Below, in pieces: positions 1 through 62,876 of a stretch of 62,876 nt of DNA. The stretch comes from a virus, in IMG/VR virus record IMGVR_UViG_3300048694_000377, positions 1-62,876 of that record; one strand, 5' to 3'. The stretch's first letter is position 1; each line of letters begins with the position of its first letter. The notes beneath the pieces were generated by a model. That model saw only the letters and a program-made list of their open reading frames with translations. It ran no database searches and was not told the DNA's origin. Position numbers and translations under genes: made by a program.

Positions 1-127
1 ATGTTGGGATCAAGCTGCTTGTATCGAGCAGTCAGATACAAGGTTCCCGCGTTAGGAGCAGGGGTGCCAGTACCAGTCAATGCCAGAGTGAACACAAGCT
101 GAGAGAAAGTTCCAGGCTCAACCACAC
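1..127. repeat. Left copy of 127-bp terminal overlap
   Basis: Bases 1-127 are identical to 62750-62876. The repeat lies inside an open reading frame that continues correctly across the join, so it reads as the overlap left when a circular assembly is written as a line. The length, 127, is a common largest assembler k-mer. A genuine phage terminal repeat is less likely because it would sit in the middle of a gene. Confidence 0.93.
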
Positions 128-653
128 CAGTGGGGTTGGTAAAGTCAGCAGTGGTAGACCACAAAGCATCGGGGTTGGTTGTCACTGAATATGTGCCAGC
201 AGTAATTGCATTGCTACCAACAGTCAAAGTGGCAGAGCCATACTGAGTGCCGTTGAACTGATTGCCCACGTTGACCACAGCGGCAGTCATGGTAGAACCA
301 GAGGTTCCCACAGCGGTGCCCACTTCAACCAAAATGTCGAGCAATTGTGAACCGATAGGCAAATACATCACAGCGCCACGGTACACAGTGGTTGCAGCAT
401 CAGCGGTAATGCTTGCAACGGTGGGAGGATAAGCTGTTGCGCTTTGAACGTAAACAGGAGAGTTGACGTTGGGGATCAAGTTGCCGTTTACAAACTGGGT
501 AGAGCCGCCGGGATAACCGGCAGTGCCATTTCCGCCAGTGTTGGCGAAATTCATTTGAATGGATTGAACGAGGTCGGTGTAACCAACGTTGCGAATGAAA
601 CCAAAGCGTGAGTCACCCGAAAGGATTGGGCCATTGAATGTGGAGCGTGCCAT
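1..653 (-). CDS. Virion structural protein, 3' end across the circular join
   Basis: The ATG is at 653, preceded by an AAGGA Shine-Dalgarno site. The frame stays open to base 1 and continues across the circular join to a TGA at 62710-62712, giving 230 residues in the closed genome (MARSTFNGPI at the start, PYGNFD at the end). The sequence is rich in Thr, Ser, Gly and Val with no charged coiled coil and looks like a beta-rich virion protein. It lies between the HNH gene and another virion gene in the late block. I do not recognise a family; a head decoration or tail-associated protein is the likely role. Confidence 0.8.
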   Translation of the reverse strand, partial: MARSTFNGPILSGDSRFGFIRNVGYTDLVQSIQMNFANTGGNGTAGYPGGSTQFVNGNLIPNVNSPVYVQSATAYPPTVASITADAATTVYRGAVMYLPIGSQLLDILVEVGTAVGTSGSTMTAAVVNVGNQFNGTQYGSATLTVGSNAITAGTYSVTTNPDALWSTTADFTNPTGVVEPGTFSQLVFTLALTGTGTPAPNAGTLYLTARYKQLDPN

Positions 654-757
654 GACAAAAAGTCCTTATGCAAAAGTACCCGTACCAATCGTTGCATCGT
701 CTGCTGGGCCAGTCCGGTACAGGTGAAATCCCAGACAGGCTTTAATATATCGGATTT

Positions 758-1342
758 TCATTCGGTGTCAAGCAACTTATTGGACTTCTTTAAATTTTCT
801 TCTTGCGTAACAACTTCAAGGTTCCACGGCACATGCAACCCACACACAGTTTCACCCTGCAACGGCACAATATGGTCAACTGCGTGCCGCATGCCTGTCC
901 GCCGTGTCAACTCAATTGCCAATCGATACTTCATGCGGATTTCCATCTTGTGTTCCGCAGTCAACCACTTGGGCGTAGCCTGTCGGAAACGGCGACGTCG
1001 CAAACTGACAAGCTCTTTGTATAAATCTGGGTTAGCTTCTTTGTACCGTTGTTTTGCGGCTGCTTTTTCTTTTGGTGGACGAGAAAAAGCTTTTTCAATG
1101 ACTTGCGCTTTGTTGCGATCGTAATACTCTCGTTTGGCTTTTTGACCAGCTTCTGATTGGTTGTATTGGCGAAAATACTCAGCACGCGTTTGATTGCCTT
1201 TTTCCCATTCAATTTTTAAGCATTCAACGCAAGCGCCTTTGGTTTTGCGTGGCGCCACATGCCCGTGCTTACAGGGCTCTCCAGTGAAATAGTATTTGGC
1301 GCCTGTGGCTTTTGCTTCAGCGCGGGTTTTGGGGTATTCCAT
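758..1342 (-). CDS. HNH endonuclease, homing type
   Basis: 194 residues from the ATG at 1342, which has an AGGAG site; a longer frame upstream lacks one. The N-terminal half carries a C-x2-H-x12-C-x2-C zinc-binding pattern and a very basic helical stretch. The C-terminal half has the HNH core DHIVPLQGE followed by WNLEVVTQEENLKKSNK, which supplies the catalytic His, the structural Asn and the last Asn/His position. The gene lies just past the major-capsid terminator and interrupts the virion block, as free-standing phage homing endonucleases often do. The 104 bp between it and the next gene hold nothing I can assign. Confidence 0.88.
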   Translation of the reverse strand: MEYPKTRAEAKATGAKYYFTGEPCKHGHVAPRKTKGACVECLKIEWEKGNQTRAEYFRQYNQSEAGQKAKREYYDRNKAQVIEKAFSRPPKEKAAAKQRYKEANPDLYKELVSLRRRRFRQATPKWLTAEHKMEIRMKYRLAIELTRRTGMRHAVDHIVPLQGETVCGLHVPWNLEVVTQEENLKKSNKLLDTE

Positions 1343-1376
1343 GTGCTTCTCCTGTTTTGACACAGGTAAATATAGC

Positions 1377-1403
1377 ATAAAAGAAAGGGGGCGCAAGGCC
1401 CCC
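1377..1403 (-). terminator. Rho-independent terminator after major capsid gene
   Basis: Read on the minus strand, a GGGGGC/GCCCCC stem with a 5-base loop is followed by the T-rich tract TTTCTTTT. It lies directly downstream of the capsid stop codon and before the HNH gene. Confidence 0.75.
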
Positions 1404-1408
1404 AATCC

Positions 1409-1428
1409 ATTAAACCTTAAGGTTTAAT
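1409..1428. repeat. 20-bp perfect palindrome at capsid stop
   Basis: A perfect palindrome centred on CCTTAAGG with ATTAAA arms overlaps the first base of the capsid stop codon and sits 5 bp from the GC-rich terminator hairpin. In RNA it would form a second small stem. A protein-binding role is possible but not shown. Confidence 0.6.
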
Positions 1429-2339
1429 TAGAATGAGCCAGATGAGCCCCAAGCGCCCAGAGGATCAGACCAGCCGAACGAATAACGCTCGCGGGCCTTG
1501 TATCGGACGTTGCCGGTGTCAAAGTCCCCGTCCATGGAGTTCTGCAACGGAGTACGCACAAAATGCTTCAGTCCGTTAGGAACGTCGGTGGTCAGGAACC
1601 AAGCGTTGACGTCGGTCAAGAAGTGGTTGACGGTGTAACCCTCAGGGATTGCGCCGTTGTTCTTGATGGCGTTGATGTCGTTGTTGTTGGTACCAACGCG
1701 CAGCTCAGTTTCGAGCAAGCGGGTAGCCACGAACATCAGGCTGGGAGGAACAATCAACTTCTTGGGCTTTGCTGCGATCAGCAAACCACGCTCATCCGTC
1801 CAGCCAGCGATCTGAATAACGGCGGCTTCCAAGGAAGTCTCGTTCAGGTCAGATTGGGTGCTGGGGGTGTTGGCGTTGGTTCCACCAGAGATCAATGGGT
1901 GAGCGGTGCTGAACAAAGAAACGCCGTCACCACCCACATAGGTGCTGCTGAAGCCGTTGTTCAGAACTGCCGCCGCTTTGACTTGCTTGGTGTAAGCCAT
2001 GGCGCGAGCCAAGCCTTTGGTGTAACGAGCAGACAAGCTGTCGTACAAGTTGTCTTCGATCGCCTCTTCGGTGATCGAGAAACCCAAGGCAATGGTTTCA
2101 TGGTTGTATCGAGTAGACCATGCTTCCTGAGCGTTGTCATACGCAATTGCGGAGCCTTCAGGCTTCACAGGTGCGGCAGAGAAGCCAGACAGCTTGGTTT
2201 CCTCTTCAAAGCTACGCTCCGAGGTTTCGGTTTCGTAGATTTCTTTGTGCTCTTCGCCGTAACGGGCATACTCCAGACCGAACAAAGCGTTCAGACCGGG
2301 CAAGAGCTCTTTCAATAGTTGTGCACGTGAAATTGCCAT
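1428..2339 (-). CDS. Major capsid protein
   Basis: 303 residues with an ATG at 2339 and a strong GGAG site. The N-terminus MAISRAQLLKELLPGLNALFGLEY, followed by acidic YGEEHKEIYETETSERSFEEE and central FSITEEAIEDNLYDS and TAHPL segments, is typical of major head proteins of HK97 fold in podovirus-like phages. The position fits: portal, scaffold and decoration-type genes come just before it, and a terminator follows. The protein would build the icosahedral shell on the scaffold. No protease gene or cleavable N-terminal delta domain is visible, so maturation probably uses the separate scaffold. The call rests on family appearance and gene order. Confidence 0.88.
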   Translation of the reverse strand: MAISRAQLLKELLPGLNALFGLEYARYGEEHKEIYETETSERSFEEETKLSGFSAAPVKPEGSAIAYDNAQEAWSTRYNHETIALGFSITEEAIEDNLYDSLSARYTKGLARAMAYTKQVKAAAVLNNGFSSTYVGGDGVSLFSTAHPLISGGTNANTPSTQSDLNETSLEAAVIQIAGWTDERGLLIAAKPKKLIVPPSLMFVATRLLETELRVGTNNNDINAIKNNGAIPEGYTVNHFLTDVNAWFLTTDVPNGLKHFVRTPLQNSMDGDFDTGNVRYKARERYSFGWSDPLGAWGSSGSF

Positions 2340-2349
2340 GATTTACTCC

Positions 2350-2964
2350 TTAAACCCCGGTTGAATCGTTGTACTGGGGCAGGTTCCACTTCACGACAAA
2401 CTCATAATAAGTCGTGCTGTTGCTGCTCTGCGGGCCAGTAGCGCTTGCTGAAACCACGTCAATGACGCGAATGGGGAAGGTTGCGGTCGTGGTAGCCGAA
2501 GAGCCATCAATACCGTAGTAGGAATCACCAGTGGTGGTGTTTCCGACGTTGGCGACCATAGCGACGTTCTTGCCAACCATTGCTGCGCGGCTGTAAGCTG
2601 CGGGAACAGTAGAGCCAGCGGTGGTCGCGGCAACTTGGAACACAGCGGCAGGATCATCCACCACATAGGCGTAAGCCAATGCAGAGGCGGTCGAGGTGGC
2701 TGCGGGGTAATATTGACCTTGACGGGTTTGGCCGTTTGAGTCAACGTACTGGCAACCAACCAAGACACCAACGGTGTCACCAGAGTTGGTAGCGGTTTTA
2801 GCGATCAGGTAACCACCAGAGATGGAAACGGTGTCGCCGTTCAGGATAGCGGTAGCATAGCCAGCCGCAACGGGGATTTGACGGATCGCTCCGGCGTAGG
2901 GCAGCCCATCCAATCGCTGGAGGGGTTTGAAGCCATACGTCTTGCTGACGGTGGGATAAGCCAT
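2350..2964 (-). CDS. Putative capsid decoration or head protein
   Basis: 204 residues, Ala/Thr/Val/Ser rich, predicted mostly beta, with no membrane segment. It opens with MAYPTVSKTYGFKPLQRLDGLPYAGAIR in short pieces that recur in head-associated proteins encoded next to phage capsid genes. The gene ends 10 bp before the capsid start and shares its transcript. The repeated Gly-Asp-Thr-Val and SGGY segments suggest a compact beta-barrel. Head stabilisation or decoration is inferred from gene position; the family is not recognised with certainty. Confidence 0.55.
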   Translation of the reverse strand: MAYPTVSKTYGFKPLQRLDGLPYAGAIRQIPVAAGYATAILNGDTVSISGGYLIAKTATNSGDTVGVLVGCQYVDSNGQTRQGQYYPAATSTASALAYAYVVDDPAAVFQVAATTAGSTVPAAYSRAAMVGKNVAMVANVGNTTTGDSYYGIDGSSATTTATFPIRVIDVVSASATGPQSSNSTTYYEFVVKWNLPQYNDSTGV

Positions 2965-2981
2965 TTAAGACTCCTTCAAAT

Positions 2982-3461
2982 TTATGAACCAGAACCGAAA
3001 GACACCCGTGAGTCGCGTTCAGAGAACTTCTTCATCAACGGATGATTCTCTCGCATGAAGCTTTGATCCACCGATTCCATCTGCATTTTGTTTTGGCGGT
3101 CGTAGTATTGCGCCCGCTGCTTCATAAATTCTTCAGGAATACGGCAGAGCAGCAAACCACCAACTTCAACGCCACCTTTAAAGCGGCCTTCAGTTGAGGC
3201 GTGCATCATCAATTCGGGGTAATCCTCTGCCTTAACAGGTTCGTACCCCTCGCGCAGTTTGCTGGAGATGTTCTGGGGGTCAGCAGTTCCCATGGTGCTG
3301 ATACGGACGTAACGATGGATCCAACCCGGACGTGCATCCGGCATGGGCAAAGTTTCGGGCGGACGCCACATCTGGGGACGGGCGGCTGCTTGCCTAGTAT
3401 CAAGTTCACGGGCCAGTCGGTTTTGGCGGCTGGACGTTTGGGTTTCGTTTTGCTGTTCCAT
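2982..3461 (-). CDS. Conserved head-region protein of unknown function
   Basis: 159 residues. The N-terminus is polar (MEQQNETQTSSRQNRLAREL), followed by a PETLPMPDARPGW segment and a compact middle containing WIHRYVRIST and VGGLLLCRIPEEFM. The C-terminus is charged. The ATG overlaps the scaffold stop codon (TAATG), so translation is coupled to the scaffold gene. Small proteins between scaffold and capsid genes are usual in podoviruses and may be scaffold-associated or minor head proteins. I cannot name this one. Confidence 0.6.
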   Translation of the reverse strand: MEQQNETQTSSRQNRLARELDTRQAAARPQMWRPPETLPMPDARPGWIHRYVRISTMGTADPQNISSKLREGYEPVKAEDYPELMMHASTEGRFKGGVEVGGLLLCRIPEEFMKQRAQYYDRQNKMQMESVDQSFMRENHPLMKKFSERDSRVSFGSGS

Positions 3462-4432
3462 TATTCACCTCTTTTCAATTGAGCAACCTGCTTTGCGTAC
3501 AGTTCCAAAGGAACCCCAAGTCTGCGAGCAATCGCGGCTTCGGATGCCTTTAACTTAATACGACTAGGCGGAGTGCTACGGGAGGCCGGAGCCACCACAG
3601 TAGCTGATTTTGCACGGCTTTGAGGTTTTTCCTCTTTTGCCGGAGTTTCGGACTCATCGTCCTGTTCAGCACCGAAATGTTCGGGAAAACGCTTTCGCAT
3701 TGTCTTGTCGATGGTTTTGAAGTATTCCTTCGTACCAACATAGTCCGCACCATACTCTCGCTGCAACTTCTTGTCAATACCCATTGCGGCCATCGTCATT
3801 TCTTCGTCTTTTCCAAACCACTCGGCGTTTTTAGCCATCCATTTCTGGGTGCGGTTTGTCAAAGGCGCGGTTTGCGGTTGTTGCTGAGAAGCTGGGGTGT
3901 ACTCTTTTTCTTTGACCTGCACAGGCTGCATGCGTTGTGCTTCACGAAGATGAGCGGCGGCATCTGCGACTTCAGCTTGAGCATCGGCAAGGGCGCTTGC
4001 ATCGCCGGCCTCAAATGCGGCTTTGAGCTTGTCTTTAGCTGCATTCAGGCGGGTTTCTGCGGCGTTTTTGTTAGTCTCGATGTAGCTCTTGCTGCCATTT
4101 GCAACTTGCTGTTGAAGGCGTTTGTTTTCCTCCAACACGCTCTTTGCAAACGCTTCAGCCGCCTCGCGCTCGCGCAAAGCTTCTTCTTTGGCACGGCGTT
4201 CGTCGTGATAGCCACGGGTGAACTTCTTGATGCGAGCTTGAACTTTCTCGTCATACGCAGCAAGTTCGTCTTCTGTAGGATCCTCCACCTTCTCTTTCAT
4301 GGGCTTGCGTCCACGATCTTGCGGGGGAGCATCATCCTCGATTTCAACTTCAAACTTGTCCTCGGCTGCTGCCTCGGCTTTGTTATCAACTTCGTCGGGG
4401 AACTTAAATTCTTCGCCCTTGAATGTTGCCAT
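3461..4432 (-). CDS. Capsid scaffolding protein
   Basis: 323 residues, very rich in Glu, Lys, Ala and Gln. An acidic N-terminal third is followed by a long coiled coil (about residues 60-165, with repeated Ala-Glu-Lys heptads) and a basic C-terminal helix (ARRLGVPLELYAKQVAQLKRGE). This matches internal scaffolds, in which the C-terminal basic helix contacts the capsid protein. Gene order (portal, scaffold, capsid) supports it. The ATG at 4432 follows a GGAG site. No protease motif is visible, so the scaffold probably leaves or is recycled as in P22. Confidence 0.82.
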   Translation of the reverse strand: MATFKGEEFKFPDEVDNKAEAAAEDKFEVEIEDDAPPQDRGRKPMKEKVEDPTEDELAAYDEKVQARIKKFTRGYHDERRAKEEALREREAAEAFAKSVLEENKRLQQQVANGSKSYIETNKNAAETRLNAAKDKLKAAFEAGDASALADAQAEVADAAAHLREAQRMQPVQVKEKEYTPASQQQPQTAPLTNRTQKWMAKNAEWFGKDEEMTMAAMGIDKKLQREYGADYVGTKEYFKTIDKTMRKRFPEHFGAEQDDESETPAKEEKPQSRAKSATVVAPASRSTPPSRIKLKASEAAIARRLGVPLELYAKQVAQLKRGE

Positions 4433-4442
4433 GGTTCACTCC

Positions 4443-4853
4443 TTAGAAAACACGGCTGATACCGCGAGGATCTTGCACAACTGCTTCCACAGAATCATCA
4501 TTGATGATGCGGAACTCACGGCCGTGGATCTTCAAACGGGTGCCGGAATTGGGGCGAACAATGACAAAATCACCGAGCTTGCATCGAGGGCCGGTTGGGA
4601 ACCTCGTTCTGTCAACATATGCCTCGGGGCCCATCTTGACCACAAAGAGCACCGGGGTGGTGACTTCCTCATAGTGCATGGTTTTAGCGTCTTTAAGCAA
4701 ACCAACATCGCTGTCGGCATACTCTTCCATCGCCTCCGGGACAACACACAGCAGGTAAAACCCAGAGGGTTCGGGCAATTGTTTTGCCTTTTCTTCGGCT
4801 TCTTTATTCAAGATGCCAGAGAGGTTTACTGCGCTCACATCGAACTCAGTCAT
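4443..4853 (-). CDS. GroES-like co-chaperonin
   Basis: 136 residues from the ATG at 4853, which is 7 bp from a GGAG site; another ATG at 4859 is too close to it. Residues about 25-136 have the GroES/gp31 layout: a beta strand GFYLLCVVP, a variable mobile-loop stretch, VLFVVKMGPEAYVD, KLGDFVIVRPNSGTRLKIHGREFRIINDDSVEAVV at the end. The GD.V..P pattern and the final strand are the GroES barrel. Phage GroES homologues such as T4 gp31 help host GroEL fold the capsid protein, and this gene lies between portal and scaffold. An N-terminal extension of about 30 residues is unusual. Confidence 0.7.
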   Translation of the reverse strand: MTEFDVSAVNLSGILNKEAEEKAKQLPEPSGFYLLCVVPEAMEEYADSDVGLLKDAKTMHYEEVTTPVLFVVKMGPEAYVDRTRFPTGPRCKLGDFVIVRPNSGTRLKIHGREFRIINDDSVEAVVQDPRGISRVF

Positions 4854-5043
4854 CGTCATGCTCCAGTTTTTGCACAAGGTCTTTGATAATGGACTCTGCA
4901 AGGCTTAGACCTTGGATTACCCCGCAGAGGTTTTTGTACTCAGCAAAGTCTTTGAGGTTCCCGCCGGAGCAGGCGGTTTCCTTCATGACCCGTTCTTTTG
5001 CAATCTCCTTGAGGAGATGGTGAAACGCTTGTGTATCGCTCAA
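4846..5043 (-). CDS. Small helical protein with TTG start
   Basis: 65 residues, starting with a TTG whose last two bases form the portal stop codon (TTGA overlap), so it is probably translated by re-initiation after the portal. It also overlaps the co-chaperonin start. The sequence is helical and charged (HHLLKEIAKERVMKETACSGG, then SLAESIIKDLVQKLEHDDD) with an acidic tail. Small proteins of this type are common beside phage portal genes. Function unknown. Confidence 0.65.
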   Translation of the reverse strand: MSDTQAFHHLLKEIAKERVMKETACSGGNLKDFAEYKNLCGVIQGLSLAESIIKDLVQKLEHDDD

Positions 5044-7598
5044 GTGTTTTCTTTCTTAGGTGTAGATTTTTGTTGCTGTTGCAAGGCTTGTTGTTGAGCT
5101 TGCGCACGCTGTTGCGAGGCTTGCTGTTGACGCTGGTGGGCCAGAAGTTCTTTATGTTTGGCTGAGTCAATACCAAGCTTGGCAGTGTCGATTGCCGTTT
5201 GACGCATCAACTTTTCTTTGTTGGCAGCGGTTGTGGCGGCTACTTGCATGGCTGCGATTTCTTTTTGTGCCGCGATACGTGCAGCCTCGATTTGGATCTG
5301 TTGCTCTTTGGCTTGCATCTCCATTTGCTGCTTTTGCGCCTTGAGCTGAACCTCTTGCTGCTTGAGCTGGAGCTCTTGCATCTGCATTTGGACCACAGGG
5401 TCTTGCATTTGCTGCTGGGCTGCCTGTTGCTGCGCGGCTTGTTGATTTTGCTGCGCAATTTGTTGTGTCGCTTGCGCTGCCAGCATGGCGATCTGATCGG
5501 CAATCTGCTTCGGAATCTCTGGACGATCTTCACCTTCTGGTGCATTGTCGTCTTGCATTGGCGGCAAAGGCATGCCAATCATCTGTTCGACTTTGAGGCG
5601 ATAGTCAAATGCAAAGTGCTCGTTGACGTGAGCCATTTCTGCGGCCACGATCTGTTGCGCTTGCGGGTTCATTTGTAGCATCTGCTGCGTATGCGGATCT
5701 TGAATAAACGCCATGTGCGTCGCAATATGCGCTGGATGGTTTTGTTCAATGAACGCCTTGACTGGCTTCATCGTCATGATGTTCATGTTTTCTTGTACAG
5801 GATCAATCGGAGTCAAATCGTCTTCCATCGGTACAAGCTTAGTCACATTTTTAACGCCTAAAACCTCCAGCATCTGACGGTGCAAAACCGGCAAGTTGTA
5901 GAGCTGAGGCGCTGTCTGAGCCAACTGCAAAGCTGCTTGGTATGTGACGATCTTTTGCGCCATGGTCGCGGCGTTGGGATCACTCACCGGGATCACATCT
6001 ACCAAGTCATAGTCAGACTGCTTGGCTTTGCGCGAGCCTTGCACCGGCTCGTAGCTGTATTCCTCTGGTGTGTAGTCGGCAATGATGCCTTTGAGCAGAC
6101 GGAACTCTTGACGCATCGCATAGTGGATGCGCGACTGCACAGCAGTCATCACTTTCAAAGTGCGCTCAAGAATGGCCAGCGTGGTGCCCACGGGGGCTTG
6201 GCTAGACATGTCGCTTACCTTCATATCACCGCTGGAGGCAAACGCACGGCCCTCGGTCACGATCTGATTAAAGAGCGTGTACAAAACCTGACTGGGTTCT
6301 TTGTATGGCAGGGGCAGAATGTTGTCTCGGATGGAACCGGATGGCACATCCACATCTCGGAACTCTCCCGGTGAAATTGGGGTGTCGTCGCCCTTAATTC
6401 TCAAGCCACGAGACTTCAGCCCGCCCGGGAGATTACTAAGAGTACCAGCATCAACAAGTTGCCGAATAAGCATAGTAGCGGACTTAGCATAACCGCCAAT
6501 AAGATGAATAAGTCCATAACCGTAGAACCCGAATCCCGGTATGTATTGGTAGTGGACGAAGTGCTGGCGCTTGAGGTGAAGCTTGTCTTCTTCATACCAA
6601 TTCCTACGCACAGCCAAGATTTTGCCGGTGCCTTTTTCAACCGTCACAACGTATGGCAACGCAATGCCCGTTTTTTCTCCACTCTTATCCGTGTGCTCGA
6701 ACCCTTTCAAGTCCAAGTCAACGTGCATCTCAAGCACCCGGTAGCGATCGTCTTGGATCGCTGACATACCGGTTTCTTCTGCTTTTTGCTTCTCAATGTC
6801 GTCAAGGTCCCGGCTGGGCTCACCCAACTCCACCTCACGATAAAAGCCTGCCTCCATGAGCTTGGCCAGCTCATTCTCGGTCTTGCGCATCACATGCGTG
6901 ACCCGCTCGGCACGCTCCAAACTAGACGCACCGTAGGGCACGACGATGTCTTCCGCTGGAATAAACACCGCCACTTGACGTCCCAAACTGGGATCATAGT
7001 AGACCTTCTTGAACGCAGAGCCAGCAAGCGGGAGCGACCAAAGAAGCTTTTCATGCTCGGGGCGATACTCAGCCATCACCTCGGTGAGCTGGTAATTCAT
7101 GTCGTCGCGCACGCGTGTGGACGCCGCTTGCACATCCGGTGTCTCACGGCCAATGATCTGGGTCTTAACAGGCCCCGCTGCGGGGAATGTCTCCATCATG
7201 GCTTCTGACTGAAAGCGCACAACTGACTCAGTCAGCATCGGGTGGAACACCCCACATGCGCCCTGCCAAGGCTCAGTGCGCTCTTCATAGCGCAAACCCA
7301 AGAGCTTCAAGCCTTCTACATACGTCTGCACCCACTCTTTGCGGTCTTGGGTGTCTTTATCAAAATCCGCCACCAACTCAGAGCCTAACGATTCAAGCTC
7401 TCGGTCGTCCATGTAGTCGGCCAAGTTGGCATCAAAATCTTCAGCAGTTTCTTTGCGTGGCTCAAGGTCAATTTCAATGTCGCCAAGACCAATGCGCACC
7501 GCCTCGGGATCCTCGATTTCAATTTCAATATCGGGCCCCGCATCTTCAAGCCCCATTGGTGCTTGATACAAACCTTTGTCAATGCCACTTGTCGCCAT
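5040..7598 (-). CDS. Portal protein
   Basis: 852 residues, large like P22-type portals. Residues 1-90 are acidic. The core (about 90-620) includes EERTEPWQGACGVFHPMLTESVVRF, the wing-region motifs FIPAEDIVVPYG and FVHYQYIPGFGFYGYGLIHLIGG, and GGLKSRGLRIKGDDTPISPGEFRDVDVPSG in short pieces, typical of podovirus portals. Residues about 700-852 are a Gln/Ala-rich coiled coil (QQAAQQQAAQQQMQDP and similar), matching the long C-terminal barrel of P22-type portals that projects into the capsid. The dodecameric ring is the DNA gate and terminase dock. Ten bp separate it from the terminase gene. Confidence 0.93.
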   Translation of the reverse strand: MATSGIDKGLYQAPMGLEDAGPDIEIEIEDPEAVRIGLGDIEIDLEPRKETAEDFDANLADYMDDRELESLGSELVADFDKDTQDRKEWVQTYVEGLKLLGLRYEERTEPWQGACGVFHPMLTESVVRFQSEAMMETFPAAGPVKTQIIGRETPDVQAASTRVRDDMNYQLTEVMAEYRPEHEKLLWSLPLAGSAFKKVYYDPSLGRQVAVFIPAEDIVVPYGASSLERAERVTHVMRKTENELAKLMEAGFYREVELGEPSRDLDDIEKQKAEETGMSAIQDDRYRVLEMHVDLDLKGFEHTDKSGEKTGIALPYVVTVEKGTGKILAVRRNWYEEDKLHLKRQHFVHYQYIPGFGFYGYGLIHLIGGYAKSATMLIRQLVDAGTLSNLPGGLKSRGLRIKGDDTPISPGEFRDVDVPSGSIRDNILPLPYKEPSQVLYTLFNQIVTEGRAFASSGDMKVSDMSSQAPVGTTLAILERTLKVMTAVQSRIHYAMRQEFRLLKGIIADYTPEEYSYEPVQGSRKAKQSDYDLVDVIPVSDPNAATMAQKIVTYQAALQLAQTAPQLYNLPVLHRQMLEVLGVKNVTKLVPMEDDLTPIDPVQENMNIMTMKPVKAFIEQNHPAHIATHMAFIQDPHTQQMLQMNPQAQQIVAAEMAHVNEHFAFDYRLKVEQMIGMPLPPMQDDNAPEGEDRPEIPKQIADQIAMLAAQATQQIAQQNQQAAQQQAAQQQMQDPVVQMQMQELQLKQQEVQLKAQKQQMEMQAKEQQIQIEAARIAAQKEIAAMQVAATTAANKEKLMRQTAIDTAKLGIDSAKHKELLAHQRQQQASQQRAQAQQQALQQQQKSTPKKENT

Positions 7599-7607
7599 GA
7601 TTTATCC

Positions 7608-9131
7608 TTAAACTGTGTAAAACCGCTCGCGGTAGCGGCTCCCTTTGAAATACACCACATCTTCTGGCTCGTCACTGGGCAAACGCAAAAAGCCACCCTG
7701 CCTGAACCGCATCAGCGCAAGCGTCGTTGCATCAACCAAGTCATCGTGTTCGCCTGCGGGAAACGCAGCTACCTCATCCACCAACTCTTCTGCCCATCGA
7801 GTTTGTGGCACCCATACTTTACCCGATGCAATGATGTCGGCCACTGAGTTCAATCTGGCAATCTTATCTTGTCCTTTGCTCGGCGTATACTCCTGCACTG
7901 GCACGCCCATCGCTCGCATGTCATAGATCAGTGGCGCACCAGACGCTTTCTTCTCGATGATCACACTGTCAGGTTCGTACATCTTGTACTCATCCAAGAC
8001 GTCACGTTTTAAATCAGGAAACTCAACGCGTTTTTTGTACACGTTCAAGAGAATCAAATTTGGTCTGAACCCATCTTCTTTACAGTGAAACACGCCCCAC
8101 GTTGTGCCCGCTGAATAGTCAGCACGGTTATTTTTCTCAAACGCCGTGTCCCAACTCTGAAGGATGTACTCACATTGCGGCGGCTCGTCTTTTTCCCACC
8201 ACTTCCACCAATCGCGTTTAACAATCGCTGACTCGTTACCTACCGGGTTTTGCTGGTACTGCGCTTGCCATTTTGCATTGGGCAGTTCTTCATGCAAAGC
8301 CTCAAGTTCTTCTTTGCTCCAAAACCCCGGCCATAGGGGATTACCCGAAGGCAAAATAGCTGGAAACTCAATCACCTCCCAACCCTCACCGCCTCGCTGT
8401 GCATCGGCTTTTAGCACTTGACCGGTCAAATCTCTTTGAGCCCAGCGAGTCATCACGATCACAATTGCACCGCCTGGTTGCAGACGCTGCCTTGGACCTG
8501 ACGTATACCATTCGTATACCTTGTCGTAAATCTCAGGGCTCGTTGCCGCAAGTGCAGCCTCTTGTTCTGAGTGCGGGTCGTCAATGATCAGAATGTCAGC
8601 GCCTTTACCGGTGACGGCACCGCCCACACCAATAGCAAAGTAGTCCCCGCCCCGGTTGGTATTCCACCGCCCTGCCGCTTTGGAATCCGCTTGCAAACTA
8701 ACGCCGGGAAAAATTTCAGAAAAAACATCTGAGTCCACCAAGTTACGCACCTTACGACCGAAACCCACCGCAAGCTCCGCTGTATGCGATGTCTGGATCA
8801 CTTTTTTCTGCGGAAATTTACCCAAAAACCACGCCGGTAACAGATAAGACGCAAATTCTGACTTGGTATGCCGTGGCGGCATGTTGATGATGAGTCGTTT
8901 TAGCTCTCCACGAGCTACCCGCTCAAAGGCTTCAGCCATTCGCTTGTGATGCGCGCCTTCAATGAAGTGCGGCCACACTTTTTTCACAAACGGTATGAAT
9001 TTTTGGCGAGCTAATTCGCGTTCTGCAAGAATATCGTGCTCTTCAAACGTTGCGTACAGGTCAAGTATCTGCGCGTCGCTCATATTAGGCAGCGCTTTTT
9101 GTAGTTTTAACAGCTTTTGTGCATCAAACAT
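7608..9131 (-). CDS. Terminase large subunit
   Basis: 507 residues from the ATG at 9131, which overlaps the stop of the upstream gene; the frame is open further upstream but has no better start. The ATPase domain has the degenerate Walker A PPRHTKSE near residue 85, Walker B ILIIDDP near 180 and a coupling segment VMTRWAQ. The C-terminal RNase H-like nuclease shows SWDTAF near 328, a middle acidic IIEKKASG and the last acidic cluster EHDDLVDATT. It pumps DNA through the portal and cuts the concatemer. All motor and nuclease motifs are present. Confidence 0.95.
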   Translation of the reverse strand: MFDAQKLLKLQKALPNMSDAQILDLYATFEEHDILAERELARQKFIPFVKKVWPHFIEGAHHKRMAEAFERVARGELKRLIINMPPRHTKSEFASYLLPAWFLGKFPQKKVIQTSHTAELAVGFGRKVRNLVDSDVFSEIFPGVSLQADSKAAGRWNTNRGGDYFAIGVGGAVTGKGADILIIDDPHSEQEAALAATSPEIYDKVYEWYTSGPRQRLQPGGAIVIVMTRWAQRDLTGQVLKADAQRGGEGWEVIEFPAILPSGNPLWPGFWSKEELEALHEELPNAKWQAQYQQNPVGNESAIVKRDWWKWWEKDEPPQCEYILQSWDTAFEKNNRADYSAGTTWGVFHCKEDGFRPNLILLNVYKKRVEFPDLKRDVLDEYKMYEPDSVIIEKKASGAPLIYDMRAMGVPVQEYTPSKGQDKIARLNSVADIIASGKVWVPQTRWAEELVDEVAAFPAGEHDDLVDATTLALMRFRQGGFLRLPSDEPEDVVYFKGSRYRERFYTV

Positions 9132-9801
9132 TGTCGTTCTCGCTGCTAGGAACCTGTTTCTTGGCACGCGATGCAATATATTCGCCCAGTTCGTCCTCTT
9201 GCGGGACCTTTTCTTCAAGTATTACATCTTCTACAAGGCCCAATTCTTTCTTTACATCCCGTGATTCAACGTCTACAACAGTGGAATTGAGCAGCCTAGA
9301 AATTTTTTCTTGCAAAATCTGTTTGATATCGCCGCTTGAACGGTGCGTGATGGTGACTTCAGACTTTTCTGTGAATGCCCCGACATCACTGAGCTTGCCC
9401 ATGAGTTCGAGAGCACGCAATTCGTTTTTGGCCTCGCCGCAATTGCTTATTTCAAGCAATCTGTTCATTATGTAAGTGCGTGCTTGAGCCGCGTCGAGCA
9501 CAACTTTGTGGTCGTATTCTGTAAGGAGTGCGGACAGTTTGAGGGCTACATTGCCCTGATATAACGCGGGGGGATTAACTGCAGCATTGCCTCTATTGCC
9601 GCTCTTTTTCTTGTCAACTTCAGCAAAAAGTTTGCGGGCTTCTTCCTCATCGTCTGCCGTCATTTCAAACGGCATGCCCAATTCAGACATTAAATTTGCT
9701 GTATTGGCAGCGACACGGGCATTTTCTTGCAGAGTAGGAGCTACCTGTTCTGCTGCGTTAGCAGGTATTGGGTAGTCCGCTGTTGGCTCGACAGGAATCA
9801 T
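9124..9801 (-). CDS. Putative terminase small subunit
   Basis: 225 residues from the ATG at 9801; the frame is open back to a TTG at 9831 that has no ribosome site. An acidic, flexible N-terminal 80 residues precede a helical region (LKLSALLTEYDHKVVLDAAQARTYIMNR and EAKNELRALELMGKLSDVGAFTEK in parts) resembling the DNA-binding/oligomerising helices of small terminases, and an acidic tail follows. The stop overlaps the start of the large terminase. The gene-free tract upstream could carry the packaging site. The call rests mostly on position and helix pattern. Confidence 0.65.
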   Translation of the reverse strand: MIPVEPTADYPIPANAAEQVAPTLQENARVAANTANLMSELGMPFEMTADDEEEARKLFAEVDKKKSGNRGNAAVNPPALYQGNVALKLSALLTEYDHKVVLDAAQARTYIMNRLLEISNCGEAKNELRALELMGKLSDVGAFTEKSEVTITHRSSGDIKQILQEKISRLLNSTVVDVESRDVKKELGLVEDVILEEKVPQEDELGEYIASRAKKQVPSSENDNV

Positions 9802-9854
9802 GAGTTGTTGCGCACCTTGAAGGGATGGCAAAAATGTAACAGAAAACTTTCAAT

Positions 9855-9886
9855 AAAAAAAGCCCCCCAGCTTTTGGCCAAGGGGC
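9855..9886 (-). terminator. Terminator upstream of terminase genes
   Basis: On the minus strand a GCCCC/GGGGC stem extended by wobble pairs is followed by seven T. It is a second stop for leftward transcription coming from the paralogue genes. Confidence 0.75.
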
Positions 9887-10177
9887 AAGAGGAGAGAGCA
9901 ACTACAAGCTGCGGCGGAGAGAGAACCGCAGCATTCCGATCATACCGATTCCTACGGGTCCCTTCAAGGGGGTGGTTTTGTATATTGTGATTTTGTAGTT
10001 TGCTACGGAGAATTTAATGGGGGTGGGGGGTGTTTAATTTCAATTTGCGGTATCGGGTGAGTGGATTAGAGTGTAGTGGGCCCCTACCTCCCCTTCGCTG
10101 GGTTTTGGGGGGCTGGGGTAGCTGGGGGGCCGGATCGCTGGGCCAAGTAGACCGGATCAGGGGCTGCTGCTGGGCGT

Positions 10178-10205
10178 AAAAAAGCCCAGCTTGTTAGGCT
10201 GGGCT
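10178..10205 (-). terminator. Terminator after paralogue A
   Basis: A perfect 8-bp stem AGCCCAGC/GCTGGGCT with a 7-base loop is followed on the minus strand by six T, 18 bp past the stop of the 10223-10927 gene. Confidence 0.88.
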
Positions 10206-10222
10206 GAATATGAGTTTATATA

Positions 10223-10927
10223 TTACTGGTTGTGTGTCTTGCCCATTCGCATATCGTCCAGTGTGTCGAATAATGATTGATCTTCGATCGTGTATGCGAT
10301 ATCAGTGTATTCGTCCAGGATCTCCAAGACTGCCTCCAGTTTCTCGATATCAGTACATTTGGCTGCAGCTTCTTTGACCTGAGCTCTCAGGCTGCGCAGC
10401 TCTTCGCCATGCGCTTTATTCTCTTCGCTGGTCTTGAGCTTCAACACTTTGTCCAGCTCTTTTTGTTTTTTCTTCAGGTCTTTGTTCTCAGGGTTTTTTG
10501 CCATAGCTTCGTACGTCTTCGCAAGCTGATCACGCAAGTGGATCGCTGGTGTGTCTTCGTACTTTTGCAGCAGCTCTTCGTTTGCTTTCTCACGTTCAGC
10601 ACGTTTCTTTTCGGCTGCAGCCGATGTACTGGTAGGTTTGGTCAACCCGAACAAGTTGTTCAAGAGCTTGGCAAAATCAGCCCAGGCTGCATCGTGCGCA
10701 TTACCAGTGAGCTGCGGGTTTGCGTGAGCATGACCAGCAACCCATTCCATGCGGTAGTTTTCCCAGCGGTCAAAGCTGGGGTTTGTCCCCATCGTCCTGG
10801 CTGCGTCTTGAGCTATGCTCAGGGTTTCCATTTTGCTCTTGGCATAACGTCCACCTTGTTCATAGGCTGCGTTTTTGTCGTCAAAGCTCAAAGCTTCCAC
10901 GGCTGCTGCTACTGTAGTTTTCTCCAT
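10223..10927 (-). CDS. Paralogue A of a tandem pair, unknown helical protein
   Basis: 234 residues; the ATG follows a GGAG site. Residues 20-90 (RYAKSKMETLSIAQDAARTMG, then FDRWENYRMEWVAGHAHANP) are alpha-helical. Residues about 105-200 form a charged coiled coil beginning AAEKKRAEREKANEELLQK. It aligns end to end with the neighbour at 11151-11777: shared YAKS/FAKS, RT.GT.P..D.W...R..WV.., AAEKKR.ER.KA.EL.Q.., and MAKNPENK versus AQNPMKKS. It has its own promoter (10977-11005) and terminator, so it is a single-gene unit divergent from the early operon. Function unknown; an early host-takeover or regulatory role is a guess. Confidence 0.75.
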   Translation of the reverse strand: MEKTTVAAAVEALSFDDKNAAYEQGGRYAKSKMETLSIAQDAARTMGTNPSFDRWENYRMEWVAGHAHANPQLTGNAHDAAWADFAKLLNNLFGLTKPTSTSAAAEKKRAEREKANEELLQKYEDTPAIHLRDQLAKTYEAMAKNPENKDLKKKQKELDKVLKLKTSEENKAHGEELRSLRAQVKEAAAKCTDIEKLEAVLEILDEYTDIAYTIEDQSLFDTLDDMRMGKTHNQ

Positions 10928-10967
10928 TTTGATCTCCAGTTATCCCGATCGCCAATCGATCAGGTCT

Positions 10968-10987
10968 CTTGATACTATGCTATCAAG
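10968..10987. repeat. Inverted repeat over paralogue A promoter -10
   Basis: CTTGATA and TATCAAG arms flank 6 bp that contain part of the -10 element of the leftward promoter. This arrangement suits an operator. Confidence 0.4.
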
Positions 10988-11005
10988 CTTACAAGACCCT
11001 TACAA
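10977..11005 (-). promoter_or_regulatory. Sigma70-like promoter of paralogue A
   Basis: On the minus strand TTGTAA and TAGCAT are separated by 17 bp, 50 bp upstream of the ATG at 10927. The match is moderate but spacing is ideal. Confidence 0.5.
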
Positions 11006-11048
11006 AATAAAAAATCTACTTAGGACAAACCCTAACCCAGCAACCAGC

Positions 11049-11075
11049 GACATGATGACCAAAAATCACTATGTC
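11049..11075. promoter_or_regulatory. 27-bp dyad, copy 1
   Basis: Half-sites GACATGATGAC and ATCACTATGTC with a 5-bp spacer. It lies upstream of the paralogue A promoter and is the leftmost copy found. Confidence 0.6.
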
Positions 11076-11082
11076 CAAGCAG

Positions 11083-11109
11083 GGAACGGTCATTTCAACG
11101 CGGGAGCCC
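11083..11109. repeat. 27-bp direct repeat, copy 1
   Basis: Exactly repeated at 11935-11961. It begins GGAACGGTCA and ends GGGAGCCC. It starts 156 bp upstream of the paralogue A start; copy 2 starts 158 bp upstream of paralogue B, so the repeat belongs to a duplicated gene-plus-upstream unit. Confidence 0.85.
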
Positions 11110-11137
11110 AAAAAAACCTGAGGGAATTTCCCTCAGG
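11110..11137 (-). terminator. Terminator after paralogue B
   Basis: A perfect 9-bp stem CCTGAGGGA/TCCCTCAGG with a 3-base loop precedes seven T on the minus strand, 14 bp past the stop of the 11151-11777 gene. Confidence 0.9.
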
Positions 11138-11150
11138 CAAACTGGCTAGA

Positions 11151-11777
11151 TCAACCTATTTTGATATCAAAATTGAGTTCATCAAGGACATCACACGCCG
11201 CATCGATTCGGATCGGGTCGTTACATTCCCTCGCCAACTTGAACAGTCGATCCCTTGATGCTTTCAACGCATCACGATTGACCTCTGCCTGAGCCTTTGC
11301 CCTTTGTTTTACTGCCCTTTCCAATTCACCCAACAATGAGGATTTTTTCATCGGGTTCTGTGCTTGGTCGGCGTATGCTTTCTGTAGCATGCCAGTTAAG
11401 TCGGCGTCAGAATAGGCCTCAAATCGTTGCGCCAATTCCTGAGCCTTTTTGGCCCGTTCCTGAGCCTTTTTTTCGGCGGCCTCCGATTTTGCTTTTGGTG
11501 CTTCGATACCATAGGACTCGGTGAGCCTGCCCTTGAATCGGGCAAAGGCCTTGTCGGCGCTGTTCCCCTTTGCCTGTGGTTTGACGCTAACATAGGCATT
11601 GACCCAACTGATGCGGCATTGGTTCCAATGGTCAATGGTTGGATCGGTTCCAAGGGTTCTAGCGTAAACCTCTAACGAGCCCTGTGCGTCAATTTCCGAT
11701 TTTGCAAACATGCGCCCTGCCTCGCATGCGCCCTCAATGGTGGGCACTGCCACCTGTGTTGCTATTGTGTTGCTCAT
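11151..11777 (-). CDS. Paralogue B of a tandem pair, unknown helical protein
   Basis: 208 residues with the ATG at 11777 after a TTGGAG site. Same layout as the neighbour at 10223: helical N-terminus (RMFAKSEID, YARTLGTDPTIDHWNQCRISWV), a Lys/Ala/Glu coiled coil (AAEKKAQERAKKAQELAQRFEAY), then a helical C-terminus ending in CDVLDELNFDIKIG, which matches LEVLDEYTDIAYTI-like text in paralogue A. It has its own terminator, and a dyad sits 25 bp upstream of its start, over the likely transcription start. Divergent from the early operon. Function unknown; the duplication implies dose or specialisation matters. Confidence 0.75.
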   Translation of the reverse strand: MSNTIATQVAVPTIEGACEAGRMFAKSEIDAQGSLEVYARTLGTDPTIDHWNQCRISWVNAYVSVKPQAKGNSADKAFARFKGRLTESYGIEAPKAKSEAAEKKAQERAKKAQELAQRFEAYSDADLTGMLQKAYADQAQNPMKKSSLLGELERAVKQRAKAQAEVNRDALKASRDRLFKLARECNDPIRIDAACDVLDELNFDIKIG

Positions 11778-11801
11778 ACATTCTCCAAGTTAGTGAGTGT
11801 T

Positions 11802-11828
11802 AACATGATGACCCCTTGTCATCATGTC
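11802..11828. promoter_or_regulatory. 27-bp dyad, copy 2
   Basis: Half-sites AACATGATGAC and GTCATCATGTC with 5 bp between; 10 of 11 positions are symmetric. It begins 25 bp upstream of the paralogue B ATG, just past a TATTAT box on the minus strand, where a repressor would block initiation. Confidence 0.65.
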
Positions 11829-11934
11829 CCTACGATAATAGCCAGTCACCTTACATGGCGCTTACAAAATTTACAAAAAGCTAAAATTTTGCAATAGGGA
11901 GACAAATGTCCTATGCACAAGACAATTCGGGAAC

Positions 11935-11961
11935 GGAACGGTCATTTCAACGCGGGAGCCC
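11935..11961. repeat. 27-bp direct repeat, copy 2
   Basis: Identical to 11083-11109 and placed 158 bp upstream of paralogue B. Its retention without a change suggests a recent duplication or a selected site. Confidence 0.85.
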
Positions 11962-12492
11962 CGCAAAAAGCGCCAAAAACGCCTGTTTTTTGTATACAAT
12001 TTTTAAATGTTCTAAAAAAACACGGAACAATACACTTTTTCAGAACAACCTAAGTTGTTGATTTTAAAGGAAAGTTCATTATTGTTCTATTGTTCTTGGG
12101 GTTTTTGAGAATTTTCGAATTTTCACTTTTGCTGTTCGCACGGGCCTCTCGGCAAGTGCCCCTCAGGGGGGCGGTAGTTTCCCGCGAATATATTTTTTCC
12201 CGCACTCTCCCATAACATTAAGAACATTGATTATTATTTAAGCAAATAAAAAATAAAAACATATATAAATCAATAACTTACGCCAAAAATCAAATGTTCG
12301 AATTTTTCCTTGTAATGTTCGAATTTTTCATTTTTTTAGAACATTGTAAAACTTCTACATTCATCGCTACCCTCATTCTGAATACCTTTGCCAGACATAT
12401 TGTTCTATCCCCCTTTTGTTACATTCAAAACAATCCCCTGCCGAACAACCCAGATCATCCCCCGACACATCCCTTGCAAAGCAGACAACCAC
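11962..12492. other. AT-rich gene-free control or origin region
   Basis: About 530 bp between the leftward paralogues and the rightward early promoter with no credible gene. The first 400 bp are very AT rich and hold many GAACAWT/AWTGTTC motifs (see 12005-12406). The last 140 bp are pyrimidine-rich on the plus strand. The tract separates divergent transcription units, a normal place for a replication origin or operator region. Confidence 0.55.
12005..12406. repeat. Iteron-like GAACAWT / AWTGTTC cluster
   Basis: Copies in either orientation at about 12007, 12025, 12042, 12081, 12089, 12221, 12293, 12314, 12338 and 12399. Two sit as a 16-bp direct repeat (AATGTTCGAATTTTTC) 21 bp apart, two helical turns, and two as a tandem 8-mer ATTGTTCT. 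The surrounding DNA is AT rich. This fits an origin with initiator iterons or a set of operators. No initiator protein is recognised nearby. Confidence 0.55.
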
Positions 12493-12521
12493 TTGACATT
12501 GTATAGTATTTATGGTATACT
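12493..12521 (+). promoter_or_regulatory. Strong sigma70 early promoter
   Basis: TTGACA and TATACT separated by 17 bp, followed by TATACTCAG also seen at the second promoter. It faces the early genes, with a leader of about 125 bp before the first ATG at 12653. Confidence 0.9.
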
Positions 12522-12580
12522 CAGGCTCTGCCTTCGAGCAGGGGGTCGGCTATGCGTGTTTCACTCATGCCCACCTCAGC

Positions 12581-12607
12581 GACAAAATGACACATGGTCA
12601 CTATGTC
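12581..12607. promoter_or_regulatory. 27-bp dyad, copy 3
   Basis: Half-sites GACAAAATGAC and GTCACTATGTC with a 5-bp spacer, in the untranslated leader 60 bp downstream of the early promoter. In RNA it would form a hairpin with a 5-base loop. Confidence 0.7.
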
Positions 12608-12652
12608 GTTTCCATCGGTCTATCAACATTTCTTCCCTTTCAGGAGTCAGCA

Positions 12653-12898
12653 ATGCAAATTCGATCTGCCAACAACGCATCACATCAACCTATCAAAGTA
12701 GCAAACCCAATCATCATTGCCTTCGACCGCAACTGGAACGAACTATTCCGCAAGCCACTCAGCGAGATCGAAGGCATGGCATACGGCGTGCGGGAAGACT
12801 ACGAGTCTGGCTATCGCGGTATCAAATCCAACTGGTGTGTCAGCAAATCAACCGACCCCATCATCCAACGCATCTGCGCGTGGGCAACGCCAAACTGA
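12653..12898 (+). CDS. First early protein, unknown
   Basis: 81 residues from the ATG at 12653, which has an AGGAG site 7 bp away; the frame is open upstream but that part is leader containing a dyad. Sequence features: a short N-terminus MQIRSANNASHQPIKVANP, a hydrophobic strand IIIAFDRNWNELF, then YGVREDYESGYRGIKSNWCVSKS. The fold is probably small alpha/beta. As the first gene behind the strongest promoter it is likely made very early, a usual place for host-takeover proteins. Family not recognised. Confidence 0.7.
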   Translation: MQIRSANNASHQPIKVANPIIIAFDRNWNELFRKPLSEIEGMAYGVREDYESGYRGIKSNWCVSKSTDPIIQRICAWATPN

Positions 12899-12912
12899 AA
12901 GCAAACCTCACC

Positions 12913-13155
12913 ATGACATACAAACGATACAAAAACGGCTACTGCCAAGCTGTTGGATGCAACAACGGCATCGGTAAGAAACGTGCATCTTACGGACACC
13001 TCATCTGCAAGGGTTGCGGAGAAGAGCAATCCCGCATCACACGACAGTCTTGGACTGTGCTACAAGAGTATGGAAAGGGTGGCTATATGTTTGTCACCCC
13101 GACCTCTGCGCCGACTGCACTTAAACAAACCAACCAGAAGGAGATACGGACATGA
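12913..13155 (+). CDS. Small zinc-ribbon-like early protein
   Basis: 80 residues from the ATG at 12913. Residues about 11-37 hold C-x4-C and C-x2-C pairs (CQAVGC and CKGCGEE), a likely zinc-binding knuckle, followed by a polar tail. The frame is open much further upstream but the upstream part overlaps the preceding gene. Its stop overlaps the next gene's ATG (ATGA). It is probably a small nucleic-acid or protein-binding factor; no family recognised. Confidence 0.6.
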   Translation: MTYKRYKNGYCQAVGCNNGIGKKRASYGHLICKGCGEEQSRITRQSWTVLQEYGKGGYMFVTPTSAPTALKQTNQKEIRT

Positions 13156-13373
13156 GCGAACTGCGGATCTGGGAAATCGAAGGAGAAGGGGAGTGCGACA
13201 AAGTGATGGACAGTCACCCTGTCCAAAAAACACCAGTCTCACTACGCATCTATGAACACGGCATGCACTTGGCTGAAGCCATGCGCAAAGCCAACTTGAT
13301 CGAGCAAGCCAACGACCTTGAAATCTGGGTGCTTGGCATGGTGCATGAACTGGAGGAAGCAAATGAAACGTAA
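13152..13373 (+). CDS. Small acidic early protein
   Basis: 73 residues, ATG at 13152 within an ATGA overlap and behind AAGGAG. The N-terminus MSELRIWEIEGEGECDKVMDSHP is acidic. The C-terminal half (GMHLAEAMRKANLIEQANDLEIWVLGMVHELEEANET) looks like two helices. A 27-bp dyad lies inside codons 16-24, so the site is kept despite coding constraint. Unknown function. Confidence 0.65.
   Translation: MSELRIWEIEGEGECDKVMDSHPVQKTPVSLRIYEHGMHLAEAMRKANLIEQANDLEIWVLGMVHELEEANET
13197..13223. promoter_or_regulatory. 27-bp dyad, copy 4
   Basis: Half-sites GACAAAGTGAT and GTCACCCTGTC with a 5-bp spacer, inside the coding region of the 73-residue gene. It is one of the weaker copies (8 of 11 positions symmetric). 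Confidence 0.5.
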
Positions 13374-13575
13374 TCTTGTTGTAAGGGAACTGATCAATAA
13401 TCCAAATCGAAACGCAGGCAAGCACAGTAGTGCGAAGCAAAAAGCATTATCAACCGCAACCATGAAGGAACTTGATATGGAACTAGTCAAACACGCAGAC
13501 GAACTGCAACACGCCAAAGACTTGGAGGACTTTGGTTTATTCGATGCAAGCAAGCAAGCCCTCAAGACAAAGTGA
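13363..13575 (+). CDS. Small helical early protein
   Basis: 70 residues from the ATG at 13363 with a GGAGG site; it overlaps the end of the previous gene by 11 bp. Basic N-terminus (MKRNLVVRELINNPNRNAGK), then a charged helical region (KALSTATMKELDMELVKHADELQHAKDLEDFGLF in parts). The stop codon lies within a dyad copy. No family recognised. Confidence 0.6.
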   Translation: MKRNLVVRELINNPNRNAGKHSSAKQKALSTATMKELDMELVKHADELQHAKDLEDFGLFDASKQALKTK

Positions 13576-13592
13576 CCGGCAGTCATCTTGTC
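13566..13592. promoter_or_regulatory. 27-bp dyad, copy 5
   Basis: Half-sites GACAAAGTGAC and GTCATCTTGTC with a 5-bp spacer. It spans the stop of the 70-residue gene and ends 34 bp before the MoxR start, so it occupies the intercistronic gap. Confidence 0.65.
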
Positions 13593-13625
13593 ATTCAACT
13601 CAACTGCAACTACTAAGGAAACAAA

Positions 13626-14717
13626 ATGGAAGTCAGACTCTCAACCGAAATCTCTTTGAACGAAGCCGAGGAACTCATCCTTGCTATCGGACATACAAAC
13701 GCTGTGCATCTTGTCGGCGAACCAGGGGTCGGCAAAACTGCGATGTTTGAGCGCATCGTAGACAGAACAGGGTTTCGTGGCATCTACATAGATACGCCTA
13801 ATACAGAGTTAGGTGACATTGGCATCCCCATGCCCAACCATGAGACCAAGACCACATCTCTGTATCCCAACGACCATTGGGGTTTCCACACTGGTGAACC
13901 ACTGGTGATTTTCATTGACGAATTCACCAAGCCCTCATCACAGGCTGTCCAAAACATGCTACACCCACTGCTCAACGAGCGCCGGATCGGTGGCTTTAAG
14001 CAACACAAAGACACCATCGTCATCACGGCGGGTAACAACACAACCGATGGCGTGGGCGACATGCTCAAAGCTCACTCTTTGAACCGACTCACTGTTGTGC
14101 CTATCAAGAAACCACACGCAGGGTTTAACGCCGATGGTAGCGTGGATGAGGACTCATGGGGTATGTGGGCTATCCAGAACGACATTGCAGAGGAAGTGGT
14201 GGCTTGGATCAAAGCCTACCCGCATGCCCTTGCATCGTATCGTGACCCAAGCCAAGCCGACAACCACTACATCTTCAACCCCAAGACTCCGCAGAAATCG
14301 TATGTGTCGCCTCGCTCACTTGCACGGGCAAGCAACATCGTCAAGGGCAGAGACTCCATCACACGCAATGCTCTCATTACTGCGCTATCAGGAACCATTG
14401 GTGAGCCTGCTGCCAGAGACATGGTGGCGTATGTGGAAGTGTCCGACTCCCTGCCGACATGGGCAGAAGTGATCGCTGACCCCAAGGGTGCGAAACTCCC
14501 ATCGTCACCTGCGGCGTTGAACATCATGGCGTTTGGTGCTTTGCAACGGATTGACCGAGCAACTGTGGGCCCATGGTTTGACTACCTGAAACGCACACCG
14601 AAAGAACTTCAATCGGTGTTTTGCTTGTCTGGTATGAAGCACCCCGAGAAGAAGCAACTCATGGTAACGAACGGCGCATTTGTCAACTGGATGCGTGACA
14701 ACCAGTATTTGTTCTGA
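13626..14717 (+). CDS. MoxR-type AAA+ ATPase
   Basis: 363 residues. Walker A GEPGVGKT at 31-38, Walker B VIFIDEF at 94-100, sensor 1 TAGNN near 134-138, and DMLKAHSLNRLTVVPI in the arginine-finger region, in the order of MoxR/RavA AAA+ ATPases. The segment GIYIDTPNTELGDIGIPMP between Walker A and B is the usual MoxR insert region. MoxR proteins act as hexameric remodelling machines that load or activate a partner with a VWA domain; such a partner is encoded 618 bp downstream (15335-16579). Partner pairing is inferred from family rules and operon order; the phage target is unknown. Confidence 0.88.
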   Translation: MEVRLSTEISLNEAEELILAIGHTNAVHLVGEPGVGKTAMFERIVDRTGFRGIYIDTPNTELGDIGIPMPNHETKTTSLYPNDHWGFHTGEPLVIFIDEFTKPSSQAVQNMLHPLLNERRIGGFKQHKDTIVITAGNNTTDGVGDMLKAHSLNRLTVVPIKKPHAGFNADGSVDEDSWGMWAIQNDIAEEVVAWIKAYPHALASYRDPSQADNHYIFNPKTPQKSYVSPRSLARASNIVKGRDSITRNALITALSGTIGEPAARDMVAYVEVSDSLPTWAEVIADPKGAKLPSSPAALNIMAFGALQRIDRATVGPWFDYLKRTPKELQSVFCLSGMKHPEKKQLMVTNGAFVNWMRDNQYLF

Positions 14718-14729
14718 GAGGAAAGAAGC

Positions 14730-14858
14730 ATGACTGCACATGAACTCTACGAAGCCCTTGATCAAATGAAGATCAAGTATGAAGTGGTGGAAATCTTTGA
14801 AGGCGCAAGGTTCTTGCGTATCGAAGTGGAAGAGGAGGATGAAGATGCTGACGCATGA
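14730..14858 (+). CDS. 42-residue acidic peptide
   Basis: MTAHELYEALDQMKIKYEVV at the N-terminus, then a beta-like EIFEGARFLRIEVEEE and an acidic end DEDADA. The ATG follows a GAGGAAAG site 13 bp after the MoxR stop. Length and acidic tail suit a small adaptor or inhibitor. The next gene starts inside its last codons. Not recognised. Confidence 0.6.
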   Translation: MTAHELYEALDQMKIKYEVVEIFEGARFLRIEVEEEDEDADA

Positions 14859-14934
14859 AGAGAAGATGGTGCGAGTGGTGCTACTCGTTGCCGTCATTGT
14901 GGTGTTACTTGATATCTTAATTTGGAGGCCATGA
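14845..14934 (+). CDS. 29-residue single-pass membrane peptide
   Basis: The sequence starts MLTHEEKMVR and continues with one hydrophobic helix of about 18 residues (VVLLVAVIVVLLDILIW), ending RP. The ATG is preceded by GAGGAGGAT. It overlaps the 42-residue gene by 14 bp, and its stop shares a base with the next gene's ATG. The predicted topology is N-terminus in the cytoplasm. The MoxR-module setting hints at a membrane anchor, but a simple inner-membrane effector is equally possible. Confidence 0.55.
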   Translation: MLTHEEKMVRVVLLVAVIVVLLDILIWRP

Positions 14935-15206
14935 TGGGAGAAAGCCGCAAAGTTATGGATCACGAAGACCAAGTGGTCATGCACGACTTGTTCGAAGCCT
15001 TGACCGACTTCATCGGTGAGAAGGATGTGGACATGAATGTGATCATGCACGCCTTGTGTCGCACCATTGCATTTGGTGGTGTGCAACTAAATCGCCACGA
15101 CGAAGTGACCAAGCGTCACTTTGTCTCCATGGTGGTTGAATCTGTGAGTGCCCACTACGACCATTTCGTTGAAATGATTCAACAACACGGAGAGCATGAT
15201 GACTGA
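14934..15206 (+). CDS. 90-residue helical protein in MoxR module
   Basis: The ATG at 14934 lies 6 bp after GGAG; the adjacent ATG at 14931 is too close. The sequence is helical and rich in Met, His and acidic residues (VVMHDLFEALTDFIGEKDVDMN, then SAHYDHFVEMIQQHGEHDD at the end). A dyad overlaps codons 56-64. The downstream gene starts within its last codons. Family unknown. Confidence 0.65.
   Translation: MGESRKVMDHEDQVVMHDLFEALTDFIGEKDVDMNVIMHALCRTIAFGGVQLNRHDEVTKRHFVSMVVESVSAHYDHFVEMIQQHGEHDD
15099..15125. promoter_or_regulatory. 27-bp dyad, copy 6
   Basis: Half-sites GACGAAGTGAC and GTCACTTTGTC with a 5-bp spacer, 10 of 11 positions symmetric. It lies inside the 90-residue gene. Confidence 0.65.
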
Positions 15207-15351
15207 AGCCGACTTTATTTTTGCTTGGCTGTTAGCAAGCCGAGTCAATCCGAGCGTGCGATGGACTGATGAATCCACGCTCAACCATATCAACAAAGCA
15301 AAGCAGATCTATCGCAAGATCATGGAGAGTAGCAATGCAACTAACCGCTGA
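15199..15351 (+). CDS. 50-residue protein in MoxR module
   Basis: The ATG at 15199 is 6 bp after GGAG and overlaps the end of the previous gene. The sequence begins MTEADFIFAWLLASRVNPSV and continues with RWTDESTLNHINKAKQIYRK and a short tail. It is probably two helices. The VWA-peptidase gene starts inside its 3' end. Not recognised. Confidence 0.6.
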   Translation: MTEADFIFAWLLASRVNPSVRWTDESTLNHINKAKQIYRKIMESSNATNR

Positions 15352-16579
15352 ACAACGCATCGAGAGGGTGCATGTCAACCTGATGCAGAGTAAATTGTTC
15401 TGTCAATTCTCTGGTTTATTCATGGTAGGCAAAGTCACAGTAGATGACGACTGCCCGACCGCATACACCAACGGGCGAGATGTAACCTACGGACGCAACT
15501 TTGTGGGGGTGCTCAACGACAAGCAACTCGCTTTCCTTGTATTGCATGAAGCCTTGCACAAAGCGTATCGGCACATGACTGTGTGGGCAGACATTGCAAA
15601 GATCGACAAGCGTCTGACCAACAACGCCATGGACTATGTGATCAACTTGCAAATCAGGGACGCCGACCCCTACGAGCAAGAGGTTGCCATGCCAAGAGAC
15701 CCGCAGACTGGCAAGCTCATGGGCTTGTATGACGAGCGGTTTCGTGACATGGATACCAAACAAGTCTTTAACCTACTTCTGGAAGAATCCGGTGGGGGTG
15801 GCGGTGGTGGTAGCGGGAAAGGCAAAGGACAAAGTGACGGCGGGTCACCAAGTCAAGGCGAGAGTGACAACTTTGACGACCACGACTGGGATGGTGCGCA
15901 AGATATGTCCGAGGAAGAAGAGGAAGAACTCGGGCGCGAGATCGACTCCGCATTGCGTGAAGGTGCTATGTTAGCAGGGCGCATGAAAGGCAATGTCGAT
16001 CGCAACATCGACCAACTCTTGCATCCTAAGGTGGACTGGCGTGAAGCACTGCGAGACTTCATCAAACTTGCAACCAAGGGAGGTGATCAGTCTACATGGC
16101 GCCGACCAAACCGCAGGTTTCTTGGCGTAGATATCGTGATGCCAACATCGGAAAGCCGTAAAGCTGAGATGTTTGTTCTTGGTATCGACACATCAGGATC
16201 GATCGGAGGGCAAGCGCTTGCACAGTTTCTTGGCGAAGTCAAGACCATTTGCGACGAGGTGGCGCCCGAGACCATCGAACTTCTGTATTGGGATAGCCAT
16301 GTCGCACGACGAGAAACATACAAGGGGCACGAGGTGCAAGACCTCACCGAGACCACGAAACCCGCAGGGGGTGGTGGCACTACGCCTGAGTGTGTGCCGA
16401 GGTTTATGGTTGAGAACCGCATCGAACCACAGTGCGTGATCATGCTGACCGATGGCTACTTCAATAGTGATGGGTGTGGGGACTGGGCGGGCGTGTCTGC
16501 GCCTGTTCTGTGGTGTGTGTATGGCAAGCGTGACTTTGTGCCAACCACTGGCCAAAGCGTTTATGTCGATGGATTGTGA
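15335..16579 (+). CDS. VWA-domain protein with HExxH metallopeptidase-like domain
   Basis: 414 residues from the ATG at 15335 (GGAGAG site); 22 upstream in-frame residues lack a site. Residues 1-150 are a peptidase-like domain with HEALHKAYRH (H71-E72-H75) in an active-site helix. Residues 152-200 are a Gly/Ser then acidic linker. Residues about 275-414 are a VWA-like domain with the MIDAS signature GIDTSGS (D285, S287, S289) and MLTDGYF. This is the architecture of DUF2201-type proteins, the usual partners of MoxR ATPases. It probably binds metal and target and is remodelled by the upstream ATPase. Whether the peptidase cuts anything is not known. Confidence 0.88.
   Translation: MQLTAEQRIERVHVNLMQSKLFCQFSGLFMVGKVTVDDDCPTAYTNGRDVTYGRNFVGVLNDKQLAFLVLHEALHKAYRHMTVWADIAKIDKRLTNNAMDYVINLQIRDADPYEQEVAMPRDPQTGKLMGLYDERFRDMDTKQVFNLLLEESGGGGGGGSGKGKGQSDGGSPSQGESDNFDDHDWDGAQDMSEEEEEELGREIDSALREGAMLAGRMKGNVDRNIDQLLHPKVDWREALRDFIKLATKGGDQSTWRRPNRRFLGVDIVMPTSESRKAEMFVLGIDTSGSIGGQALAQFLGEVKTICDEVAPETIELLYWDSHVARRETYKGHEVQDLTETTKPAGGGGTTPECVPRFMVENRIEPQCVIMLTDGYFNSDGCGDWAGVSAPVLWCVYGKRDFVPTTGQSVYVDGL
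15828..15854. promoter_or_regulatory. 27-bp dyad, copy 7
   Basis: Half-sites GACAAAGTGAC and GTCACCAAGTC with a 5-bp spacer, inside the Gly/Ser linker codons of the VWA gene, where codon choice is free. The outer right positions are the least conserved of the set. Confidence 0.5.
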
Positions 16580-16587
16580 GAGATAGT

Positions 16588-16818
16588 ATGAAACAAGACA
16601 TTGATACCAAGACCATCGATATGTTCGGAGCCGAGGGCAATACGATAAGGAAGCGTATGACCCTCAGCATTTCTGCGCAAGCAGGTGATCGTTTGCGTGC
16701 GATGCAAGGACAACTTGAAAGGAGGATTGGCTTTGAGCCTTCACTCGCACAGATCGTGGAGTATTTAATCAGCAACTCTGACAACATGACTGATGGTCAC
16801 TTTGTCGCAACTGAATAA
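16588..16818 (+). CDS. Ribbon-helix-helix-like DNA-binding protein
   Basis: 76 residues from the ATG at 16588; a GTG at 16576 that overlaps the previous stop is the alternative start. After a polar N-terminus, residues about 23-65 fit the RHH pattern: a short strand KRMTLSIS, helix 1 AQAGDRLRAMQGQLERR, turn IGFEPS, helix 2 LAQIVEYLISN. RHH proteins bind DNA as dimers through the strand pair and often autoregulate. A dyad lies over its last codons, so it is a prime candidate to bind the 27-bp sites. That link is inference. Confidence 0.6.
   Translation: MKQDIDTKTIDMFGAEGNTIRKRMTLSISAQAGDRLRAMQGQLERRIGFEPSLAQIVEYLISNSDNMTDGHFVATE
16780..16806. promoter_or_regulatory. 27-bp dyad, copy 8
   Basis: Half-sites GACAACATGAC and GTCACTTTGTC with a 5-bp spacer, at the 3' end of the RHH-like gene and 27 bp before the next gene. 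Confidence 0.65.
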
Positions 16819-16832
16819 CTTGGAGAAGCAAC

Positions 16833-17717
16833 ATGGAAATCGCACAACAGTTTGACTCGGTAGGCATTGCTACTTCTAGCATGCTAGTAGAACTCAACAT
16901 CTCTTGCTGGACTGCTCGCAAGCTCGACAAGAAAGTATCGGAGGAGGTTGACCAAGCCAAGAACACCAAGGTGAAAGCAGGCAACTACCACAAGCATTTG
17001 CTTGCAGGTAACCCACACTTGGAAGCAGTCAACAAGTATGCCGCCAAGATTCGCTTGTGGAATACCAAGCAGACTATCCCTTGGTCTGACAATGGTGGGC
17101 GCATCGTGACGATGGAGAACTTAATCAATGGTGGATACAAACGCCAACTTGACGAACACAAGGTGGAGTTTGAAAGACTGGCGGATAATTTCATCAAAGT
17201 CTACCCTACGCTGATATCAGCGGCTGCGTTCCAACTGGGTGACTTGTTCGACCGAGACGAGTATCCTGAGCCAGAAGCCGTTGCCAAGAAGTTCCGGTTT
17301 CAGTATACGCTGATGCCCCTGCCAACATCGGGTGATTTTCGTATCGACATAGGCGAGCAAGTCAAGGCTGAGCTGATGCAACAATACGAGCAGCACTTCA
17401 ACGAGCGACTCGACACAGCCATGCGTGATGTGTGGGGCCGACTGCATGAGTGCTTGTCACACATGAGCGAGCGACTCGCAAGCGATGAGGAAGGCAACCG
17501 CAAGGTTTTCCATGGCACGCTACTGACAAACGCCAGAGAGATGGTGGGTTTACTGCGGCGACTCAATGTCACCAATGACCCTAAGCTAGAAGAGGCACGG
17601 CGTGATCTTGAAGCTGCGTTGATCAACGCCGACACCGAGACCATCAAAGAAAGCGACTATGTGCGTGAGACTGTGAAGACCAAAGTCGACGCCATCATCA
17701 ACAAGTATTCGTGGTAA
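16833..17717 (+). CDS. MoxR-module protein, DUF3150-like
   Basis: 294 residues, ATG after a GGAG site. Mixed helical protein: an N-terminal strand/helix region (VELNISCWTARKLDKKVSEEV), a middle FRFQYTLMPLPTSGDFRID, and a C-terminal helical array (RLHECLSHMSERLASDEEGNRKVFHGTLLTNAREMVGLLRRLN in parts). From memory it resembles DUF3150 proteins, which are encoded beside MoxR and VWA genes in phages and plasmids. That would make it the third member of this module. The assignment needs a profile search; function is unknown in any case. Confidence 0.6.
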   Translation: MEIAQQFDSVGIATSSMLVELNISCWTARKLDKKVSEEVDQAKNTKVKAGNYHKHLLAGNPHLEAVNKYAAKIRLWNTKQTIPWSDNGGRIVTMENLINGGYKRQLDEHKVEFERLADNFIKVYPTLISAAAFQLGDLFDRDEYPEPEAVAKKFRFQYTLMPLPTSGDFRIDIGEQVKAELMQQYEQHFNERLDTAMRDVWGRLHECLSHMSERLASDEEGNRKVFHGTLLTNAREMVGLLRRLNVTNDPKLEEARRDLEAALINADTETIKESDYVRETVKTKVDAIINKYSW

Positions 17718-17731
17718 GAAAGGAAGCAACT

Positions 17732-18619
17732 ATGACACCGACACAACTGCCAGAGATTTTGCAAGGCAAGATCGAATTCAACAAGTATGCGGGTAAACCA
17801 GTTGAAGCAAAGCTGATCACCATACTGTGCGAGGCATCCATGTTCAACCCTGCGTTTACCTACAAGGTAACCGACACCCATGGGTATGGTGATAAGGAGA
17901 AAATCAGTTCGGTTGCTGTTTACGAGGGCGCACAACCTGTTGGCAAGATAGGCGCATCCATGCGCTATCGGCGTAACGACAACGAGCCTGTTTTTGAAGT
18001 TTCTTCCGAGGGCATAAACAAGCGCCGTGGCACACAGTCAACCAAGCACTTGAAGATTGCGGTCAAAGTCATCAAGGAAATGTTCAAACCCGCACCCATT
18101 GAGAAACGAGCGGAAGAGTTGGGCGATACTGTATCGGACAAGATCAACCGCATGGTGCGCCGTGCCGCCGATCATGTGGAGGGTTCGGTGCGAATGGCAG
18201 CGAGAGAAGTGGTGGCTTTCCTTGCAGAGTATGACGAGCTTGAGACCAAGCCAGCTAAAGTGCCAACCAACGTGATGGCGAAACTACCACGCGAGTGGCG
18301 AATGTATATTGATAACCATCGCATATCTCGTGCAGTCCAAGCGTCTTTCTCTACTAACACAGGCGCATGCCTACGCATAGAGGATGATGGTTCGCTATCC
18401 ATGTGGGACATGGCAACGAAGGAATTCACCGAGCACAAGTCGACATACGAGTTGCCTACTAACTATCAGGAGAAGATCACCATTCTCAAACTGATGGATG
18501 AAGACCAACCTGTTGAACATATCGGCGTTAAGTTTAGCGACTTCACGCACACCAACGGAGTGCGCCGTCAGATGACATACTTCTTTCTAGTTGCGGGTGA
18601 TACCTATGTTGTAAGTTGA
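17732..18619 (+). CDS. Last gene of early unit 1, unknown
   Basis: 295 residues from the ATG at 17732 (AAAGGAAG site); the frame is open a little upstream. The N-terminus MTPTQLPEILQGKIEFNKYAG is followed by an alpha/beta region (VSSVAVYEG and GKIGASMRYRR), a basic helical middle, and a C-terminal beta region ending QMTYFFLVAGDTYVVS. It shares the transcript of the MoxR/VWA genes and directly precedes a dyad and tandem terminators. No family recognised. It may be a substrate or partner of the ATPase module. Confidence 0.65.
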   Translation: MTPTQLPEILQGKIEFNKYAGKPVEAKLITILCEASMFNPAFTYKVTDTHGYGDKEKISSVAVYEGAQPVGKIGASMRYRRNDNEPVFEVSSEGINKRRGTQSTKHLKIAVKVIKEMFKPAPIEKRAEELGDTVSDKINRMVRRAADHVEGSVRMAAREVVAFLAEYDELETKPAKVPTNVMAKLPREWRMYIDNHRISRAVQASFSTNTGACLRIEDDGSLSMWDMATKEFTEHKSTYELPTNYQEKITILKLMDEDQPVEHIGVKFSDFTHTNGVRRQMTYFFLVAGDTYVVS

Positions 18620-18625
18620 TAGCAC

Positions 18626-18652
18626 GACACACTGACACTTAGTCACTTTGTC
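18626..18652. promoter_or_regulatory. 27-bp dyad, copy 9
   Basis: Half-sites GACACACTGAC and GTCACTTTGTC with a 5-bp spacer, between the last stop codon of unit 1 and its terminators. It is the rightmost copy found. Confidence 0.65.
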
Positions 18653-18656
18653 CCTT

Positions 18657-18685
18657 AACCTCGGGTTTACCCCCGAGGTTTTTTT
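18657..18685 (+). terminator. Terminator 1 of early unit 1
   Basis: A 9-bp stem AACCTCGGG/CCCGAGGTT with a 6-base loop runs straight into seven T. Confidence 0.9.
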
Positions 18686-18688
18686 ACG

Positions 18689-18713
18689 CCCAAGTATTGA
18701 CTTGGGTTTTTTT
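18689..18713 (+). terminator. Terminator 2, overlapping next promoter
   Basis: A CCCAAGT/ACTTGGG stem with loop ATTG is followed by seven T. The loop and right arm contain the -35 box of the next promoter. Confidence 0.8.
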
Positions 18714-18725
18714 ATGCACTATACT
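18697..18725 (+). promoter_or_regulatory. Sigma70 promoter of early unit 2
   Basis: TTGACT and TATACT with a 17-bp spacer, then CAG as at the first promoter. Its -35 lies in the terminator hairpin and its spacer is the T-run, so termination and restart occupy the same bases. Confidence 0.85.
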
Positions 18726-18746
18726 CAGTCAACAAAGGAGTAATCC

Positions 18747-19046
18747 ATGACCCCTGAGGGCAAAGTTAAAGAGAGAGCAAAGCGCATCCTTGATTCAATT
18801 GGCGCTTATTACTTCATGCCTGCGACTGGTGGCTATGGTCGTAGCGGAATCCCTGATATTGTTGGATGCCTCAACGGCGTATTCTTTGCGATCGAGTGCA
18901 AAGCCAACGGGGGGCGACCGACTGCATTGCAGCTTAGAGAGATTGACCGCATCAACGTCGCTGGTGGTTTTGCCATCGTGGTCGACGAGGAAAATGTTTC
19001 GCTGTTGGAGTCGCTGTCCAAGTTGGTCGGCGAGCGACAACTATGA
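18747..19046 (+). CDS. VRR-NUC nuclease
   Basis: 99 residues with an AAAGGAG site. It matches the stand-alone VRR-NUC form of PD-(D/E)XK nucleases: an N-terminal helix with E4 (TPEGKVKERAKRIL), SGIPDIVGCLNGVFFAIECKANGGRPTALQ with catalytic D and E-x-K, and a C-terminal strand GFAIVVDEENV. Phage members cut branched or flapped DNA and probably resolve structures during replication or packaging. It is the first gene behind the second early promoter. Confidence 0.88.
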   Translation: MTPEGKVKERAKRILDSIGAYYFMPATGGYGRSGIPDIVGCLNGVFFAIECKANGGRPTALQLREIDRINVAGGFAIVVDEENVSLLESLSKLVGERQL

Positions 19047-19096
19047 CCGTTCCCTATAAGGGGACGGAGAGTTTCGTCCTAGCCCTTGGAGAAATC

Positions 19097-19276
19097 ATGA
19101 AATTAAAAGCTGTAAAACTTGAGCACCGAGACAAAACTGAATACCGACCAGTTGGCATCCTTGACCCTAATTTCAAGTATGTTCCTGCTGCTGCGACAGA
19201 TGTAACGCAGACATGGCGCAGGTTTGGATGGAAACCGATTGAACGTAAAGAAAAACACTACGAAGGAAAAAAATGA
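19097..19276 (+). CDS. 59-residue protein of unknown function
   Basis: The ATG at 19097 has a GGAG site 6 bp away; an earlier ATG at 19043 overlaps the nuclease stop but has only a weak site. The sequence is basic (MKLKAVKLEHRDKTEYRPVG) with a C-terminal TWRRFGWKPIERKEKHYEGKK. No motif recognised. Confidence 0.6.
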   Translation: MKLKAVKLEHRDKTEYRPVGILDPNFKYVPAAATDVTQTWRRFGWKPIERKEKHYEGKK

Positions 19277-19452
19277 TCACCCCTGATGAGCAAACCAAAA
19301 CCCCCCGCCGTGTCATTGATGACGACGATACTCTGTGCTATCGCAACGACGTGCTTGAAGAAGTGGCCCGTGTCATTGAACAATTCAAAATCCCATTCGC
19401 CGCCGACACCGTGGCAAGTTTTGCGGCATTAGTACGGGAGATGAAGCGATGA
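19273..19452 (+). CDS. 59-residue protein of unknown function
   Basis: The ATG overlaps the preceding stop (ATGA) and follows AAGGA. Acidic N-terminal half (RRVIDDDDTLCYRND), then a helix VLEEVARVIEQFKIPF and a short C-terminal helix. No family recognised. It is tightly packed with its neighbours, which supports it being real. Confidence 0.6.
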   Translation: MITPDEQTKTPRRVIDDDDTLCYRNDVLEEVARVIEQFKIPFAADTVASFAALVREMKR

Positions 19453-19658
19453 CATTTGATGAATGGTGGGTCACGCTCACAGAGCCAGAGCAAAAGCTGC
19501 TTGGTCGCACCAACGCCAAGTATGTGTGGGTGTGCGCCCGTGATGCCTGCGCAGAGATAGCCCTTCAAGGTACGGGCGAAGCCATGCAGACAAAAACTTT
19601 GGAGATTCTGAATACAGAACGACTGAGGATTGCAAAGAACATCAAGGAGAAGACATGA
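19449..19658 (+). CDS. 69-residue protein of unknown function
   Basis: ATGA overlap with the previous gene. The N-terminus MTFDEWWVTLTEPEQKLLG is followed by AKYVWVCARDACAEIALQGTG and a basic C-terminal helix. This W-rich start followed by a predicted helical core is often seen in small phage proteins of replication modules. No function known. Confidence 0.6.
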   Translation: MTFDEWWVTLTEPEQKLLGRTNAKYVWVCARDACAEIALQGTGEAMQTKTLEILNTERLRIAKNIKEKT

Positions 19659-19978
19659 ATGGTTATCCAACCAAGCCACTTACAAAGCAACAAGACCAAG
19701 CGTTGCGAGAATGGTTACAAGAATCCATCGTGCCATTGATCGAGCAAGTGCTGGTCAAGAAGATTGGTCAAGCGATGCAGTATGCGGCTGAAGAACTTAT
19801 ACAGCCCAAATGTGACCGCATCCACTGTCGTTGTGGCCTTAAGAGTGAATGGCAGGGACTGACGGATGATGAAGTGTCCAAAATCCTAGACGATGTGATT
19901 GGCTTCAACAGTTGTTGGGGGCCAGAAACTGAATTCGCCCGAGCCATCGAAGCCAAACTCAAGGAGAAAAACTCTTGA
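19655..19978 (+). CDS. 107-residue protein of unknown function
   Basis: The ATG overlaps the preceding stop and has an AAGGAG site. A helical N-terminal half (QALREWLQESIVPLIEQVLVKK) is followed by a Cys/His pair region (CDRIHCRCG) and an LTDDEVSKILDDV segment ending in FARAIEAKLKEKNS. This end resembles the common phage tail motif with a helical FARAIE stretch. No function assigned. Confidence 0.6.
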   Translation: MNGYPTKPLTKQQDQALREWLQESIVPLIEQVLVKKIGQAMQYAAEELIQPKCDRIHCRCGLKSEWQGLTDDEVSKILDDVIGFNSCWGPETEFARAIEAKLKEKNS

Positions 19979-20304
19979 ACTATTACATTTTTGCAAACGG
20001 TATCGAATTAGTTTTTGACGAAATCAATGATGGGGTGTTTGCTTGTTTTGTGGGCAGGGAGAAAATGCTTGCCTTAAGAAATTACAAACACCCGATATTT
20101 GAGCAATCGGTCTGGGACTTGGAGTTGAGCGTGCGTGCGACCAACTGTCTGAAGTCGGAGGGAATCGAAACGATTGGTCAACTGCTTGAGCGTTTGAGAG
20201 ATAACTGCCACTACCTCACAAGAGTTCCTAATATTGGCAAAGTGACTGAGCGAGAAATAAAAGATGCGCTCAGAAACAGAGGTTTGAGTTGGGGGGAGAA
20301 ATGA
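19975..20304 (+). CDS. RNA polymerase alpha-CTD-like protein
   Basis: 109 residues from a TTG that overlaps the previous stop and follows AAGGAG. Residues about 47-107 match the bacterial RNA polymerase alpha C-terminal domain almost without gaps: DLELSVRATNCLKSEGIETI, then the helix-hairpin-helix VPNIGK and EIKDALRNRGLSWGE. DNA-contact residues equivalent to E. coli R265, N268, C269 and G296 are present (R54, N57, C58, G88); the K298/S299 pair is V/T here. The 261-patch residues D259 and E261 are kept. The N-terminal 46 residues are not the alpha N-terminal domain, so it cannot assemble the core. It may bind UP-like DNA or sigma to redirect host polymerase. Confidence 0.85.
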   Translation: MNYYIFANGIELVFDEINDGVFACFVGREKMLALRNYKHPIFEQSVWDLELSVRATNCLKSEGIETIGQLLERLRDNCHYLTRVPNIGKVTEREIKDALRNRGLSWGEK

Positions 20305-21017
20305 ACCTCACCGCCCTTCAAGTTGAGCTGCTCAAGTGGCAACACTTTGTCCGTGAGCAAAAGACCCAGCACATCATCCTCTTTGAAGGGGTCGATGCCG
20401 CAGGCAAGTCCGGTGCCATCAAACGCTTCATGGAGCATTTAAACCCAAGGTACGCGCGTGTGGTTGCTTTGGACAAGCCGACCGAGCAGGAAGCCCGTCA
20501 GTGGTACTGGCAAAGGTACATCCAGCAATTCCCGAAAGCAGGGGAGATATGCTTCTTTGACCGCTCTTGGTACAACCGTGCAGGGGTTGAGCCCGTCATG
20601 GGGTTTTGCCGTAAGGATGAGACCTTTCTTTTTTTGCATGAGTGCCGTGATCTTGAGCCAGTTTTTAAACGCGCAGGCATCAGGCTGACAAAATTCTTCT
20701 TTTCCATTACCAGAGAGGAGCAAGCCAAACGCTTTGAAAGCAGGCAGACAAGTCCCCTGAAAGTGGGCAAAATGAGTGCTGTGGACTTGGAGAGTCAGAG
20801 GTTGTGGGAAGAGTATGGTGCCGCATACCAGACCATGATTGACACAACGCCTGATTGGATTATCGTCAACTCCAATGACAAAACCAAAGCCCGCATCGCC
20901 GCCATGCAGTACGTCCTCTTGAACAATGACTACCTTGGCAAAGACTTATCCGCCATTGGGGAAATCGACCCCGACATTTTATGGAGCCATGATGAAAAAG
21001 AAACTGACCATCGCTGA
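20301..21017 (+). CDS. ppk2: Polyphosphate kinase 2 (PPK2 family)
   Basis: 238 residues, ATG overlapping the previous stop. Walker A FEGVDAAGKSG at 28-38, the PPK2 signature FDRSWYNRAGVE at 86-97, and a lid region with FFFSITREEQAKRFESR and WEEYGAAYQTMIDTT. PPK2 enzymes transfer phosphate between polyphosphate and nucleotides, favouring synthesis of NDP or NTP from NMP or NDP and polyphosphate. Canonical members have GKGG where this has GKSG. Length is at the short end for the family. It sits between the alpha-CTD-like gene and the nucleotide/DNA genes, so it may draw on host polyphosphate to supply nucleotides for replication. Substrate class cannot be fixed from sequence alone. Confidence 0.93.
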   Translation: MNLTALQVELLKWQHFVREQKTQHIILFEGVDAAGKSGAIKRFMEHLNPRYARVVALDKPTEQEARQWYWQRYIQQFPKAGEICFFDRSWYNRAGVEPVMGFCRKDETFLFLHECRDLEPVFKRAGIRLTKFFFSITREEQAKRFESRQTSPLKVGKMSAVDLESQRLWEEYGAAYQTMIDTTPDWIIVNSNDKTKARIAAMQYVLLNNDYLGKDLSAIGEIDPDILWSHDEKETDHR

Positions 21018-21279
21018 ACCCGCACTGCGTGAAAAGAAGACTGGCAAGGTTGACCCTGCGCCCAGCAAAGCATGGAGCCATGAAGAGATTGAGGTGTCCA
21101 AGGATGTTAAGGACAAGGACGTCAAGCGCGGATTCGTGACCAACACCGGCAAGTTCGTGGACCGCAAGAAGGCCGCCAAAATTGCCAAAGCCGCCGGTGA
21201 AATCAAGAAGCCTGTAAAGAAACTTCATTCCCACGATTTGCGTCAGGGCGCAGGCATCAAGAAAAAGGTTATGAAGTGA
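20992..21279 (+). CDS. Lysine-rich small protein
   Basis: 95 residues from the ATG at 20992, 5 bp after GGAG, overlapping the kinase end by 26 bp. Very basic: KKKLTIAEPALREKKTGK, then a conserved-looking RGFVTNTGKFVDRKKAAKIA and LHSHDLRQG. This middle pattern (GFV...GRFVDR..A..IA) recurs in small phage proteins of unknown function. It may bind nucleic acid. Confidence 0.65.
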   Translation: MKKKLTIAEPALREKKTGKVDPAPSKAWSHEEIEVSKDVKDKDVKRGFVTNTGKFVDRKKAAKIAKAAGEIKKPVKKLHSHDLRQGAGIKKKVMK

Positions 21280-21287
21280 AGGCTGGC

Positions 21288-21509
21288 ATGAAGTGCCCCG
21301 AGTGTGGGGCCTGGACTGAAGTGCTTGAGACAAAGAAGATCAGAAATACCAACATAATCAAACGAAGGAGGGAATGTGGAAACGGACATAGGTTCACAAC
21401 GCACGAGCAAGTCGCCTACGTCGAGACGCCGAGAAAAAAAGCAGATCGACTGGCAGTCATGGAATCCCTTTCAAAGAGCAACGGGCGAAGCCTTACGCCA
21501 ACTAAATAA
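21288..21509 (+). CDS. NrdR-like zinc ribbon protein
   Basis: 73 residues from the ATG at 21288 (AAGG site); a GTG at 21276 is an alternative start. The N-terminus copies the zinc ribbon of the ribonucleotide-reductase repressor NrdR: MKCPECG, VLETKKIRN, IKRRRECGNGHRFTTHE. The fourth ligand is a His (CGNGH rather than C-x2-C). The ATP-cone of NrdR is missing, since the protein ends about 30 residues later. It may bind NrdR-box-like DNA, or be a different zinc-finger regulator. No ribonucleotide reductase gene is in this genome. Confidence 0.7.
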   Translation: MKCPECGAWTEVLETKKIRNTNIIKRRRECGNGHRFTTHEQVAYVETPRKKADRLAVMESLSKSNGRSLTPTK

Positions 21510-21572
21510 AAGGCAACGGAAGCAGTCACCGATTGACTGTGTGGAAGAAGCACCATTTTGAAGGAGAAGCAA

Positions 21573-22010
21573 ATGAGAAAACAGACAACCGCCCAAAAAG
21601 TTCGCCGCTACATGGCGAAGCACCCCGCCGCACAGCCCAAGCAAATTGCCGAGGCGTTAGGAGTGAAATTGGAATACGTCTACGTCTTGCGTTCAGTGGA
21701 CAAAAAGAAAGCGAAGCCAGAGAAAACTCTTGTTGAGATGATCAAAGAAGCACAAGATGCTCGCAAAGACTTGCCCATCACGATGATAGAACCTAAACCC
21801 GATCCAGTTAATCACCCCGCGCATTACAAAGTGGGTGGCATCGAGACGATTGACTTCATCGAAGCCAAAGGTCTGGGCTACAACTTGGGTAATGTAATCA
21901 AGTACATCACTCGCGCTGACCACAAGAGCAATACCTACGAAGACTTGTGCAAAGCGCGTTGGTATCTCAACCGTGAGATTAGCAAACATCTTGGAGTAAA
22001 CAATCAGTGA
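21573..22010 (+). CDS. DUF3310 protein with N-terminal HTH-like part
   Basis: 145 residues from the ATG at 21573 (AAGGAG site). Residues 5-40 (TAQKVRRYMAKHPAAQPKQI and the following ALGVKLEYVYVLRS) look like a helix-turn-helix. Residues about 78-140 match DUF3310: NHPAHYKVGGIETIDFIEAKG, then NVIKYITRADHK and LCKARWYLNREI. Phage T7 gp1.7, as I recall, contains this domain and acts as a nucleotide kinase on dTMP and dGMP. Fusion to an HTH is unusual. It is next to the polymerase, which starts at its last codon. Function by analogy only. Confidence 0.75.
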   Translation: MRKQTTAQKVRRYMAKHPAAQPKQIAEALGVKLEYVYVLRSVDKKKAKPEKTLVEMIKEAQDARKDLPITMIEPKPDPVNHPAHYKVGGIETIDFIEAKGLGYNLGNVIKYITRADHKSNTYEDLCKARWYLNREISKHLGVNNQ

Positions 22011-23845
22011 GCTTCATCACACTCGACTTTGAAACTTACTACGACAAAGATTTTTCTTTGTCGAAGATGACTACTGAGGAATACATCCGCGACGACCGAT
22101 TTGAAGTGATCGGCGTTGCGGTCAAGGTCGATGACGAGGAAACGGTTTGGTGCGCAGGTTCAAAAAACCAAATCACATCGTTCCTTTCTACTTTTCCTTG
22201 GGAAACGTCCGCAGTTCTCGCTCATAACATGATGTTCGACGGCGCCATCCTTGGGTGGCACTTTGATATTCACCCCATGGCGTTGATGGACACCCTTGCA
22301 ATGTTGCGCGCAGTAGATGGCACTGAGGTTGGTAACAGCCTAGCCAAAGCCGCTGAACGCTACGGGCTGGGTGTCAAAGGTACTGAAGTTATCTTGGCGT
22401 TAGGAAAGCGCCAGGCCGACTTTGACCCTGAGAGCCTACGACGCTACGGTGAGTACTGCATCAATGATGTCGAGCTTACCTACAGTTTATTCAACATTCT
22501 CATCTCATCGTTTAAAAAGTCTGAGCTTAAACTGATTGATTTGACTTTGAGGATGTACACGCAACCTGCATTGCAGTTGAATCTGCCAATGCTTGAGCAA
22601 CATCTAATGGAGGTGGTTGACCGCAAAGAGGCTTTGATAGCTGATGCCAATGCCGACCGAGAGATATTGCTGTCGAACGAAAAATTTGCTTTGCGTTTAT
22701 TGCAGTTGGGCGTTGACCCACCAATGAAGATCAGCCCAACCACAAACAAGTTGACATTGGCGCTTGCCAAGAGCGATGCTGGGTTCAAAGCACTGGCTGA
22801 CCATGACGATGTACGGGTGCAAGCCCTTGTCGCCGCAAGACTTGGGACAAAAAGCACCTTGGAGGAGACACGCACCGAGCGGTTCATTGCAATAGCGAAG
22901 CGCGGTAGCTTGCCCGTACCCCTCAGATACTACGCTGCCCACACGGGTCGGTGGGGTGGAGACGACAAACTCAACCTGCAAAACTTGCCTAGGAAATCCA
23001 AACTCAAGTCAGCCATCATCCCACCTGAGGGGTATGTGTTGATTGACGCCGACTCCAGTCAAATCGAAGCCCGTACGCTTGCGTGGCTGTCTGGACAGAA
23101 AGACTTGGTGCAAGCCTTTGAGGGAGGCAAAGATGTGTACCGAATGATGGCAGGGAGGATTTACCGCATCCCAACCGACGAAGTTGATGACGCTCAAAGA
23201 TTCGTGGGAAAGACAACAATCCTCGGTGCAGGGTACGGCATGGGGGCAGCAAAGTTTCAAGCGCAACTCAAAAACTTTGGGGTTGAATTGTCCGAAGCCG
23301 AATGCCGCCGCATTTTGACAACCTACCGGGAAGGCTTTCCATTCATCACAAATCTGTGGAACCAAGGTAGTCGTTGTCTTGATGCTTTAGCAGATATCAA
23401 ACTCAAAACAGCCGAATTTGGTGTGCAACCTCAGGCAGTCAATGTGCTTCCGGGGGTGGGATTTGACCTACCAAGCGGCTTGCCGTTGAAATATATGGAA
23501 CTCAGGGCAGTTGACATTGACGACAGGGGTAGGCCCCAGTATATTTACTCTACACGGCGAGGCCCAGTGCGAATCTACGGGGGCAAGGTGGTCGAGAACG
23601 TCTGCCAAGCTCTTGCAAGGTGCGTGGTTGGTGAGCAAATGTTGCGGATTGCCAAGCGGTACAAGGTTGTGCTGACTGTGCATGATGCGGTTGCTTGCAT
23701 TGCACCCGAGGATGAGTGGCGTGAAGCGGCTTTGTATGTACAAGAATGTATGCGGTGGCGCCCGCTATGGGCCCAAACTTTGCCTTTAAATTGTGAAGTC
23801 AAAGTTGGAGAGAGCTACGGCTACGCTAAAAAGTTTGAAGGGTGA
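22007..23845 (+). CDS. Family A DNA polymerase with 3'-5' exonuclease domain
   Basis: 612 residues from a GTG that overlaps the preceding stop (GTGA) behind TTGGAG. The exonuclease domain has DFE (residues 7-9), N74/D78 in AHNMMFDGA, and YCINDVE near 150. The polymerase domain has motif A LIDADSSQIEAR (D347), motif B RFVGKTTILGAGYG (399-411) and motif C VHDAV (D560). Motif C has Ala where the classical HDE has Glu. There is no 5'-3' exonuclease. This is the replicative polymerase, expected to work with the primase-helicase encoded downstream. Confidence 0.93.
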   Translation: MSFITLDFETYYDKDFSLSKMTTEEYIRDDRFEVIGVAVKVDDEETVWCAGSKNQITSFLSTFPWETSAVLAHNMMFDGAILGWHFDIHPMALMDTLAMLRAVDGTEVGNSLAKAAERYGLGVKGTEVILALGKRQADFDPESLRRYGEYCINDVELTYSLFNILISSFKKSELKLIDLTLRMYTQPALQLNLPMLEQHLMEVVDRKEALIADANADREILLSNEKFALRLLQLGVDPPMKISPTTNKLTLALAKSDAGFKALADHDDVRVQALVAARLGTKSTLEETRTERFIAIAKRGSLPVPLRYYAAHTGRWGGDDKLNLQNLPRKSKLKSAIIPPEGYVLIDADSSQIEARTLAWLSGQKDLVQAFEGGKDVYRMMAGRIYRIPTDEVDDAQRFVGKTTILGAGYGMGAAKFQAQLKNFGVELSEAECRRILTTYREGFPFITNLWNQGSRCLDALADIKLKTAEFGVQPQAVNVLPGVGFDLPSGLPLKYMELRAVDIDDRGRPQYIYSTRRGPVRIYGGKVVENVCQALARCVVGEQMLRIAKRYKVVLTVHDAVACIAPEDEWREAALYVQECMRWRPLWAQTLPLNCEVKVGESYGYAKKFEG

Positions 23846-23848
23846 GAA

Positions 23849-24517
23849 GTGAACTACACATGGTCATATTCCAGCATGTCGCTGTTTCAGCAGTGCCCCC
23901 GCAAGTATCATCGCTTGCGGATTGTTAAAGACATTGCCGAGCCGCCTCAAGACCACTTGATCTACGGGTCTGCGGTACATAAGGCAGCCGAAGAATATCT
24001 GCGTGACGGTACGCCGATACCAGAAAAGTTTGCTTACATCCAACCTAAGATTGCGCCATTCAAAAGCCTTCCCGGCACGTTGTATTGCGAGCATGAGATG
24101 GGCGTGACCCGCAACCTTGAGCCGTGCGGGTTTCGTGACAAGAAAGTTTGGTTTCGTGGCATCGCCGATTTGCTCATCATCAATGGTGACAAGGCACGCA
24201 TCGCTGACTGGAAAACAAGCAAGAGCAGCCGATACGCAGACCGCAAGCAGTTAGAACTTTTGGCGCTTTTGGTGTTTAAGCATTTCCCCGAAGTCAAGTC
24301 AGTTGCATCGGGGCTGGTGTTTTTGGTTGCCGACGACCTTGTGACTGCCAAGTTTGAACGCGATGCCCAAGAGGTGAGTTGGCAAAAGTGGTTGGGCGAA
24401 GCCCATTTGCTTGATGAGGCGTACAAGAACGACGTTTGGAACCCCCGCCCCAACTTTACATGCAGAGGCTGGTGCCCTGTGAGTGATTGTGAGCATAACC
24501 AACCCAAAAGGAACTGA
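23849..24517 (+). CDS. Cas4/RecB-type PD-(D/E)XK nuclease with likely Fe-S cluster
   Basis: 222 residues from a GTG 3 bp after the polymerase stop. The PD-(D/E)XK core shows H44 (GSAVHKAAEE), D107 (GIAD), DWKTSK with D120 and K122, and Q134. Four Cys are placed as in Cas4/AddB nucleases: one near the start (QQCPRKY, C16) and three at the end (CRGWC and C214, residues 205-214), consistent with a 4Fe-4S cluster. Likely an exonuclease for replication or recombination ends, coupled to the polymerase. Not a CRISPR gene: no array or other cas genes are present. Confidence 0.85.
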   Translation: MNYTWSYSSMSLFQQCPRKYHRLRIVKDIAEPPQDHLIYGSAVHKAAEEYLRDGTPIPEKFAYIQPKIAPFKSLPGTLYCEHEMGVTRNLEPCGFRDKKVWFRGIADLLIINGDKARIADWKTSKSSRYADRKQLELLALLVFKHFPEVKSVASGLVFLVADDLVTAKFERDAQEVSWQKWLGEAHLLDEAYKNDVWNPRPNFTCRGWCPVSDCEHNQPKRN

Positions 24518-24519
24518 TC

Positions 24520-24795
24520 ATGCCATATGTAAACAAGCCCCGTCCGTACAAAAAAGAATACGAGATGTACGATGGCACCGAAAAAGTGAAGAAGAAACGC
24601 GCTGAACGCAACAAGGCACGACACATCATGGAGCAAGCAGGACTGGTACACAAAGGAGATGGGAAAGATGTTGACCATAAAAAGCCTCTTTCAAAAGGCG
24701 GTAAGACAACCAAAGGAAACCTTAGAGTTAAAACCGCTTCCGATAACCGAAGCTACCCGCGCAACTCCAATCACACGCTCAAACGGAACACTTGA
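24520..24795 (+). CDS. HNH endonuclease, small
   Basis: 91 residues, ATG 3 bp after the previous stop. A basic N-terminal 50 residues precede the HNH core VDHKKPLSKGGKTTKGNLRV with the D-H pair, the middle Asn in GNLRV, and a last SYPRNSNH. Common in phages, either as a homing nuclease or as a packaging/recombination nuclease. It lacks the zinc pairs of the 758-1342 gene. Its 3' third overlaps the next frame. Confidence 0.82.
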   Translation: MPYVNKPRPYKKEYEMYDGTEKVKKKRAERNKARHIMEQAGLVHKGDGKDVDHKKPLSKGGKTTKGNLRVKTASDNRSYPRNSNHTLKRNT

Positions 24796-25111
24796 GTATC
24801 GAGCATCGGGACGTTACCATTTTGGGTGGAGCGACCCGCGTTCCACGTACGTTTCTAAAATATATCCGTTGGGGTTTGAAGATGTGAGTGAAGACAAAAC
24901 ACATTACGCTAGAAGCATGACAGACGAACAGTTGCGTTCTGCGTGGCTGATTTTGTTTGGCAGTGGAACTGTGCCGTTTATAAAAATTGTTGAAGACAAA
25001 GACAAAGACAATATTGAGATTGCACGGGAATGCTACAAGCGTGGGCTCGCAGAACGTGGCTACGGCACGGAATACGATTGTGCAATGTACAAATTGAAAT
25101 CATGGAAATAA
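24668..25111 (+). CDS. Unknown protein overlapping HNH gene
   Basis: Up to 147 residues if the ATG at 24668, 9 bp after AAAGGAG, is used; this overlaps the HNH gene by 128 bp. A later in-frame ATG at 24917 would give only 64 residues. The part past the overlap is well formed: GTLEYRASGRYHFGWSDP, DEQLRSAWLILFGSG and IARECYKRGLAERGYGTEYD. It ends inside the first codons of the helicase gene. No family recognised. The true start is uncertain. Confidence 0.55.
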   Translation: MLTIKSLFQKAVRQPKETLELKPLPITEATRATPITRSNGTLEYRASGRYHFGWSDPRSTYVSKIYPLGFEDVSEDKTHYARSMTDEQLRSAWLILFGSGTVPFIKIVEDKDKDNIEIARECYKRGLAERGYGTEYDCAMYKLKSWK

Positions 25112-26655
25112 TCAACAACAAAGTGCTGGTGGTTCGCACGCGTGACCCCGGTCGCATCACGACTGCAATTAAAAAAAGCACTGAGGTAGATCAGCGGGGA
25201 GGTGTCACAGCGGTTGCCGTGCATTGGGGACTGCAAGAAGCACAGGCTTTGCGCACCCTTGGTATGAAAAAAGTACCATCACCGATTGAGCGTAACTACG
25301 CATGGCCCGGTATCTACAAACCGATGGCGCATCAGAAAGACACTGCAGGGTTCTTAACGTTACATCGCCGAGCGTTCTGTTTTAACGAGCAGGGGACTGG
25401 TAAAACTGCTTCAGCCATTTGGGCAGCGGACTACCTCATGGAGATTGGTGAGATAAAGCGCGTGCTGATTGTGTGCCCTCTGTCTATCATGCAATCTGCG
25501 TGGCAAGCCGACCTGTTTAAGTTTGCTGTCCACCGCACAGTCGATGTAGCCTACGGCCCAAGGAACAAACGACAAGCCATCATCAAGGGGCCCGCCGAGT
25601 TCATCATCATTAACTACGATGGCGTAGAGATCGTTGCCGATGAGATTGCAAACGGCGGGTTTGATTTGATCGTTATTGACGAAGCCAACGCATATAAGAC
25701 GGCAACCACAAAACGATTTAAGACCATGCGCAGTTTGGTTACACCAACCACATGGTTGTGGATGATGACGGGCACCCCTGCCGCGCAGTCGCCTCTTGAT
25801 GCGTATGGACTTGCAAAACTGTGCGTTCCAGAAAGGTCACCGTACATCTTCAGTGCGTTTCGTGATTCGGTGATGTATCAAATGACTCGGTTTAAATGGA
25901 TTCCTAAGCCCGGGGCTGAGCAGGTTGTTCACAAGCTGCTGCAACCAGCTATTCGGTACGAGAAGAAAGATTGCCTTGATTTGCCCGATGTGACGTATAC
26001 ATCTCGGCATGTGCCGCTGACTCCACAACAATCCAAGTATTACAAATCGCTTAAGAAAGAGATGTTGATTGAAGCTGCTGGCGAAGAAATTTCGGCAGTG
26101 AACGCAGCCGCAAACTTGAGTAAACTGCTGCAGATTTCTTGTGGCGCTGTGTACACTGATACTGGAGGCGTCGTAGAGTTTGACGTCTCAGATCGTTTGA
26201 ACGCTGTATTGGAAGTCATTCAAGAAGCATCTCACAAAATTTTGGTGTTTGTGCCATTTACCCATGCGTTGGAAATAGTAAAAGAATTTCTAACCAAGAA
26301 CGGCATCACAACCGAAATCATTAACGGCAGCGTCAGCGTAACCAAACGCACCGAAATATTCAAACAGTTTCAAGAAGCCGACAATCCCAAGGTGCTGCTG
26401 ATCCAACCGCAAGCTGCCTCCCACGGAGTTACCCTAACTGCGGCGAACGTGATTATTTGGTACGCTCCAGTTACATCCATTGAGACGTACTTGCAAGCAA
26501 ACGCACGCATAGATAGAACGGGTCAGCGCAATCCAATGACTATCGTGCATATTGAGGGCAGCCCAGTCGAGACCAAGTTGTATTCAGCACTCCAAAATAA
26601 ATTGGATGTGCATGAGCGCATCATTGAACTCTACAAAAACGAAATAAATACTTGA
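25102..26655 (+). CDS. SNF2-type DEAD-like helicase
   Basis: 517 residues from the ATG at 25102. Motif I NEQGTGKTAS near 95-104, motif II as DEAN (193-196) where SNF2 proteins usually have DEAH/DEGH, motif III MMTGTPAAQ, and motifs V/VI WYAPVTSIETYLQANARIDR with TGQRNP. These are the two RecA lobes of SNF2-family translocases. Phage members are thought to remodel replication or recombination intermediates. The stop codon lies within the -35 box of the next promoter. Confidence 0.9.
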   Translation: MEIINNKVLVVRTRDPGRITTAIKKSTEVDQRGGVTAVAVHWGLQEAQALRTLGMKKVPSPIERNYAWPGIYKPMAHQKDTAGFLTLHRRAFCFNEQGTGKTASAIWAADYLMEIGEIKRVLIVCPLSIMQSAWQADLFKFAVHRTVDVAYGPRNKRQAIIKGPAEFIIINYDGVEIVADEIANGGFDLIVIDEANAYKTATTKRFKTMRSLVTPTTWLWMMTGTPAAQSPLDAYGLAKLCVPERSPYIFSAFRDSVMYQMTRFKWIPKPGAEQVVHKLLQPAIRYEKKDCLDLPDVTYTSRHVPLTPQQSKYYKSLKKEMLIEAAGEEISAVNAAANLSKLLQISCGAVYTDTGGVVEFDVSDRLNAVLEVIQEASHKILVFVPFTHALEIVKEFLTKNGITTEIINGSVSVTKRTEIFKQFQEADNPKVLLIQPQAASHGVTLTAANVIIWYAPVTSIETYLQANARIDRTGQRNPMTIVHIEGSPVETKLYSALQNKLDVHERIIELYKNEINT

Positions 26656-26679
26656 CAGTGTCTAGGAAGGGTGTATAAT
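26652..26679 (+). promoter_or_regulatory. Sigma70 promoter of early unit 3
   Basis: TTGACA and TATAAT, both perfect, with a 16-bp spacer. The -35 overlaps the helicase stop codon. The first ATG of the unit is at 26705. Confidence 0.92.
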
Positions 26680-26704
26680 TGGCACCCTACAAGGAGAGAG
26701 CAAT

Positions 26705-27103
26705 ATGGAAGACGCACCCATTGAGAGAATCGTCAAGGCTTATATCAAGCTGCGCGATACAAAGGACGTACTTTACCAAGAGTACAAAAGCAAAGCCGAA
26801 GAGTTGGATGAGCAGATGGACACGCTCAAGCACCGACTTGTTGAAATTTCCAAAGAGACTGGAGCCACCAGTTTCTCAACCCCACACGGTGTTGCGTACC
26901 GCACCGTTAAAAACCGGTACTGGACAAACGATTGGGAGGAGTTTTATAAGATGATGCAACAACACGGTGCGATGGGTTTGCTTGAGAAACGCATCCACCA
27001 AACCAACATGAAGGAGTTTTTGGATAACAATCCAGACCTTCATCCAGCCGGTCTTCATATCGACAGCGAATATGAGATCACCATCCAAAGACGAAGCAAG
27101 TAA
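26705..27103 (+). CDS. Unknown protein, coiled coil plus beta region
   Basis: 132 residues with an AAGGAG site. The N-terminal 55 residues form a coiled coil (YQEYKSKAEELDEQMDTLKH). The rest has TSFSTPHGVAYRTVKNRYW, a helix and a final beta strand EYEITIQRRSK. This shape resembles Gp157-like or Gam-like phage proteins that sit next to single-strand-binding proteins, but I cannot confirm homology. It is first behind the third early promoter, just before the putative ssDNA-binding gene. Confidence 0.6.
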   Translation: MEDAPIERIVKAYIKLRDTKDVLYQEYKSKAEELDEQMDTLKHRLVEISKETGATSFSTPHGVAYRTVKNRYWTNDWEEFYKMMQQHGAMGLLEKRIHQTNMKEFLDNNPDLHPAGLHIDSEYEITIQRRSK

Positions 27104-27113
27104 GGAGAAACGC

Positions 27114-27989
27114 ATGAGTAACGACATTGCTCTTTTGAACCAAGCACCCGATTACCTCAAAGAGGTCGGCCTCGACAACATGACCAAAGCCCTTGCGGGC
27201 AACACTGCGGTCAAGCGCATCTCCATTCGTGGTGGCGTGTTCCGCATGATGGTCAATGGTGAAGAAATTGCCAAGAACGAGAACCGTTCGATGAACGTTG
27301 TGATCGTAAACGGCAACCCCAAAGTATCCCGTCAGTTCTACGCTGGCAAATACGTAGCTGGTGAGACCACTTCACCCGACTGCTGGAGTAATGACGGTGA
27401 GAAACCTGATGCCAGCATTGAGTACCCACAGCACTCTGCTTGCGATGGCTGCCCCCAAAACATCAAAGGTTCTGGTCAAGGTGACTCTCGCGCTTGCCGC
27501 TATCAGCAACGATTGGCGGTTCTTTTGGCCGATGATATTGAAGGCGATGTGTTTCAGTTGCTGCTTCCCGCGCAGTCCATCTTTGGGCGTAGTGACGTAG
27601 ACAAGATGCCCTTCCAGCAATACGCCAAGTATGTTGGTTCGATGGGCCGCAGTCTTGGTACTTTGATCACTGAGATTCGCATGGACAGCGATAGCGCTAC
27701 TCCAAAGTTAACCTTCAAACCCGTAGGTTATCTGAGCCGTGAGCAGTGGTTGGTTGCAAAAGAAAAAGCCGACTCCCCCGCCGCCAAGTCTGCAATCACT
27801 CAAACCGCTGCGCAGACCGATGGTGTGAAAAAAGTTGCCGCACCCAAAGCAGCTACTCCTGCACCTGAACCCGCTGAGGCCCAAGCTGTGCCTGAGCCTA
27901 CTAAGCGTGCTTCCAAAAAAGCCGCTGAGCCCGCACCCAAGAAGGACTTCGTGGACGTCCTGAATACTTGGGCAACCGACGACGACTGA
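27114..27989 (+). CDS. Putative single-stranded-DNA-binding protein
   Basis: 291 residues from the ATG at 27114 (TAAGGAG site). Residues about 30-200 form a mixed beta domain with a possible zinc-binding run CDGCPQN and CRYQQRL. A low-complexity Ala/Pro/Lys linker (about 215-275) ends in the acidic tip DVLNTWATDDD. A structured domain, flexible linker and acidic C-terminus is the plan of bacterial and phage SSBs, whose tip recruits partners. Its position between an accessory protein and the primase-helicase fits. The fold itself is not proven. Confidence 0.6.
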   Translation: MSNDIALLNQAPDYLKEVGLDNMTKALAGNTAVKRISIRGGVFRMMVNGEEIAKNENRSMNVVIVNGNPKVSRQFYAGKYVAGETTSPDCWSNDGEKPDASIEYPQHSACDGCPQNIKGSGQGDSRACRYQQRLAVLLADDIEGDVFQLLLPAQSIFGRSDVDKMPFQQYAKYVGSMGRSLGTLITEIRMDSDSATPKLTFKPVGYLSREQWLVAKEKADSPAAKSAITQTAAQTDGVKKVAAPKAATPAPEPAEAQAVPEPTKRASKKAAEPAPKKDFVDVLNTWATDDD

Positions 27990-28222
27990 TGGATAGCCGA
28001 GGCTACACATGGCGTCTTGTCCATGCCAATAAGAAAGCAGACGGCAGACACCCCGGCGTTAAGCTGGGGAGGTACTGTATCGAGCGAGACATTCCTGTGC
28101 GAGATGTCGCCACTGAGTTTGGCGTCAGCCGTATGACCATATACAAATGGTTTACAGGCGAATGGTTCCCACGAGAGTCGTTCGTTAGAAAGATCGTGCA
28201 GTACGTCCACGTTGGCGAATAG
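27989..28222 (+). CDS. Small XRE-like helix-turn-helix protein
   Basis: 77 residues; the ATG overlaps the previous stop (TGATG). Residues about 25-65 form a helix-turn-helix: GRYCIERDIPVRDVATEFGV then SRMTIYKWFTGEWFP, like Cro/XRE regulators. It is very short, with no C-terminal dimerisation or cleavage domain. It could regulate the early promoters or bind the 27-bp dyads. No integrase is present, so a classical lysogeny switch is not implied. Confidence 0.7.
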   Translation: MDSRGYTWRLVHANKKADGRHPGVKLGRYCIERDIPVRDVATEFGVSRMTIYKWFTGEWFPRESFVRKIVQYVHVGE

Positions 28223-28226
28223 GGGT

Positions 28227-28258
28227 TGCACTGCGGGGCCAGCCGCGCCCCCAGTGCA
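28227..28258 (+). promoter_or_regulatory. Hairpin in primase-helicase leader
   Basis: TGCACTG and CAGTGCA arms, extended by G/C pairs, form a strong stem between the HTH stop and the primase-helicase ATG at 28285. The following bases are only partly T rich (TTTGTTT). It may be an attenuator or a weak terminator. Confidence 0.5.
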
Positions 28259-28284
28259 TTTGTTTCAGCGGTGCAGAGGCGGCT

Positions 28285-31131
28285 ATGACAAGAACAGATT
28301 TTTTGTCGGCAGTACTATCCCCAAATGGATGGTATTGTGTCGTCGGTCTCAAAAAGACCGGCCTCCCCAAGCAAGTGTTTGTGCAGGGGTTGGACGAAGT
28401 TGATGGGGTGGTAAGCGACTTACTTGCAAAACACTTTGATGTGTACTTTGCTTGTGCAAAATACGAGACCGACAAGTCTCGAACGACCGACAATGTGAAG
28501 TCGGTTAAATCTTTTTGGTTGGATATTGATTGTGGTGAGGGTAAGCCCTATGCTACGCAAGGCGATGGGCTCGCGGCGCTTAAAACGTTTTGCGATGCGG
28601 TCGGCCTCCCCAAACCATGCGTGATTAACTCTGGCAGAGGCGTGCATGTCTACTGGCCGTTGACTGCCGAGATCACAAAAGAACAGTGGAAACCCGTGGC
28701 GACACGGCTCAAGGCGCTCTGCGCTGAACATGAGTTTGAAGCTGACCCAGCGCGTACTGCGGATGTGGCGTCCATCATGCGCATGCCAGACACTTTCAAC
28801 CACAAGGGCAATCCACCTTTGGAAGTCAAAGTCATGGCGATGGGTAAGCCCGTCGACTACGAGACGTTAAAGTCCAAGCTTGGTGTGCTTGATGAGGTGC
28901 CGGACTACCTGCCGACTTACACAGATGACATGACTCGGGCCCTGATGGGCAACAAACAACACCGATTCAGCATCATCGTGGACAAGAACGCAAAGGGGCG
29001 GGGGTGTTTCCAACTCACCAAAGCCATAGCCGAGCAAGCCACGATTGAAGAGCCGCGTTGGCGTGCTGCGCTTTCAATTGCAGCGCATTGTGTTGACGCC
29101 GACTCAGCCATTCACGACATATCCAAAGACCATCCGGACTACGACGCCACATCAACTGCTGAAAAAGCACACAAGATCAAAGGTCCCTACACCTGCGAGA
29201 AGTGGGAGGGGCTTAACCCAAGCGGGTGCGACAACTGTATTCACAAAGGCAAGATCACTTCCCCAATCGTTCTTGGCGGGGAGATTGCCATTGCAACTGA
29301 AGCCGATAACACCATTCAGTACACGGCGCCAGCCGCCGCCGCGCCGACCACATACAAAGTTCCTGAGTATCCGTTTCCCTACTTTCGTGGCAAGAACGGC
29401 GGCGTCTACCGTAAGAACGACGACGAAGACGATCCAGACCCAGTGATGATTTACGAGCACGACCTCTATGTGGTCAAGCGGCTCAAAGACCCACAGGCTG
29501 GTGAAGTGATTTGGATGCGCCTGCATACACCTCGGGATGGCGTCAAAGAGTTTGCTTTGCCAGCAGTTGAATTGCTGACAAGCGATAAGTTGCGAGAGCG
29601 TTTGGCTTGGTACGGCGTGATCGCATTAAAAAAGCAGATGGACGGCATCATGGCCTACATCGTTCGATTTGCAAAAGAGTTGCAGTACAAAGAAGGAGCA
29701 GAAATCATGCGTTCACAATTTGGGTGGACGGAAAAGGATAAGTCATTTATTGTCGGCGACACTGAGATTTGTGCCGACGGCGATAGATACAGCCCTCCGT
29801 CAAGCGGCACCAACCAACTGGCAGACTACTTTGCTCCTGTTGGCTCTTTGGAAGAGTGGCAGTCTGTCATCAATATTTATGACCGACATGGGTTTGAGCC
29901 CCATGCGTTTGGGTTTTTTACTGCGTTCGGCGCACCGCTGATGAAGCACTTGCACCTCAAAGGCGCCATCATCAACATGATTAACAATCAGTCTGGCACT
30001 GGCAAGACCACTGCGATCAAAGCCATGCACAGCGTTTATGGGCACCCCGAAGAGCTGATGCTCATTCAGCGAGACACAATGAACGTGCGTTTGCACCGCT
30101 TAGGAGTCATGAATAATCTTGGCCTCGGTTGCGATGAGATCACCAAAATGTCGTCGGACGACTTCTCTGATTTTGCCTATGCGGTGTCGCAAGGGCGGGG
30201 TCGAGGGCGCATGAAGTCAAACGAGAACGCTGAACGCCTGAACATGACCAAGTGGCAGACCATCTTGTTGTGTTCGTCAAATGCCTCGGCAGTGGAGAAA
30301 TTGCAGTCATTGAAGTCAACACCAGACGGCGAACTGATGCGCTTAATTGAATACGAAATCCCTGAGACCAAGCTGCTGACCAAGGCTGAAGCCGATAATA
30401 TTTATCCTAAACTCTATACGAATTATGGGCATGCGGGACGCATTTACATACGAGACTTGGTATCAAATCTTGAAGAGCGCATTGCAGAAGTCAAAGAAGT
30501 GCAGCGCATCATCGATCAGAAGATTGGGTTTACTAATAGGGAAAGATTTTGGTCAGGCGTTGCGGCTTGCAATATTGCCGGTGCTTTATTTGCCAAGCGC
30601 CTTGGGCTGTTCGATATCGACGTTGGGCGTGTGTTCAAGTGGATGCTCAAAGAGTTTTCGCAGATGCGCCAAGAGATCAAACCCCCTGCATCGACCCATG
30701 CCAGCGTTGTTGGAGAATTTTGGAACGAACATCGCCGCAATACCTTGATCATCAATGCCGAAGTTGACAAGCGCACGGGTGTCGAGATGCTGCCAATTTT
30801 GGAACCGCAAGGTGAGCTGATCATCCGCATGGAGCCAGACTCGCAACGGCTCTACATCATTGCAAAGAAGTTGCGCAACTGGTGCGCCGCCCATCAGATT
30901 ACCATCAAAGATGTTTTAAATTCGCTCACAGCCGACGGCGTCTACATGGGCGTTGTCAAGAAGCGCATGGCCAAGGGTACCAAGCTGACAAGTGTTCCAG
31001 CCGTGGACACCTTCATGTTTGATTGTTCTAAAGGAGACTTCATCGACCCCGACCTCATAGCAGCCGCCGTGAAAAATGAAGGTGAAGACGCAGAAGAAGC
31101 CGAGGTTGCCAGTGAAGGTGAACGGGCTTGA
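28285..31131 (+). CDS. Primase-helicase (PrimPol plus superfamily 3-like ATPase)
   Basis: 948 residues. The N-terminal archaeo-eukaryotic primase-like domain has the catalytic DID (D80, D82), SGRGVHVYW with H121, and the third acidic D160 in RTADVAS. A zinc-like cluster follows: C304, C315, C318, H320. The C-terminal ATPase has Walker A QSGTGKTT (569-576), then GCDEITKM as a Walker B-like motif and a sensor stretch ILLCSSN. The layout matches DUF927/PrimPol-helicase fusions of phages and plasmids. It should prime and unwind DNA for the family A polymerase. The ATG at 28285 follows AGAGGCGG. Confidence 0.9.
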   Translation: MTRTDFLSAVLSPNGWYCVVGLKKTGLPKQVFVQGLDEVDGVVSDLLAKHFDVYFACAKYETDKSRTTDNVKSVKSFWLDIDCGEGKPYATQGDGLAALKTFCDAVGLPKPCVINSGRGVHVYWPLTAEITKEQWKPVATRLKALCAEHEFEADPARTADVASIMRMPDTFNHKGNPPLEVKVMAMGKPVDYETLKSKLGVLDEVPDYLPTYTDDMTRALMGNKQHRFSIIVDKNAKGRGCFQLTKAIAEQATIEEPRWRAALSIAAHCVDADSAIHDISKDHPDYDATSTAEKAHKIKGPYTCEKWEGLNPSGCDNCIHKGKITSPIVLGGEIAIATEADNTIQYTAPAAAAPTTYKVPEYPFPYFRGKNGGVYRKNDDEDDPDPVMIYEHDLYVVKRLKDPQAGEVIWMRLHTPRDGVKEFALPAVELLTSDKLRERLAWYGVIALKKQMDGIMAYIVRFAKELQYKEGAEIMRSQFGWTEKDKSFIVGDTEICADGDRYSPPSSGTNQLADYFAPVGSLEEWQSVINIYDRHGFEPHAFGFFTAFGAPLMKHLHLKGAIINMINNQSGTGKTTAIKAMHSVYGHPEELMLIQRDTMNVRLHRLGVMNNLGLGCDEITKMSSDDFSDFAYAVSQGRGRGRMKSNENAERLNMTKWQTILLCSSNASAVEKLQSLKSTPDGELMRLIEYEIPETKLLTKAEADNIYPKLYTNYGHAGRIYIRDLVSNLEERIAEVKEVQRIIDQKIGFTNRERFWSGVAACNIAGALFAKRLGLFDIDVGRVFKWMLKEFSQMRQEIKPPASTHASVVGEFWNEHRRNTLIINAEVDKRTGVEMLPILEPQGELIIRMEPDSQRLYIIAKKLRNWCAAHQITIKDVLNSLTADGVYMGVVKKRMAKGTKLTSVPAVDTFMFDCSKGDFIDPDLIAAAVKNEGEDAEEAEVASEGERA

Positions 31132-31309
31132 GTACCGGATTAACTGGAGAAAGTTCCGTGTGGGCTGGTCGTTCTTCGTGCCATGCCTGCATTTGGAGGA
31201 GAGCAAAGAAACCATCGCATCCGTGACTAAGCGCCTTGGCTACAAAGTCATCATCAAACCTGTTATTGAGGAAGGCATCAAAGGACTGCGGGTTTGGCGA
31301 GTGAAATAA
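31076..31309 (+). CDS. 77-residue protein closing the early operon
   Basis: The ATG at 31076 overlaps the end of the primase-helicase by 56 bp; a GTG at 31112 behind GAGG is an alternative start (65 residues). The core NGLEYRINWRKFRVGWSFFVP, then HLEESKETIASVTKRLGYKV and GIKGLRVWRVK, has a well-formed alpha/beta pattern typical of small phage proteins. It is followed by the operon terminator. Function unknown. Confidence 0.65.
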   Translation: MKVKTQKKPRLPVKVNGLEYRINWRKFRVGWSFFVPCLHLEESKETIASVTKRLGYKVIIKPVIEEGIKGLRVWRVK

Positions 31310-31321
31310 TACCCCCCTTGG

Positions 31322-31345
31322 CCCTGCTTCGGCGGGGTCTTTTTT
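31322..31345 (+). terminator. Terminator of early operon, facing late genes
   Basis: A CCCTGC/GCGGGG stem with a TTCG tetraloop and T-run TCTTTTTT. The last T bases overlap the stop codon of the convergent giant gene. Confidence 0.85.
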
Positions 31346-34300
31346 ATCTGTTGCCGTAGTAGAGCATTGGGCCGGTGCGACCGTACAATTTTTCGTCCAG
31401 CTTTGCGCCCATAGCTTCGGCTTGTGCTTTTGCTTCTGCACGGGCGTCAAACGACTTGTCGATAGCATCGCCGTCAATAGCGGCTTGCGGGTATTTAAGG
31501 GAAAACTCGTTGGCTTTTGCCAAGGCATCTGTGTAACTTGGCGTACCACGCTCCATCCACAGCCGGTTTAACAAAGTGTTACGACGGTCAAGGATTTTTT
31601 GCTGGTAGGTTTTGGCTTGGATAGCAGCTTTTTGCGCCAGCGCTAGTTTTTCCGGTTGCAATCCAATCGCTTGCATAGCCAAATTCCAAGTGGTGAATTC
31701 TTCTGGATACAAGCCACCGATGACTTCGCCGCTACGGGTTGTTGCGCCTTCAGTACCGAGTCTATATGCAGTCCCCGGTTTTGAAAACAGCGCGGGCGCA
31801 GCTTTCTCGTACGCTTTGAGGAATTGACCTTCACTCGCCAATTGCCAAGCGTCGGCCCAATTGAACCCAAGGCCAACGGACGGGCCAAGATTAGCAAACA
31901 CTTCTTGTTGAAACGATTCGCGGGCGTCTGGCGAATAACGACCTTCGCGCCACCACAAATTTTTCATATCCAAACTGACACGGTCTGCAAGAGACGTGCC
32001 GGTCAAAGCAGCAACAGGCCCCCGTGCAATAGCTAAGCCAAGTTGTTTACCCGCTTCTTCAGACTTGCCAGCCGCCATACCCATCTTGGTAAAGATCGCG
32101 GCCGCCGCTCCGCCAACGTCTTTCGCCATAAAGTTGTAGAACCAGTTCTCCCAATCAAAGAACTCGTCGTCGTCATCATCCGGAGCAAACATTTTGATCA
32201 ATGTGCCCAACATTGAGAAGAAGGGCTGAGCTGCGATACCACCAAAGAGGAATGTCATGCCCATAACGCCAGCCAAACGTTTCATACCTTCACGGTAAAT
32301 CTCTTTGCGGTACGCTTCGGCTTCGTCCAAACGTTGGTCAATTACAGTTTGCGACAACCCGTCCTTAATCATTTGCTGCCGAAACTGCTCAATCTCAGCT
32401 TTACGAAACGGAGCACCAACACTCAGATAGAAGTCTCTCAGTACGTTGTATGTAGCTGTGATGGCGTACTGTTTGAACTGTGTAATCAAGTTGACTGATG
32501 GCACCGTAAAGATACGACCCTTCATCTGACGGGTATAGTCACCAAGCGTCAAACCAGCAATATCGCGTGCTTCTTGAATGGCAAGCTCAAATGCTTCGTT
32601 TGAAGTGTACTTAGCTGGTTGCCCAGTGGTAGGGTCGCGTTGCACCACACCACGAATGTCTGTGCGGTCGGCTTTAGAAAACTTCTCATGTGCAAGTTCA
32701 AACGCAGTCAGCAGTGCAACTTCTCGGTTGAAACGTTCGCCCTGATGGAACAAGCCCGACATCACCTTTTTGATCGTATTGACTTTGCCAGTATAGAGGG
32801 CAGACGGCTGCTCACTCATGTCAAAAATGTCATTGGTCATGGAGATGTTGATATCTCCGTCGTCAATAAATCGGTCTGCGGCTCGCTTAAGCAATGGGTT
32901 TAGCGTAGCGCCTTCTACAAGAGAGGGGAAAGATACCTGCATAAAGTTGCCGGTTACCAGTGGCGCCAGCGAACGCTTAGGCATCGTAGCTGAATACAAA
33001 GCGGCGTTCTTGAGCATCAGCGCATTTGTTCTGGCATAACCATATCGAGCGCCAATTCGTGGCATTGTAAGTACGGCCATGCCGACAGTGTTCAACAACA
33101 CGCTTGCAGGCGCCGACAGCATGAAGTAGAACGTTGTGTTTGTAACCGCACCGACAGCGCGAGCGACAGGACTTGTGTCTTCTACGCCAAGAACGTTCTT
33201 TGTGCGGTTTTCCAACTCAAGCACATAATCACGATACACCGCTCCTTGCTGGGGAGTAATGAAATGATTAGCCTCCAAGTCGTCGATATAGCCCCGTGCA
33301 TTGTTGATGTTGTTGACGAATGGCTCGGCAAACTTAAAACGTGCTTGTTGATATGCGCTATGCACGGCGGTCTTGGAGAACACCCGCAGCATGTCTGCGC
33401 TTGCACCTTGAATAGCTTTGCGGTTGATAAACATCTTGCGCATGCTCTGTTCAGGCAGCAACAAATAGATCAATTGGTTAATGCTATCTTTGATTTCAGC
33501 CTTCAACCCCGGCACATCGGTAGCAGTCAGCCCATCTACAACTTTTTCCATGTCACGCAAAACTTGCGTGGTAGCAACATTCTTTGAGAACAATTCCGAG
33601 ATGCCATCGCCCATGCGCATGGTTTCAGCGGCGGCTTGCTGTTGTTTATTCCCAGCCAACAATTGGCGGCGACGCTTGTTAAACGCAAAATTCCGTGCAG
33701 TTGCGCTTTCAAAAGTATAGAACTCTTTAAAGTCGCCTTTACCAATTTGGAACCAGTGTTTGCCAAAACGACGCAACGGGAAGTAAGGTTTGACCAATTT
33801 ATCTGGGCCAAACTGTTCATTGATTTTGCGGATCATTTCTTGGCGCTCGGCCTTGGGCAACCCCAAGGCGCGTTGCTTCATCGTGCGGACCATCTCTTTG
33901 ACAGAGTCGGCGTAGAACTCACGCACTTCACGATAGAGCTGTTTGAACTCAGGCTTCAGAGCATTCCAAGCATTGTCAAGCGCATCAGGTGCAGCACCGG
34001 GTGCTGGACCCAAGTCTGGGTCACGAGAACGAATGGTCGCCTCAATCATGATGCGGCCCATCAAACCAGATTGTTTGGGGTTGTTGCTTTGTAGCTTAGA
34101 CCATTTTTGAACAATGTCTTCCGCAATTTTAATTTTCTTACCGCGATATGACACCATCTGCTCAACGATGTTAACGGCGCCTGTAATTTGCGGGAACTTG
34201 GTTCGAGTCAGGTCTTTGAGCTGGCGCAATTGCAGCACTGGCAAAACGACAGCACGGACTGCTGTGCCGCTGGCGTTCCACAAAGCACCGCTCAAGTCTT

Positions 34301-37300
34301 TTAAAGCCGAGCCCAAAGGCACGCGGCCTTTTACCGCATCGGACAGTTCATCTTGGATTGTCGTTTGCACCGACTCGGCGGTGCGCCAAGTGTCAGGCTT
34401 GCTGATTGGGCCGCGAACGCGCTTCCCCTTGGCAAACACCAAAGGCATAGCAGCTACACCTGCCGGACGTTGCGGAGACAACAACTCATTGATGGCAGAC
34501 ATAGAGGCACCGGCTAAATTGCCAAGGCCAAACATATCTGCCACTACCTGCAAAAACCGATTGAATAGCGAAGTCTTTCTGGGTGGGTATTGCACACCTT
34601 TGAGCTTGGCTTGGAACTTTGGGTTTGTCATCGCTTCGGCGACAAACTCAGATATGTTTCTAAACCCATACTCATCGGGCGACAGTTTGGTCTGCGCATA
34701 CGCATACATTGCAAGCAAATCTTTCTTAGCCTGAGCCTGCGCAGGGGTTAGAGCTACCTTTTCGGCAAGAATGTAATCCGTAGCAGCATGCACAATTTCA
34801 TGCAACACTGTGCGGTTGCTGGAGCCAAAGAAGTCGTCCGGTTTGATATTGATCGTATCAAGGGTCGGCGCAAAAAAGCCGCGTGCCGTCAGTCCCGGCA
34901 TGGACTTGTTGTAGGCAAGGCGCACTGCGCCAAGCTCAGTGTTCACTGGGCCAATGTTGATGCCCGACCCCGGTAGCCTACGCAACCCCTCAAACACTCG
35001 CTCAAGGTTCTCGGCCTTGTCGTAGTCTTTGAAGTGCTGCTCGTAGAACTTGGGAGCCTCACGGCTCAAGTATGCAAACAGCCGAAGTTGCTCTTGCGCA
35101 GAACGGTCATCTATTACTCTTTTAACCAGCGCACGTTGGTTGTTAAAAATAATGTTGGTTGGCAAATTCAGTTCGGCCAAACGTTTAGCCAACTCTGAAT
35201 AAAGACCTGACGTGGTGCGTGCAATTGCACGCAGGGCTCCGTTAACATCGTTGCGGTTGATAGCATCTACGATGTCTTGGTTCAGTCCTTTTACGCTTGC
35301 TGGAGCAGTGCTTCCAGTTGTTCGGGGGATTCCGCTTGTTGGGTTAACAGCACCAGCGGCTCGTAGAGCTTCATACCCTGTTGGTCCCCTTCCTGCCGGT
35401 AGAGGCCGTATTGTGTCCGGGTCGCGACTTGCAGCGCTTCCATCCGATGCTGAGGCGGAACCTTTTTCGTAGTCTCTAAGAGACTTTGCAGTGTTTGCAG
35501 TTGTTGAACGTCCATATGCTTCCCTCATTGCGGTGTATGTTGATTCGTGCCGAGTCAGCACATCCATGAGTGCATCACGGAAGTAGTCGGCAAGACCTTC
35601 GTCGGCAAAGTACTGGCGCACTTTTAGCATGTGCGCGTTGTGGCCTTCACCGTGGCCCATGTCTCCAGTATGGGCGATTTCGTGGGTCATAGTTTCCCAC
35701 AAATACTCTCGCACACCAAACAGTGTCTTGGCCCCGAAATCATAGAACGGATTAACCAACACGGCCTTGTATGGCACTTTAATATGTACGCCACCGTATT
35801 GTTTGTCGACCGATACACCCGCAAAGAACAAATTCTCAGGCTTCAATACATCGTAGCCATACATGCGGCTATCGGCTGCGGCTTCTTTCATTTCCACCAT
35901 CAGCGTGCCAAGTTCAGCAAAGAACTGCTCGGGATTGCCATACTCGCTACCAACCGCAAGTAAGTCAACATTGGTGTTGTTATGGAAGATTGGCAGCTTC
36001 GGGTCTTGCGACATTTGCGTGAGGAAGTCCTCCATTTTGGGGGCTTCTTTTTCCGCTTTGAAAGTGCCTTCTCTTTCTTTTTCTTGTTTTTTAGCAGTAT
36101 CGGCCAGCACTTTGCCAGTGTCTATTGCAACAACTTTAGTACCTTCAATTCGCACTTCTTTTGGCATTGGCGGCAATTCTTTACGCTCACCGGTGCCACG
36201 TTGGTCAAAAGCTTTGCGTAGCTTTTTGGAAGCATCAGCAATATCTTTGCCCGCCTCAACGCGAGGCATAGACACAATATTTTTGAAGTTTTCTTGCAAA
36301 TCTGCGGCTTCATTCCCGCGAGCAATTTTTGCAAGGTATTCTTGCAAAGCCTCGATATCGTTTTTTAACCGACCTTTAAATCGCTCGCGACTATTTTCAA
36401 ACGGATAGTCAGGGTGCTTTGCTTCAACATTAGGTTTGATGTTAACAATAATGTCGTACGGAATTTTTTCTTGTTGGTTTAGCTTGAAATCGGAATTGAA
36501 CTGATACACACCAGAAGAAAGCACTTGGTGTTTAATGCTCCAATTGCTGCCGGAATTACGTTCTTTGCTGAAATAAATGTCAGCGCTACCCCAGTCAAAA
36601 TTAACTTTGAACTGAATGTACTTGTCTGCGGGGAACTCAAGTCCAACTGGCAATGTGGTTACATCATCGCCAAACGAAGATTTTTTTATGGTTTCGACGG
36701 TTACCGGACCAATCAATGGCTGTTGCAACGCATCATAGAATTCAGGATTACCCGAAAAATAAATGTCTTTTTTATCGCCCGTTTTAGGATCAGTATAGTG
36801 TTCAGGAATCTTAACTGTAACAGTCGTGCCGTGCTCGCTTTTTGGCGCAGGTGATTTGACTATCTGAAAATTGCTTTTAGCGATATCTTGAGCCGAAGTA
36901 TCAACCCGTACCCGCACGCCATCTCGAACGGTATCAAGGATCAAACGTTCTGAGCCAAGCATAAACCCCATTTTGGCCAAACCCAAACCGCCGCTTCGTT
37001 GGTTTACAGGAACGTCAGATTTATCGGACCCTGCTACAGTGAAAAACGCGTTGCGAACAATCTCAGGTGTCATGCCCCGAGCGTTGTCAGTTACAGTAAT
37101 GGTACGGGCGTCGTCATCAATGGTAATGGTAATTTTGCCACTTTTATACAGCGGTGTAATTTTTTCACCAGCGCCGTTAACATTTGATACTGCACCCTTC
37201 ACAGCGTCAAATGCGTTTTGCAATAATTCTTTAACTGCAACATCGGCAACTGTACCAGCGTACATATTTGCACCGAGTAATTGGATCAAGCCGCCCATGT

Positions 37301-40211
37301 CGGCATTGAGTTTGCCTTGCTCCGAGCCAAATTTTTTATCTTCACCCGGCATAGCCATTGCAGCGGTCTTGCTTGTGGTGTCGGGGCGTGCAATAAGTTT
37401 AACGCTAGTCTTGGGTACGCGATAGTACGCTTTTGCATTTTTAGCGCCATCGGGGTGTACTTTGACGTGCGCGGCATCCACGCCGACCACGACGCCATTG
37501 GTATTGCCGTACCGAACCATATCGCCAACCATGAAGTCGGACGTAATTTTATTAACGGTGTCTTTGATGCGGTCGCCAAGAGCGTTGATTTCGTCGCTAC
37601 CGTAGTATGGCTTATCTTCAACAGGCTTGGGTGTTATAGAATCGACTGGCGACTCAGGCACATTCAGATCAGTAGCCGGTGCAGGCTTATTTACCGGCGC
37701 GGTCTGTGGGGGTACGCCTTTACGCCGATTTAATTCCGCAGTAGCGAGCTCGTACTCTTCGTCAGTCGCCATCCCCATAACGCCTGCAATCTTGACGTCG
37801 TCAAGTTCGTCGTCCGTCATTTTGCGGAAGCGATCTTGTTTTTGTTCTATTGCTTCGGCGGGTGCAGGCTCAGCTTTTACAGTAGGCTCGGCTTGAATAG
37901 CCTCACGCTCTGCTATGCGCTCGTATTCGACGGCTTCTTCGTCAGACAGCAGCCCACGGCCATACAGAAGCTCAATTGCTCGCATGCCGTCTTTTTCAAG
38001 TTGCTCGCGTGCGGCATCAATTTTTTCTTGACTGCCAGCTTTCTTGCCTTTGTAGCCTTTGTATTTCGCCATGGCTTGATTGGCAAGCCGAACAACACCT
38101 CCGGCAATTTGACTTTGTAAGTCCAGCAATTCACGGTCTTCAGCACTGGCTGTTGCTTTGGCGGCAGCACGCTTGCCTTGGTTCTCGCCCGTAATAGCCG
38201 GGTGGTCCCATTTAGCTAGACGGGTTTGAATAAATGACAAAGCATCGTTTGCCTGATCAAGAGCAGCTCGATACGGTTGCAACGCTTCGGGCAGTTCTGA
38301 AGAAGGTTTGCTGTACAGGTCGTTATAAAACGTGTCAAGCTGTTTGTTAATTCCAGTGATGTACGGCAGCAACGGGGTTTGCCGCGCGGAGACAACGTCT
38401 CCATACGGATATGCCGAAAGTTGATTTGGGCCTACTGCACCGGGCTCAACTCTTTCTCCTTGAGGAGTTGCTGCAACATTCGGTCCAGCAGAAACCATTC
38501 CATTTGTGACAGGCGCTCCAGCTCCTGCGGGGGTGGCGACTTGACCGGGCTCTCCAGCCACTGGAACGCCAGCTCCACCTGTTGGGGCGATAGGTTGTCT
38601 AGCATCTTGTCCTCCTTGCGCTGCCAGTTGGTCTTTCGCATCTTGAGCGTCTGCCTCTTTATCTAGCTCGTCAATCAGCTCTTCAATAGTTTTCTTACGT
38701 CCGCCAAGGAAACCTTTAGACCGCGCAAGTTCTTCGGCAGTCATAGGCAGACCACCGCGCTCAGCTTTAAGCTGTAGCTGCTCAACTTGCTCACGAATAA
38801 GATCGTTAGTCCGACCCAGTGCTTTTGCTAACGCAGCGTGACCACCGCCCATAGCGGCTCCCGCCATAAGACTTTGAGCACTGGCTTTGCCGATATCTTT
38901 ATCCCATGGTTGCCCCAAAGCAAGATTAGTAAAAATCTGTTCTTGTACACCTTGCGGCAGTTCTTCAAGCAGGCCTTCTTTAGCCATTTCTTTGAACACT
39001 GCTTTGGCAAACGGATCTTTACCAAGCCCCACTCCGCCTTTAACACCTGCAACACGAGCAGCAATCTCGGTCTCAATATCACCAATACCAAATTTGCTTG
39101 CTACTTTGCCAGATACCATGCCGATCGCCGCAGTACCAAGTCCAGCAGCAATTGCAGGGGCAACGTATTGGCCCCAGTCTCGGCCTTGCTCTCGCGCCTG
39201 CTCAGCAATAGAACCAGTCGTTTGCACGCCTTCAGCGGTACTTGCAGCGGCGGCAATACGCGGGATTTGATCTTTAACTTTGTCTTTGATAAATTTCTGA
39301 GCAGCATAACCTTTTAGCCCGCGCTCGGCGGCTTCTTCAGTTGCTTGCATCATCAGCATTTTGGTAAGCTGCCCACCGGCAGCGCCTGACGCCACGGTGC
39401 CCGGAATAGATTCAACAACCATCGTAGTCAAAGCTACGGGGTTAACCGATAAGGCTTTTAGCGTGTCGATAAATCCTTGAGCACGCTCAACTTCTTCTTG
39501 TTGAGTTTGCGCAATCGGTGTTTGCAGGCCTGTAAAAAACTTGTTAGTTTGCTCGGGTTTGTAGCCGAGCTTATCCATCATCTTGCCCCACTGCCCGATA
39601 TTTAATGGGTTGTCGGGATACCAGCCGGTCAAAATGTTGGCAAGACCAATCGCAGTCTGTCCAAGCCCAACAACACCTTTAGCTCCTGCTAACCCTACAT
39701 CGCGGGCAAGATCAATCGGGCCGTAGTAGCCCTGCGCTTCTTTTTCACGCTGAAGTTTTTCAGCATCAAGCTGTTGGTTGCGCTCCTCAATTGCACGAAG
39801 CTGCTCTTGTACTGCTTGATTTCTTTCAATGATGGATTGCGCCTGTTGCAATCCCCGCCCGGGGGTAAACATGACAGACTCAGGGCTAACGCTGCGCCGC
39901 ATTGCCTCCAAGTTTTTCTGCGCATCAACTGTCGGTGGCTCCATCTTGACGCCACGTTCAAAAATTGATCCACCAGCAGGAGGGCCCGCAACATCCATGA
40001 TGGCAGACCCCAAGTCACCACCCATCGCATCGCCTACTGGCGCGGATTCTTCTGCCGCAACTTTAGTTGCAGGTTTTAAACCTATCTTTGTGTCAAACTC
40101 TGCGCGTGGTATATCCGAATAAAACTTCTGATACAACGCACCAGCCAATGCGTCGTCTGACATATCAGAATATTGCGGATACTTCTCGCGGATTTCTGCA
40201 ATGCTTGGCAT
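31344..40211 (-). CDS. Giant polyvalent internal virion protein
   Basis: 2955 residues, 14 percent of the genome. N-terminus MPSIAEIREKYPQYSDMSDD is a short domain typical of phage ejection/polyvalent proteins. Hydrophobic stretches follow (about 170-195 and 350-365). Residues about 960-1140 form a GHKL-type ATPase: ELLQNAFDAV near 995-1004, TDNARGMTPE near 1041-1050, GGLGLAKMGF near 1074-1083. Two zinc-peptidase signatures come next, HEIAH at 1510-1514 (with GEGHNAHML) and HEIVH at 1804-1808. The C-terminal 900 residues have two hydrophobic regions (about 2355-2385, 2645-2670). Such proteins are packaged and injected with DNA. It is the last late gene. Confidence 0.88.
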   Translation of the reverse strand: MPSIAEIREKYPQYSDMSDDALAGALYQKFYSDIPRAEFDTKIGLKPATKVAAEESAPVGDAMGGDLGSAIMDVAGPPAGGSIFERGVKMEPPTVDAQKNLEAMRRSVSPESVMFTPGRGLQQAQSIIERNQAVQEQLRAIEERNQQLDAEKLQREKEAQGYYGPIDLARDVGLAGAKGVVGLGQTAIGLANILTGWYPDNPLNIGQWGKMMDKLGYKPEQTNKFFTGLQTPIAQTQQEEVERAQGFIDTLKALSVNPVALTTMVVESIPGTVASGAAGGQLTKMLMMQATEEAAERGLKGYAAQKFIKDKVKDQIPRIAAAASTAEGVQTTGSIAEQAREQGRDWGQYVAPAIAAGLGTAAIGMVSGKVASKFGIGDIETEIAARVAGVKGGVGLGKDPFAKAVFKEMAKEGLLEELPQGVQEQIFTNLALGQPWDKDIGKASAQSLMAGAAMGGGHAALAKALGRTNDLIREQVEQLQLKAERGGLPMTAEELARSKGFLGGRKKTIEELIDELDKEADAQDAKDQLAAQGGQDARQPIAPTGGAGVPVAGEPGQVATPAGAGAPVTNGMVSAGPNVAATPQGERVEPGAVGPNQLSAYPYGDVVSARQTPLLPYITGINKQLDTFYNDLYSKPSSELPEALQPYRAALDQANDALSFIQTRLAKWDHPAITGENQGKRAAAKATASAEDRELLDLQSQIAGGVVRLANQAMAKYKGYKGKKAGSQEKIDAAREQLEKDGMRAIELLYGRGLLSDEEAVEYERIAEREAIQAEPTVKAEPAPAEAIEQKQDRFRKMTDDELDDVKIAGVMGMATDEEYELATAELNRRKGVPPQTAPVNKPAPATDLNVPESPVDSITPKPVEDKPYYGSDEINALGDRIKDTVNKITSDFMVGDMVRYGNTNGVVVGVDAAHVKVHPDGAKNAKAYYRVPKTSVKLIARPDTTSKTAAMAMPGEDKKFGSEQGKLNADMGGLIQLLGANMYAGTVADVAVKELLQNAFDAVKGAVSNVNGAGEKITPLYKSGKITITIDDDARTITVTDNARGMTPEIVRNAFFTVAGSDKSDVPVNQRSGGLGLAKMGFMLGSERLILDTVRDGVRVRVDTSAQDIAKSNFQIVKSPAPKSEHGTTVTVKIPEHYTDPKTGDKKDIYFSGNPEFYDALQQPLIGPVTVETIKKSSFGDDVTTLPVGLEFPADKYIQFKVNFDWGSADIYFSKERNSGSNWSIKHQVLSSGVYQFNSDFKLNQQEKIPYDIIVNIKPNVEAKHPDYPFENSRERFKGRLKNDIEALQEYLAKIARGNEAADLQENFKNIVSMPRVEAGKDIADASKKLRKAFDQRGTGERKELPPMPKEVRIEGTKVVAIDTGKVLADTAKKQEKEREGTFKAEKEAPKMEDFLTQMSQDPKLPIFHNNTNVDLLAVGSEYGNPEQFFAELGTLMVEMKEAAADSRMYGYDVLKPENLFFAGVSVDKQYGGVHIKVPYKAVLVNPFYDFGAKTLFGVREYLWETMTHEIAHTGDMGHGEGHNAHMLKVRQYFADEGLADYFRDALMDVLTRHESTYTAMREAYGRSTTANTAKSLRDYEKGSASASDGSAASRDPDTIRPLPAGRGPTGYEALRAAGAVNPTSGIPRTTGSTAPASVKGLNQDIVDAINRNDVNGALRAIARTTSGLYSELAKRLAELNLPTNIIFNNQRALVKRVIDDRSAQEQLRLFAYLSREAPKFYEQHFKDYDKAENLERVFEGLRRLPGSGINIGPVNTELGAVRLAYNKSMPGLTARGFFAPTLDTINIKPDDFFGSSNRTVLHEIVHAATDYILAEKVALTPAQAQAKKDLLAMYAYAQTKLSPDEYGFRNISEFVAEAMTNPKFQAKLKGVQYPPRKTSLFNRFLQVVADMFGLGNLAGASMSAINELLSPQRPAGVAAMPLVFAKGKRVRGPISKPDTWRTAESVQTTIQDELSDAVKGRVPLGSALKDLSGALWNASGTAVRAVVLPVLQLRQLKDLTRTKFPQITGAVNIVEQMVSYRGKKIKIAEDIVQKWSKLQSNNPKQSGLMGRIMIEATIRSRDPDLGPAPGAAPDALDNAWNALKPEFKQLYREVREFYADSVKEMVRTMKQRALGLPKAERQEMIRKINEQFGPDKLVKPYFPLRRFGKHWFQIGKGDFKEFYTFESATARNFAFNKRRRQLLAGNKQQQAAAETMRMGDGISELFSKNVATTQVLRDMEKVVDGLTATDVPGLKAEIKDSINQLIYLLLPEQSMRKMFINRKAIQGASADMLRVFSKTAVHSAYQQARFKFAEPFVNNINNARGYIDDLEANHFITPQQGAVYRDYVLELENRTKNVLGVEDTSPVARAVGAVTNTTFYFMLSAPASVLLNTVGMAVLTMPRIGARYGYARTNALMLKNAALYSATMPKRSLAPLVTGNFMQVSFPSLVEGATLNPLLKRAADRFIDDGDINISMTNDIFDMSEQPSALYTGKVNTIKKVMSGLFHQGERFNREVALLTAFELAHEKFSKADRTDIRGVVQRDPTTGQPAKYTSNEAFELAIQEARDIAGLTLGDYTRQMKGRIFTVPSVNLITQFKQYAITATYNVLRDFYLSVGAPFRKAEIEQFRQQMIKDGLSQTVIDQRLDEAEAYRKEIYREGMKRLAGVMGMTFLFGGIAAQPFFSMLGTLIKMFAPDDDDDEFFDWENWFYNFMAKDVGGAAAAIFTKMGMAAGKSEEAGKQLGLAIARGPVAALTGTSLADRVSLDMKNLWWREGRYSPDARESFQQEVFANLGPSVGLGFNWADAWQLASEGQFLKAYEKAAPALFSKPGTAYRLGTEGATTRSGEVIGGLYPEEFTTWNLAMQAIGLQPEKLALAQKAAIQAKTYQQKILDRRNTLLNRLWMERGTPSYTDALAKANEFSLKYPQAAIDGDAIDKSFDARAEAKAQAEAMGAKLDEKLYGRTGPMLYYGNR

Positions 40212-40217
40212 GGTTAT

Positions 40218-42704
40218 TTATTTTCCACGAAGTCCAAGGGGGTCGTTATTAGAGGTTTTACCGGGTTCGGATTTTCCCATTTCTTCTTGCAAAATTGCTT
40301 TGCGTCGTGCATCGGCCGCTGCGGTATCTTTTTTACGGATTGCGGCGTTAAGTTCTGTGTCAGTGTAGGCACGTTTTGCTGCACGCTCACGGGCTTTTTC
40401 TTCGGCGGAAGCCTCAACCCGAGTTTTAACACCTTCAAGACCAGCGCTCTTGCGTTCTTGATAAAGCTGGAACGCTTTGGCTTTTTGACGTTCAAGAGAC
40501 AAGTCAGGATATAACTCTTGCACTTCGGGCAAATAGGCAGCGGGGCCAGCCTCAAATTCTTTCGGCCCAGATCCACTGCCCGGAGCCTTGAGCTGACGAG
40601 AAGCATTTGCCAACTTGACACTTGCATCGGCGCCGTGTTCGAGTTTGTCGAGGTTGGCTTTGTTGGCGTCCTTGATATTGCCTCGGTATGCGGCCTCTGC
40701 TGCATCGGCTTCTTTCATCAAGCCCATCTGTTCTTTGCGCACAGAGTCGGCCAAATTGAATTGGGCCAAAGCCAAATGTTGTTTCTCTGCGCGGTCGGCT
40801 TCAAGAGCTTTACCGTAACTTTGAGCAAACGCCCCGCCAGCGGCGCCGAGGCCTCGCATGAACCCGCCGGGTTGCAACATACCTTGCATGGCTGCAAGAG
40901 CAGCCAGACCTTTGCCTTGTTCTAAACCTTGACCTTGGTTGGCTTGAGCTTGATCCAAATATTGCTGGTATTTTTGCGCCGCTACATTGGGGCCGATTTG
41001 CTGGTTAATCTCGTTCAAGCGATTTTGCCGTGCTTGGCTAACGCCTTGTTCAGTAGCTACCTGCGGAATAAACGCATTCACTGCGTTGACACGTTGTTCG
41101 GCCAAATTAAGCAGGCGAGGATCAGCGGGCCCTTGTTGGTACGTCGCAGGCATGTCTTGTTGAACAGGCTGGTCATCGTTGTCCGCAAACGCAACAATCC
41201 CACCACCAGCCAGCAGTTGAGTACGAGTTTGTTGCGGTAGTTGATTAAACGCACTGCCGAGTCCTTGGGCGATTGAAGCGTCTTCGGCGCTTGCAAACTT
41301 TGGAGCGGCTTGGCGCAACAGACTTTGGTTGGCCAACTGTTCTTGAACAGCGTTGGTTTCGTTTGTATCGCCACGGGCTTGAGCAGCTTGGAGTGCAGCT
41401 TGCAATCCTTGGGATTGCATCAGGCTCAGATCGGGGATAGCCTGACCTGTTTGGTTAACGTCACCACCTTTGGCGTAGCCTTTGATGACGCCGCCTTTTT
41501 TGCTGCCGGTGGCATTGGGATCGGTGTAGCCTTGCGGGTCTTGCGCCGCCGTGGGAAGTGTATTTCCTGATGGCGTCGGAGGGGGTACCGATGCATTTCC
41601 AGTGATCTGGTTATAGAGATTGGTCAAGCCGGAGCCAATTGTGTTTAAACCGCCAGTGATGCCGGTTGTGCCGGCTGCGGCTGTGTTGGTTCCAGTGGCC
41701 GTGCCGGTTGGATTGGTTGGATTGGTTGGACTTCCAAACAGTTGGTTTAAACCGTATGCACCCATGCCCAACGATGCGAGTTGTTGCAAGGTCGTCGGGG
41801 CCTGTTGGTAATACTGCTGAGACTGCGTGGCGATTGGCAGGCCGGACAACATGTTCTGCATGAAGCCCAATTGCTGGTACGGGTACTGCTGGGCCGTGTT
41901 GTAGTTCTGCACGGCTTGGTTCAGGATGTTTTGTTGCAGGCCTTGCTGAGTTGCGCCGGTCTGCTGCTGTTGGCCCAAGATGCCTTCCTGTGCAGTCAAC
42001 GCTTGGTTGCCAATGTTGGCCAACTGATTTGCTGCGTTTAAACCTTGACCATACATGCCGGCTGCTGCTTGTTGACCTTGGAGCCCAAGGTTGGCACCAA
42101 ATTGCATATTCTGCAAAGCGTTGTTGTAAGCCGTGTTGTAACCTTGGCCGACCAAATTGCTCATGGCAAGTTGATTGGCTTGGTTCTGGAGACCTTGCTG
42201 AAGCCCGTAGCGCGAGCCGCCAAATGCGCCCGCTTGGGATGCTTGGCTGGCAAGCTGCTGTCCTTGCTGGGCTTGTTGCTCTCCCAGCAATTGCATCTGC
42301 GGGGCTAATGAGGCTTGCAGATAGGGGTTCATGTAGGACTGAACCGCCCAAGGGTTAGTCGCTTGCATGCCGTAGTTCATGCCGGCGTTGGCCGCCTGTC
42401 CACCCAAACCCATCAGGTTGCCGTAGGTCTGGCCGGTAAGGCCCATAGCCTGACCGAATGTAGATGGCAACCCAAGATTGGCTACGCCCTGCTGGGCCTG
42501 CTGTTGAAGCGGAGTGAACCCGGCAAAGTAGTCGGCGGCGTTCTGGCTGTATGGCGTGTAGCCAGTCAACCCTGTGATATTGCCATTTGCGTCAGTGTTG
42601 AAAATCTGATTTTGAACAGCCCCCAACATGTTCTGCACATACGGCATCGCATAGTCGGCTACACCTGCTTGTGTGTCTGTTTGGGTATAGGGAGATGTTG
42701 CCAT
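40218..42704 (-). CDS. Putative internal virion (ejection) protein, Gln-rich
   Basis: 828 residues, extremely rich in Gln, Ala, Asn and Gly. The N-terminal 260 residues are low-complexity repeats (QQQAQQGVANLG, QSYMNPYLQASLAPQMQLL, GAFGGSRYGLQQ in style) resembling internal core proteins of T7-like and related podoviruses. The middle has Thr/Gly/Pro linkers. The C-terminal 300 residues are charged and helical (AEQRVNAVNAFIPQVATEQ, coiled-coil end). It is translated 6 bp before the giant protein and probably forms part of the ejectosome. Start ATG at 42704 has a GTACCTTT-type weak site. Confidence 0.7.
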   Translation of the reverse strand: MATSPYTQTDTQAGVADYAMPYVQNMLGAVQNQIFNTDANGNITGLTGYTPYSQNAADYFAGFTPLQQQAQQGVANLGLPSTFGQAMGLTGQTYGNLMGLGGQAANAGMNYGMQATNPWAVQSYMNPYLQASLAPQMQLLGEQQAQQGQQLASQASQAGAFGGSRYGLQQGLQNQANQLAMSNLVGQGYNTAYNNALQNMQFGANLGLQGQQAAAGMYGQGLNAANQLANIGNQALTAQEGILGQQQQTGATQQGLQQNILNQAVQNYNTAQQYPYQQLGFMQNMLSGLPIATQSQQYYQQAPTTLQQLASLGMGAYGLNQLFGSPTNPTNPTGTATGTNTAAAGTTGITGGLNTIGSGLTNLYNQITGNASVPPPTPSGNTLPTAAQDPQGYTDPNATGSKKGGVIKGYAKGGDVNQTGQAIPDLSLMQSQGLQAALQAAQARGDTNETNAVQEQLANQSLLRQAAPKFASAEDASIAQGLGSAFNQLPQQTRTQLLAGGGIVAFADNDDQPVQQDMPATYQQGPADPRLLNLAEQRVNAVNAFIPQVATEQGVSQARQNRLNEINQQIGPNVAAQKYQQYLDQAQANQGQGLEQGKGLAALAAMQGMLQPGGFMRGLGAAGGAFAQSYGKALEADRAEKQHLALAQFNLADSVRKEQMGLMKEADAAEAAYRGNIKDANKANLDKLEHGADASVKLANASRQLKAPGSGSGPKEFEAGPAAYLPEVQELYPDLSLERQKAKAFQLYQERKSAGLEGVKTRVEASAEEKARERAAKRAYTDTELNAAIRKKDTAAADARRKAILQEEMGKSEPGKTSNNDPLGLRGK

Positions 42705-42713
42705 GTTGTACCT

Positions 42714-45539
42714 TTACTTTGGTATGAACTTGCCGGGGTTAATCTGTTTGCCTTGAGCTTTGCGGCCTGTACGGGCGTGACGAACTTGGTCCATCATTTT
42801 GTACAGCTCCCTTGCACCAGCCTCAGTCGATCCATTACCAAGGTGGGAAACCACGTCTGCGGGCACGACGAATTCACCATCACCAAGTCGGGCCGGACGC
42901 TTGCCGCCAATTGTCGCAGGAATACTGTCGCTCATGCCATCCCCGGGGCCTTTGAGCAAATGACCGCCATCGGAGTAAGAGCCAAGGCCACCTCCGCTCA
43001 GATTCAATTGACCAAGGGTTGGGCCAGTCGGTGCAGCCACCGGCGCGGTGGGAGACTGTGCTGTATAAGCATCGTTTTGATACTCGGCAGCGGCACGGGT
43101 CCATGGGTCCATTGTTGCAAGTTGTGCTTTGCTGGTGTACTGGGGTTTACTTGAGGCTGTACCGCCCGATGCAAATCCCGCCATCTGAGCCAGCATTTGC
43201 ATGGGATTTGATTGTCCTTGCTGTTGACCGCCTTGTCCAGCCATTTGAGCCATAGCTTGCATTGGACTTTGGTTGCCATTTAACCCAGAAAATTGGGCAA
43301 AAGGGCTCATGACGCTTTGTGCTGCTTGAGCAGGAGCAGCGGCCTGCTGTGCTGCGGCTTGTTGTTGCGCCACCGTGGTCACACCTGTGGGACGGAAAGC
43401 ATTGGGGTCTGGACGATTGGCTTGGTAATTGGAGGCCAAGTTGTACTTGGTCAGGGGGCCAGAGTAGGTGGCCTTGCCCGGGGTCCCAAACTTGGAGTTG
43501 TCAGATTGGATCAATGCCAAAAGACCCGCCAATCCTGCCGCACCTGTCAATGCACCGGCTCCAGTCAAACTGCCAATCAAAGGGCTGTTAAGGAACTTTG
43601 AAATCGAGTTGGAGCCACTGGGAGATGTGCTGGAGCCACTGGTAGATGTGCCGGCACCGGAAGTTCCGCTTGATGTGCTGGTTGACGTATCCCCGTAGGT
43701 CGTCGTGGGAGCGGCATCAATCGGATTTCCATTTGCATCCACAGGATTGCCGTTTGCATCAACATAGGTTGGGTTGCCATTAGCATCAACCTCCCCCGTC
43801 TGGATTATGTTCGGTATTGTGCTGCCGCCATTTGAGACGTATGGATCAGAACCGATGTCTTGAGTTGGAATTGTGGTTTGACCATTCGAAACATATGGAT
43901 CAGAACCATTATCTGAAGTGGTGTTGGTGTCTGCCATATTGGCTCCTGTTGTATCTGTGGTCACATTGGGACCCGCTGGGTTTTCTGCAAATGGGTTGGT
44001 CTCAGGATTGCTTAGGTTTGTCGGAGGGGCGGCAGGACCAAGATTTGAAGTCTCAACCGGTCCGGCAGAATCGGCGACAGGAAGTGATGAAGCGACAGGA
44101 GGAATAACTCCACCCGGTTGAGCAGGTGTGGATGAAGCGGTTCCATCTGTATTCGTGGTAACTGTGCTTCCATCGTCGGAAAGCAAAGTCGTACTACCAT
44201 CGGGATTATTTATAAGGTTGCTGGTTTGTGCAACATTTGCAGGAGGAGCAGCAGGAGGTTGAGCAACGGGGCCAGAAGCAGCGACTGGGTTTGCCTGAGA
44301 TGTATCACTGGAAACGGATTGAGAATCCGAAGATTGATATGGGTTTTGGTTGGAAAGTGAAATCCCAAATGGTAGAGAATTGTCTGCTGGCGGCGATGTG
44401 GTGACGGGCGAGGAAGGGGCTGCTGAATTAGAGCCAAGCGCACTACCGGCAAGTGCTGCGGCGGCGGCGGTAATCGAGTTTGGATTCCCCGATGAAGCAG
44501 CTTGGACAAGGTTTGCAGCCTTGAGGGCGTCAGATATGCTGATGTTTGAATCGGTGCCCGGAATGCTGACGGAGTTTGATCCGGCTCCAGTCAAGGCGGC
44601 GCCAGAAGACAGCACCCCAAGCGCATTGCCAGATTGGGCCGCATTTACCAGATTGTTTGCTGCATTTGCTGTTTTGAGTGCGCTGGTCACATCAGCGCCG
44701 GTAGAGCCCAAGGCGCTCCCAACGGTGTCGCTTACCCCGGGAATGCCCGTGGCTGAAGTCAATGCGGCAAATGGGTTGTTGTTTGCAACTGCCTCACCAG
44801 TGTTTACGGCGGCGGCAATAGGGGCAAGTTCTGGTGCGGCAACAGATGCAAGACTCAAAACAGGTGCAATAGGCGCCAAAGCACTGGCAAGACCACTTAC
44901 AACATTACCCAAAAACCCGCCAGATTGACCACCAACGTACTGAACGCCTTGCGTTAAAAAATTATCTGGAATAGATGCCTTGCCTGAAGACGAGTCAACA
45001 GCAATAGGCACAGCATAAGAACCACCACCATTGATGTCTGGGATAGACACACCCATGATGCCGCTTGTGCCAGTGTTTTGCAGGTTGTATGTCTGGCCAT
45101 TTCCAAGAATAAGTGTATTGCCCTGAACGACATAGTTTCCAGAATTGACGCCGTTTACTAGAGTAGACAATCCGCCATGAGATTCACTGTTGGCGTTCAA
45201 ATTACCACTGAACAAATTACTGTTTGCCAATGTAGACGACATCTGGTAATTTGGATCGGCATTAGGAACTGCTACTTTTGTTCCACCGCTTGTGTTTCCT
45301 TGATCATCTGTTGTGGCTCCTGCCATCACATAAGTGAAGTTTCCAGCCTTTTCTGCGGCGGCATCGGCAGCGGCTTGGGCAGCAGCATCGTTTTGTTGGA
45401 TGGCAGATGGATCAATTTGTTGACCATTTGGTCCAACCCATTGCATGCTTCCATAATCACCCTCAGAAACATTTTGAAGACTGTACCCTGCCGCTTGCAA
45501 TTGAGCAGATGTGGGGTTTGCAGGTAAAGATGTGGCCAT
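42714..45539 (-). CDS. Large low-complexity virion protein
   Basis: 941 residues, Ser/Thr/Asn/Ala rich. The middle (about 560-605) has near-repeats of DANGNP units, followed by a Ser/Thr/Gly tract and a hydrophobic GALTGAAGLAGLLALI. The C-terminal 90 residues carry a well-known podovirus motif: GDGMSDSIPATIGG, RLGDGEFVVPADVVSHLGNG, ARELYKMMDQVRHARTG. This motif is usually found at the end of internal or tail-associated proteins of podovirus-like phages. Located between the Gln-rich core protein and the tail hub region, it is probably a second internal or tail protein. Molecular role unknown. Confidence 0.65.
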   Translation of the reverse strand: MATSLPANPTSAQLQAAGYSLQNVSEGDYGSMQWVGPNGQQIDPSAIQQNDAAAQAAADAAAEKAGNFTYVMAGATTDDQGNTSGGTKVAVPNADPNYQMSSTLANSNLFSGNLNANSESHGGLSTLVNGVNSGNYVVQGNTLILGNGQTYNLQNTGTSGIMGVSIPDINGGGSYAVPIAVDSSSGKASIPDNFLTQGVQYVGGQSGGFLGNVVSGLASALAPIAPVLSLASVAAPELAPIAAAVNTGEAVANNNPFAALTSATGIPGVSDTVGSALGSTGADVTSALKTANAANNLVNAAQSGNALGVLSSGAALTGAGSNSVSIPGTDSNISISDALKAANLVQAASSGNPNSITAAAAALAGSALGSNSAAPSSPVTTSPPADNSLPFGISLSNQNPYQSSDSQSVSSDTSQANPVAASGPVAQPPAAPPANVAQTSNLINNPDGSTTLLSDDGSTVTTNTDGTASSTPAQPGGVIPPVASSLPVADSAGPVETSNLGPAAPPTNLSNPETNPFAENPAGPNVTTDTTGANMADTNTTSDNGSDPYVSNGQTTIPTQDIGSDPYVSNGGSTIPNIIQTGEVDANGNPTYVDANGNPVDANGNPIDAAPTTTYGDTSTSTSSGTSGAGTSTSGSSTSPSGSNSISKFLNSPLIGSLTGAGALTGAAGLAGLLALIQSDNSKFGTPGKATYSGPLTKYNLASNYQANRPDPNAFRPTGVTTVAQQQAAAQQAAAPAQAAQSVMSPFAQFSGLNGNQSPMQAMAQMAGQGGQQQGQSNPMQMLAQMAGFASGGTASSKPQYTSKAQLATMDPWTRAAAEYQNDAYTAQSPTAPVAAPTGPTLGQLNLSGGGLGSYSDGGHLLKGPGDGMSDSIPATIGGKRPARLGDGEFVVPADVVSHLGNGSTEAGARELYKMMDQVRHARTGRKAQGKQINPGKFIPK

Positions 45540-45551
45540 GTTTAAATCCTA

Positions 45552-46235
45552 TCATGTGGGGGTCTTGGACACAAACGTTAGAGTGGCCACGACCGACGGG
45601 ATTGAGGGCATCGTGTACCCCGCAGAATTGGCGGCGTATGCCTCCATGTAACACCCCGTGCTGGAAGATGAAGCAACCAGTTCGACCACATCCCCGGCGT
45701 TCAGTTGCACAAAAAAATTGGCCGCTACGATCAGGTAACCACTGATTGATCCAGACTTGGCTGGAACATCAAACTTACTGTTAGTGCCCACCACGTCCAC
45801 CCCGTTTACACGCAACCATGTGTAACAGGTGTCAATTGAGGTGTCGTCATTGGCCCACTGAATGCTGTACTGGTAGTTGTAAATGCCAGCGTTGTTGACG
45901 GTGATGCCGCTCGTACCAGAATTGGTACAGTCGTTCAGGAAGTCATTGGTGTCCAGTGTGACCAACGTTGCCGTGTTGGCTGTAAAAGTCTGGTTGGTTG
46001 TCCGGCGTGCCGACGCATAGGGGAAATTGAGGTAAACCCCGCCCGGATGATTTGATGTGTTGAGCTGTGGCGCACCAAGCAAACCCCCAAAAGTCGTATC
46101 GATCCCGTTGAAATACAGCCGCAAAACGTTGCTGTACTGCTCCATGAACCGTGGATCGTACTGAGCCGGGGCCGACGGCAAGCGCGGTGCAATCGTTGGA
46201 ACGATGTTGGTGATGTACTTGGATGTCGTGGCCAT
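45552..46235 (-). CDS. C1q/TNF-like jelly-roll virion protein
   Basis: 227 residues. Residues about 80-227 have the C1q/TNF strand pattern: a first strand TTNQTFTANTATLV, NAGIYNYQYSIQW, TWLRVNGVDV, SGYLIVAANFFVQLNAGDVV and SSTGCYMEAY. The N-terminal 75 residues (ITNIVPTIAPRLPSAPAQYD) are a linker/attachment region. Phages use such trimeric jelly rolls as head fibres or tail tips. Its stop lies 12 bp from the next gene's start. No enzymatic residues are visible. Confidence 0.65.
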   Translation of the reverse strand: MATTSKYITNIVPTIAPRLPSAPAQYDPRFMEQYSNVLRLYFNGIDTTFGGLLGAPQLNTSNHPGGVYLNFPYASARRTTNQTFTANTATLVTLDTNDFLNDCTNSGTSGITVNNAGIYNYQYSIQWANDDTSIDTCYTWLRVNGVDVVGTNSKFDVPAKSGSISGYLIVAANFFVQLNAGDVVELVASSSSTGCYMEAYAANSAGYTMPSIPSVVATLTFVSKTPT

Positions 46236-46243
46236 AAGGGTTT

Positions 46244-48313
46244 TTACCTACGGCCATCTGGGCGGGTATCGAGCCGGGGCGAGCCAAGCTGCCACTGAAC
46301 CCCGAGAGTGTTGGAGCTGACCTGCAAGGCCATCTGGCGTCCGCGCACCCGGACATAGGCATACTCTGTGAACTGCTGAACTGGGAATGTGCGCTGGCTG
46401 GTGTAGTTGTTCCCGCTGGTCACCGTCGGGTTGTCTGTATTGCCGTATGATGCGCCGGGGTTCTGCCGAGGAAGCATGGTCATGTTGACCACAGGAGCCG
46501 CCCCAGTTGAGCCATCAAAAGTCACATCAGGCACTATACGCCAGACATAGGCAAAGTGATCCCCATCCCCGATGTCAAAGTCTGCGGAGGCGATCGAAGC
46601 GGTAATGGGAACGGCCGTGCCGGTGCTGACGTCGTCCACCCCGTTCTCGTGATAAATCAGAGCACTGGACTGGCCGGCGGTGTCGTATTGGCAACCCATA
46701 GGGTACTGGCGCAGACGACTCCCCAGCCAAGACGTTCGGCTGATCGTGCCGTTGTACCAAGTGTTCTCCACATAGTTGTAGATCACATACTTGTCGGGGA
46801 TGTTGGCGCTGGCCGAACAGTAGAACCACCAGATTTCATTGAAGCCTTCGTTCTGACCGCCGTAGACCTGATACCCCTGACTTTGATTGATGTTGTCAAA
46901 GATGTCCCGGCGCAAAGCGCAGGGCAGCGTATCGACCTTACCCGAGTAGACATAGAACTTGTCGATGCCCATCCAATAGGTCAGGTTGTTGGCAGTCACC
47001 GCAGAATTGGGGCTGATGATGGAGATGTTCGACCCCATTGGCTGGAACGACCAAACGTATGGCGCTCCGATGTACTGCATGGAGTACAAAGCCAAATCCG
47101 TGAAGATCAAAATCTCTTGGCGGGTCTGAACAGCCGAGACAATCTGTGAGCCTTGGCTCAAACGGTACGAGCCCGCTTGGTTAGTGATGGCAGGAAGCCA
47201 CACATTGTAAGATTCTTGATCAGACCAGCGAACCAAAAGCGGATCAAGGTTTGGGGTGCTTACCGTGTTGGATGGGTCGTTTGAACCAAAGGCAAGCACA
47301 AATCGGGTTGAGTCCGACACCATGACTTGGTTGACCTGAGACGGGCAAGAGGCGTCAATCGATACGGTGGTGACACCGGAGCCTGTGGCATAGTTCTTCT
47401 GGGTGATGGTGCCGCCTGCAACCATAACCTGCCCGCGATCAAACAAAGCTGCGTTGTTGTTCACGGCCCAGAAATTCATCGGGCCGCCACGGTATGCAAA
47501 GATCAGGTTCTCACCAAAAGCCGCTTGACTCCAAAGGCGTTGCTGAATACCCACCGTGGATGCCGAAGACTGACCCCAACCAGTTGACGAACCCGAAGAG
47601 CCGTTGTACCCACCCCAGCCACCGGTGCCCCAACCTGAAGCGTATGAAGCTGCCGTAGTTCCTGTGGTTGTCTGCGCGTAACCAATGACGGATGCACCGC
47701 CTGTACCGGTGTCGCTTGAGTTGGCCGTGGCGGTCGCCGTAATGGTGAACTGACTTGAGGTATTGACTGCAACAACCCGAAACTCGGCATTGAGGACGGC
47801 TGCCGTGATGTTGCCACCAAGGCTGACAGCTCCAGAGAAAGACACAAAGTCACCCACCTGAACACCGTTAGACGTCCAATTGACCGTGATGGTGCTCGAC
47901 CCATTGGTTGCGGCAAATGTAACTGCGCCAGCGGCGCTCTGGGTTTGAATTGGCGTGACGTCGTAGTACGTGCCATTGGTGCTGTATTGAATGTAATACT
48001 TAAGATTCGTGCCAAGACCAAGCAGATTGAACCCCGAAAGGTTCAGCCAGTTGTACATTGATTTGGCTTCGCCCCAGAACGTGCCAAATACCGACGACGT
48101 GGGCTGCAAAGCTGTGATGGTTGGGCCAGTCGTGAAAGTGCCGGCCGGCTCGGTTGTGGCAAGAGAGCCGGTGTCTTTGACCCAACCGCCGATTTTTTCT
48201 GGGAACCCATAACGAAACCGGACCTTCTCGGTTTGGAACCATGAACCCTCATTTGAGTATGAGGTCATCTCCCGGTTGACACCGGGTTTAAACTGGAGTT
48301 TGGTTAGCGGCAT
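46244..48313 (-). CDS. Tail hub / packaged-DNA-stabilising protein (P22 gp10-like)
   Basis: 689 residues. The N-terminus MPLTKLQFKPGVNREMTSYS then GSWFQTEKVRFRYGFPEKIGGW is a strong hallmark of a family annotated as packaged-DNA stabilisation or tail hub proteins, the P22 gp10 type. The rest is beta rich with repeated Trp/Tyr segments (IVSAVQTRQEILIFTDLALYSMQYIG, SNISIISPNSA and WMGIDKFYVYSGKVDTLPC in parts), suggesting a beta-propeller-like middle. It would close the neck after packaging. Called from N-terminal resemblance and position. Confidence 0.7.
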   Translation of the reverse strand: MPLTKLQFKPGVNREMTSYSNEGSWFQTEKVRFRYGFPEKIGGWVKDTGSLATTEPAGTFTTGPTITALQPTSSVFGTFWGEAKSMYNWLNLSGFNLLGLGTNLKYYIQYSTNGTYYDVTPIQTQSAAGAVTFAATNGSSTITVNWTSNGVQVGDFVSFSGAVSLGGNITAAVLNAEFRVVAVNTSSQFTITATATANSSDTGTGGASVIGYAQTTTGTTAASYASGWGTGGWGGYNGSSGSSTGWGQSSASTVGIQQRLWSQAAFGENLIFAYRGGPMNFWAVNNNAALFDRGQVMVAGGTITQKNYATGSGVTTVSIDASCPSQVNQVMVSDSTRFVLAFGSNDPSNTVSTPNLDPLLVRWSDQESYNVWLPAITNQAGSYRLSQGSQIVSAVQTRQEILIFTDLALYSMQYIGAPYVWSFQPMGSNISIISPNSAVTANNLTYWMGIDKFYVYSGKVDTLPCALRRDIFDNINQSQGYQVYGGQNEGFNEIWWFYCSASANIPDKYVIYNYVENTWYNGTISRTSWLGSRLRQYPMGCQYDTAGQSSALIYHENGVDDVSTGTAVPITASIASADFDIGDGDHFAYVWRIVPDVTFDGSTGAAPVVNMTMLPRQNPGASYGNTDNPTVTSGNNYTSQRTFPVQQFTEYAYVRVRGRQMALQVSSNTLGVQWQLGSPRLDTRPDGRR

Positions 48314-48344
48314 GGCGTGATTTTCCCATCAGACCACAAAGTCA

Positions 48345-48683
48345 TCAAGCGGTCGGGGCGTTGGCTTTTACCTTATTGACCACCGTGGTAACCAGCGTAT
48401 TGACGGCTTGGGAAGCGATCTGGGCACCGGCTGCCTTGAAGGAGTTTTGTGCAGTCATGATGCCAATGTCAATGGCAGCGGCAGTTGTTCCACCACCAGC
48501 CAAAGAACCCAGAACTGCCGTGGCAATTTCAGTCACGCAATTTTGCAAAACAGGCACAGCGATTTTTTCCAACTCGGCCATGCAAGCCTTGAAGTCGGCT
48601 TCGATCATTTGTCCTGTAGTAGACGTGTTCATCCATGTTTCCACAGCGTCAACATCTTGTTTCAAAGTGTCAAAAAAGCTCAT
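48345..48683 (-). CDS. 112-residue helical protein beside the lysis genes
   Basis: ATG at 48683 with a GGAG site, 3 bp after the preceding stop. An N-terminal helical region (FFDTLKQDVDAVETWMNTST), then AELEKIAVPVLQNCVTEIAT and Gly/Ala-rich LGSLAGGGTTAAAIDIGIMT, could form one or two membrane-active helices. It may be an accessory holin or a small structural protein. It is the last gene of the lysis cluster. Confidence 0.55.
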   Translation of the reverse strand: MSFFDTLKQDVDAVETWMNTSTTGQMIEADFKACMAELEKIAVPVLQNCVTEIATAVLGSLAGGGTTAAAIDIGIMTAQNSFKAAGAQIASQAVNTLVTTVVNKVKANAPTA

Positions 48684-48686
48684 GAT

Positions 48687-48905
48687 TTACTCCGTATCAC
48701 ATTTGATTCCAGCTTCGACGGGTGGAATCTTTCCGTCTTTCAATTGATTGACCGAATCAGGCACATCTTCATCCATTGTCGCCCACGGGCGGCAGTCCGA
48801 CACGTTGGCTTGTAACCACATGCATGATGGAGTTAAAGACACCAACGGCAGCAACAATGCCAGCCGCCAAATTCTGAAGAGTATCGTGATCAATGTCGAT
48901 TGCAT
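48687..48905 (-). CDS. Rz1-like lysis lipoprotein nested in holin gene
   Basis: 72 residues in a different frame inside the holin gene, ATG at 48905 preceded by AAGGGA. The N-terminus is a basic/hydrophobic signal (MQSTLITILFRIWRLALLLP then LVSLTPSC) with Cys where a lipobox Cys would sit, though -3 to -1 (TPS) is not consensus. After it CRPW, acidic residues and a final C form the pattern of small phage spanin-like lipoproteins. It is nested in the neighbouring lysis gene, as lambda Rz1 is. Its stop is 3 bp before the next ATG, so the DNA is fully used. Probable outer-membrane spanin. Confidence 0.6.
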   Translation of the reverse strand: MQSTLITILFRIWRLALLLPLVSLTPSCMWLQANVSDCRPWATMDEDVPDSVNQLKDGKIPPVEAGIKCDTE

Positions 48906-49047
48906 AGCCAAGTCCCTTTGCAATGCCCAAAGCTGCGGCAAAGAAAGCCACCAGTGCATTGAGCAAGACTGTTCTGTTCTTCCATGTCTCAGCATTTGCC
49001 AGTTCTTTGCCCTGCCGAAAAGCCGTCATGATGTCTGTGATCAACAT
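48769..49047 (-). CDS. Putative holin
   Basis: 92 residues from the ATG at 49047, overlapping the endolysin stop (TAATG) with GGGAG upstream. A charged N-terminal 25 residues precede two hydrophobic helices (TVLLNALVAFFAAALGIAKG and LAAGIVAAVGVFNSIMHVV) separated by GYAIDIDHDTLQN. Small two-helix proteins with this arrangement beside an endolysin are class II type holins that make the lesion. A spanin-like frame is nested in its 3' part. Confidence 0.75.
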   Translation of the reverse strand: MLITDIMTAFRQGKELANAETWKNRTVLLNALVAFFAAALGIAKGLGYAIDIDHDTLQNLAAGIVAAVGVFNSIMHVVTSQRVGLPPVGDNG

Positions 49048-49478
49048 TACAAACTCCCGTATAAATCGGATTCTTTTTTGCGTCTGTTGTATAGCCCAGG
49101 CACTGTTTCGCCGTTGCTTACATCCCAACGCAGAAATGCTTGCTGTGCACCAGCAAAATCACGATTATTGTGATCTGCCAGCACTGTTGAATGCTGGAAG
49201 TTCCCCATACCAATGTTGTACGTCAATGACACCAATGCATCAAATTGATTTTGAGTGGGAATAACCGTACACACTCGATTTAGGAAATTTTCAATCGGCA
49301 CCAATAATTCTTGTGCCAACCTTGCATCGGCTTCTTCTTGGGTGATCGTGTCACCTTCCTTCACGCCTTGAGTAAATCCATATCCAATCGTCCACACACC
49401 ACCAACATCCTGATATGCATCAGGACGAAACCCTTCAAATTCCTTGATGAGATCAATGCCTTGTGGAGAAGTTTTCAT
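49047..49478 (-). CDS. GH24 lysozyme endolysin
   Basis: 143 residues. The T4-lysozyme catalytic triad is present with the exact T4 spacing: E15 (KEFEG), D24 and T30 (WTIGYG), as in E11-D20-T26 of T4 lysozyme. The C-terminal half has the family pattern FDALVSLTYNIG and ending GLYNRRKKESDLY. It cuts the N-acetylmuramic acid linkage of peptidoglycan. No N-terminal signal or SAR helix is visible, so it needs the holin. Lies directly next to the holin gene. Confidence 0.95.
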   Translation of the reverse strand: MKTSPQGIDLIKEFEGFRPDAYQDVGGVWTIGYGFTQGVKEGDTITQEEADARLAQELLVPIENFLNRVCTVIPTQNQFDALVSLTYNIGMGNFQHSTVLADHNNRDFAGAQQAFLRWDVSNGETVPGLYNRRKKESDLYGSL

Positions 49479-49708
49479 TTACCAGAGTTGAATAAATGAG
49501 TGAAGTATCCAATTGCAGATGAAACAGCAGAGACGATGGCCATACCAGCCCAGAACCCACCTTTACCTTGATTGGCAAGACCAATCAATGTATCTAGTTG
49601 GTCTTCCATTTTGTTCATCTTTTTGCTCATGTCATCAAATCTGCGCTCATAGTCTTGGACTTTTTGCCAAAGAACGCCATATTTGACTGGATCAATTTCG
49701 ACTTGCAT
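49475..49708 (-). CDS. Coiled-coil protein with C-terminal membrane helix
   Basis: 77 residues from the ATG at 49708. N-terminal and middle coiled coil (VQDYERRFDDMSKKMNKMED), a linker GLANQGKGGF, then one hydrophobic helix (WAGMAIVSAVSSAIGYFTHLF). This is the XhlA/hemolysin-like plan found in lysis clusters. It ends where the endolysin begins. Role: membrane anchor or lysis regulator. Confidence 0.6.
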   Translation of the reverse strand: MQVEIDPVKYGVLWQKVQDYERRFDDMSKKMNKMEDQLDTLIGLANQGKGGFWAGMAIVSAVSSAIGYFTHLFNSGK

Positions 49709-49709
49709 G

Positions 49710-49883
49710 TCAATCAAAGCCTCTCAATGTCTTGGCCAACACCTTGCGTTTCTTCATCTTCGTGGTATCCGATTCCTTGACCTTCAATTTGGAAGCAGGA
49801 ATGTTCTTGCCCTCGGGGACATGAAGCGCCTTCTTCAAAGCACCAGGTTTTGAGATTGCCTTACTGATCCACTTTTCAGCCAT
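49710..49883 (-). CDS. Small basic protein, copy 1 of the MAEKW family
   Basis: 57 residues. MAEKWISKAISKPGALKKAL then basic KLKVKESDTTKMKKRKVLAK. It is a paralogue of the 59690-59866 gene: MAEKWI..AI.KPGAL..AL....G..IPA.KL. in both. Its ATG overlaps the end of the 55-residue gene. The family is common in phage structural regions; probably virion or DNA-associated. Function unknown. Confidence 0.7.
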   Translation of the reverse strand: MAEKWISKAISKPGALKKALHVPEGKNIPASKLKVKESDTTKMKKRKVLAKTLRGFD

Positions 49884-50043
49884 TTTGAGGCTCCTGTTCA
49901 GGTTGTGAAACTTGTGGGGGAACTGCGGGAGGCTTGGCGGCTTCCTTCAACCCATCAATCAGTTGATACACCTCTTGATAGGGCTTGAGTGCCAGATACC
50001 CGATGATTTGATTTGCCAGTTCCAATGAAATGTGCAGTTCCAT
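49876..50043 (-). CDS. 55-residue small protein before lysis genes
   Basis: ATG at 50043 with AAGGA; the stop overlaps the next gene. Helical N-terminus MELHISLELANQIIGYLALK, then YQEVYQLIDGLKEAA and a Pro/Gln tail. A recurring small phage protein; no function known. Confidence 0.65.
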   Translation of the reverse strand: MELHISLELANQIIGYLALKPYQEVYQLIDGLKEAAKPPAVPPQVSQPEQEPQNG

Positions 50044-50057
50044 GAATTTTCCTTTTA

Positions 50058-52151
50058 TTAACGCAACTCAATCCAGCTAGATGTTGAAGAAAGATTGCCA
50101 GTGAATGAATAAGTAGCACCAATTGGCACTACAAACTGATAGTTAAATGAGTTATTGATAGCGCTGTATGTGCAGATGGTTACCCCGCCAACAGTGATAT
50201 TTATACCCGACAACATATTTCCGTTGATGGCAACCATGATTGGTTTGCCCGTTGAATTGGTGTATGTTGTGCCAGATGTGCGGCTACTTGATACATCAGT
50301 CCAAGTTTGCCCAACACCTAAACTTACTGGCGCAGATGATGTCCAAGCCGATCCATTACTTGTCAACACGTTTCCACTTGTGCCGGGACTGGTCAATCCA
50401 GTACCGCCCAACGATGCGCCAAGTGTTGATGTCAATGTTCCAGCAGATGCTACAGACTGACTTCCAATATTGGATGATGTAATAAAACTGCCGCCCGACG
50501 CTGGAGATGTAGCATACGTTGCGTTTGTGGCGTTCGTGGCGTTTGTAACTGCTGTGGAGCCGATGACTGAAACCACTTGGGCCGCCGTCGCCGCAGTGAA
50601 TGCACTGGTACCATTGCCATAAGCCAAACCAGAAAGCGTTGCAACACCAGTACCACCGTTACCTACAGGTAAAGTACCAGTCACTCCAGAAGTCAAAGGC
50701 AAACCTGTTGCGTTTGTCAATGTTGCAGCCGAAGGCGTTCCAATATTTGGAGTTGTAAGCACGGGGCTAGATGACAGGACAACTGATCCAGTGCCAGTCG
50801 AAGTTGTAACACCAGTACCACCGTTACCTACAGGTAAAGTACCCGATACTTGACTGGTCAAACTCACTCCGGACAACGTGCCGCCAAGCGTCAGACTGCC
50901 TGAAGAAGTCACTGTGCCTGAGAGCGTAATGCCGTTGACCGACCCTGTGCCGCCGACTGAAGTTACCGTGCCTCCACCATTGGTGGAATTGATTGTTATG
51001 CCACCAGCAGTGTTGGTGATAGACACATTAGTTCCGGCCGTGATGGTGGCTTGGGTATATCCGGTTCCATTGCCAATCAATAGCTGGCCGTTTGATGGGG
51101 CAGTTGTGATGCCGGTTCCGCCGTTGGCGACGGCCACAGTTCCAGTCACGTTGGTGGCGCTGGTTGCTGTTGCAGCATTACCCGTAATGTTGATGCCCCA
51201 ATTACCCGTGGCATTGGTGCCGCTGACGGACGGAGCGCCAATCGTGTTGTAAGACACCGTTATTGGGGTGCCACCATTGAACGACGTACCTGTTGCCGCA
51301 CCGGAGCCAGAGTTGTTAAACGTGACAGCTTGAGACGTTGTAGCTCCAGCGGCAGACCAAGCAAACGCCGATCCATTCCAACCCAAGTAATATCCGCTGG
51401 TTGACGGCGCAGCAATAAACGAAGTGGCGCCAGAAGATGTCTGGTAAGGAATTTGGTTAGCCGCACCGCCGGCGATGTTGGTGGCATTTGTTGCGTTGGT
51501 AACCGCCGTTGTGTTGATGACGGCCACAACCTGGGCTGCCGTGGCAGCCGTGAATGCGCTTGAACCGTTGCCGTAAGCTAAACCTGTAAGTGTTGAAGCA
51601 CCGGTGCCGCCGTTACCTGCAGGTAAGGTTCCAGTTACCCCGGATGTCAAAGGCAAACCCGTGGCGTTGGTTAAAGTTGCGGCGGACGGAGTTCCGAGGT
51701 TTGGCGTCAGGAAGGTTGGCGACGCCATGTAATTTACCGCCTGAACCACATCGGTGCCGTTGCACACCAGAGTCATCTTTGATCCATTAGGAACCGTAAC
51801 TCCGGTCTGGCCCGCAACTTTTACCGTGACCGCATAACCGCCAGTTGTGTTGTTGTAGATGAAATACAGCTTTTTGTTGGCATTGGGGGATGTGCCGGGG
51901 ACAATCAAGTTACGCGATGCAGTAATTGCACCATTCAACTCGATGTATATGTTCCGAGCAGTGGCCGATACACCGGGCGTCATCAATAAAATAGTGTCTG
52001 CACCATCCGTGATGGTCTGCGTGACGTATCCGGAAATGGCCTGTTCGATCAACGTGCCAAGGTTGTTGTTGGTGGTTGATCCCCAGGTACCAGCCTGATC
52101 GCCGGTGCCAATCAGCTCAAGGGCGAGGTTTGTGGAATATGTGCTGGACAT
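50058..52151 (-). CDS. Tail fibre / receptor-binding protein with repeats
   Basis: 697 residues, Thr/Gly/Ser/Ala rich. N-terminus MSSTYSTNLALELIGTGDQA then GTWG is the anchor domain of a common phage tail-fibre family. Residues about 149-225 are repeated near residues 470-545 (GTPSAATLTNATGLPLTSGV and following GGTG.) with small changes; further GNGGTG motifs mark a repeated shaft. The C-terminal part (after about 600) is a compact beta region likely to bind the host surface. A chaperone domain is not visible. Probably the main host-range determinant. Confidence 0.8.
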   Translation of the reverse strand: MSSTYSTNLALELIGTGDQAGTWGSTTNNNLGTLIEQAISGYVTQTITDGADTILLMTPGVSATARNIYIELNGAITASRNLIVPGTSPNANKKLYFIYNNTTGGYAVTVKVAGQTGVTVPNGSKMTLVCNGTDVVQAVNYMASPTFLTPNLGTPSAATLTNATGLPLTSGVTGTLPAGNGGTGASTLTGLAYGNGSSAFTAATAAQVVAVINTTAVTNATNATNIAGGAANQIPYQTSSGATSFIAAPSTSGYYLGWNGSAFAWSAAGATTSQAVTFNNSGSGAATGTSFNGGTPITVSYNTIGAPSVSGTNATGNWGINITGNAATATSATNVTGTVAVANGGTGITTAPSNGQLLIGNGTGYTQATITAGTNVSITNTAGGITINSTNGGGTVTSVGGTGSVNGITLSGTVTSSGSLTLGGTLSGVSLTSQVSGTLPVGNGGTGVTTSTGTGSVVLSSSPVLTTPNIGTPSAATLTNATGLPLTSGVTGTLPVGNGGTGVATLSGLAYGNGTSAFTAATAAQVVSVIGSTAVTNATNATNATYATSPASGGSFITSSNIGSQSVASAGTLTSTLGASLGGTGLTSPGTSGNVLTSNGSAWTSSAPVSLGVGQTWTDVSSSRTSGTTYTNSTGKPIMVAINGNMLSGINITVGGVTICTYSAINNSFNYQFVVPIGATYSFTGNLSSTSSWIELR
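50519..50754 (-). repeat. Tail-fibre internal repeat, copy B
   Basis: Codes for the second NATGLPLTSGVTGTLP module of the tail fibre; copy A lies at about 51477-51707. The copies are near-identical in protein and clearly related in DNA, so they could recombine. Confidence 0.7.
51477..51707 (-). repeat. Tail-fibre internal repeat, copy A
   Basis: First copy of the NATGLPLTSGVTGTLP module; the partner is at about 50519-50754, 0.96 kb away. Confidence 0.7.
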
Positions 52152-52160
52152 GGAGGCTCC

Positions 52161-55100
52161 TTAATTCAGCGTGTTGATATTTTGCCAGTTTGGGTTCTGG
52201 CTGTCATCAATACCACTCCAATTTGGACTTTGTGGGTCATTGACAACTTGCCAGTTTGGAGTCTGGCCGTCGTTGATGATGTTCCAAAGATATGCCCCAA
52301 TCAGGCTGTCTTGGATGGCGGCAGACTCAAGAACAGGAGCATGGTAGACACTACCCGGCGCATTCAAAGAGTCGACCAAAGACGCAATGGCCACCACCGT
52401 GGCGTGGAAATTGGATGGCGCAACCTTGGGTATGTCCGTAATTGTGACCGTTTCAGCCACCAACCCAACAAATCGCACTCTGACCGCCTCGATGTCGGAT
52501 GCCGTGGCCGCCTCGGAAATTACAGGCTTGGTTGTGTATTTGGGTGAAACCTTGTCCGAACCAGTGGCGGCATCAGAAATGCTGGACTTGAATGCGGCTT
52601 TGACCGTGAGGGAATCCGCTTCTGTTGCGCTTTCTTGAACCCGAGCATTGAACACGCTTGCCGCAACCTTTACAGCATCTGCGGCAGTTACGCCTTCGGC
52701 AATCAACGACTTAAATACCGCAGCAGCTTTTTCAACATCTGAGGCCGTGGCGGACTCTGAAACCTGCGATCTAAGAGCGGCAAGGGCAACAAGGGTGGCC
52801 GCCGCGCTCCCAGATTCCGCAACCGTCGCAACAAACTTGGCTTGAGCAGCAACAAGACTGGCTGCTGTGGCGGACTCTGAAATAGTGGGGCGAGTGATCA
52901 AGCTGGCTGAAACAGCATCAGAAGCCGAGGCAGCCTCAACAAGATACCTGAAAAAACCCTTGATGGCCGAAACAATGTCCGCTGCAGTGGCCGACTCAGA
53001 TACGTTGGAAAAATAACTGAGCGCTGTACGGATGGTGTCCGCCGCAGTGCTGGATTCAGAAACGGTGGCCCGTGCGGTGAATTTGGTTGAGACTGAATCC
53101 GTGCCTGTGGCTGCCTCCAAAATGCTGGCCAAATAACGTTTGACCGCAGAAACGAGGTCTGATGCAGTTGCGGATTCAGACAACGTTGATTTGAACGCTG
53201 CTTTACTTGCAATGTTATCAGCACCTGTGGTGGACTCGGACAAAGCAGATTTGAATGCAGTCTTGCTGGAAATACTGTCAGCACCAGTAGACGATTCAGA
53301 CACTTTACCAAGCAGCCTGACTACAACGTTGATGCTGTCGGCGCCAGTACCAGACTCAGTGATTGTGACGGCATAAACATTTCCCGGTGCTGTGAATATC
53401 CACCCAGTGTTATTACTGACATTTGTGGAGTGTGTCCCTGCATACCAAGTTGATGTTGCGGGGGTGGCGTGGCTATCCTTGATGCTCAAATAGTCAACAG
53501 AAATTACTGGACTTCCTGTATAAGACAAGTTTGCCGCTGTTCCTGATGTACTTGAATTGATGGTCAGGGTATTGGTCGCATTGCCCGTTGCAGTCCAGTT
53601 TGCTACTGTTTGCGTTGTTCCCGCAGTAAATGTAATTGTCGTTGCACCAGTAGAAATGTAGCTTGCAGTGATGTTGCCAAATGTATTTGAGCCAGTAATG
53701 GTCAAAGCACCTGCACCGCCTTGATTAAGTGTGATGCCTGAGTAGGAAACACTTCCACCTTGAAATGATTTGGCTGATGCGCTGGTCAGGCTAATCGTGC
53801 CTGTGCCTGTAATGGTCAGTCCCGTTGATGTAGAGGCATTCCATCCACCAGTGCCACCAATTGTCCAAGTCCCAGAACCGATTGCAACAGTTCTCGTATT
53901 GGATGTGCTTGTCAAAACCGTAGAACTAGAACCTGTCAGCGTGACGTTATAACCATTTGCGTTGAAAGTCCCCCATGCTGGTTGCAAAGCATTTCCAGTC
54001 GCACTGCTGGAAAAAGCATCTTGCAATGTCACAGACCCGCTTGGACTGTTGATCGTGATAGGCTGAGTAAAAGTCACACCAGCATTTGTAATCGTCTGAG
54101 TGCCACGCCCTGCAAAAGTAACAATACCCGTACCCGACAACGTAGTACCAGTGCCGTTGATCCAGTTGCCGTAGATCGTTGGTGTAGTCGTACCCGTTAT
54201 CAGCGTCATCGTGCTGCTGATACGGGCACTCATGTTAATCGTGCCAATGTTGTAGTTGGCGTTTACTGTTACCCCAAGCCCGTTCCCAGGTAGCGGTGAA
54301 GGACTTTGAACAAACACCGCAGTGTCTTGAGCCAGTGGGAAATTGGTGGCACTACCAGCACCGCCATTCGTCAAAGACCAGTTACTTGTTCCCCAGCTAC
54401 CGCCTGAACTTGCAGCCCAATAAACCGTTTTTCCTGCAACAAACGTAATCCCGCTGTTGCCCTTGCAGTCACCCAAGCGAGTGCCAGATACAGGGGACGC
54501 CGCACCAGCAACGGTGATGTCTTGGAAGTCTACGTCAGTTGCTGAGAAAGCGGCGCAAGTCAGAGTACGGGTTGTGCCGAAAGTGTCAGACTGCACAAAC
54601 GTCCGCATCGTGGCATCAGTGCCAGCGGATACTGTCAATGTACCGTTAATGGTTTGATTTGCGGGGAGAACTACGGTGTTAACGCCTGCGCTGTTCCTGC
54701 CTGTGAACGACAAATTATTAAATGTATTTGTCCCACTTAAAGTTGGTGATGCACTTGGGCTTGTAAAACTGACGTTGTAAAAAGTCAGTCCACCACCAGC
54801 AAATGTAAATGCAGAAGCGGTGGATATGTTGATTGTTGATGTGCCAGCATTAAAAGTGAAATTTGTACTTGAAAAGTTAATAACCGAACCATTACTACTC
54901 AAAGAAACGGTACTACTGCCCAAATTCATCGTACGGGAACCTGTGGCGTTCGATGCTAAAGATGCAATAGTGACGTTGTAATTGTTGGTGGTGAATATTC
55001 CTGCGGTAAGAGTGATTGAGTTGGTTGACGATAAGGCACTACCTAATGTCCACCCACCACTAGCACTGCTGAATGAAATCGGAGCGAAACCTAATGAAAC

Positions 55101-55454
55101 ACCGTTGGTTGTAATAGTGTTGCTTGTATTAGTTGCCAAAAACGTCAAAGTTCCGGTATAAGACCAAGTTATGCCCGTACTTGATAAAGTAAAACTGCCA
55201 TAAATAGACCAGACTGCTGTTCCGGAAAAAGTTACATTACCTGATGCGGGGCCAGCAACAGTGATTGACGAGCAAACCGCACCAGTGGAAATCGTGACCG
55301 TATAAGCTGTTGCGTTGGATGCACTGTTAAAAATAACCGAGTCGCCAGTGCCAGGAACACCTGCACCACCAGCGCCACCAGATGATGAAGCCCAGTTTGT
55401 TGTGGACGAACTTGTCCAAGTTCCAGTGCCACCGACCCAATAGTACGTTGCCAT
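52161..55454 (-). CDS. Large repeat adhesin-type tail protein
   Basis: 1097 residues. Residues 1-690 are Ser/Thr/Gly-rich beta repeats (MATYYWVGGTGTWTSSSTTN at the start) like a beta-helix or autotransporter-type shaft. Residues about 700-1057 are 17 to 18 copies of a 20-residue unit with ES.T..D at its start (for example ESATASDLVSAVKRYLASIL). The end has three NPNW-type 11-residue repeats (NDGQTPNW, NDPQSPNW, DDSQNPNW). Located next to the tail fibre; likely a second host-contact or side-fibre protein. Family not recognised. Confidence 0.7.
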   Translation of the reverse strand: MATYYWVGGTGTWTSSSTTNWASSSGGAGGAGVPGTGDSVIFNSASNATAYTVTISTGAVCSSITVAGPASGNVTFSGTAVWSIYGSFTLSSTGITWSYTGTLTFLATNTSNTITTNGVSLGFAPISFSSASGGWTLGSALSSTNSITLTAGIFTTNNYNVTIASLASNATGSRTMNLGSSTVSLSSNGSVINFSSTNFTFNAGTSTINISTASAFTFAGGGLTFYNVSFTSPSASPTLSGTNTFNNLSFTGRNSAGVNTVVLPANQTINGTLTVSAGTDATMRTFVQSDTFGTTRTLTCAAFSATDVDFQDITVAGAASPVSGTRLGDCKGNSGITFVAGKTVYWAASSGGSWGTSNWSLTNGGAGSATNFPLAQDTAVFVQSPSPLPGNGLGVTVNANYNIGTINMSARISSTMTLITGTTTPTIYGNWINGTGTTLSGTGIVTFAGRGTQTITNAGVTFTQPITINSPSGSVTLQDAFSSSATGNALQPAWGTFNANGYNVTLTGSSSTVLTSTSNTRTVAIGSGTWTIGGTGGWNASTSTGLTITGTGTISLTSASAKSFQGGSVSYSGITLNQGGAGALTITGSNTFGNITASYISTGATTITFTAGTTQTVANWTATGNATNTLTINSSTSGTAANLSYTGSPVISVDYLSIKDSHATPATSTWYAGTHSTNVSNNTGWIFTAPGNVYAVTITESGTGADSINVVVRLLGKVSESSTGADSISSKTAFKSALSESTTGADNIASKAAFKSTLSESATASDLVSAVKRYLASILEAATGTDSVSTKFTARATVSESSTAADTIRTALSYFSNVSESATAADIVSAIKGFFRYLVEAASASDAVSASLITRPTISESATAASLVAAQAKFVATVAESGSAAATLVALAALRSQVSESATASDVEKAAAVFKSLIAEGVTAADAVKVAASVFNARVQESATEADSLTVKAAFKSSISDAATGSDKVSPKYTTKPVISEAATASDIEAVRVRFVGLVAETVTITDIPKVAPSNFHATVVAIASLVDSLNAPGSVYHAPVLESAAIQDSLIGAYLWNIINDGQTPNWQVVNDPQSPNWSGIDDSQNPNWQNINTLN
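52185..52283 (-). repeat. Three 11-residue PNW repeats
   Basis: Three 33-bp units encode Q.PNW-type repeats at the C-terminus of the adhesin. They are distinct from the longer 20-residue repeat that precedes them. Confidence 0.8.
52284..53357 (-). repeat. Tandem 60-bp repeats, 17-18 copies
   Basis: DNA with a 60-bp period (three units are 63 bp) encodes the 20-residue ES.T..D repeat of the adhesin. Copies differ at the DNA level, so they are old rather than freshly slipped. Confidence 0.8.
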
Positions 55455-55456
55455 GC

Positions 55457-55648
55457 TTAACCCCCTTGTGCGGGATCGTCAGCAGGTGTATCAACAGGTG
55501 GTGCAGTAATGATGGCAATCCAATTGTTCAACCTTTGCTGTTTCATGGCTTCAATGTCAGCATCAGATGGCACAGGTTGGTCATCGGGAAACCACAGAGC
55601 ATCTGCGAATGTCCCGTATTGGGTGTCAAATTGAAAGTCGATTTTCAT
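55457..55648 (-). CDS. 63-residue small protein before the adhesin
   Basis: ATG at 55648 with GAGG. Acidic, with MKIDFQFDTQYGTFADALWF, DADIEAMKQQRLNNWIAII and a Pro/Asp tail. It may be an adhesin-associated chaperone, since tail fibre assembly proteins are often small and adjacent, but nothing proves it. Confidence 0.6.
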   Translation of the reverse strand: MKIDFQFDTQYGTFADALWFPDDQPVPSDADIEAMKQQRLNNWIAIITAPPVDTPADDPAQGG

Positions 55649-55658
55649 CGACGCCTCA

Positions 55659-56228
55659 TCAAGCAGCGGTCAAGCTGAATGTGTAGGTCACGTTCAACGT
55701 GTCACCAGACACCACCGAACGATCGCCGGGGGACTGAAAGTTTGACTCAGAGAACAAAGTGCCTGTGGTACCAGATGCGGCAGAACACAAGAAAGCGCCG
55801 CCAACAGTCTGCGTGGCGTTGATTGAATATGACACGGCCGTTGAGTTGGTAACCACAGAGGGGTTGGCATTAGTGGCCGCCACAAAGGTGATTGCCGGAC
55901 GGTTGCCCGAATACGGCGTGACTTCAGTCCAACCGGAATGCGAAGCCAGTGTGTCAGTACGGGCATATGTATTACCAGAACCGGGCCCAATCAAACCAAC
56001 ATACCAAGCGGTGATCTGAGTAGTGCTGGTCAGTGCAGTGCCAGCCATGTATTGAATGCCGACGTTGACGACCATGTTGTGGCGCTCTTCACGCCACTTC
56101 AAATTACCGTCTTTGTCAAAGCACTCAAAAGTGAAATAGCCCATGGCCAGCGCGGATTCGCCAGATTGGGTCCCGGCAACCAAACCGCCAGAAACAGCGT
56201 CGGATGCGTTTGCAAGTTCAAAAGACAT
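55659..56228 (-). CDS. Virion structural protein
   Basis: 189 residues. Charged segment FTFECFDKDGNLKWREERHN near residue 35, then a beta-rich Thr/Ser/Val region. ITAWYVGLIGPGSGNTYART and ITFVAATNANPSVV are typical of small phage tail or head-attached proteins. Same transcript as the 141-residue gene. Not assigned more closely. Confidence 0.6.
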   Translation of the reverse strand: MSFELANASDAVSGGLVAGTQSGESALAMGYFTFECFDKDGNLKWREERHNMVVNVGIQYMAGTALTSTTQITAWYVGLIGPGSGNTYARTDTLASHSGWTEVTPYSGNRPAITFVAATNANPSVVTNSTAVSYSINATQTVGGAFLCSAASGTTGTLFSESNFQSPGDRSVVSGDTLNVTYTFSLTAA

Positions 56229-56237
56229 GATGGCTCC

Positions 56238-56663
56238 TTAAGTGAGTCGGATGAGTGCAGATGTTGCCGTATTTTGTGGCATCTGTACAGTGAAAGTGTT
56301 GGATGAAATCTTGTTTGAACCGAAGTCCAAAACGCAGACCGCCGGGTTTCCGCCTCCAGATTGATAAATCAATGCACCACGAGCGGTGATCGAACCAGTC
56401 CAAGAGGGAGACGAAAAGTTGACGTAGGTGGTGCCACCAGTAGACGTACCGGACGACGAGACAGTGGCCGTGACAACCTGACCTCCTGCAACATAGTTAC
56501 CACCTGTTGCCTCACCATTTGAGGTGTAGGCTGCTGTTGACGCATCAAGAGTTGCCGCATTTGTGTACAGCGCCAAATAGAACGTGCCAGTGGAAAAATT
56601 GACCGATCCATTTGCAAGGCCGGCCAGCAAACTGTTGCAAGAGAAGTTGCCCGTAAATGCCAC
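56238..56663 (-). CDS. Small beta-rich virion protein
   Basis: 141 residues. MAFTGNFSCNSLLAGLANGS then FYLALYTNAATLDASTAAYT and a Thr/Ser/Gly beta core ending in SALIRLT. The FYLALYTN and IYQSGGGNPAV elements recur in phage head or tail decoration proteins. Its start directly follows the adaptor stop codon. Structural role only. Confidence 0.6.
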   Translation of the reverse strand: MAFTGNFSCNSLLAGLANGSVNFSTGTFYLALYTNAATLDASTAAYTSNGEATGGNYVAGGQVVTATVSSSGTSTGGTTYVNFSSPSWTGSITARGALIYQSGGGNPAVCVLDFGSNKISSNTFTVQMPQNTATSALIRLT

Positions 56664-57395
56664 TTACTTGACCCCTCGATTTTGAGCCAATGGCATCTGA
56701 CGATATTGACCACTGCGGTACGCATCGCTGCGCTCCAACCCATCGCCCAGACGTTGTGCCAACTGCAATGCTTCCATGTACTTCTGGTTGTACAAGGCGG
56801 TGAGGTCTTGCTCACCCTTCATGTAGGTATTCGCCTCAACAATCGTGCCGTACAAAAGCACTGTGTCAAAGTTGTCGCCAAGCCATGTGGTGCCGCCGGG
56901 GTTGTTCACCGTATCGGCAATCGACACCGGGTAGTAATAGTAGTGCAACTCAACCCCATAAGCCAAATCCGGCGTGGGGCCAAGAATAAACGACAGTTCA
57001 TTTGAAATAACGCCAGAAGAGACCGTTGGTCCAAACAATGCGTAATACTTGGGCGTGCCCGTCACCGTTGTTATTGGATACGCTTCGCGCAAAAAGTTCA
57101 CGTCTTTATTGAGCAAGTAGGTATAGTTGCCCAAAGCATCGATCACCGCAATAGAGTACGTCGAAAGAAAATCTCCCGGCGTAGACAAGTACTGATTGCT
57201 GGCCGTGAGCGTGCCTGTCACGTTCTTTCTAAGCGATGGGAATTGAACAGAGTTGTAGATGCGCTGCTCTGCCTGCTCGATGAACGTGTTGATCTGTGTC
57301 GTTGCAGACACACTGGTGCCATCAGCGAGGAATACGCTTGGGAATTGGTTCTCAAGGTAGGTTTGAACCTGCGCCAGCAGCTGGGTGTATGTCAT
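56664..57395 (-). CDS. Head-tail adaptor or neck protein
   Basis: 243 residues. N-terminal helices (MTYTQLLAQVQTYLENQFPS and INTFIEQAEQRIYNSVQFPS) and a later helical end (EANTYMKGEQDLTALYNQKY) enclose a beta core with YALFGPTVSSG and ELHYYYYPVSIADT. This layout is shared by podovirus adaptor/connector proteins that bind below the portal. The ATG overlaps the end of the 101-residue gene. Assigned by pattern, not proven. Confidence 0.65.
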   Translation of the reverse strand: MTYTQLLAQVQTYLENQFPSVFLADGTSVSATTQINTFIEQAEQRIYNSVQFPSLRKNVTGTLTASNQYLSTPGDFLSTYSIAVIDALGNYTYLLNKDVNFLREAYPITTVTGTPKYYALFGPTVSSGVISNELSFILGPTPDLAYGVELHYYYYPVSIADTVNNPGGTTWLGDNFDTVLLYGTIVEANTYMKGEQDLTALYNQKYMEALQLAQRLGDGLERSDAYRSGQYRQMPLAQNRGVK

Positions 57396-57697
57396 GCCAT
57401 CGGGCCCCTAGACATCAAACCTTTGGTTGCTGCGCCAGTACCACGGATTTTGATGCCGTCAGTCTTGGGTCCGCGAGTAATGTTGCCAACACTGACACGA
57501 CGAGCAGGCATACCGCCAGGAGTAGACTCATCAGCCTTCATGGTGTTGGGATCAGTTTCGTAATGCCCTGTAGCCGCCTTCATTGCTTTGGCGCCAGTGC
57601 CATTCTTTTCATAAGATTCAGCGGGCTTGTTGTCGGGATTGCGACCAACTTTAACAGCAGGGCTGTCTTTTTTTGTGGGCTTGACTTGAGCGACCAT
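57392..57697 (-). CDS. Small basic structural-region protein
   Basis: 101 residues from the ATG at 57697 (GGAG site); the frame is open upstream but overlaps the next gene. Lys/Pro/Gly rich and probably disordered, ending in IRGTGAATKGLMSRGPMA, a short conserved tail seen in small phage proteins of neck regions. Confidence 0.65.
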   Translation of the reverse strand: MVAQVKPTKKDSPAVKVGRNPDNKPAESYEKNGTGAKAMKAATGHYETDPNTMKADESTPGGMPARRVSVGNITRGPKTDGIKIRGTGAATKGLMSRGPMA

Positions 57698-57698
57698 T

Positions 57699-57896
57699 TC
57701 AGCCTCCACGTTGATTGCGAGCACGAGCCATGTTGCGACCCATCTTGCGCATGTCCATGCCAGTGGGGCCACCCTTTTTGAGCTTGGACAAGTTGGTTTT
57801 CTTGCCGGGATGCTCTTGTTTATCGTGCATTGCAAAAGCCTTTTTGATCAGCTTTTTGTCTTCGGCCATGTCGGCCTTGTCGTGCTTTTCTGCCAT
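57699..57896 (-). CDS. 65-residue Lys/Met-rich protein
   Basis: MAEKHDKADMAEDKKLIKKA then FAMHDKQEHPGKK and LKKGGPTGMDMRKMGRNMAR. Highly basic and probably unstructured; may bind DNA or the inside of the capsid. AAGGAG site upstream of the ATG at 57896. Confidence 0.6.
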   Translation of the reverse strand: MAEKHDKADMAEDKKLIKKAFAMHDKQEHPGKKTNLSKLKKGGPTGMDMRKMGRNMARARNQRGG

Positions 57897-57906
57897 GATC
57901 GACTCC

Positions 57907-58335
57907 TTACGTCGTTGCTACCGTTACTGTACCCAAATTTACCGCAATTACCAAGTTGTTTGGCGTTAAAGCGGCATCAAAATATGAAGAGCCACCAACT
58001 GGTGCCCAGCCCCATTGGAAGATGCGGCTACCGCCTTCATTTGTCCCGTACCCAGACTGGTTTGTTCCACCATTGGCGTTGATCTGCAATCCATTTGGTC
58101 CTGATACTTGATAGCTTCGGTCTGGCCGTGGATTGCGAATACCCTGCGGGTCATCTACGGGAAATTCACCAAGATGCAGTTGAGGGTGATCAGGGTCCCA
58201 ACATTCAGGGCAAACCAGCAACTCGTAGTTGCGGCCTTTAATGACCTCTCGTTTTAACTGCTTGAGCTTGAACCGTTGATCACACCGGTCGCACTCGGCA
58301 ATTGAATTCTTACCGGAGGCAAATCTGTTTCCCAT
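57907..58335 (-). CDS. Zinc-ribbon structural-region protein
   Basis: 142 residues. A C-x2-C ... C-x2-C pair (ECDRCDQRFKL and VCPECWDPDHP) forms a zinc ribbon at residues about 15-50, then a Gly/Asn-rich tail with FQWGWAPVGGSSYFDAAL. Small phage proteins with this ribbon and PECWDPDHPQ occur near tail genes. Start ATG at 58335 overlaps the neighbour. Function unknown. Confidence 0.65.
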   Translation of the reverse strand: MGNRFASGKNSIAECDRCDQRFKLKQLKREVIKGRNYELLVCPECWDPDHPQLHLGEFPVDDPQGIRNPRPDRSYQVSGPNGLQINANGGTNQSGYGTNEGGSRIFQWGWAPVGGSSYFDAALTPNNLVIAVNLGTVTVATT

Positions 58336-58757
58336 TACAACATCCTCCCACGGGTTTTACCACGCTTGGCAATACCGTCAGCCCGTTTGGATGCTGTACG
58401 AATAACTCCGCCTTTTTTCTTTGGGGCGGGCAACCTCAATTCATCTGGCTGTGCAAAAGGGCTTTTCCCAACCTTGCGACGTGTTTCAGCCCAAGAACGA
58501 GCTTTGTCCTCAATTTCTGGCGTCACTTCTTCGGATTTCAGTTTTTCAAGTTCTTTTTTGGTCAATGTCGGCACAACCAAGGGATACTCTCCTTTTTCAT
58601 CTTCCGATGAAAACTCAGTCATTGGACCGCGCTTGGTATCCAAAACGCCAAAATAACCGCGACCTTTGGCTGAATCGCCAGCATGACGAATTCCAAAAGG
58701 AGCAATGCCTTCTTCTGGAGAAAAATCGCCGCTGTACTTTTTCAGCCCTGTGCCCAT
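58335..58757 (-). CDS. Neck-region protein with RADGIA tail motif
   Basis: 140 residues. The C-terminal motif GGVIRTASKRADGIAKRGKT then RGRML is a well-known ending of small podovirus structural proteins. The middle has a charged helical region (KKELEKLKSEEVTPEIEDKA). The ATG at 58757 shares its last base with the neighbouring stop. Probably virion-associated. Confidence 0.65.
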   Translation of the reverse strand: MGTGLKKYSGDFSPEEGIAPFGIRHAGDSAKGRGYFGVLDTKRGPMTEFSSEDEKGEYPLVVPTLTKKELEKLKSEEVTPEIEDKARSWAETRRKVGKSPFAQPDELRLPAPKKKGGVIRTASKRADGIAKRGKTRGRML

Positions 58758-59689
58758 TAGTAGGTGCTCCCGATGTACTGCTGACGCGGCACAAACCGAA
58801 CGGCGGCTTTTTCACGATCTTCATCGGCAGCCAACTGCCATGCCTCGTCGTACTGTTGCTTCAGAATGGGCAACCGTGCATCCCCACCGGGAACTTTCAT
58901 CGCAACGTAGTAGGCCAATCCTGCGGCCATGCAGGGGATAAATCGGAAGGGCACGTCCATGACGTTGGAGCCAGAGCCAGCGTCCTGCGTGCGGCGCAGG
59001 CGCCAGTAGACAAACTGATACGGCTGGGCATTGTCGGGTGTGGGCCAAACGGTAACGGCGGGAAGCTGTTGCCAATAGATCGTGGCGCCAGAACTGTGAG
59101 GCGCCGCAGTCGTGTTGTCTTGAGCCCGGAAGCAGTTGTACAGGGTATTCCCTGAGATGTAGCCGTAGACGATGACCTCTGAGTCAATCTGGATGAAGCC
59201 GGTGGACGGCAGGTTCACCACAGAACTCAGTGTGATTTGGGTGTCTGTTGATCCAATGTTGCCAGACAGGACCGATCCGGTCGGCGTCTGCATGGCGTTG
59301 TACCGCTGGACCCAGACTTGAATTGGTCGAGCTTGCTGCAACTTGTTGGGCAGCGTGGCATAGGTGGAAACACTTATACGGGTGATCGTCAGATCAGCCT
59401 GAGTGGCCGCCACATTGGCACCGGTGCGGATCACATGCTCCAGCAAGTCCACGGTGTCGTTGGGCAACGCATAAGTGTTTTGGCCTTGAACAAGGTTGAT
59501 GGTGCCCTGTTCGAACGTCCACATGTTGATGCCACGGTTTGCCCAATCGGCAAACATGATGTTTAAACTTCGACGAGCGGTACGCAAGTCGTAGCCCGTG
59601 CGCATCTCCGATCCGGCACGCTCAAACGCCTCCTCGACCAACTCGGGAAGATCAAGGTTGAATAGGGTTGTACCGGATGTCGTTGCCAT
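58757..59689 (-). CDS. Tail accessory/adaptor protein (P22 gp4-like)
   Basis: 310 residues. N-terminal helices (FNLDLPELVEEAFERAGSEM and RRSLNIMFADWANRGINMW) and a C-terminal helical part (ILKQQYDEAWQLAADEDREK) enclose a beta middle with NTYALPNDTVDLLEHVIRTG. The layout matches tail adaptor proteins of podovirus-like phages (P22 gp4 or T7 gp11 class). These seal the portal after packaging. The family call is moderate; a separate 243-residue adaptor candidate (56664-57395) exists. Confidence 0.65.
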   Translation of the reverse strand: MATTSGTTLFNLDLPELVEEAFERAGSEMRTGYDLRTARRSLNIMFADWANRGINMWTFEQGTINLVQGQNTYALPNDTVDLLEHVIRTGANVAATQADLTITRISVSTYATLPNKLQQARPIQVWVQRYNAMQTPTGSVLSGNIGSTDTQITLSSVVNLPSTGFIQIDSEVIVYGYISGNTLYNCFRAQDNTTAAPHSSGATIYWQQLPAVTVWPTPDNAQPYQFVYWRLRRTQDAGSGSNVMDVPFRFIPCMAAGLAYYVAMKVPGGDARLPILKQQYDEAWQLAADEDREKAAVRFVPRQQYIGSTY

Positions 59690-59866
59690 TTACTTCCCCA
59701 TTTTCTTTAGGGTCTGGGCCAGTCTCGCACGTTGGCCCATTTTTCCGGGAGCTTTTGCGGCTGCGGATAGTTTTTTGGCGGGGATCGGCTTCCCTTCTTT
59801 CGCGCCAAGTGCAGACCTCAACGCGCCAGGTTTTTTGATCGCCTTTTGAATCCATTTTTCTGCCAT
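59690..59866 (-). CDS. Small basic protein, copy 2 of the MAEKW family
   Basis: 58 residues from the ATG at 59866, 6 bp after AAGGAG (a second ATG at 59869 is too close). MAEKWIQKAIKKPGALRSAL then KLSAAAKAPGKMGQRARLAQ. Homologous to the 49710-49883 gene. It lies just before the adaptor gene. Function unknown. Confidence 0.7.
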   Translation of the reverse strand: MAEKWIQKAIKKPGALRSALGAKEGKPIPAKKLSAAAKAPGKMGQRARLAQTLKKMGK

Positions 59867-60123
59867 CATTTGCTCCTTGCAGACCTCATGTTATCTACCA
59901 AATTTGGGTACGGACGACCGCCAGCTTTGGCCATTGCCTTGGCTTTTGCTTTCTTACCCGAGCTCAATGCCTTGGGTTTACCCAAACCTTTGGGGCGAGG
60001 CTTATCCCAGACCTCTCCGCCCTTGGCGTATTCAGTAAAGTCAGTGTCATCCCGACGGGCTTTACGCACGCCTTTTGGCATCTTGGAGGGGGCAATGTCT
60101 CCCATGCCCCGGCTCGCCATCAT
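59866..60123 (-). CDS. Small basic protein, Lys/Ala rich
   Basis: 85 residues from the ATG at 60123 (ATGA overlap with the preceding stop). MASRGMGDIAPSKMPKGVRK at the start, then a basic Lys/Ala tail. Common small phage protein of the structural region. No function known. Confidence 0.65.
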   Translation of the reverse strand: MMASRGMGDIAPSKMPKGVRKARRDDTDFTEYAKGGEVWDKPRPKGLGKPKALSSGKKAKAKAMAKAGGRPYPNLVDNMRSARSK

Positions 60124-60449
60124 TTTTTGCTCATCCCGCCGCCACACATTTTGGCGACTTTTTCATGTTCCATCATGTGTCCGGCAGAGTGTTTCCCATA
60201 ATGTTCACTATGGTGTGCAAAGCCAGCGGCATGCTTCTTTACATGATGGATGTCGTGCTTGTATGAGATTGAGCCGCCTGCGGAATACTTGTTGTAGGAC
60301 TTTTCAGCTTGTCGCATATCACGATCCTCTTGCCGTTGTTTTTCCATGGCGTAACGGTCCGATGGAGACACGTACGTCGCATCTGACTCATCAACGCGCT
60401 GGGGGTTTACAAACCCCCGGCCAGCTCCAGCAGATTTTTGTTCGGCCAT
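60120..60449 (-). CDS. His-rich small protein
   Basis: 109 residues. A QRVDESDATYVSPSDRYAM region, then a His/Lys-rich end (HDIHHVKKHAAGFAHHSEHY and HSAGHMMEHEK). His clusters may bind metal. ATG at 60449 follows AAGGAG. Not recognised further. Confidence 0.65.
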   Translation of the reverse strand: MAEQKSAGAGRGFVNPQRVDESDATYVSPSDRYAMEKQRQEDRDMRQAEKSYNKYSAGGSISYKHDIHHVKKHAAGFAHHSEHYGKHSAGHMMEHEKVAKMCGGGMSKK

Positions 60450-60459
60450 GATGGGCTCC

Positions 60460-60894
60460 TTAGCGTTTGGCTTTACCGCCCTTTTTCATGCCGGTAGTAC
60501 TACCAGCCATCTTGGGCATCATGGCTCGGGTGTGACCTTTGAGCTGGATAGTGTGTTCGCCGTGCGGACGTTTGCCTCCAGAAGTGACTTTAGCCATTTT
60601 TTCCATGGTCATGCCACGGCTTTCCTTGGACTTGTTTGACATGCTGGTGTCGTCTTTTTTAGCCATGACATGGCCTCCTTTTGCAAAAAGTGCCGATTTT
60701 CCGTGTTGGGTTTTCGGCTGGTTGATGGTCTGACGATCCGGACGAATTTCCGAACCGCCGCCAAATTTTTTACCTTTGTCTGCTTGCATGAACTCTGCGC
60801 CCACAGACTGCGGGATTCCCATCTGCTTGGCCTTCTTTGGGTCGTTGGCGACCATGGCCATCAGATTGTGTTGTTTCTTGCTAGTTGAGGGCAC
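60460..60894 (-). CDS. Basic virion-region protein with GTG start
   Basis: 144 residues from a GTG at 60894, 7 bp after AAGGAG. MPSTSKKQHNLMAMVANDPK then GIPQSVGAEFMQADKGKKF is a conserved phage N-terminus, followed by a Lys/Gly/Met-rich tail. Its end and an internal ATG near 60664 might allow a second product. Function unknown, probably structural. Confidence 0.65.
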   Translation of the reverse strand: MPSTSKKQHNLMAMVANDPKKAKQMGIPQSVGAEFMQADKGKKFGGGSEIRPDRQTINQPKTQHGKSALFAKGGHVMAKKDDTSMSNKSKESRGMTMEKMAKVTSGGKRPHGEHTIQLKGHTRAMMPKMAGSTTGMKKGGKAKR

Positions 60895-61129
60895 TTCGTT
60901 GCTCCTTCATAAAAGCATCCAACTTTTCATCCATTCGGTCAAGACGGATAAGCACCCGGTTGATGTCGTTGTGCATGTCGGTCTTGGTGACAAACTTGTC
61001 GGAGTGTTCTTCCCGAGTCTTGCTCAAAAGAATGCCAATCCTTCGTGTTTCTTCATGCGTGGTCTTGATCCACAACAAAATTGCTGCGGAGACGAAAGAC
61101 AACACGATGTTCCAAATCAAGAGTTCCAT
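60881..61129 (-). CDS. Single-pass membrane protein with coiled coil
   Basis: 82 residues from the ATG at 61129. N-terminal hydrophobic helix (ELLIWNIVLSFVSAAILLWI) then a charged coiled coil (HNDINRVLIRLDRMDEKLDAF). This is the plan of an inner-membrane spanin, but it sits in the structural region 12 kb from the lysis genes. Role open. Confidence 0.6.
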   Translation of the reverse strand: MELLIWNIVLSFVSAAILLWIKTTHEETRRIGILLSKTREEHSDKFVTKTDMHNDINRVLIRLDRMDEKLDAFMKEQRSALN

Positions 61130-61130
61130 T

Positions 61131-61391
61131 TCAACAATTCCATGCACGCAAAGATTTATTGATGCGCGAGTCCGGGTCTTTTTTGGCCTTGTCGCCAGTC
61201 AGCTTGGATTTCATCCCTTCCATTCGAGCACAAAAGGACGCACGGCGTCCTTCGTCTTTCTTGGTCTTGGGATGAGGCGCCGGAGGCTTCAGATTCATGC
61301 CTTGCTTCTTGGCAGAGGCTCGGCCTTTGGCGTTCAAGCCGCCCTTCGGGTTCTTTCCTTCGGATCGTTGCCATGCTGGTGACTTAGCCAT
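61131..61391 (-). CDS. DUF6321-type small basic protein
   Basis: 86 residues from the ATG at 61391. The pattern MAKSPAWQRSEGKNPKGGLN, then GRASAKKQGMNLKPPAP, RRASFCARMEGMKSKLTG and DPDSRINKSLRAWNC is the DUF6321 profile as I recall it. Found often in phage structural regions. Function unknown. Overlaps the end of the glycosyltransferase gene by 8 bp. Confidence 0.8.
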   Translation of the reverse strand: MAKSPAWQRSEGKNPKGGLNAKGRASAKKQGMNLKPPAPHPKTKKDEGRRASFCARMEGMKSKLTGDKAKKDPDSRINKSLRAWNC

Positions 61392-62124
61392 TTGCAACTT
61401 TCAATTTTTTGGTGCGCTCATCCTCAAGTAAAGGCATGATCACATCATCAACAAAGTTGCGCTCGAATGCTTCAGTGCCCACATGGGGCAGGTTGATTTC
61501 TACATCAACCCAGACTTTGAACCCTGCTTCAGTTGCGCGATCACAGAAGAGGTAGTCTTCACCAATGTATTTGCCATCTTTGATAGCGAAGTCAAAAACT
61601 GCCGCAACATTTCCATCTCCTTGTCGGTTTTCAACCAGCCACTCGGGATGATCTGCGATCAGATTCTCAATGACATGACGCTTGATCAGCATGAACCCAG
61701 TGCCCACGCGATTGACGCGCAGCAAAGGACCATCAAACACCAACGAATCGGTGTCATCACGGTACAGATCAAGGAAGAAGTTCTTGTCTTTGGCACGACG
61801 TGGGTACATGCCAGCCAAGATGTCTCGACCTTCGCTTTGCGCCAAGATGCGCATCACATCGTCAGGATTGACAATGACATCTGCGTCAATGAAAAGAAGT
61901 TCGTCTGCGTCGGTCTTGAGAAACTCGCTGACCAGAGCGTTGCGGGCCATCGTGATGATCGAGCACCCAGACATGTGGCTCAAGTGCATTGAGACTCCAT
62001 GATCCAAAGCAATCGGCATCAGTCGTGCCAGCGAAAACGCAGTCATGATATTGAGCTTCCCGTCATAAGCCGGGATGCCAATGAAGACTTTGCGTCCGCT
62101 CAGGTCAACTTGTTTATCAGCCAT
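61384..62124 (-). CDS. GT2-type glycosyltransferase
   Basis: 246 residues. GT-A fold elements: KVFIGIPAYDGKLNIMTAFS, MARNALVSEFLKTDADELLF and the metal-binding DxD in FIDADVIVNPDDV (about residues 79-91), then DYLFCDRATEAGFKVWVDVE. The acceptor is unknown. In a virion gene cluster it may glycosylate a capsid or tail protein, or modify the host surface or phage DNA. DNA modification is not supported here by any other gene. Confidence 0.82.
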   Translation of the reverse strand: MADKQVDLSGRKVFIGIPAYDGKLNIMTAFSLARLMPIALDHGVSMHLSHMSGCSIITMARNALVSEFLKTDADELLFIDADVIVNPDDVMRILAQSEGRDILAGMYPRRAKDKNFFLDLYRDDTDSLVFDGPLLRVNRVGTGFMLIKRHVIENLIADHPEWLVENRQGDGNVAAVFDFAIKDGKYIGEDYLFCDRATEAGFKVWVDVEINLPHVGTEAFERNFVDDVIMPLLEDERTKKLKVANG

Positions 62125-62668
62125 AGAATATCGTGCAAAACGGAATGTTTGTCATCTGGGCATACAGACCATTGGCAATCAAAACGCCTTCACCTGGAAT
62201 CAGAACCTGTTGGGTTGATGTTTGCCCCGCAAAAGTATCAACCGAACTCACCCATTTTTGTGGCGGAGTGTTATTGCCGTTTGCATAGGCGACTACGTAA
62301 TAACATGCAGTTCCACCCGAAACAGTCCCAGAACTTGGGTCTGTGACGGTAAATGTATTAGCATCAACAACAGTAATGGTGTAATTTCCATCGGTTGCCG
62401 CCACATTGCTTGAAGACATGAACCCAATACCAATCGCAGTTCCTGTGCTTAAACCATGACCTGTTTTGGTGACGGTAACTGTATTACCACTGCGGGCATA
62501 TACAGCAGATGTTGGAGTTTGCAGCGAATCAAAAAAGATCAGCGTCCCAGCTTGGCTACCATTGGGTGCGTATGTAAATTGCTTAAAACGAGTACGAGTT
62601 GCCGTACCGTTGAGCAGAAAAAATCCAGTCGCATTGAGGTGCGCGGATAAAACATCAGTTTGCATCAT
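62117..62668 (-). CDS. Beta-rich virion protein
   Basis: 183 residues; two ATGs at 62668 and 62665, the first 8 bp after AAAGGA. Residues about 55-130 carry a Thr/Val/Gly-rich repeat-like region (SGNTVTVTKTGHGLSTGTAI then ATDGNYTITVVDANTFTVTD) that fits an Ig-like fold. Located between the glycosyltransferase and the join-spanning virion gene. Structural role inferred. Confidence 0.6.
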   Translation of the reverse strand: MMQTDVLSAHLNATGFFLLNGTATRTRFKQFTYAPNGSQAGTLIFFDSLQTPTSAVYARSGNTVTVTKTGHGLSTGTAIGIGFMSSSNVAATDGNYTITVVDANTFTVTDPSSGTVSGGTACYYVVAYANGNNTPPQKWVSSVDTFAGQTSTQQVLIPGEGVLIANGLYAQMTNIPFCTIFYG

Positions 62669-62687
62669 GATTGATTTCCTTTAAATA

Positions 62688-62703
62688 GGGGGCCGAAGCC
62701 CCC
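62688..62703 (-). terminator. GC hairpin between virion genes
   Basis: A GGGGGC/GCCCCC stem with a 4-base loop between the join-spanning gene and the 183-residue gene. The following minus-strand bases TATTTAAA are only partly T rich, so termination would be weak. Its stem is the same as that of the capsid-gene terminator. Confidence 0.5.
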
Positions 62704-62709
62704 AATCAA

Positions 62710-62876
62710 TCAGTCGAAGTTACCGTAGGGGTAGGTCGTGGTGGTTCCGATGTTGGGATCAAGCTGCTTGTATCGAGCAGTCAGATACAAGGTTCCCGCG
62801 TTAGGAGCAGGGGTGCCAGTACCAGTCAATGCCAGAGTGAACACAAGCTGAGAGAAAGTTCCAGGCTCAACCACAC
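62710..62876 (-). CDS. 3' end of the join-spanning virion gene
   Basis: The TGA at 62710-62712 ends the gene whose ATG is at 653. Bases 62750-62876 duplicate 1-127, so in the closed genome the gene is 62710-62749 joined to 1-653, 230 residues. Confidence 0.88.
   Translation of the reverse strand, partial: VVEPGTFSQLVFTLALTGTGTPAPNAGTLYLTARYKQLDPNIGTTTTYPYGNFD
62750..62876. repeat. Right copy of 127-bp terminal overlap
   Basis: Identical to 1-127. Remove one copy when closing the circle. Confidence 0.93.

Follow-up and report, generated by a model that had tools for sequence, protein, structure and literature searches.

What a phage might do with the C-terminal domain of the bacterial RNA polymerase alpha subunit (alpha-CTD), detached from the remainder of that subunit, is the question raised by a small gene in the IMG/VR record IMGVR_UViG_3300048694_000377, the 62,876 nt of which are referred to here as the window. 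The strongest bacterial promoters owe their strength to the reading of UP elements by the alpha-CTD. In E. coli, residues of the 265 set contact DNA, the patch formed by residues 258, 259 and 261 faces sigma, and the 287 loop contacts activators.

The gene and its phage genome

The window has identical direct terminal repeats of 127 bp (1-127 and 62750-62876) and encodes capsid, portal and terminase genes, and therefore represents a complete or near-complete phage genome; the same features rule out host contamination of the record. Its nearest named relatives are phage 023Pt_psg01, Phage DSL-LC04 and the Pelagibacter phages HTVC027P and HTVC023P by terminase, and Rhizobium phages and Pseudomonas phage KPP25 by DNA polymerase (PolA), all at <60% identity. 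Genome searches found no phage RNA polymerase, in line with an earlier sequence-only reading of this DNA, and all searches agreed on this point, although the T7-type model matched no control genome either and that search thus had no positive control.

The gene of interest (19975..20304, + strand) lies within a + strand replication module, between a Holliday-junction-type nuclease gene (18747) and the DUF3310 and PolA genes (21558 and 22007). It is preceded by AAGGAG (19961..19966, +), read from the sequence as a likely ribosome-binding site, 8 nt before a TTG start codon. The TTG start is supported by the two homologues, in the phages L002 and L006, in which an ATG occupies the same place. Both ends of the gene overlap a neighbour: the start codon shares TTGA with the stop of the upstream gene (19655-19978), and the stop codon shares ATGA with the ATG that opens the following gene (20301). 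The gene is therefore part of a densely packed operon in which translation is probably coupled. The encoded protein of 109 aa (12.7 kDa) combines an N-terminal beta domain with an alpha-CTD, as indicated by the ORF, the PF03118 match, the homologues in L002 and L006 and the dN/dS estimates given below.

Several neighbours were recorded in their own right. Directly downstream, 20301-21017 (+) encodes a polyphosphate kinase 2 (PPK2; PF03976, E=3.5e-75), with related DNA in Moraxella phage Mcat6 at a place without an annotated gene. The 77-aa protein encoded at 21276-21509 (+) contains an NrdR-type zinc ribbon and is too short for an ATP-cone domain. At 13626-16579 (+), an AAA+ ATPase is followed by a DUF2201 metallopeptidase/VWA-like protein; the two are conserved in the phage group and resemble MoxR-VWA pairs. 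A 2955-aa protein (31344-40211, -) combines a GHKL (HATPase) domain, around residues 990-1137, with DarB-like and LPD39 segments.

Domain identity and contact residues

Residues 39-107 (20089..20295, +) were assigned to the alpha-CTD from PF03118, sequence matches in the PDB and a fold search. The PF03118 (RNA_pol_A_CTD) match spans residues 39-100 (E=3.4e-15, 55.9 bits against a cut-off of 23.8), and all 51 PDB sequences matched by phmmer were RNA polymerase alpha subunits (best E=1.3e-12). The HHH_5 profile (PF14520) reached 19 bits on the 109-aa protein, below its cut-off of 27 and 37 bits under PF03118, so that the best profile match is the RpoA alpha-CTD and not a DNA-repair helix-hairpin-helix protein. 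The AlphaFold2 model used here was built from a 40-sequence alignment, a first model from 3 sequences (pLDDT 52) having been set aside. It has a mean pLDDT of 81.6, with values of ~86-93 per 10-residue block over most of the CTD, and shows alpha-CTD topology and no different helix-hairpin-helix fold. In a Foldseek search of the PDB, all 31 matches at E<=0.001 were alpha subunits, or complexes matched through alpha subunits. The match to 1lb2_E covers 68 columns and superposes at 1.9 A, with a TM of 0.87 when normalized by target length, and isolated alpha-CTD chains in the PDB superpose over ~70 columns at 1.9-2.9 A. Because this model and the PDB matches both lead to alpha subunits, the assignment of the predicted fold is secure, and a helix-hairpin-helix protein other than alpha is ruled out by the sub-threshold HHH_5 score and the alpha-subunit-only fold matches. 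The sequence-only reading had thus correctly recognized a genuine alpha-CTD. It was also right that the RpoA N-terminal domain is missing: the RpoA model TIGR02027 scored 50.6 bits against a cut-off of 227.8, with a match confined to model positions 230-296, and the NCBIfam RpoA models were matched through their last ~70 positions only, far below their cut-offs.

That reading described the protein as a stand-alone alpha-CTD, which holds with respect to the missing RpoA domain but overlooks a separate conserved domain at residues 1-38 (19975..20088, +). AlphaFold2 predicts four beta strands in this region (residues 2-7, 10-18, 21-26 and 29-35; pLDDT ~65-74), and the motif YIFANG..L.F.E.NDGVF.C is conserved in it among the window phage, L002 and L006. 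We found the domain attached to this alpha-CTD family only. Residues 1-38 had no match in Pfam or PHROG, and the PHROGs gave no family for the whole protein. The N-terminal beta domain could set a quite different role for the protein.

The CTD is about 48-50% identical to that of E. coli, and the earlier description of residues 47-107 as matching nearly residue for residue is therefore too strong, although the identity of the domain stands. In the alignment, R265, N268, C269, L270, K271, N294, G296, E302, D259 and E261 (E. coli numbering) are retained, among them the Arg, Asn and Cys (R265, N268 and C269) already noticed as DNA contacts, and D258W, K298V and S299T are changes. Within the 265 DNA-contact determinant, R265, N268, C269, G296 and E302 are thus kept, with Val in place of K298 and Thr in place of S299; the K298 equivalent is Arg in L002. 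Together with a CTD pI of ~6.9, these two substitutions may indicate a weak or altered DNA affinity. The equivalent of Arg265, which makes a minor-groove DNA contact, is Arg54 (codon 20134..20136, +), aligned with an Arg that is invariant in 48 of 48 phage CTDs. In the 287-determinant loop, positions 285-288 differ from E. coli, and right after position 288 the alignment places a three-residue insertion, Cys78-His79-Tyr80 (20206..20214, +). This insertion is shared by the window protein, L002, L006 and L117 and is absent from the other aligned phage and bacterial CTDs, of which L173 has one residue there. The 261 patch had been reported as kept. D259 and E261 are indeed present in the window protein, but position 258 has changed to Trp and conservation of the patch already fails in L002, the closest homologue, where DLEL of the window reads ELGL (D259 to E, E261 to G).

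Relatives, accessory distribution and the wider phage family

Two-domain homologues in IMG/VR were confined to L002 (75% identity) and L006 (64%), both over the full length, and a pattern scan of 84,980 bacterial and archaeal genomes revealed no full-length two-domain relative. Among the three phages, the dN/dS estimates that ran were ~0.07-0.24, with synonymous sites near saturation, and the alpha-CTD gene is under purifying selection. For the same phage pairs, the alpha-CTD protein is 64-75% identical, compared with 48-58% for PolA.

The gene is nevertheless an accessory one, located in a variable stretch, and it is dispensable for the lineage, since most PolA relatives have no PF03118 match: 48 of 50 records were without it, the two exceptions being L002 and L006. 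These records were fetched mainly by PolA (loci at 53-88% identity), and many are fragments, so that single absences carry little weight. In L012, which has a PolA of 88% identity and also carries PPK2, other small ORFs occupy the place of the alpha-CTD gene. The position of the gene shifts within the replication module among the phages that carry it; in L006 it lies between the polymerase and exonuclease genes. The partner of the CTD varies as well. L117 (a 60.7-kb contig; 3752-4213, compared with 6905-7500 of L006) has lost the beta domain, and the ORF lying before the gene in L006 is there fused in frame, directly to the CTD. L118-L121 carry the CTD in this variable stretch as well, behind a phage domain with a match to phrog_2201. 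These architectures show the CTD to be constant and its partner exchangeable.

The domain was further sought in IMG/VR with an alignment confined to the CTDs of phages and bacteria, together with two peptide patterns. This domain-only scan retrieved 62 contigs with alpha-CTD proteins, all of them short (110-289 aa, except for two cut by contig ends), and the RpoA N-terminal domain was found in none of the 62, as judged from length and sequence. In 143 bacterial genomes from the class of Polynucleobacter, the strong matches fell into frames of RpoA length; frames of <60 codons contained just two matches, both weaker. Short phage alpha-CTD proteins in GenBank include those of Goe8, Mazun and Morrill, and BFVD holds several entries named 'RNA polymerase, alpha subunit, C-terminal'; a Foldseek search of viral models gave no match at E<=0.001 and several at 0.001-0.1 named as alpha C-terminal. 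Related short alpha-tail proteins thus occur in many phages, a point that the sequence-only reading did not include, and this suggests that phages repeatedly reuse the host alpha-CTD as a DNA-binding tool at promoters. Most deep forks of a CTD tree (71 columns) were left open, and single and multiple origin are therefore both compatible with it.

Among the fusions, a sigma-70 region 4 helix-turn-helix is joined to the alpha-CTD in viral proteins of L122 (3482-4189; Pfam E=1.1e-8) and L173-L176 (L173, E=1.7e-9), and in L139 by eye only. Unlike these, the 109-aa window protein has no Sigma70_r4 match in Pfam. The L173-type fusion has an additional C-terminal segment that resembles a helix-turn-helix. 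Such fusions may combine readers of the -35 element and the UP element in one polypeptide. Other partners of the CTD are coiled-coil-like segments and, in L172, a common phage domain that occurs on both sides of the CTD.

Among the 48 distinct phage CTDs compared, R265 was present in all and was the sole fully conserved column outside the scan patterns, followed by L281 (47/48) and E302 (42/48); G296, L270, N294 and C269 were also high but lie inside the scan patterns and are biased upward. The sigma-facing residues behaved differently from those of a small comparison set of 21 distinct bacterial CTDs, mostly from gamma- and betaproteobacteria: D259 was found in 10 of 48 phage CTDs against 15 of 21 bacterial ones (the remainder having Glu), and E261 in 21 of 48 against 18 of 21, with all 21 bacterial CTDs having D or E at both 259 and 261. 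The activator-facing 287 loop also drifts across the phage CTDs. The plain reading of this pattern is that selection would retain the DNA contact and not the contacts with polymerase partners. A role of the 261 patch toward sigma is accordingly not supported, as the patch is changed in L002 and drifts across phages.

A perfect 27-bp repeat, GGAACGGTCATTTCAACGCGGGAGCCC, occurs at 11083-11109 and 11935-11961 (+), far beyond chance, and the two copies lie ~157 bp upstream of genes that run leftward from 10927 and 11777, respectively. Its consensus across many relatives is GGAACGGTCAT...AACGCGGTAGCC. The suggestion that the alpha-CTD protein binds these sites together with a regulator did not survive comparison: the pair, or one copy near a contig end, is kept with 2-6 changes in relatives whose records have no PF03118 match (L024/L093, L052, L054/L098, L057, L061 and L062), and no such pair was found in G051 or, over the part that was covered, in G052, both of which encode an alpha-CTD. 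The repeat is thereby rejected as a target of the protein; the sites may be late-promoter or regulator elements of the phage group. Separately, the inverted repeat CATGATGAC-CCCTT-GTCATCATG at ~11806-11827 lies immediately upstream of the leftward gene that begins at 11777; an imperfect copy precedes the gene beginning at 10927, and the repeat is a possible operator.

Possible functions of the phage alpha-CTD protein

We regard the protein as having an even chance of being an early phage DNA-binding protein that modulates transcription by the host RNA polymerase. Arg54, together with Asn86 and Gly88 of the helix-hairpin-helix, would grip the minor groove of A+T-rich DNA, and the protein would occupy UP-element-like sites upstream of promoters. 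DNA binding had been proposed from the sequence before, and the invariance of Arg265 in 48 distinct phage versions supports it by inference. That other phages fuse the alpha-CTD to sigma-70 region 4, as in L122 and L173, points to work at promoters. The purifying selection, the place of the gene in the replication module, the searches that found no phage polymerase and the precedent of T4, for which this surface matters, also count in favour; the accessory distribution of the gene counts against. Because the faces that contact sigma and activators are not maintained, the protein would most likely act by occupying sites or by delivering its N-terminal domain, and not by replacing the alpha-CTD of the polymerase. 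The outcome could be either host shut-off or help to phage promoters, and the sequence is compatible with both. One special case of such modulation, specific competition with the host alpha-CTD at strong ribosomal and other host promoters leading to host shut-off, is possible but on balance doubtful. The retained DNA-contact Arg, the unmaintained sigma and activator faces and the early-type operon position agree with it; against this, K298V and S299T may reduce affinity, and a free monomer would be a poor competitor of a tethered domain unless abundant or dimeric.

It is unlikely, though still worth weighing, that the alpha-CTD serves as a general A+T-rich DNA-binding domain in phage replication, recombination or genome handling and not in transcription. 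The gene does lie among replication and nuclease genes, as its place between polymerase and exonuclease in L006 illustrates, and the helix-hairpin-helix core and Arg265 are kept as the faces for transcription factors drift. However, the gene is accessory and mobile within the module, being absent from most relatives that have these replication genes, and the sigma region 4 fusions elsewhere indicate promoters. A protein decoy, mimicking the host alpha-CTD to titrate regulators that bind it or NusA-type factors, is less probable again. The alpha-CTD is a docking surface for activators, Spx and NusA, and the fold matches include alpha-CTD complexes with CAP and others; but a decoy would be expected to retain its partner faces ahead of the DNA contact, whereas here the 287 loop has a three-residue insertion, positions 285-288 are unlike E. 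coli and the 258/259/261 patch drifts. The patchy distribution would also suit a neutral passenger in the form of a decaying piece of a host gene, picked up by recombination, which we consider highly improbable: dN/dS values of ~0.07-0.24 among three phages contradict decay, the full-length two-domain homologues are 64-75% identical where PolA is 48-58% identical, and identity to even the best bacterial alpha-CTDs found is ~47-50%, which rules out recent capture from host rpoA.

Taking the modulation of host transcription as the preferred reading, we tentatively propose, with rather less than even confidence, a broader view. Phages may have domesticated the alpha-CTD as a portable UP-element-binding module, freed from the polymerase and fused to many phage domains (the beta domain, sigma-70 region 4, a coiled coil and others), which would redirect or silence the host RNA polymerase at A+T-rich promoters.

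Comparison with known systems

Short phage alpha-CTD proteins are already present in databases under automatic names and are not a new kind. In the open-access journal literature searched, we came across no paper devoted to an alpha-CTD protein encoded by a phage, no experimentally characterized short phage alpha-CTD protein, and no description of the beta-domain architecture, the three-residue insertion or the conservation pattern across fusions. With the bacterial RpoA alpha-CTD (PF03118; E. coli residues ~248-318), the window protein shares the fold, the helix order and R265, N268, C269, N294, G296 and E302; it differs by having a 38-aa beta domain instead of the RpoA N-terminal domain, by the 3-aa insertion in the 287 loop and by D258W, K298V and S299T. 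The phage proteins A0A6J5M7I6 (uncultured Caudovirales phage) and A0A5Q2WLP1 (Mycobacterium phage Mithril) also contain an alpha-CTD and bear the automatic name 'RNA polymerase, alpha subunit, C-terminal'. Proteins of this type are longer than the window protein; uncultured Caudovirales entries show a weak fold match to it over 60-73 columns, and uncultured-phage entries of similar length are 26-36% identical. The 'RNA polymerase subunit alpha' of Bacillus phage Goe8 (210 aa) and the 'DNA binding protein' gp26 of Microbacterium phage Mazun (141 aa) resemble the window protein in having an alpha-CTD without the RpoA N-terminal domain, but differ in N-terminal sequence, host and phage group and have distant CTDs (~40% identity). 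A function for the window protein would extend to many phage genes that are now only automatically named.

The Alt and ModA proteins of phage T4 ADP-ribosylate Arg265 of alpha and thereby block its contact with the UP element (PMC2988020, PMC2988021). They, too, represent phage action on the contact between alpha-CTD and UP element through Arg265 (PMC2988021), but they are enzymes that modify the host domain and are unrelated to the window protein, which is a copy of the domain itself. Widespread phage copies of the alpha-CTD, with Arg265 kept throughout our sample and a drifting sigma patch, would constitute a second route to the target of T4.
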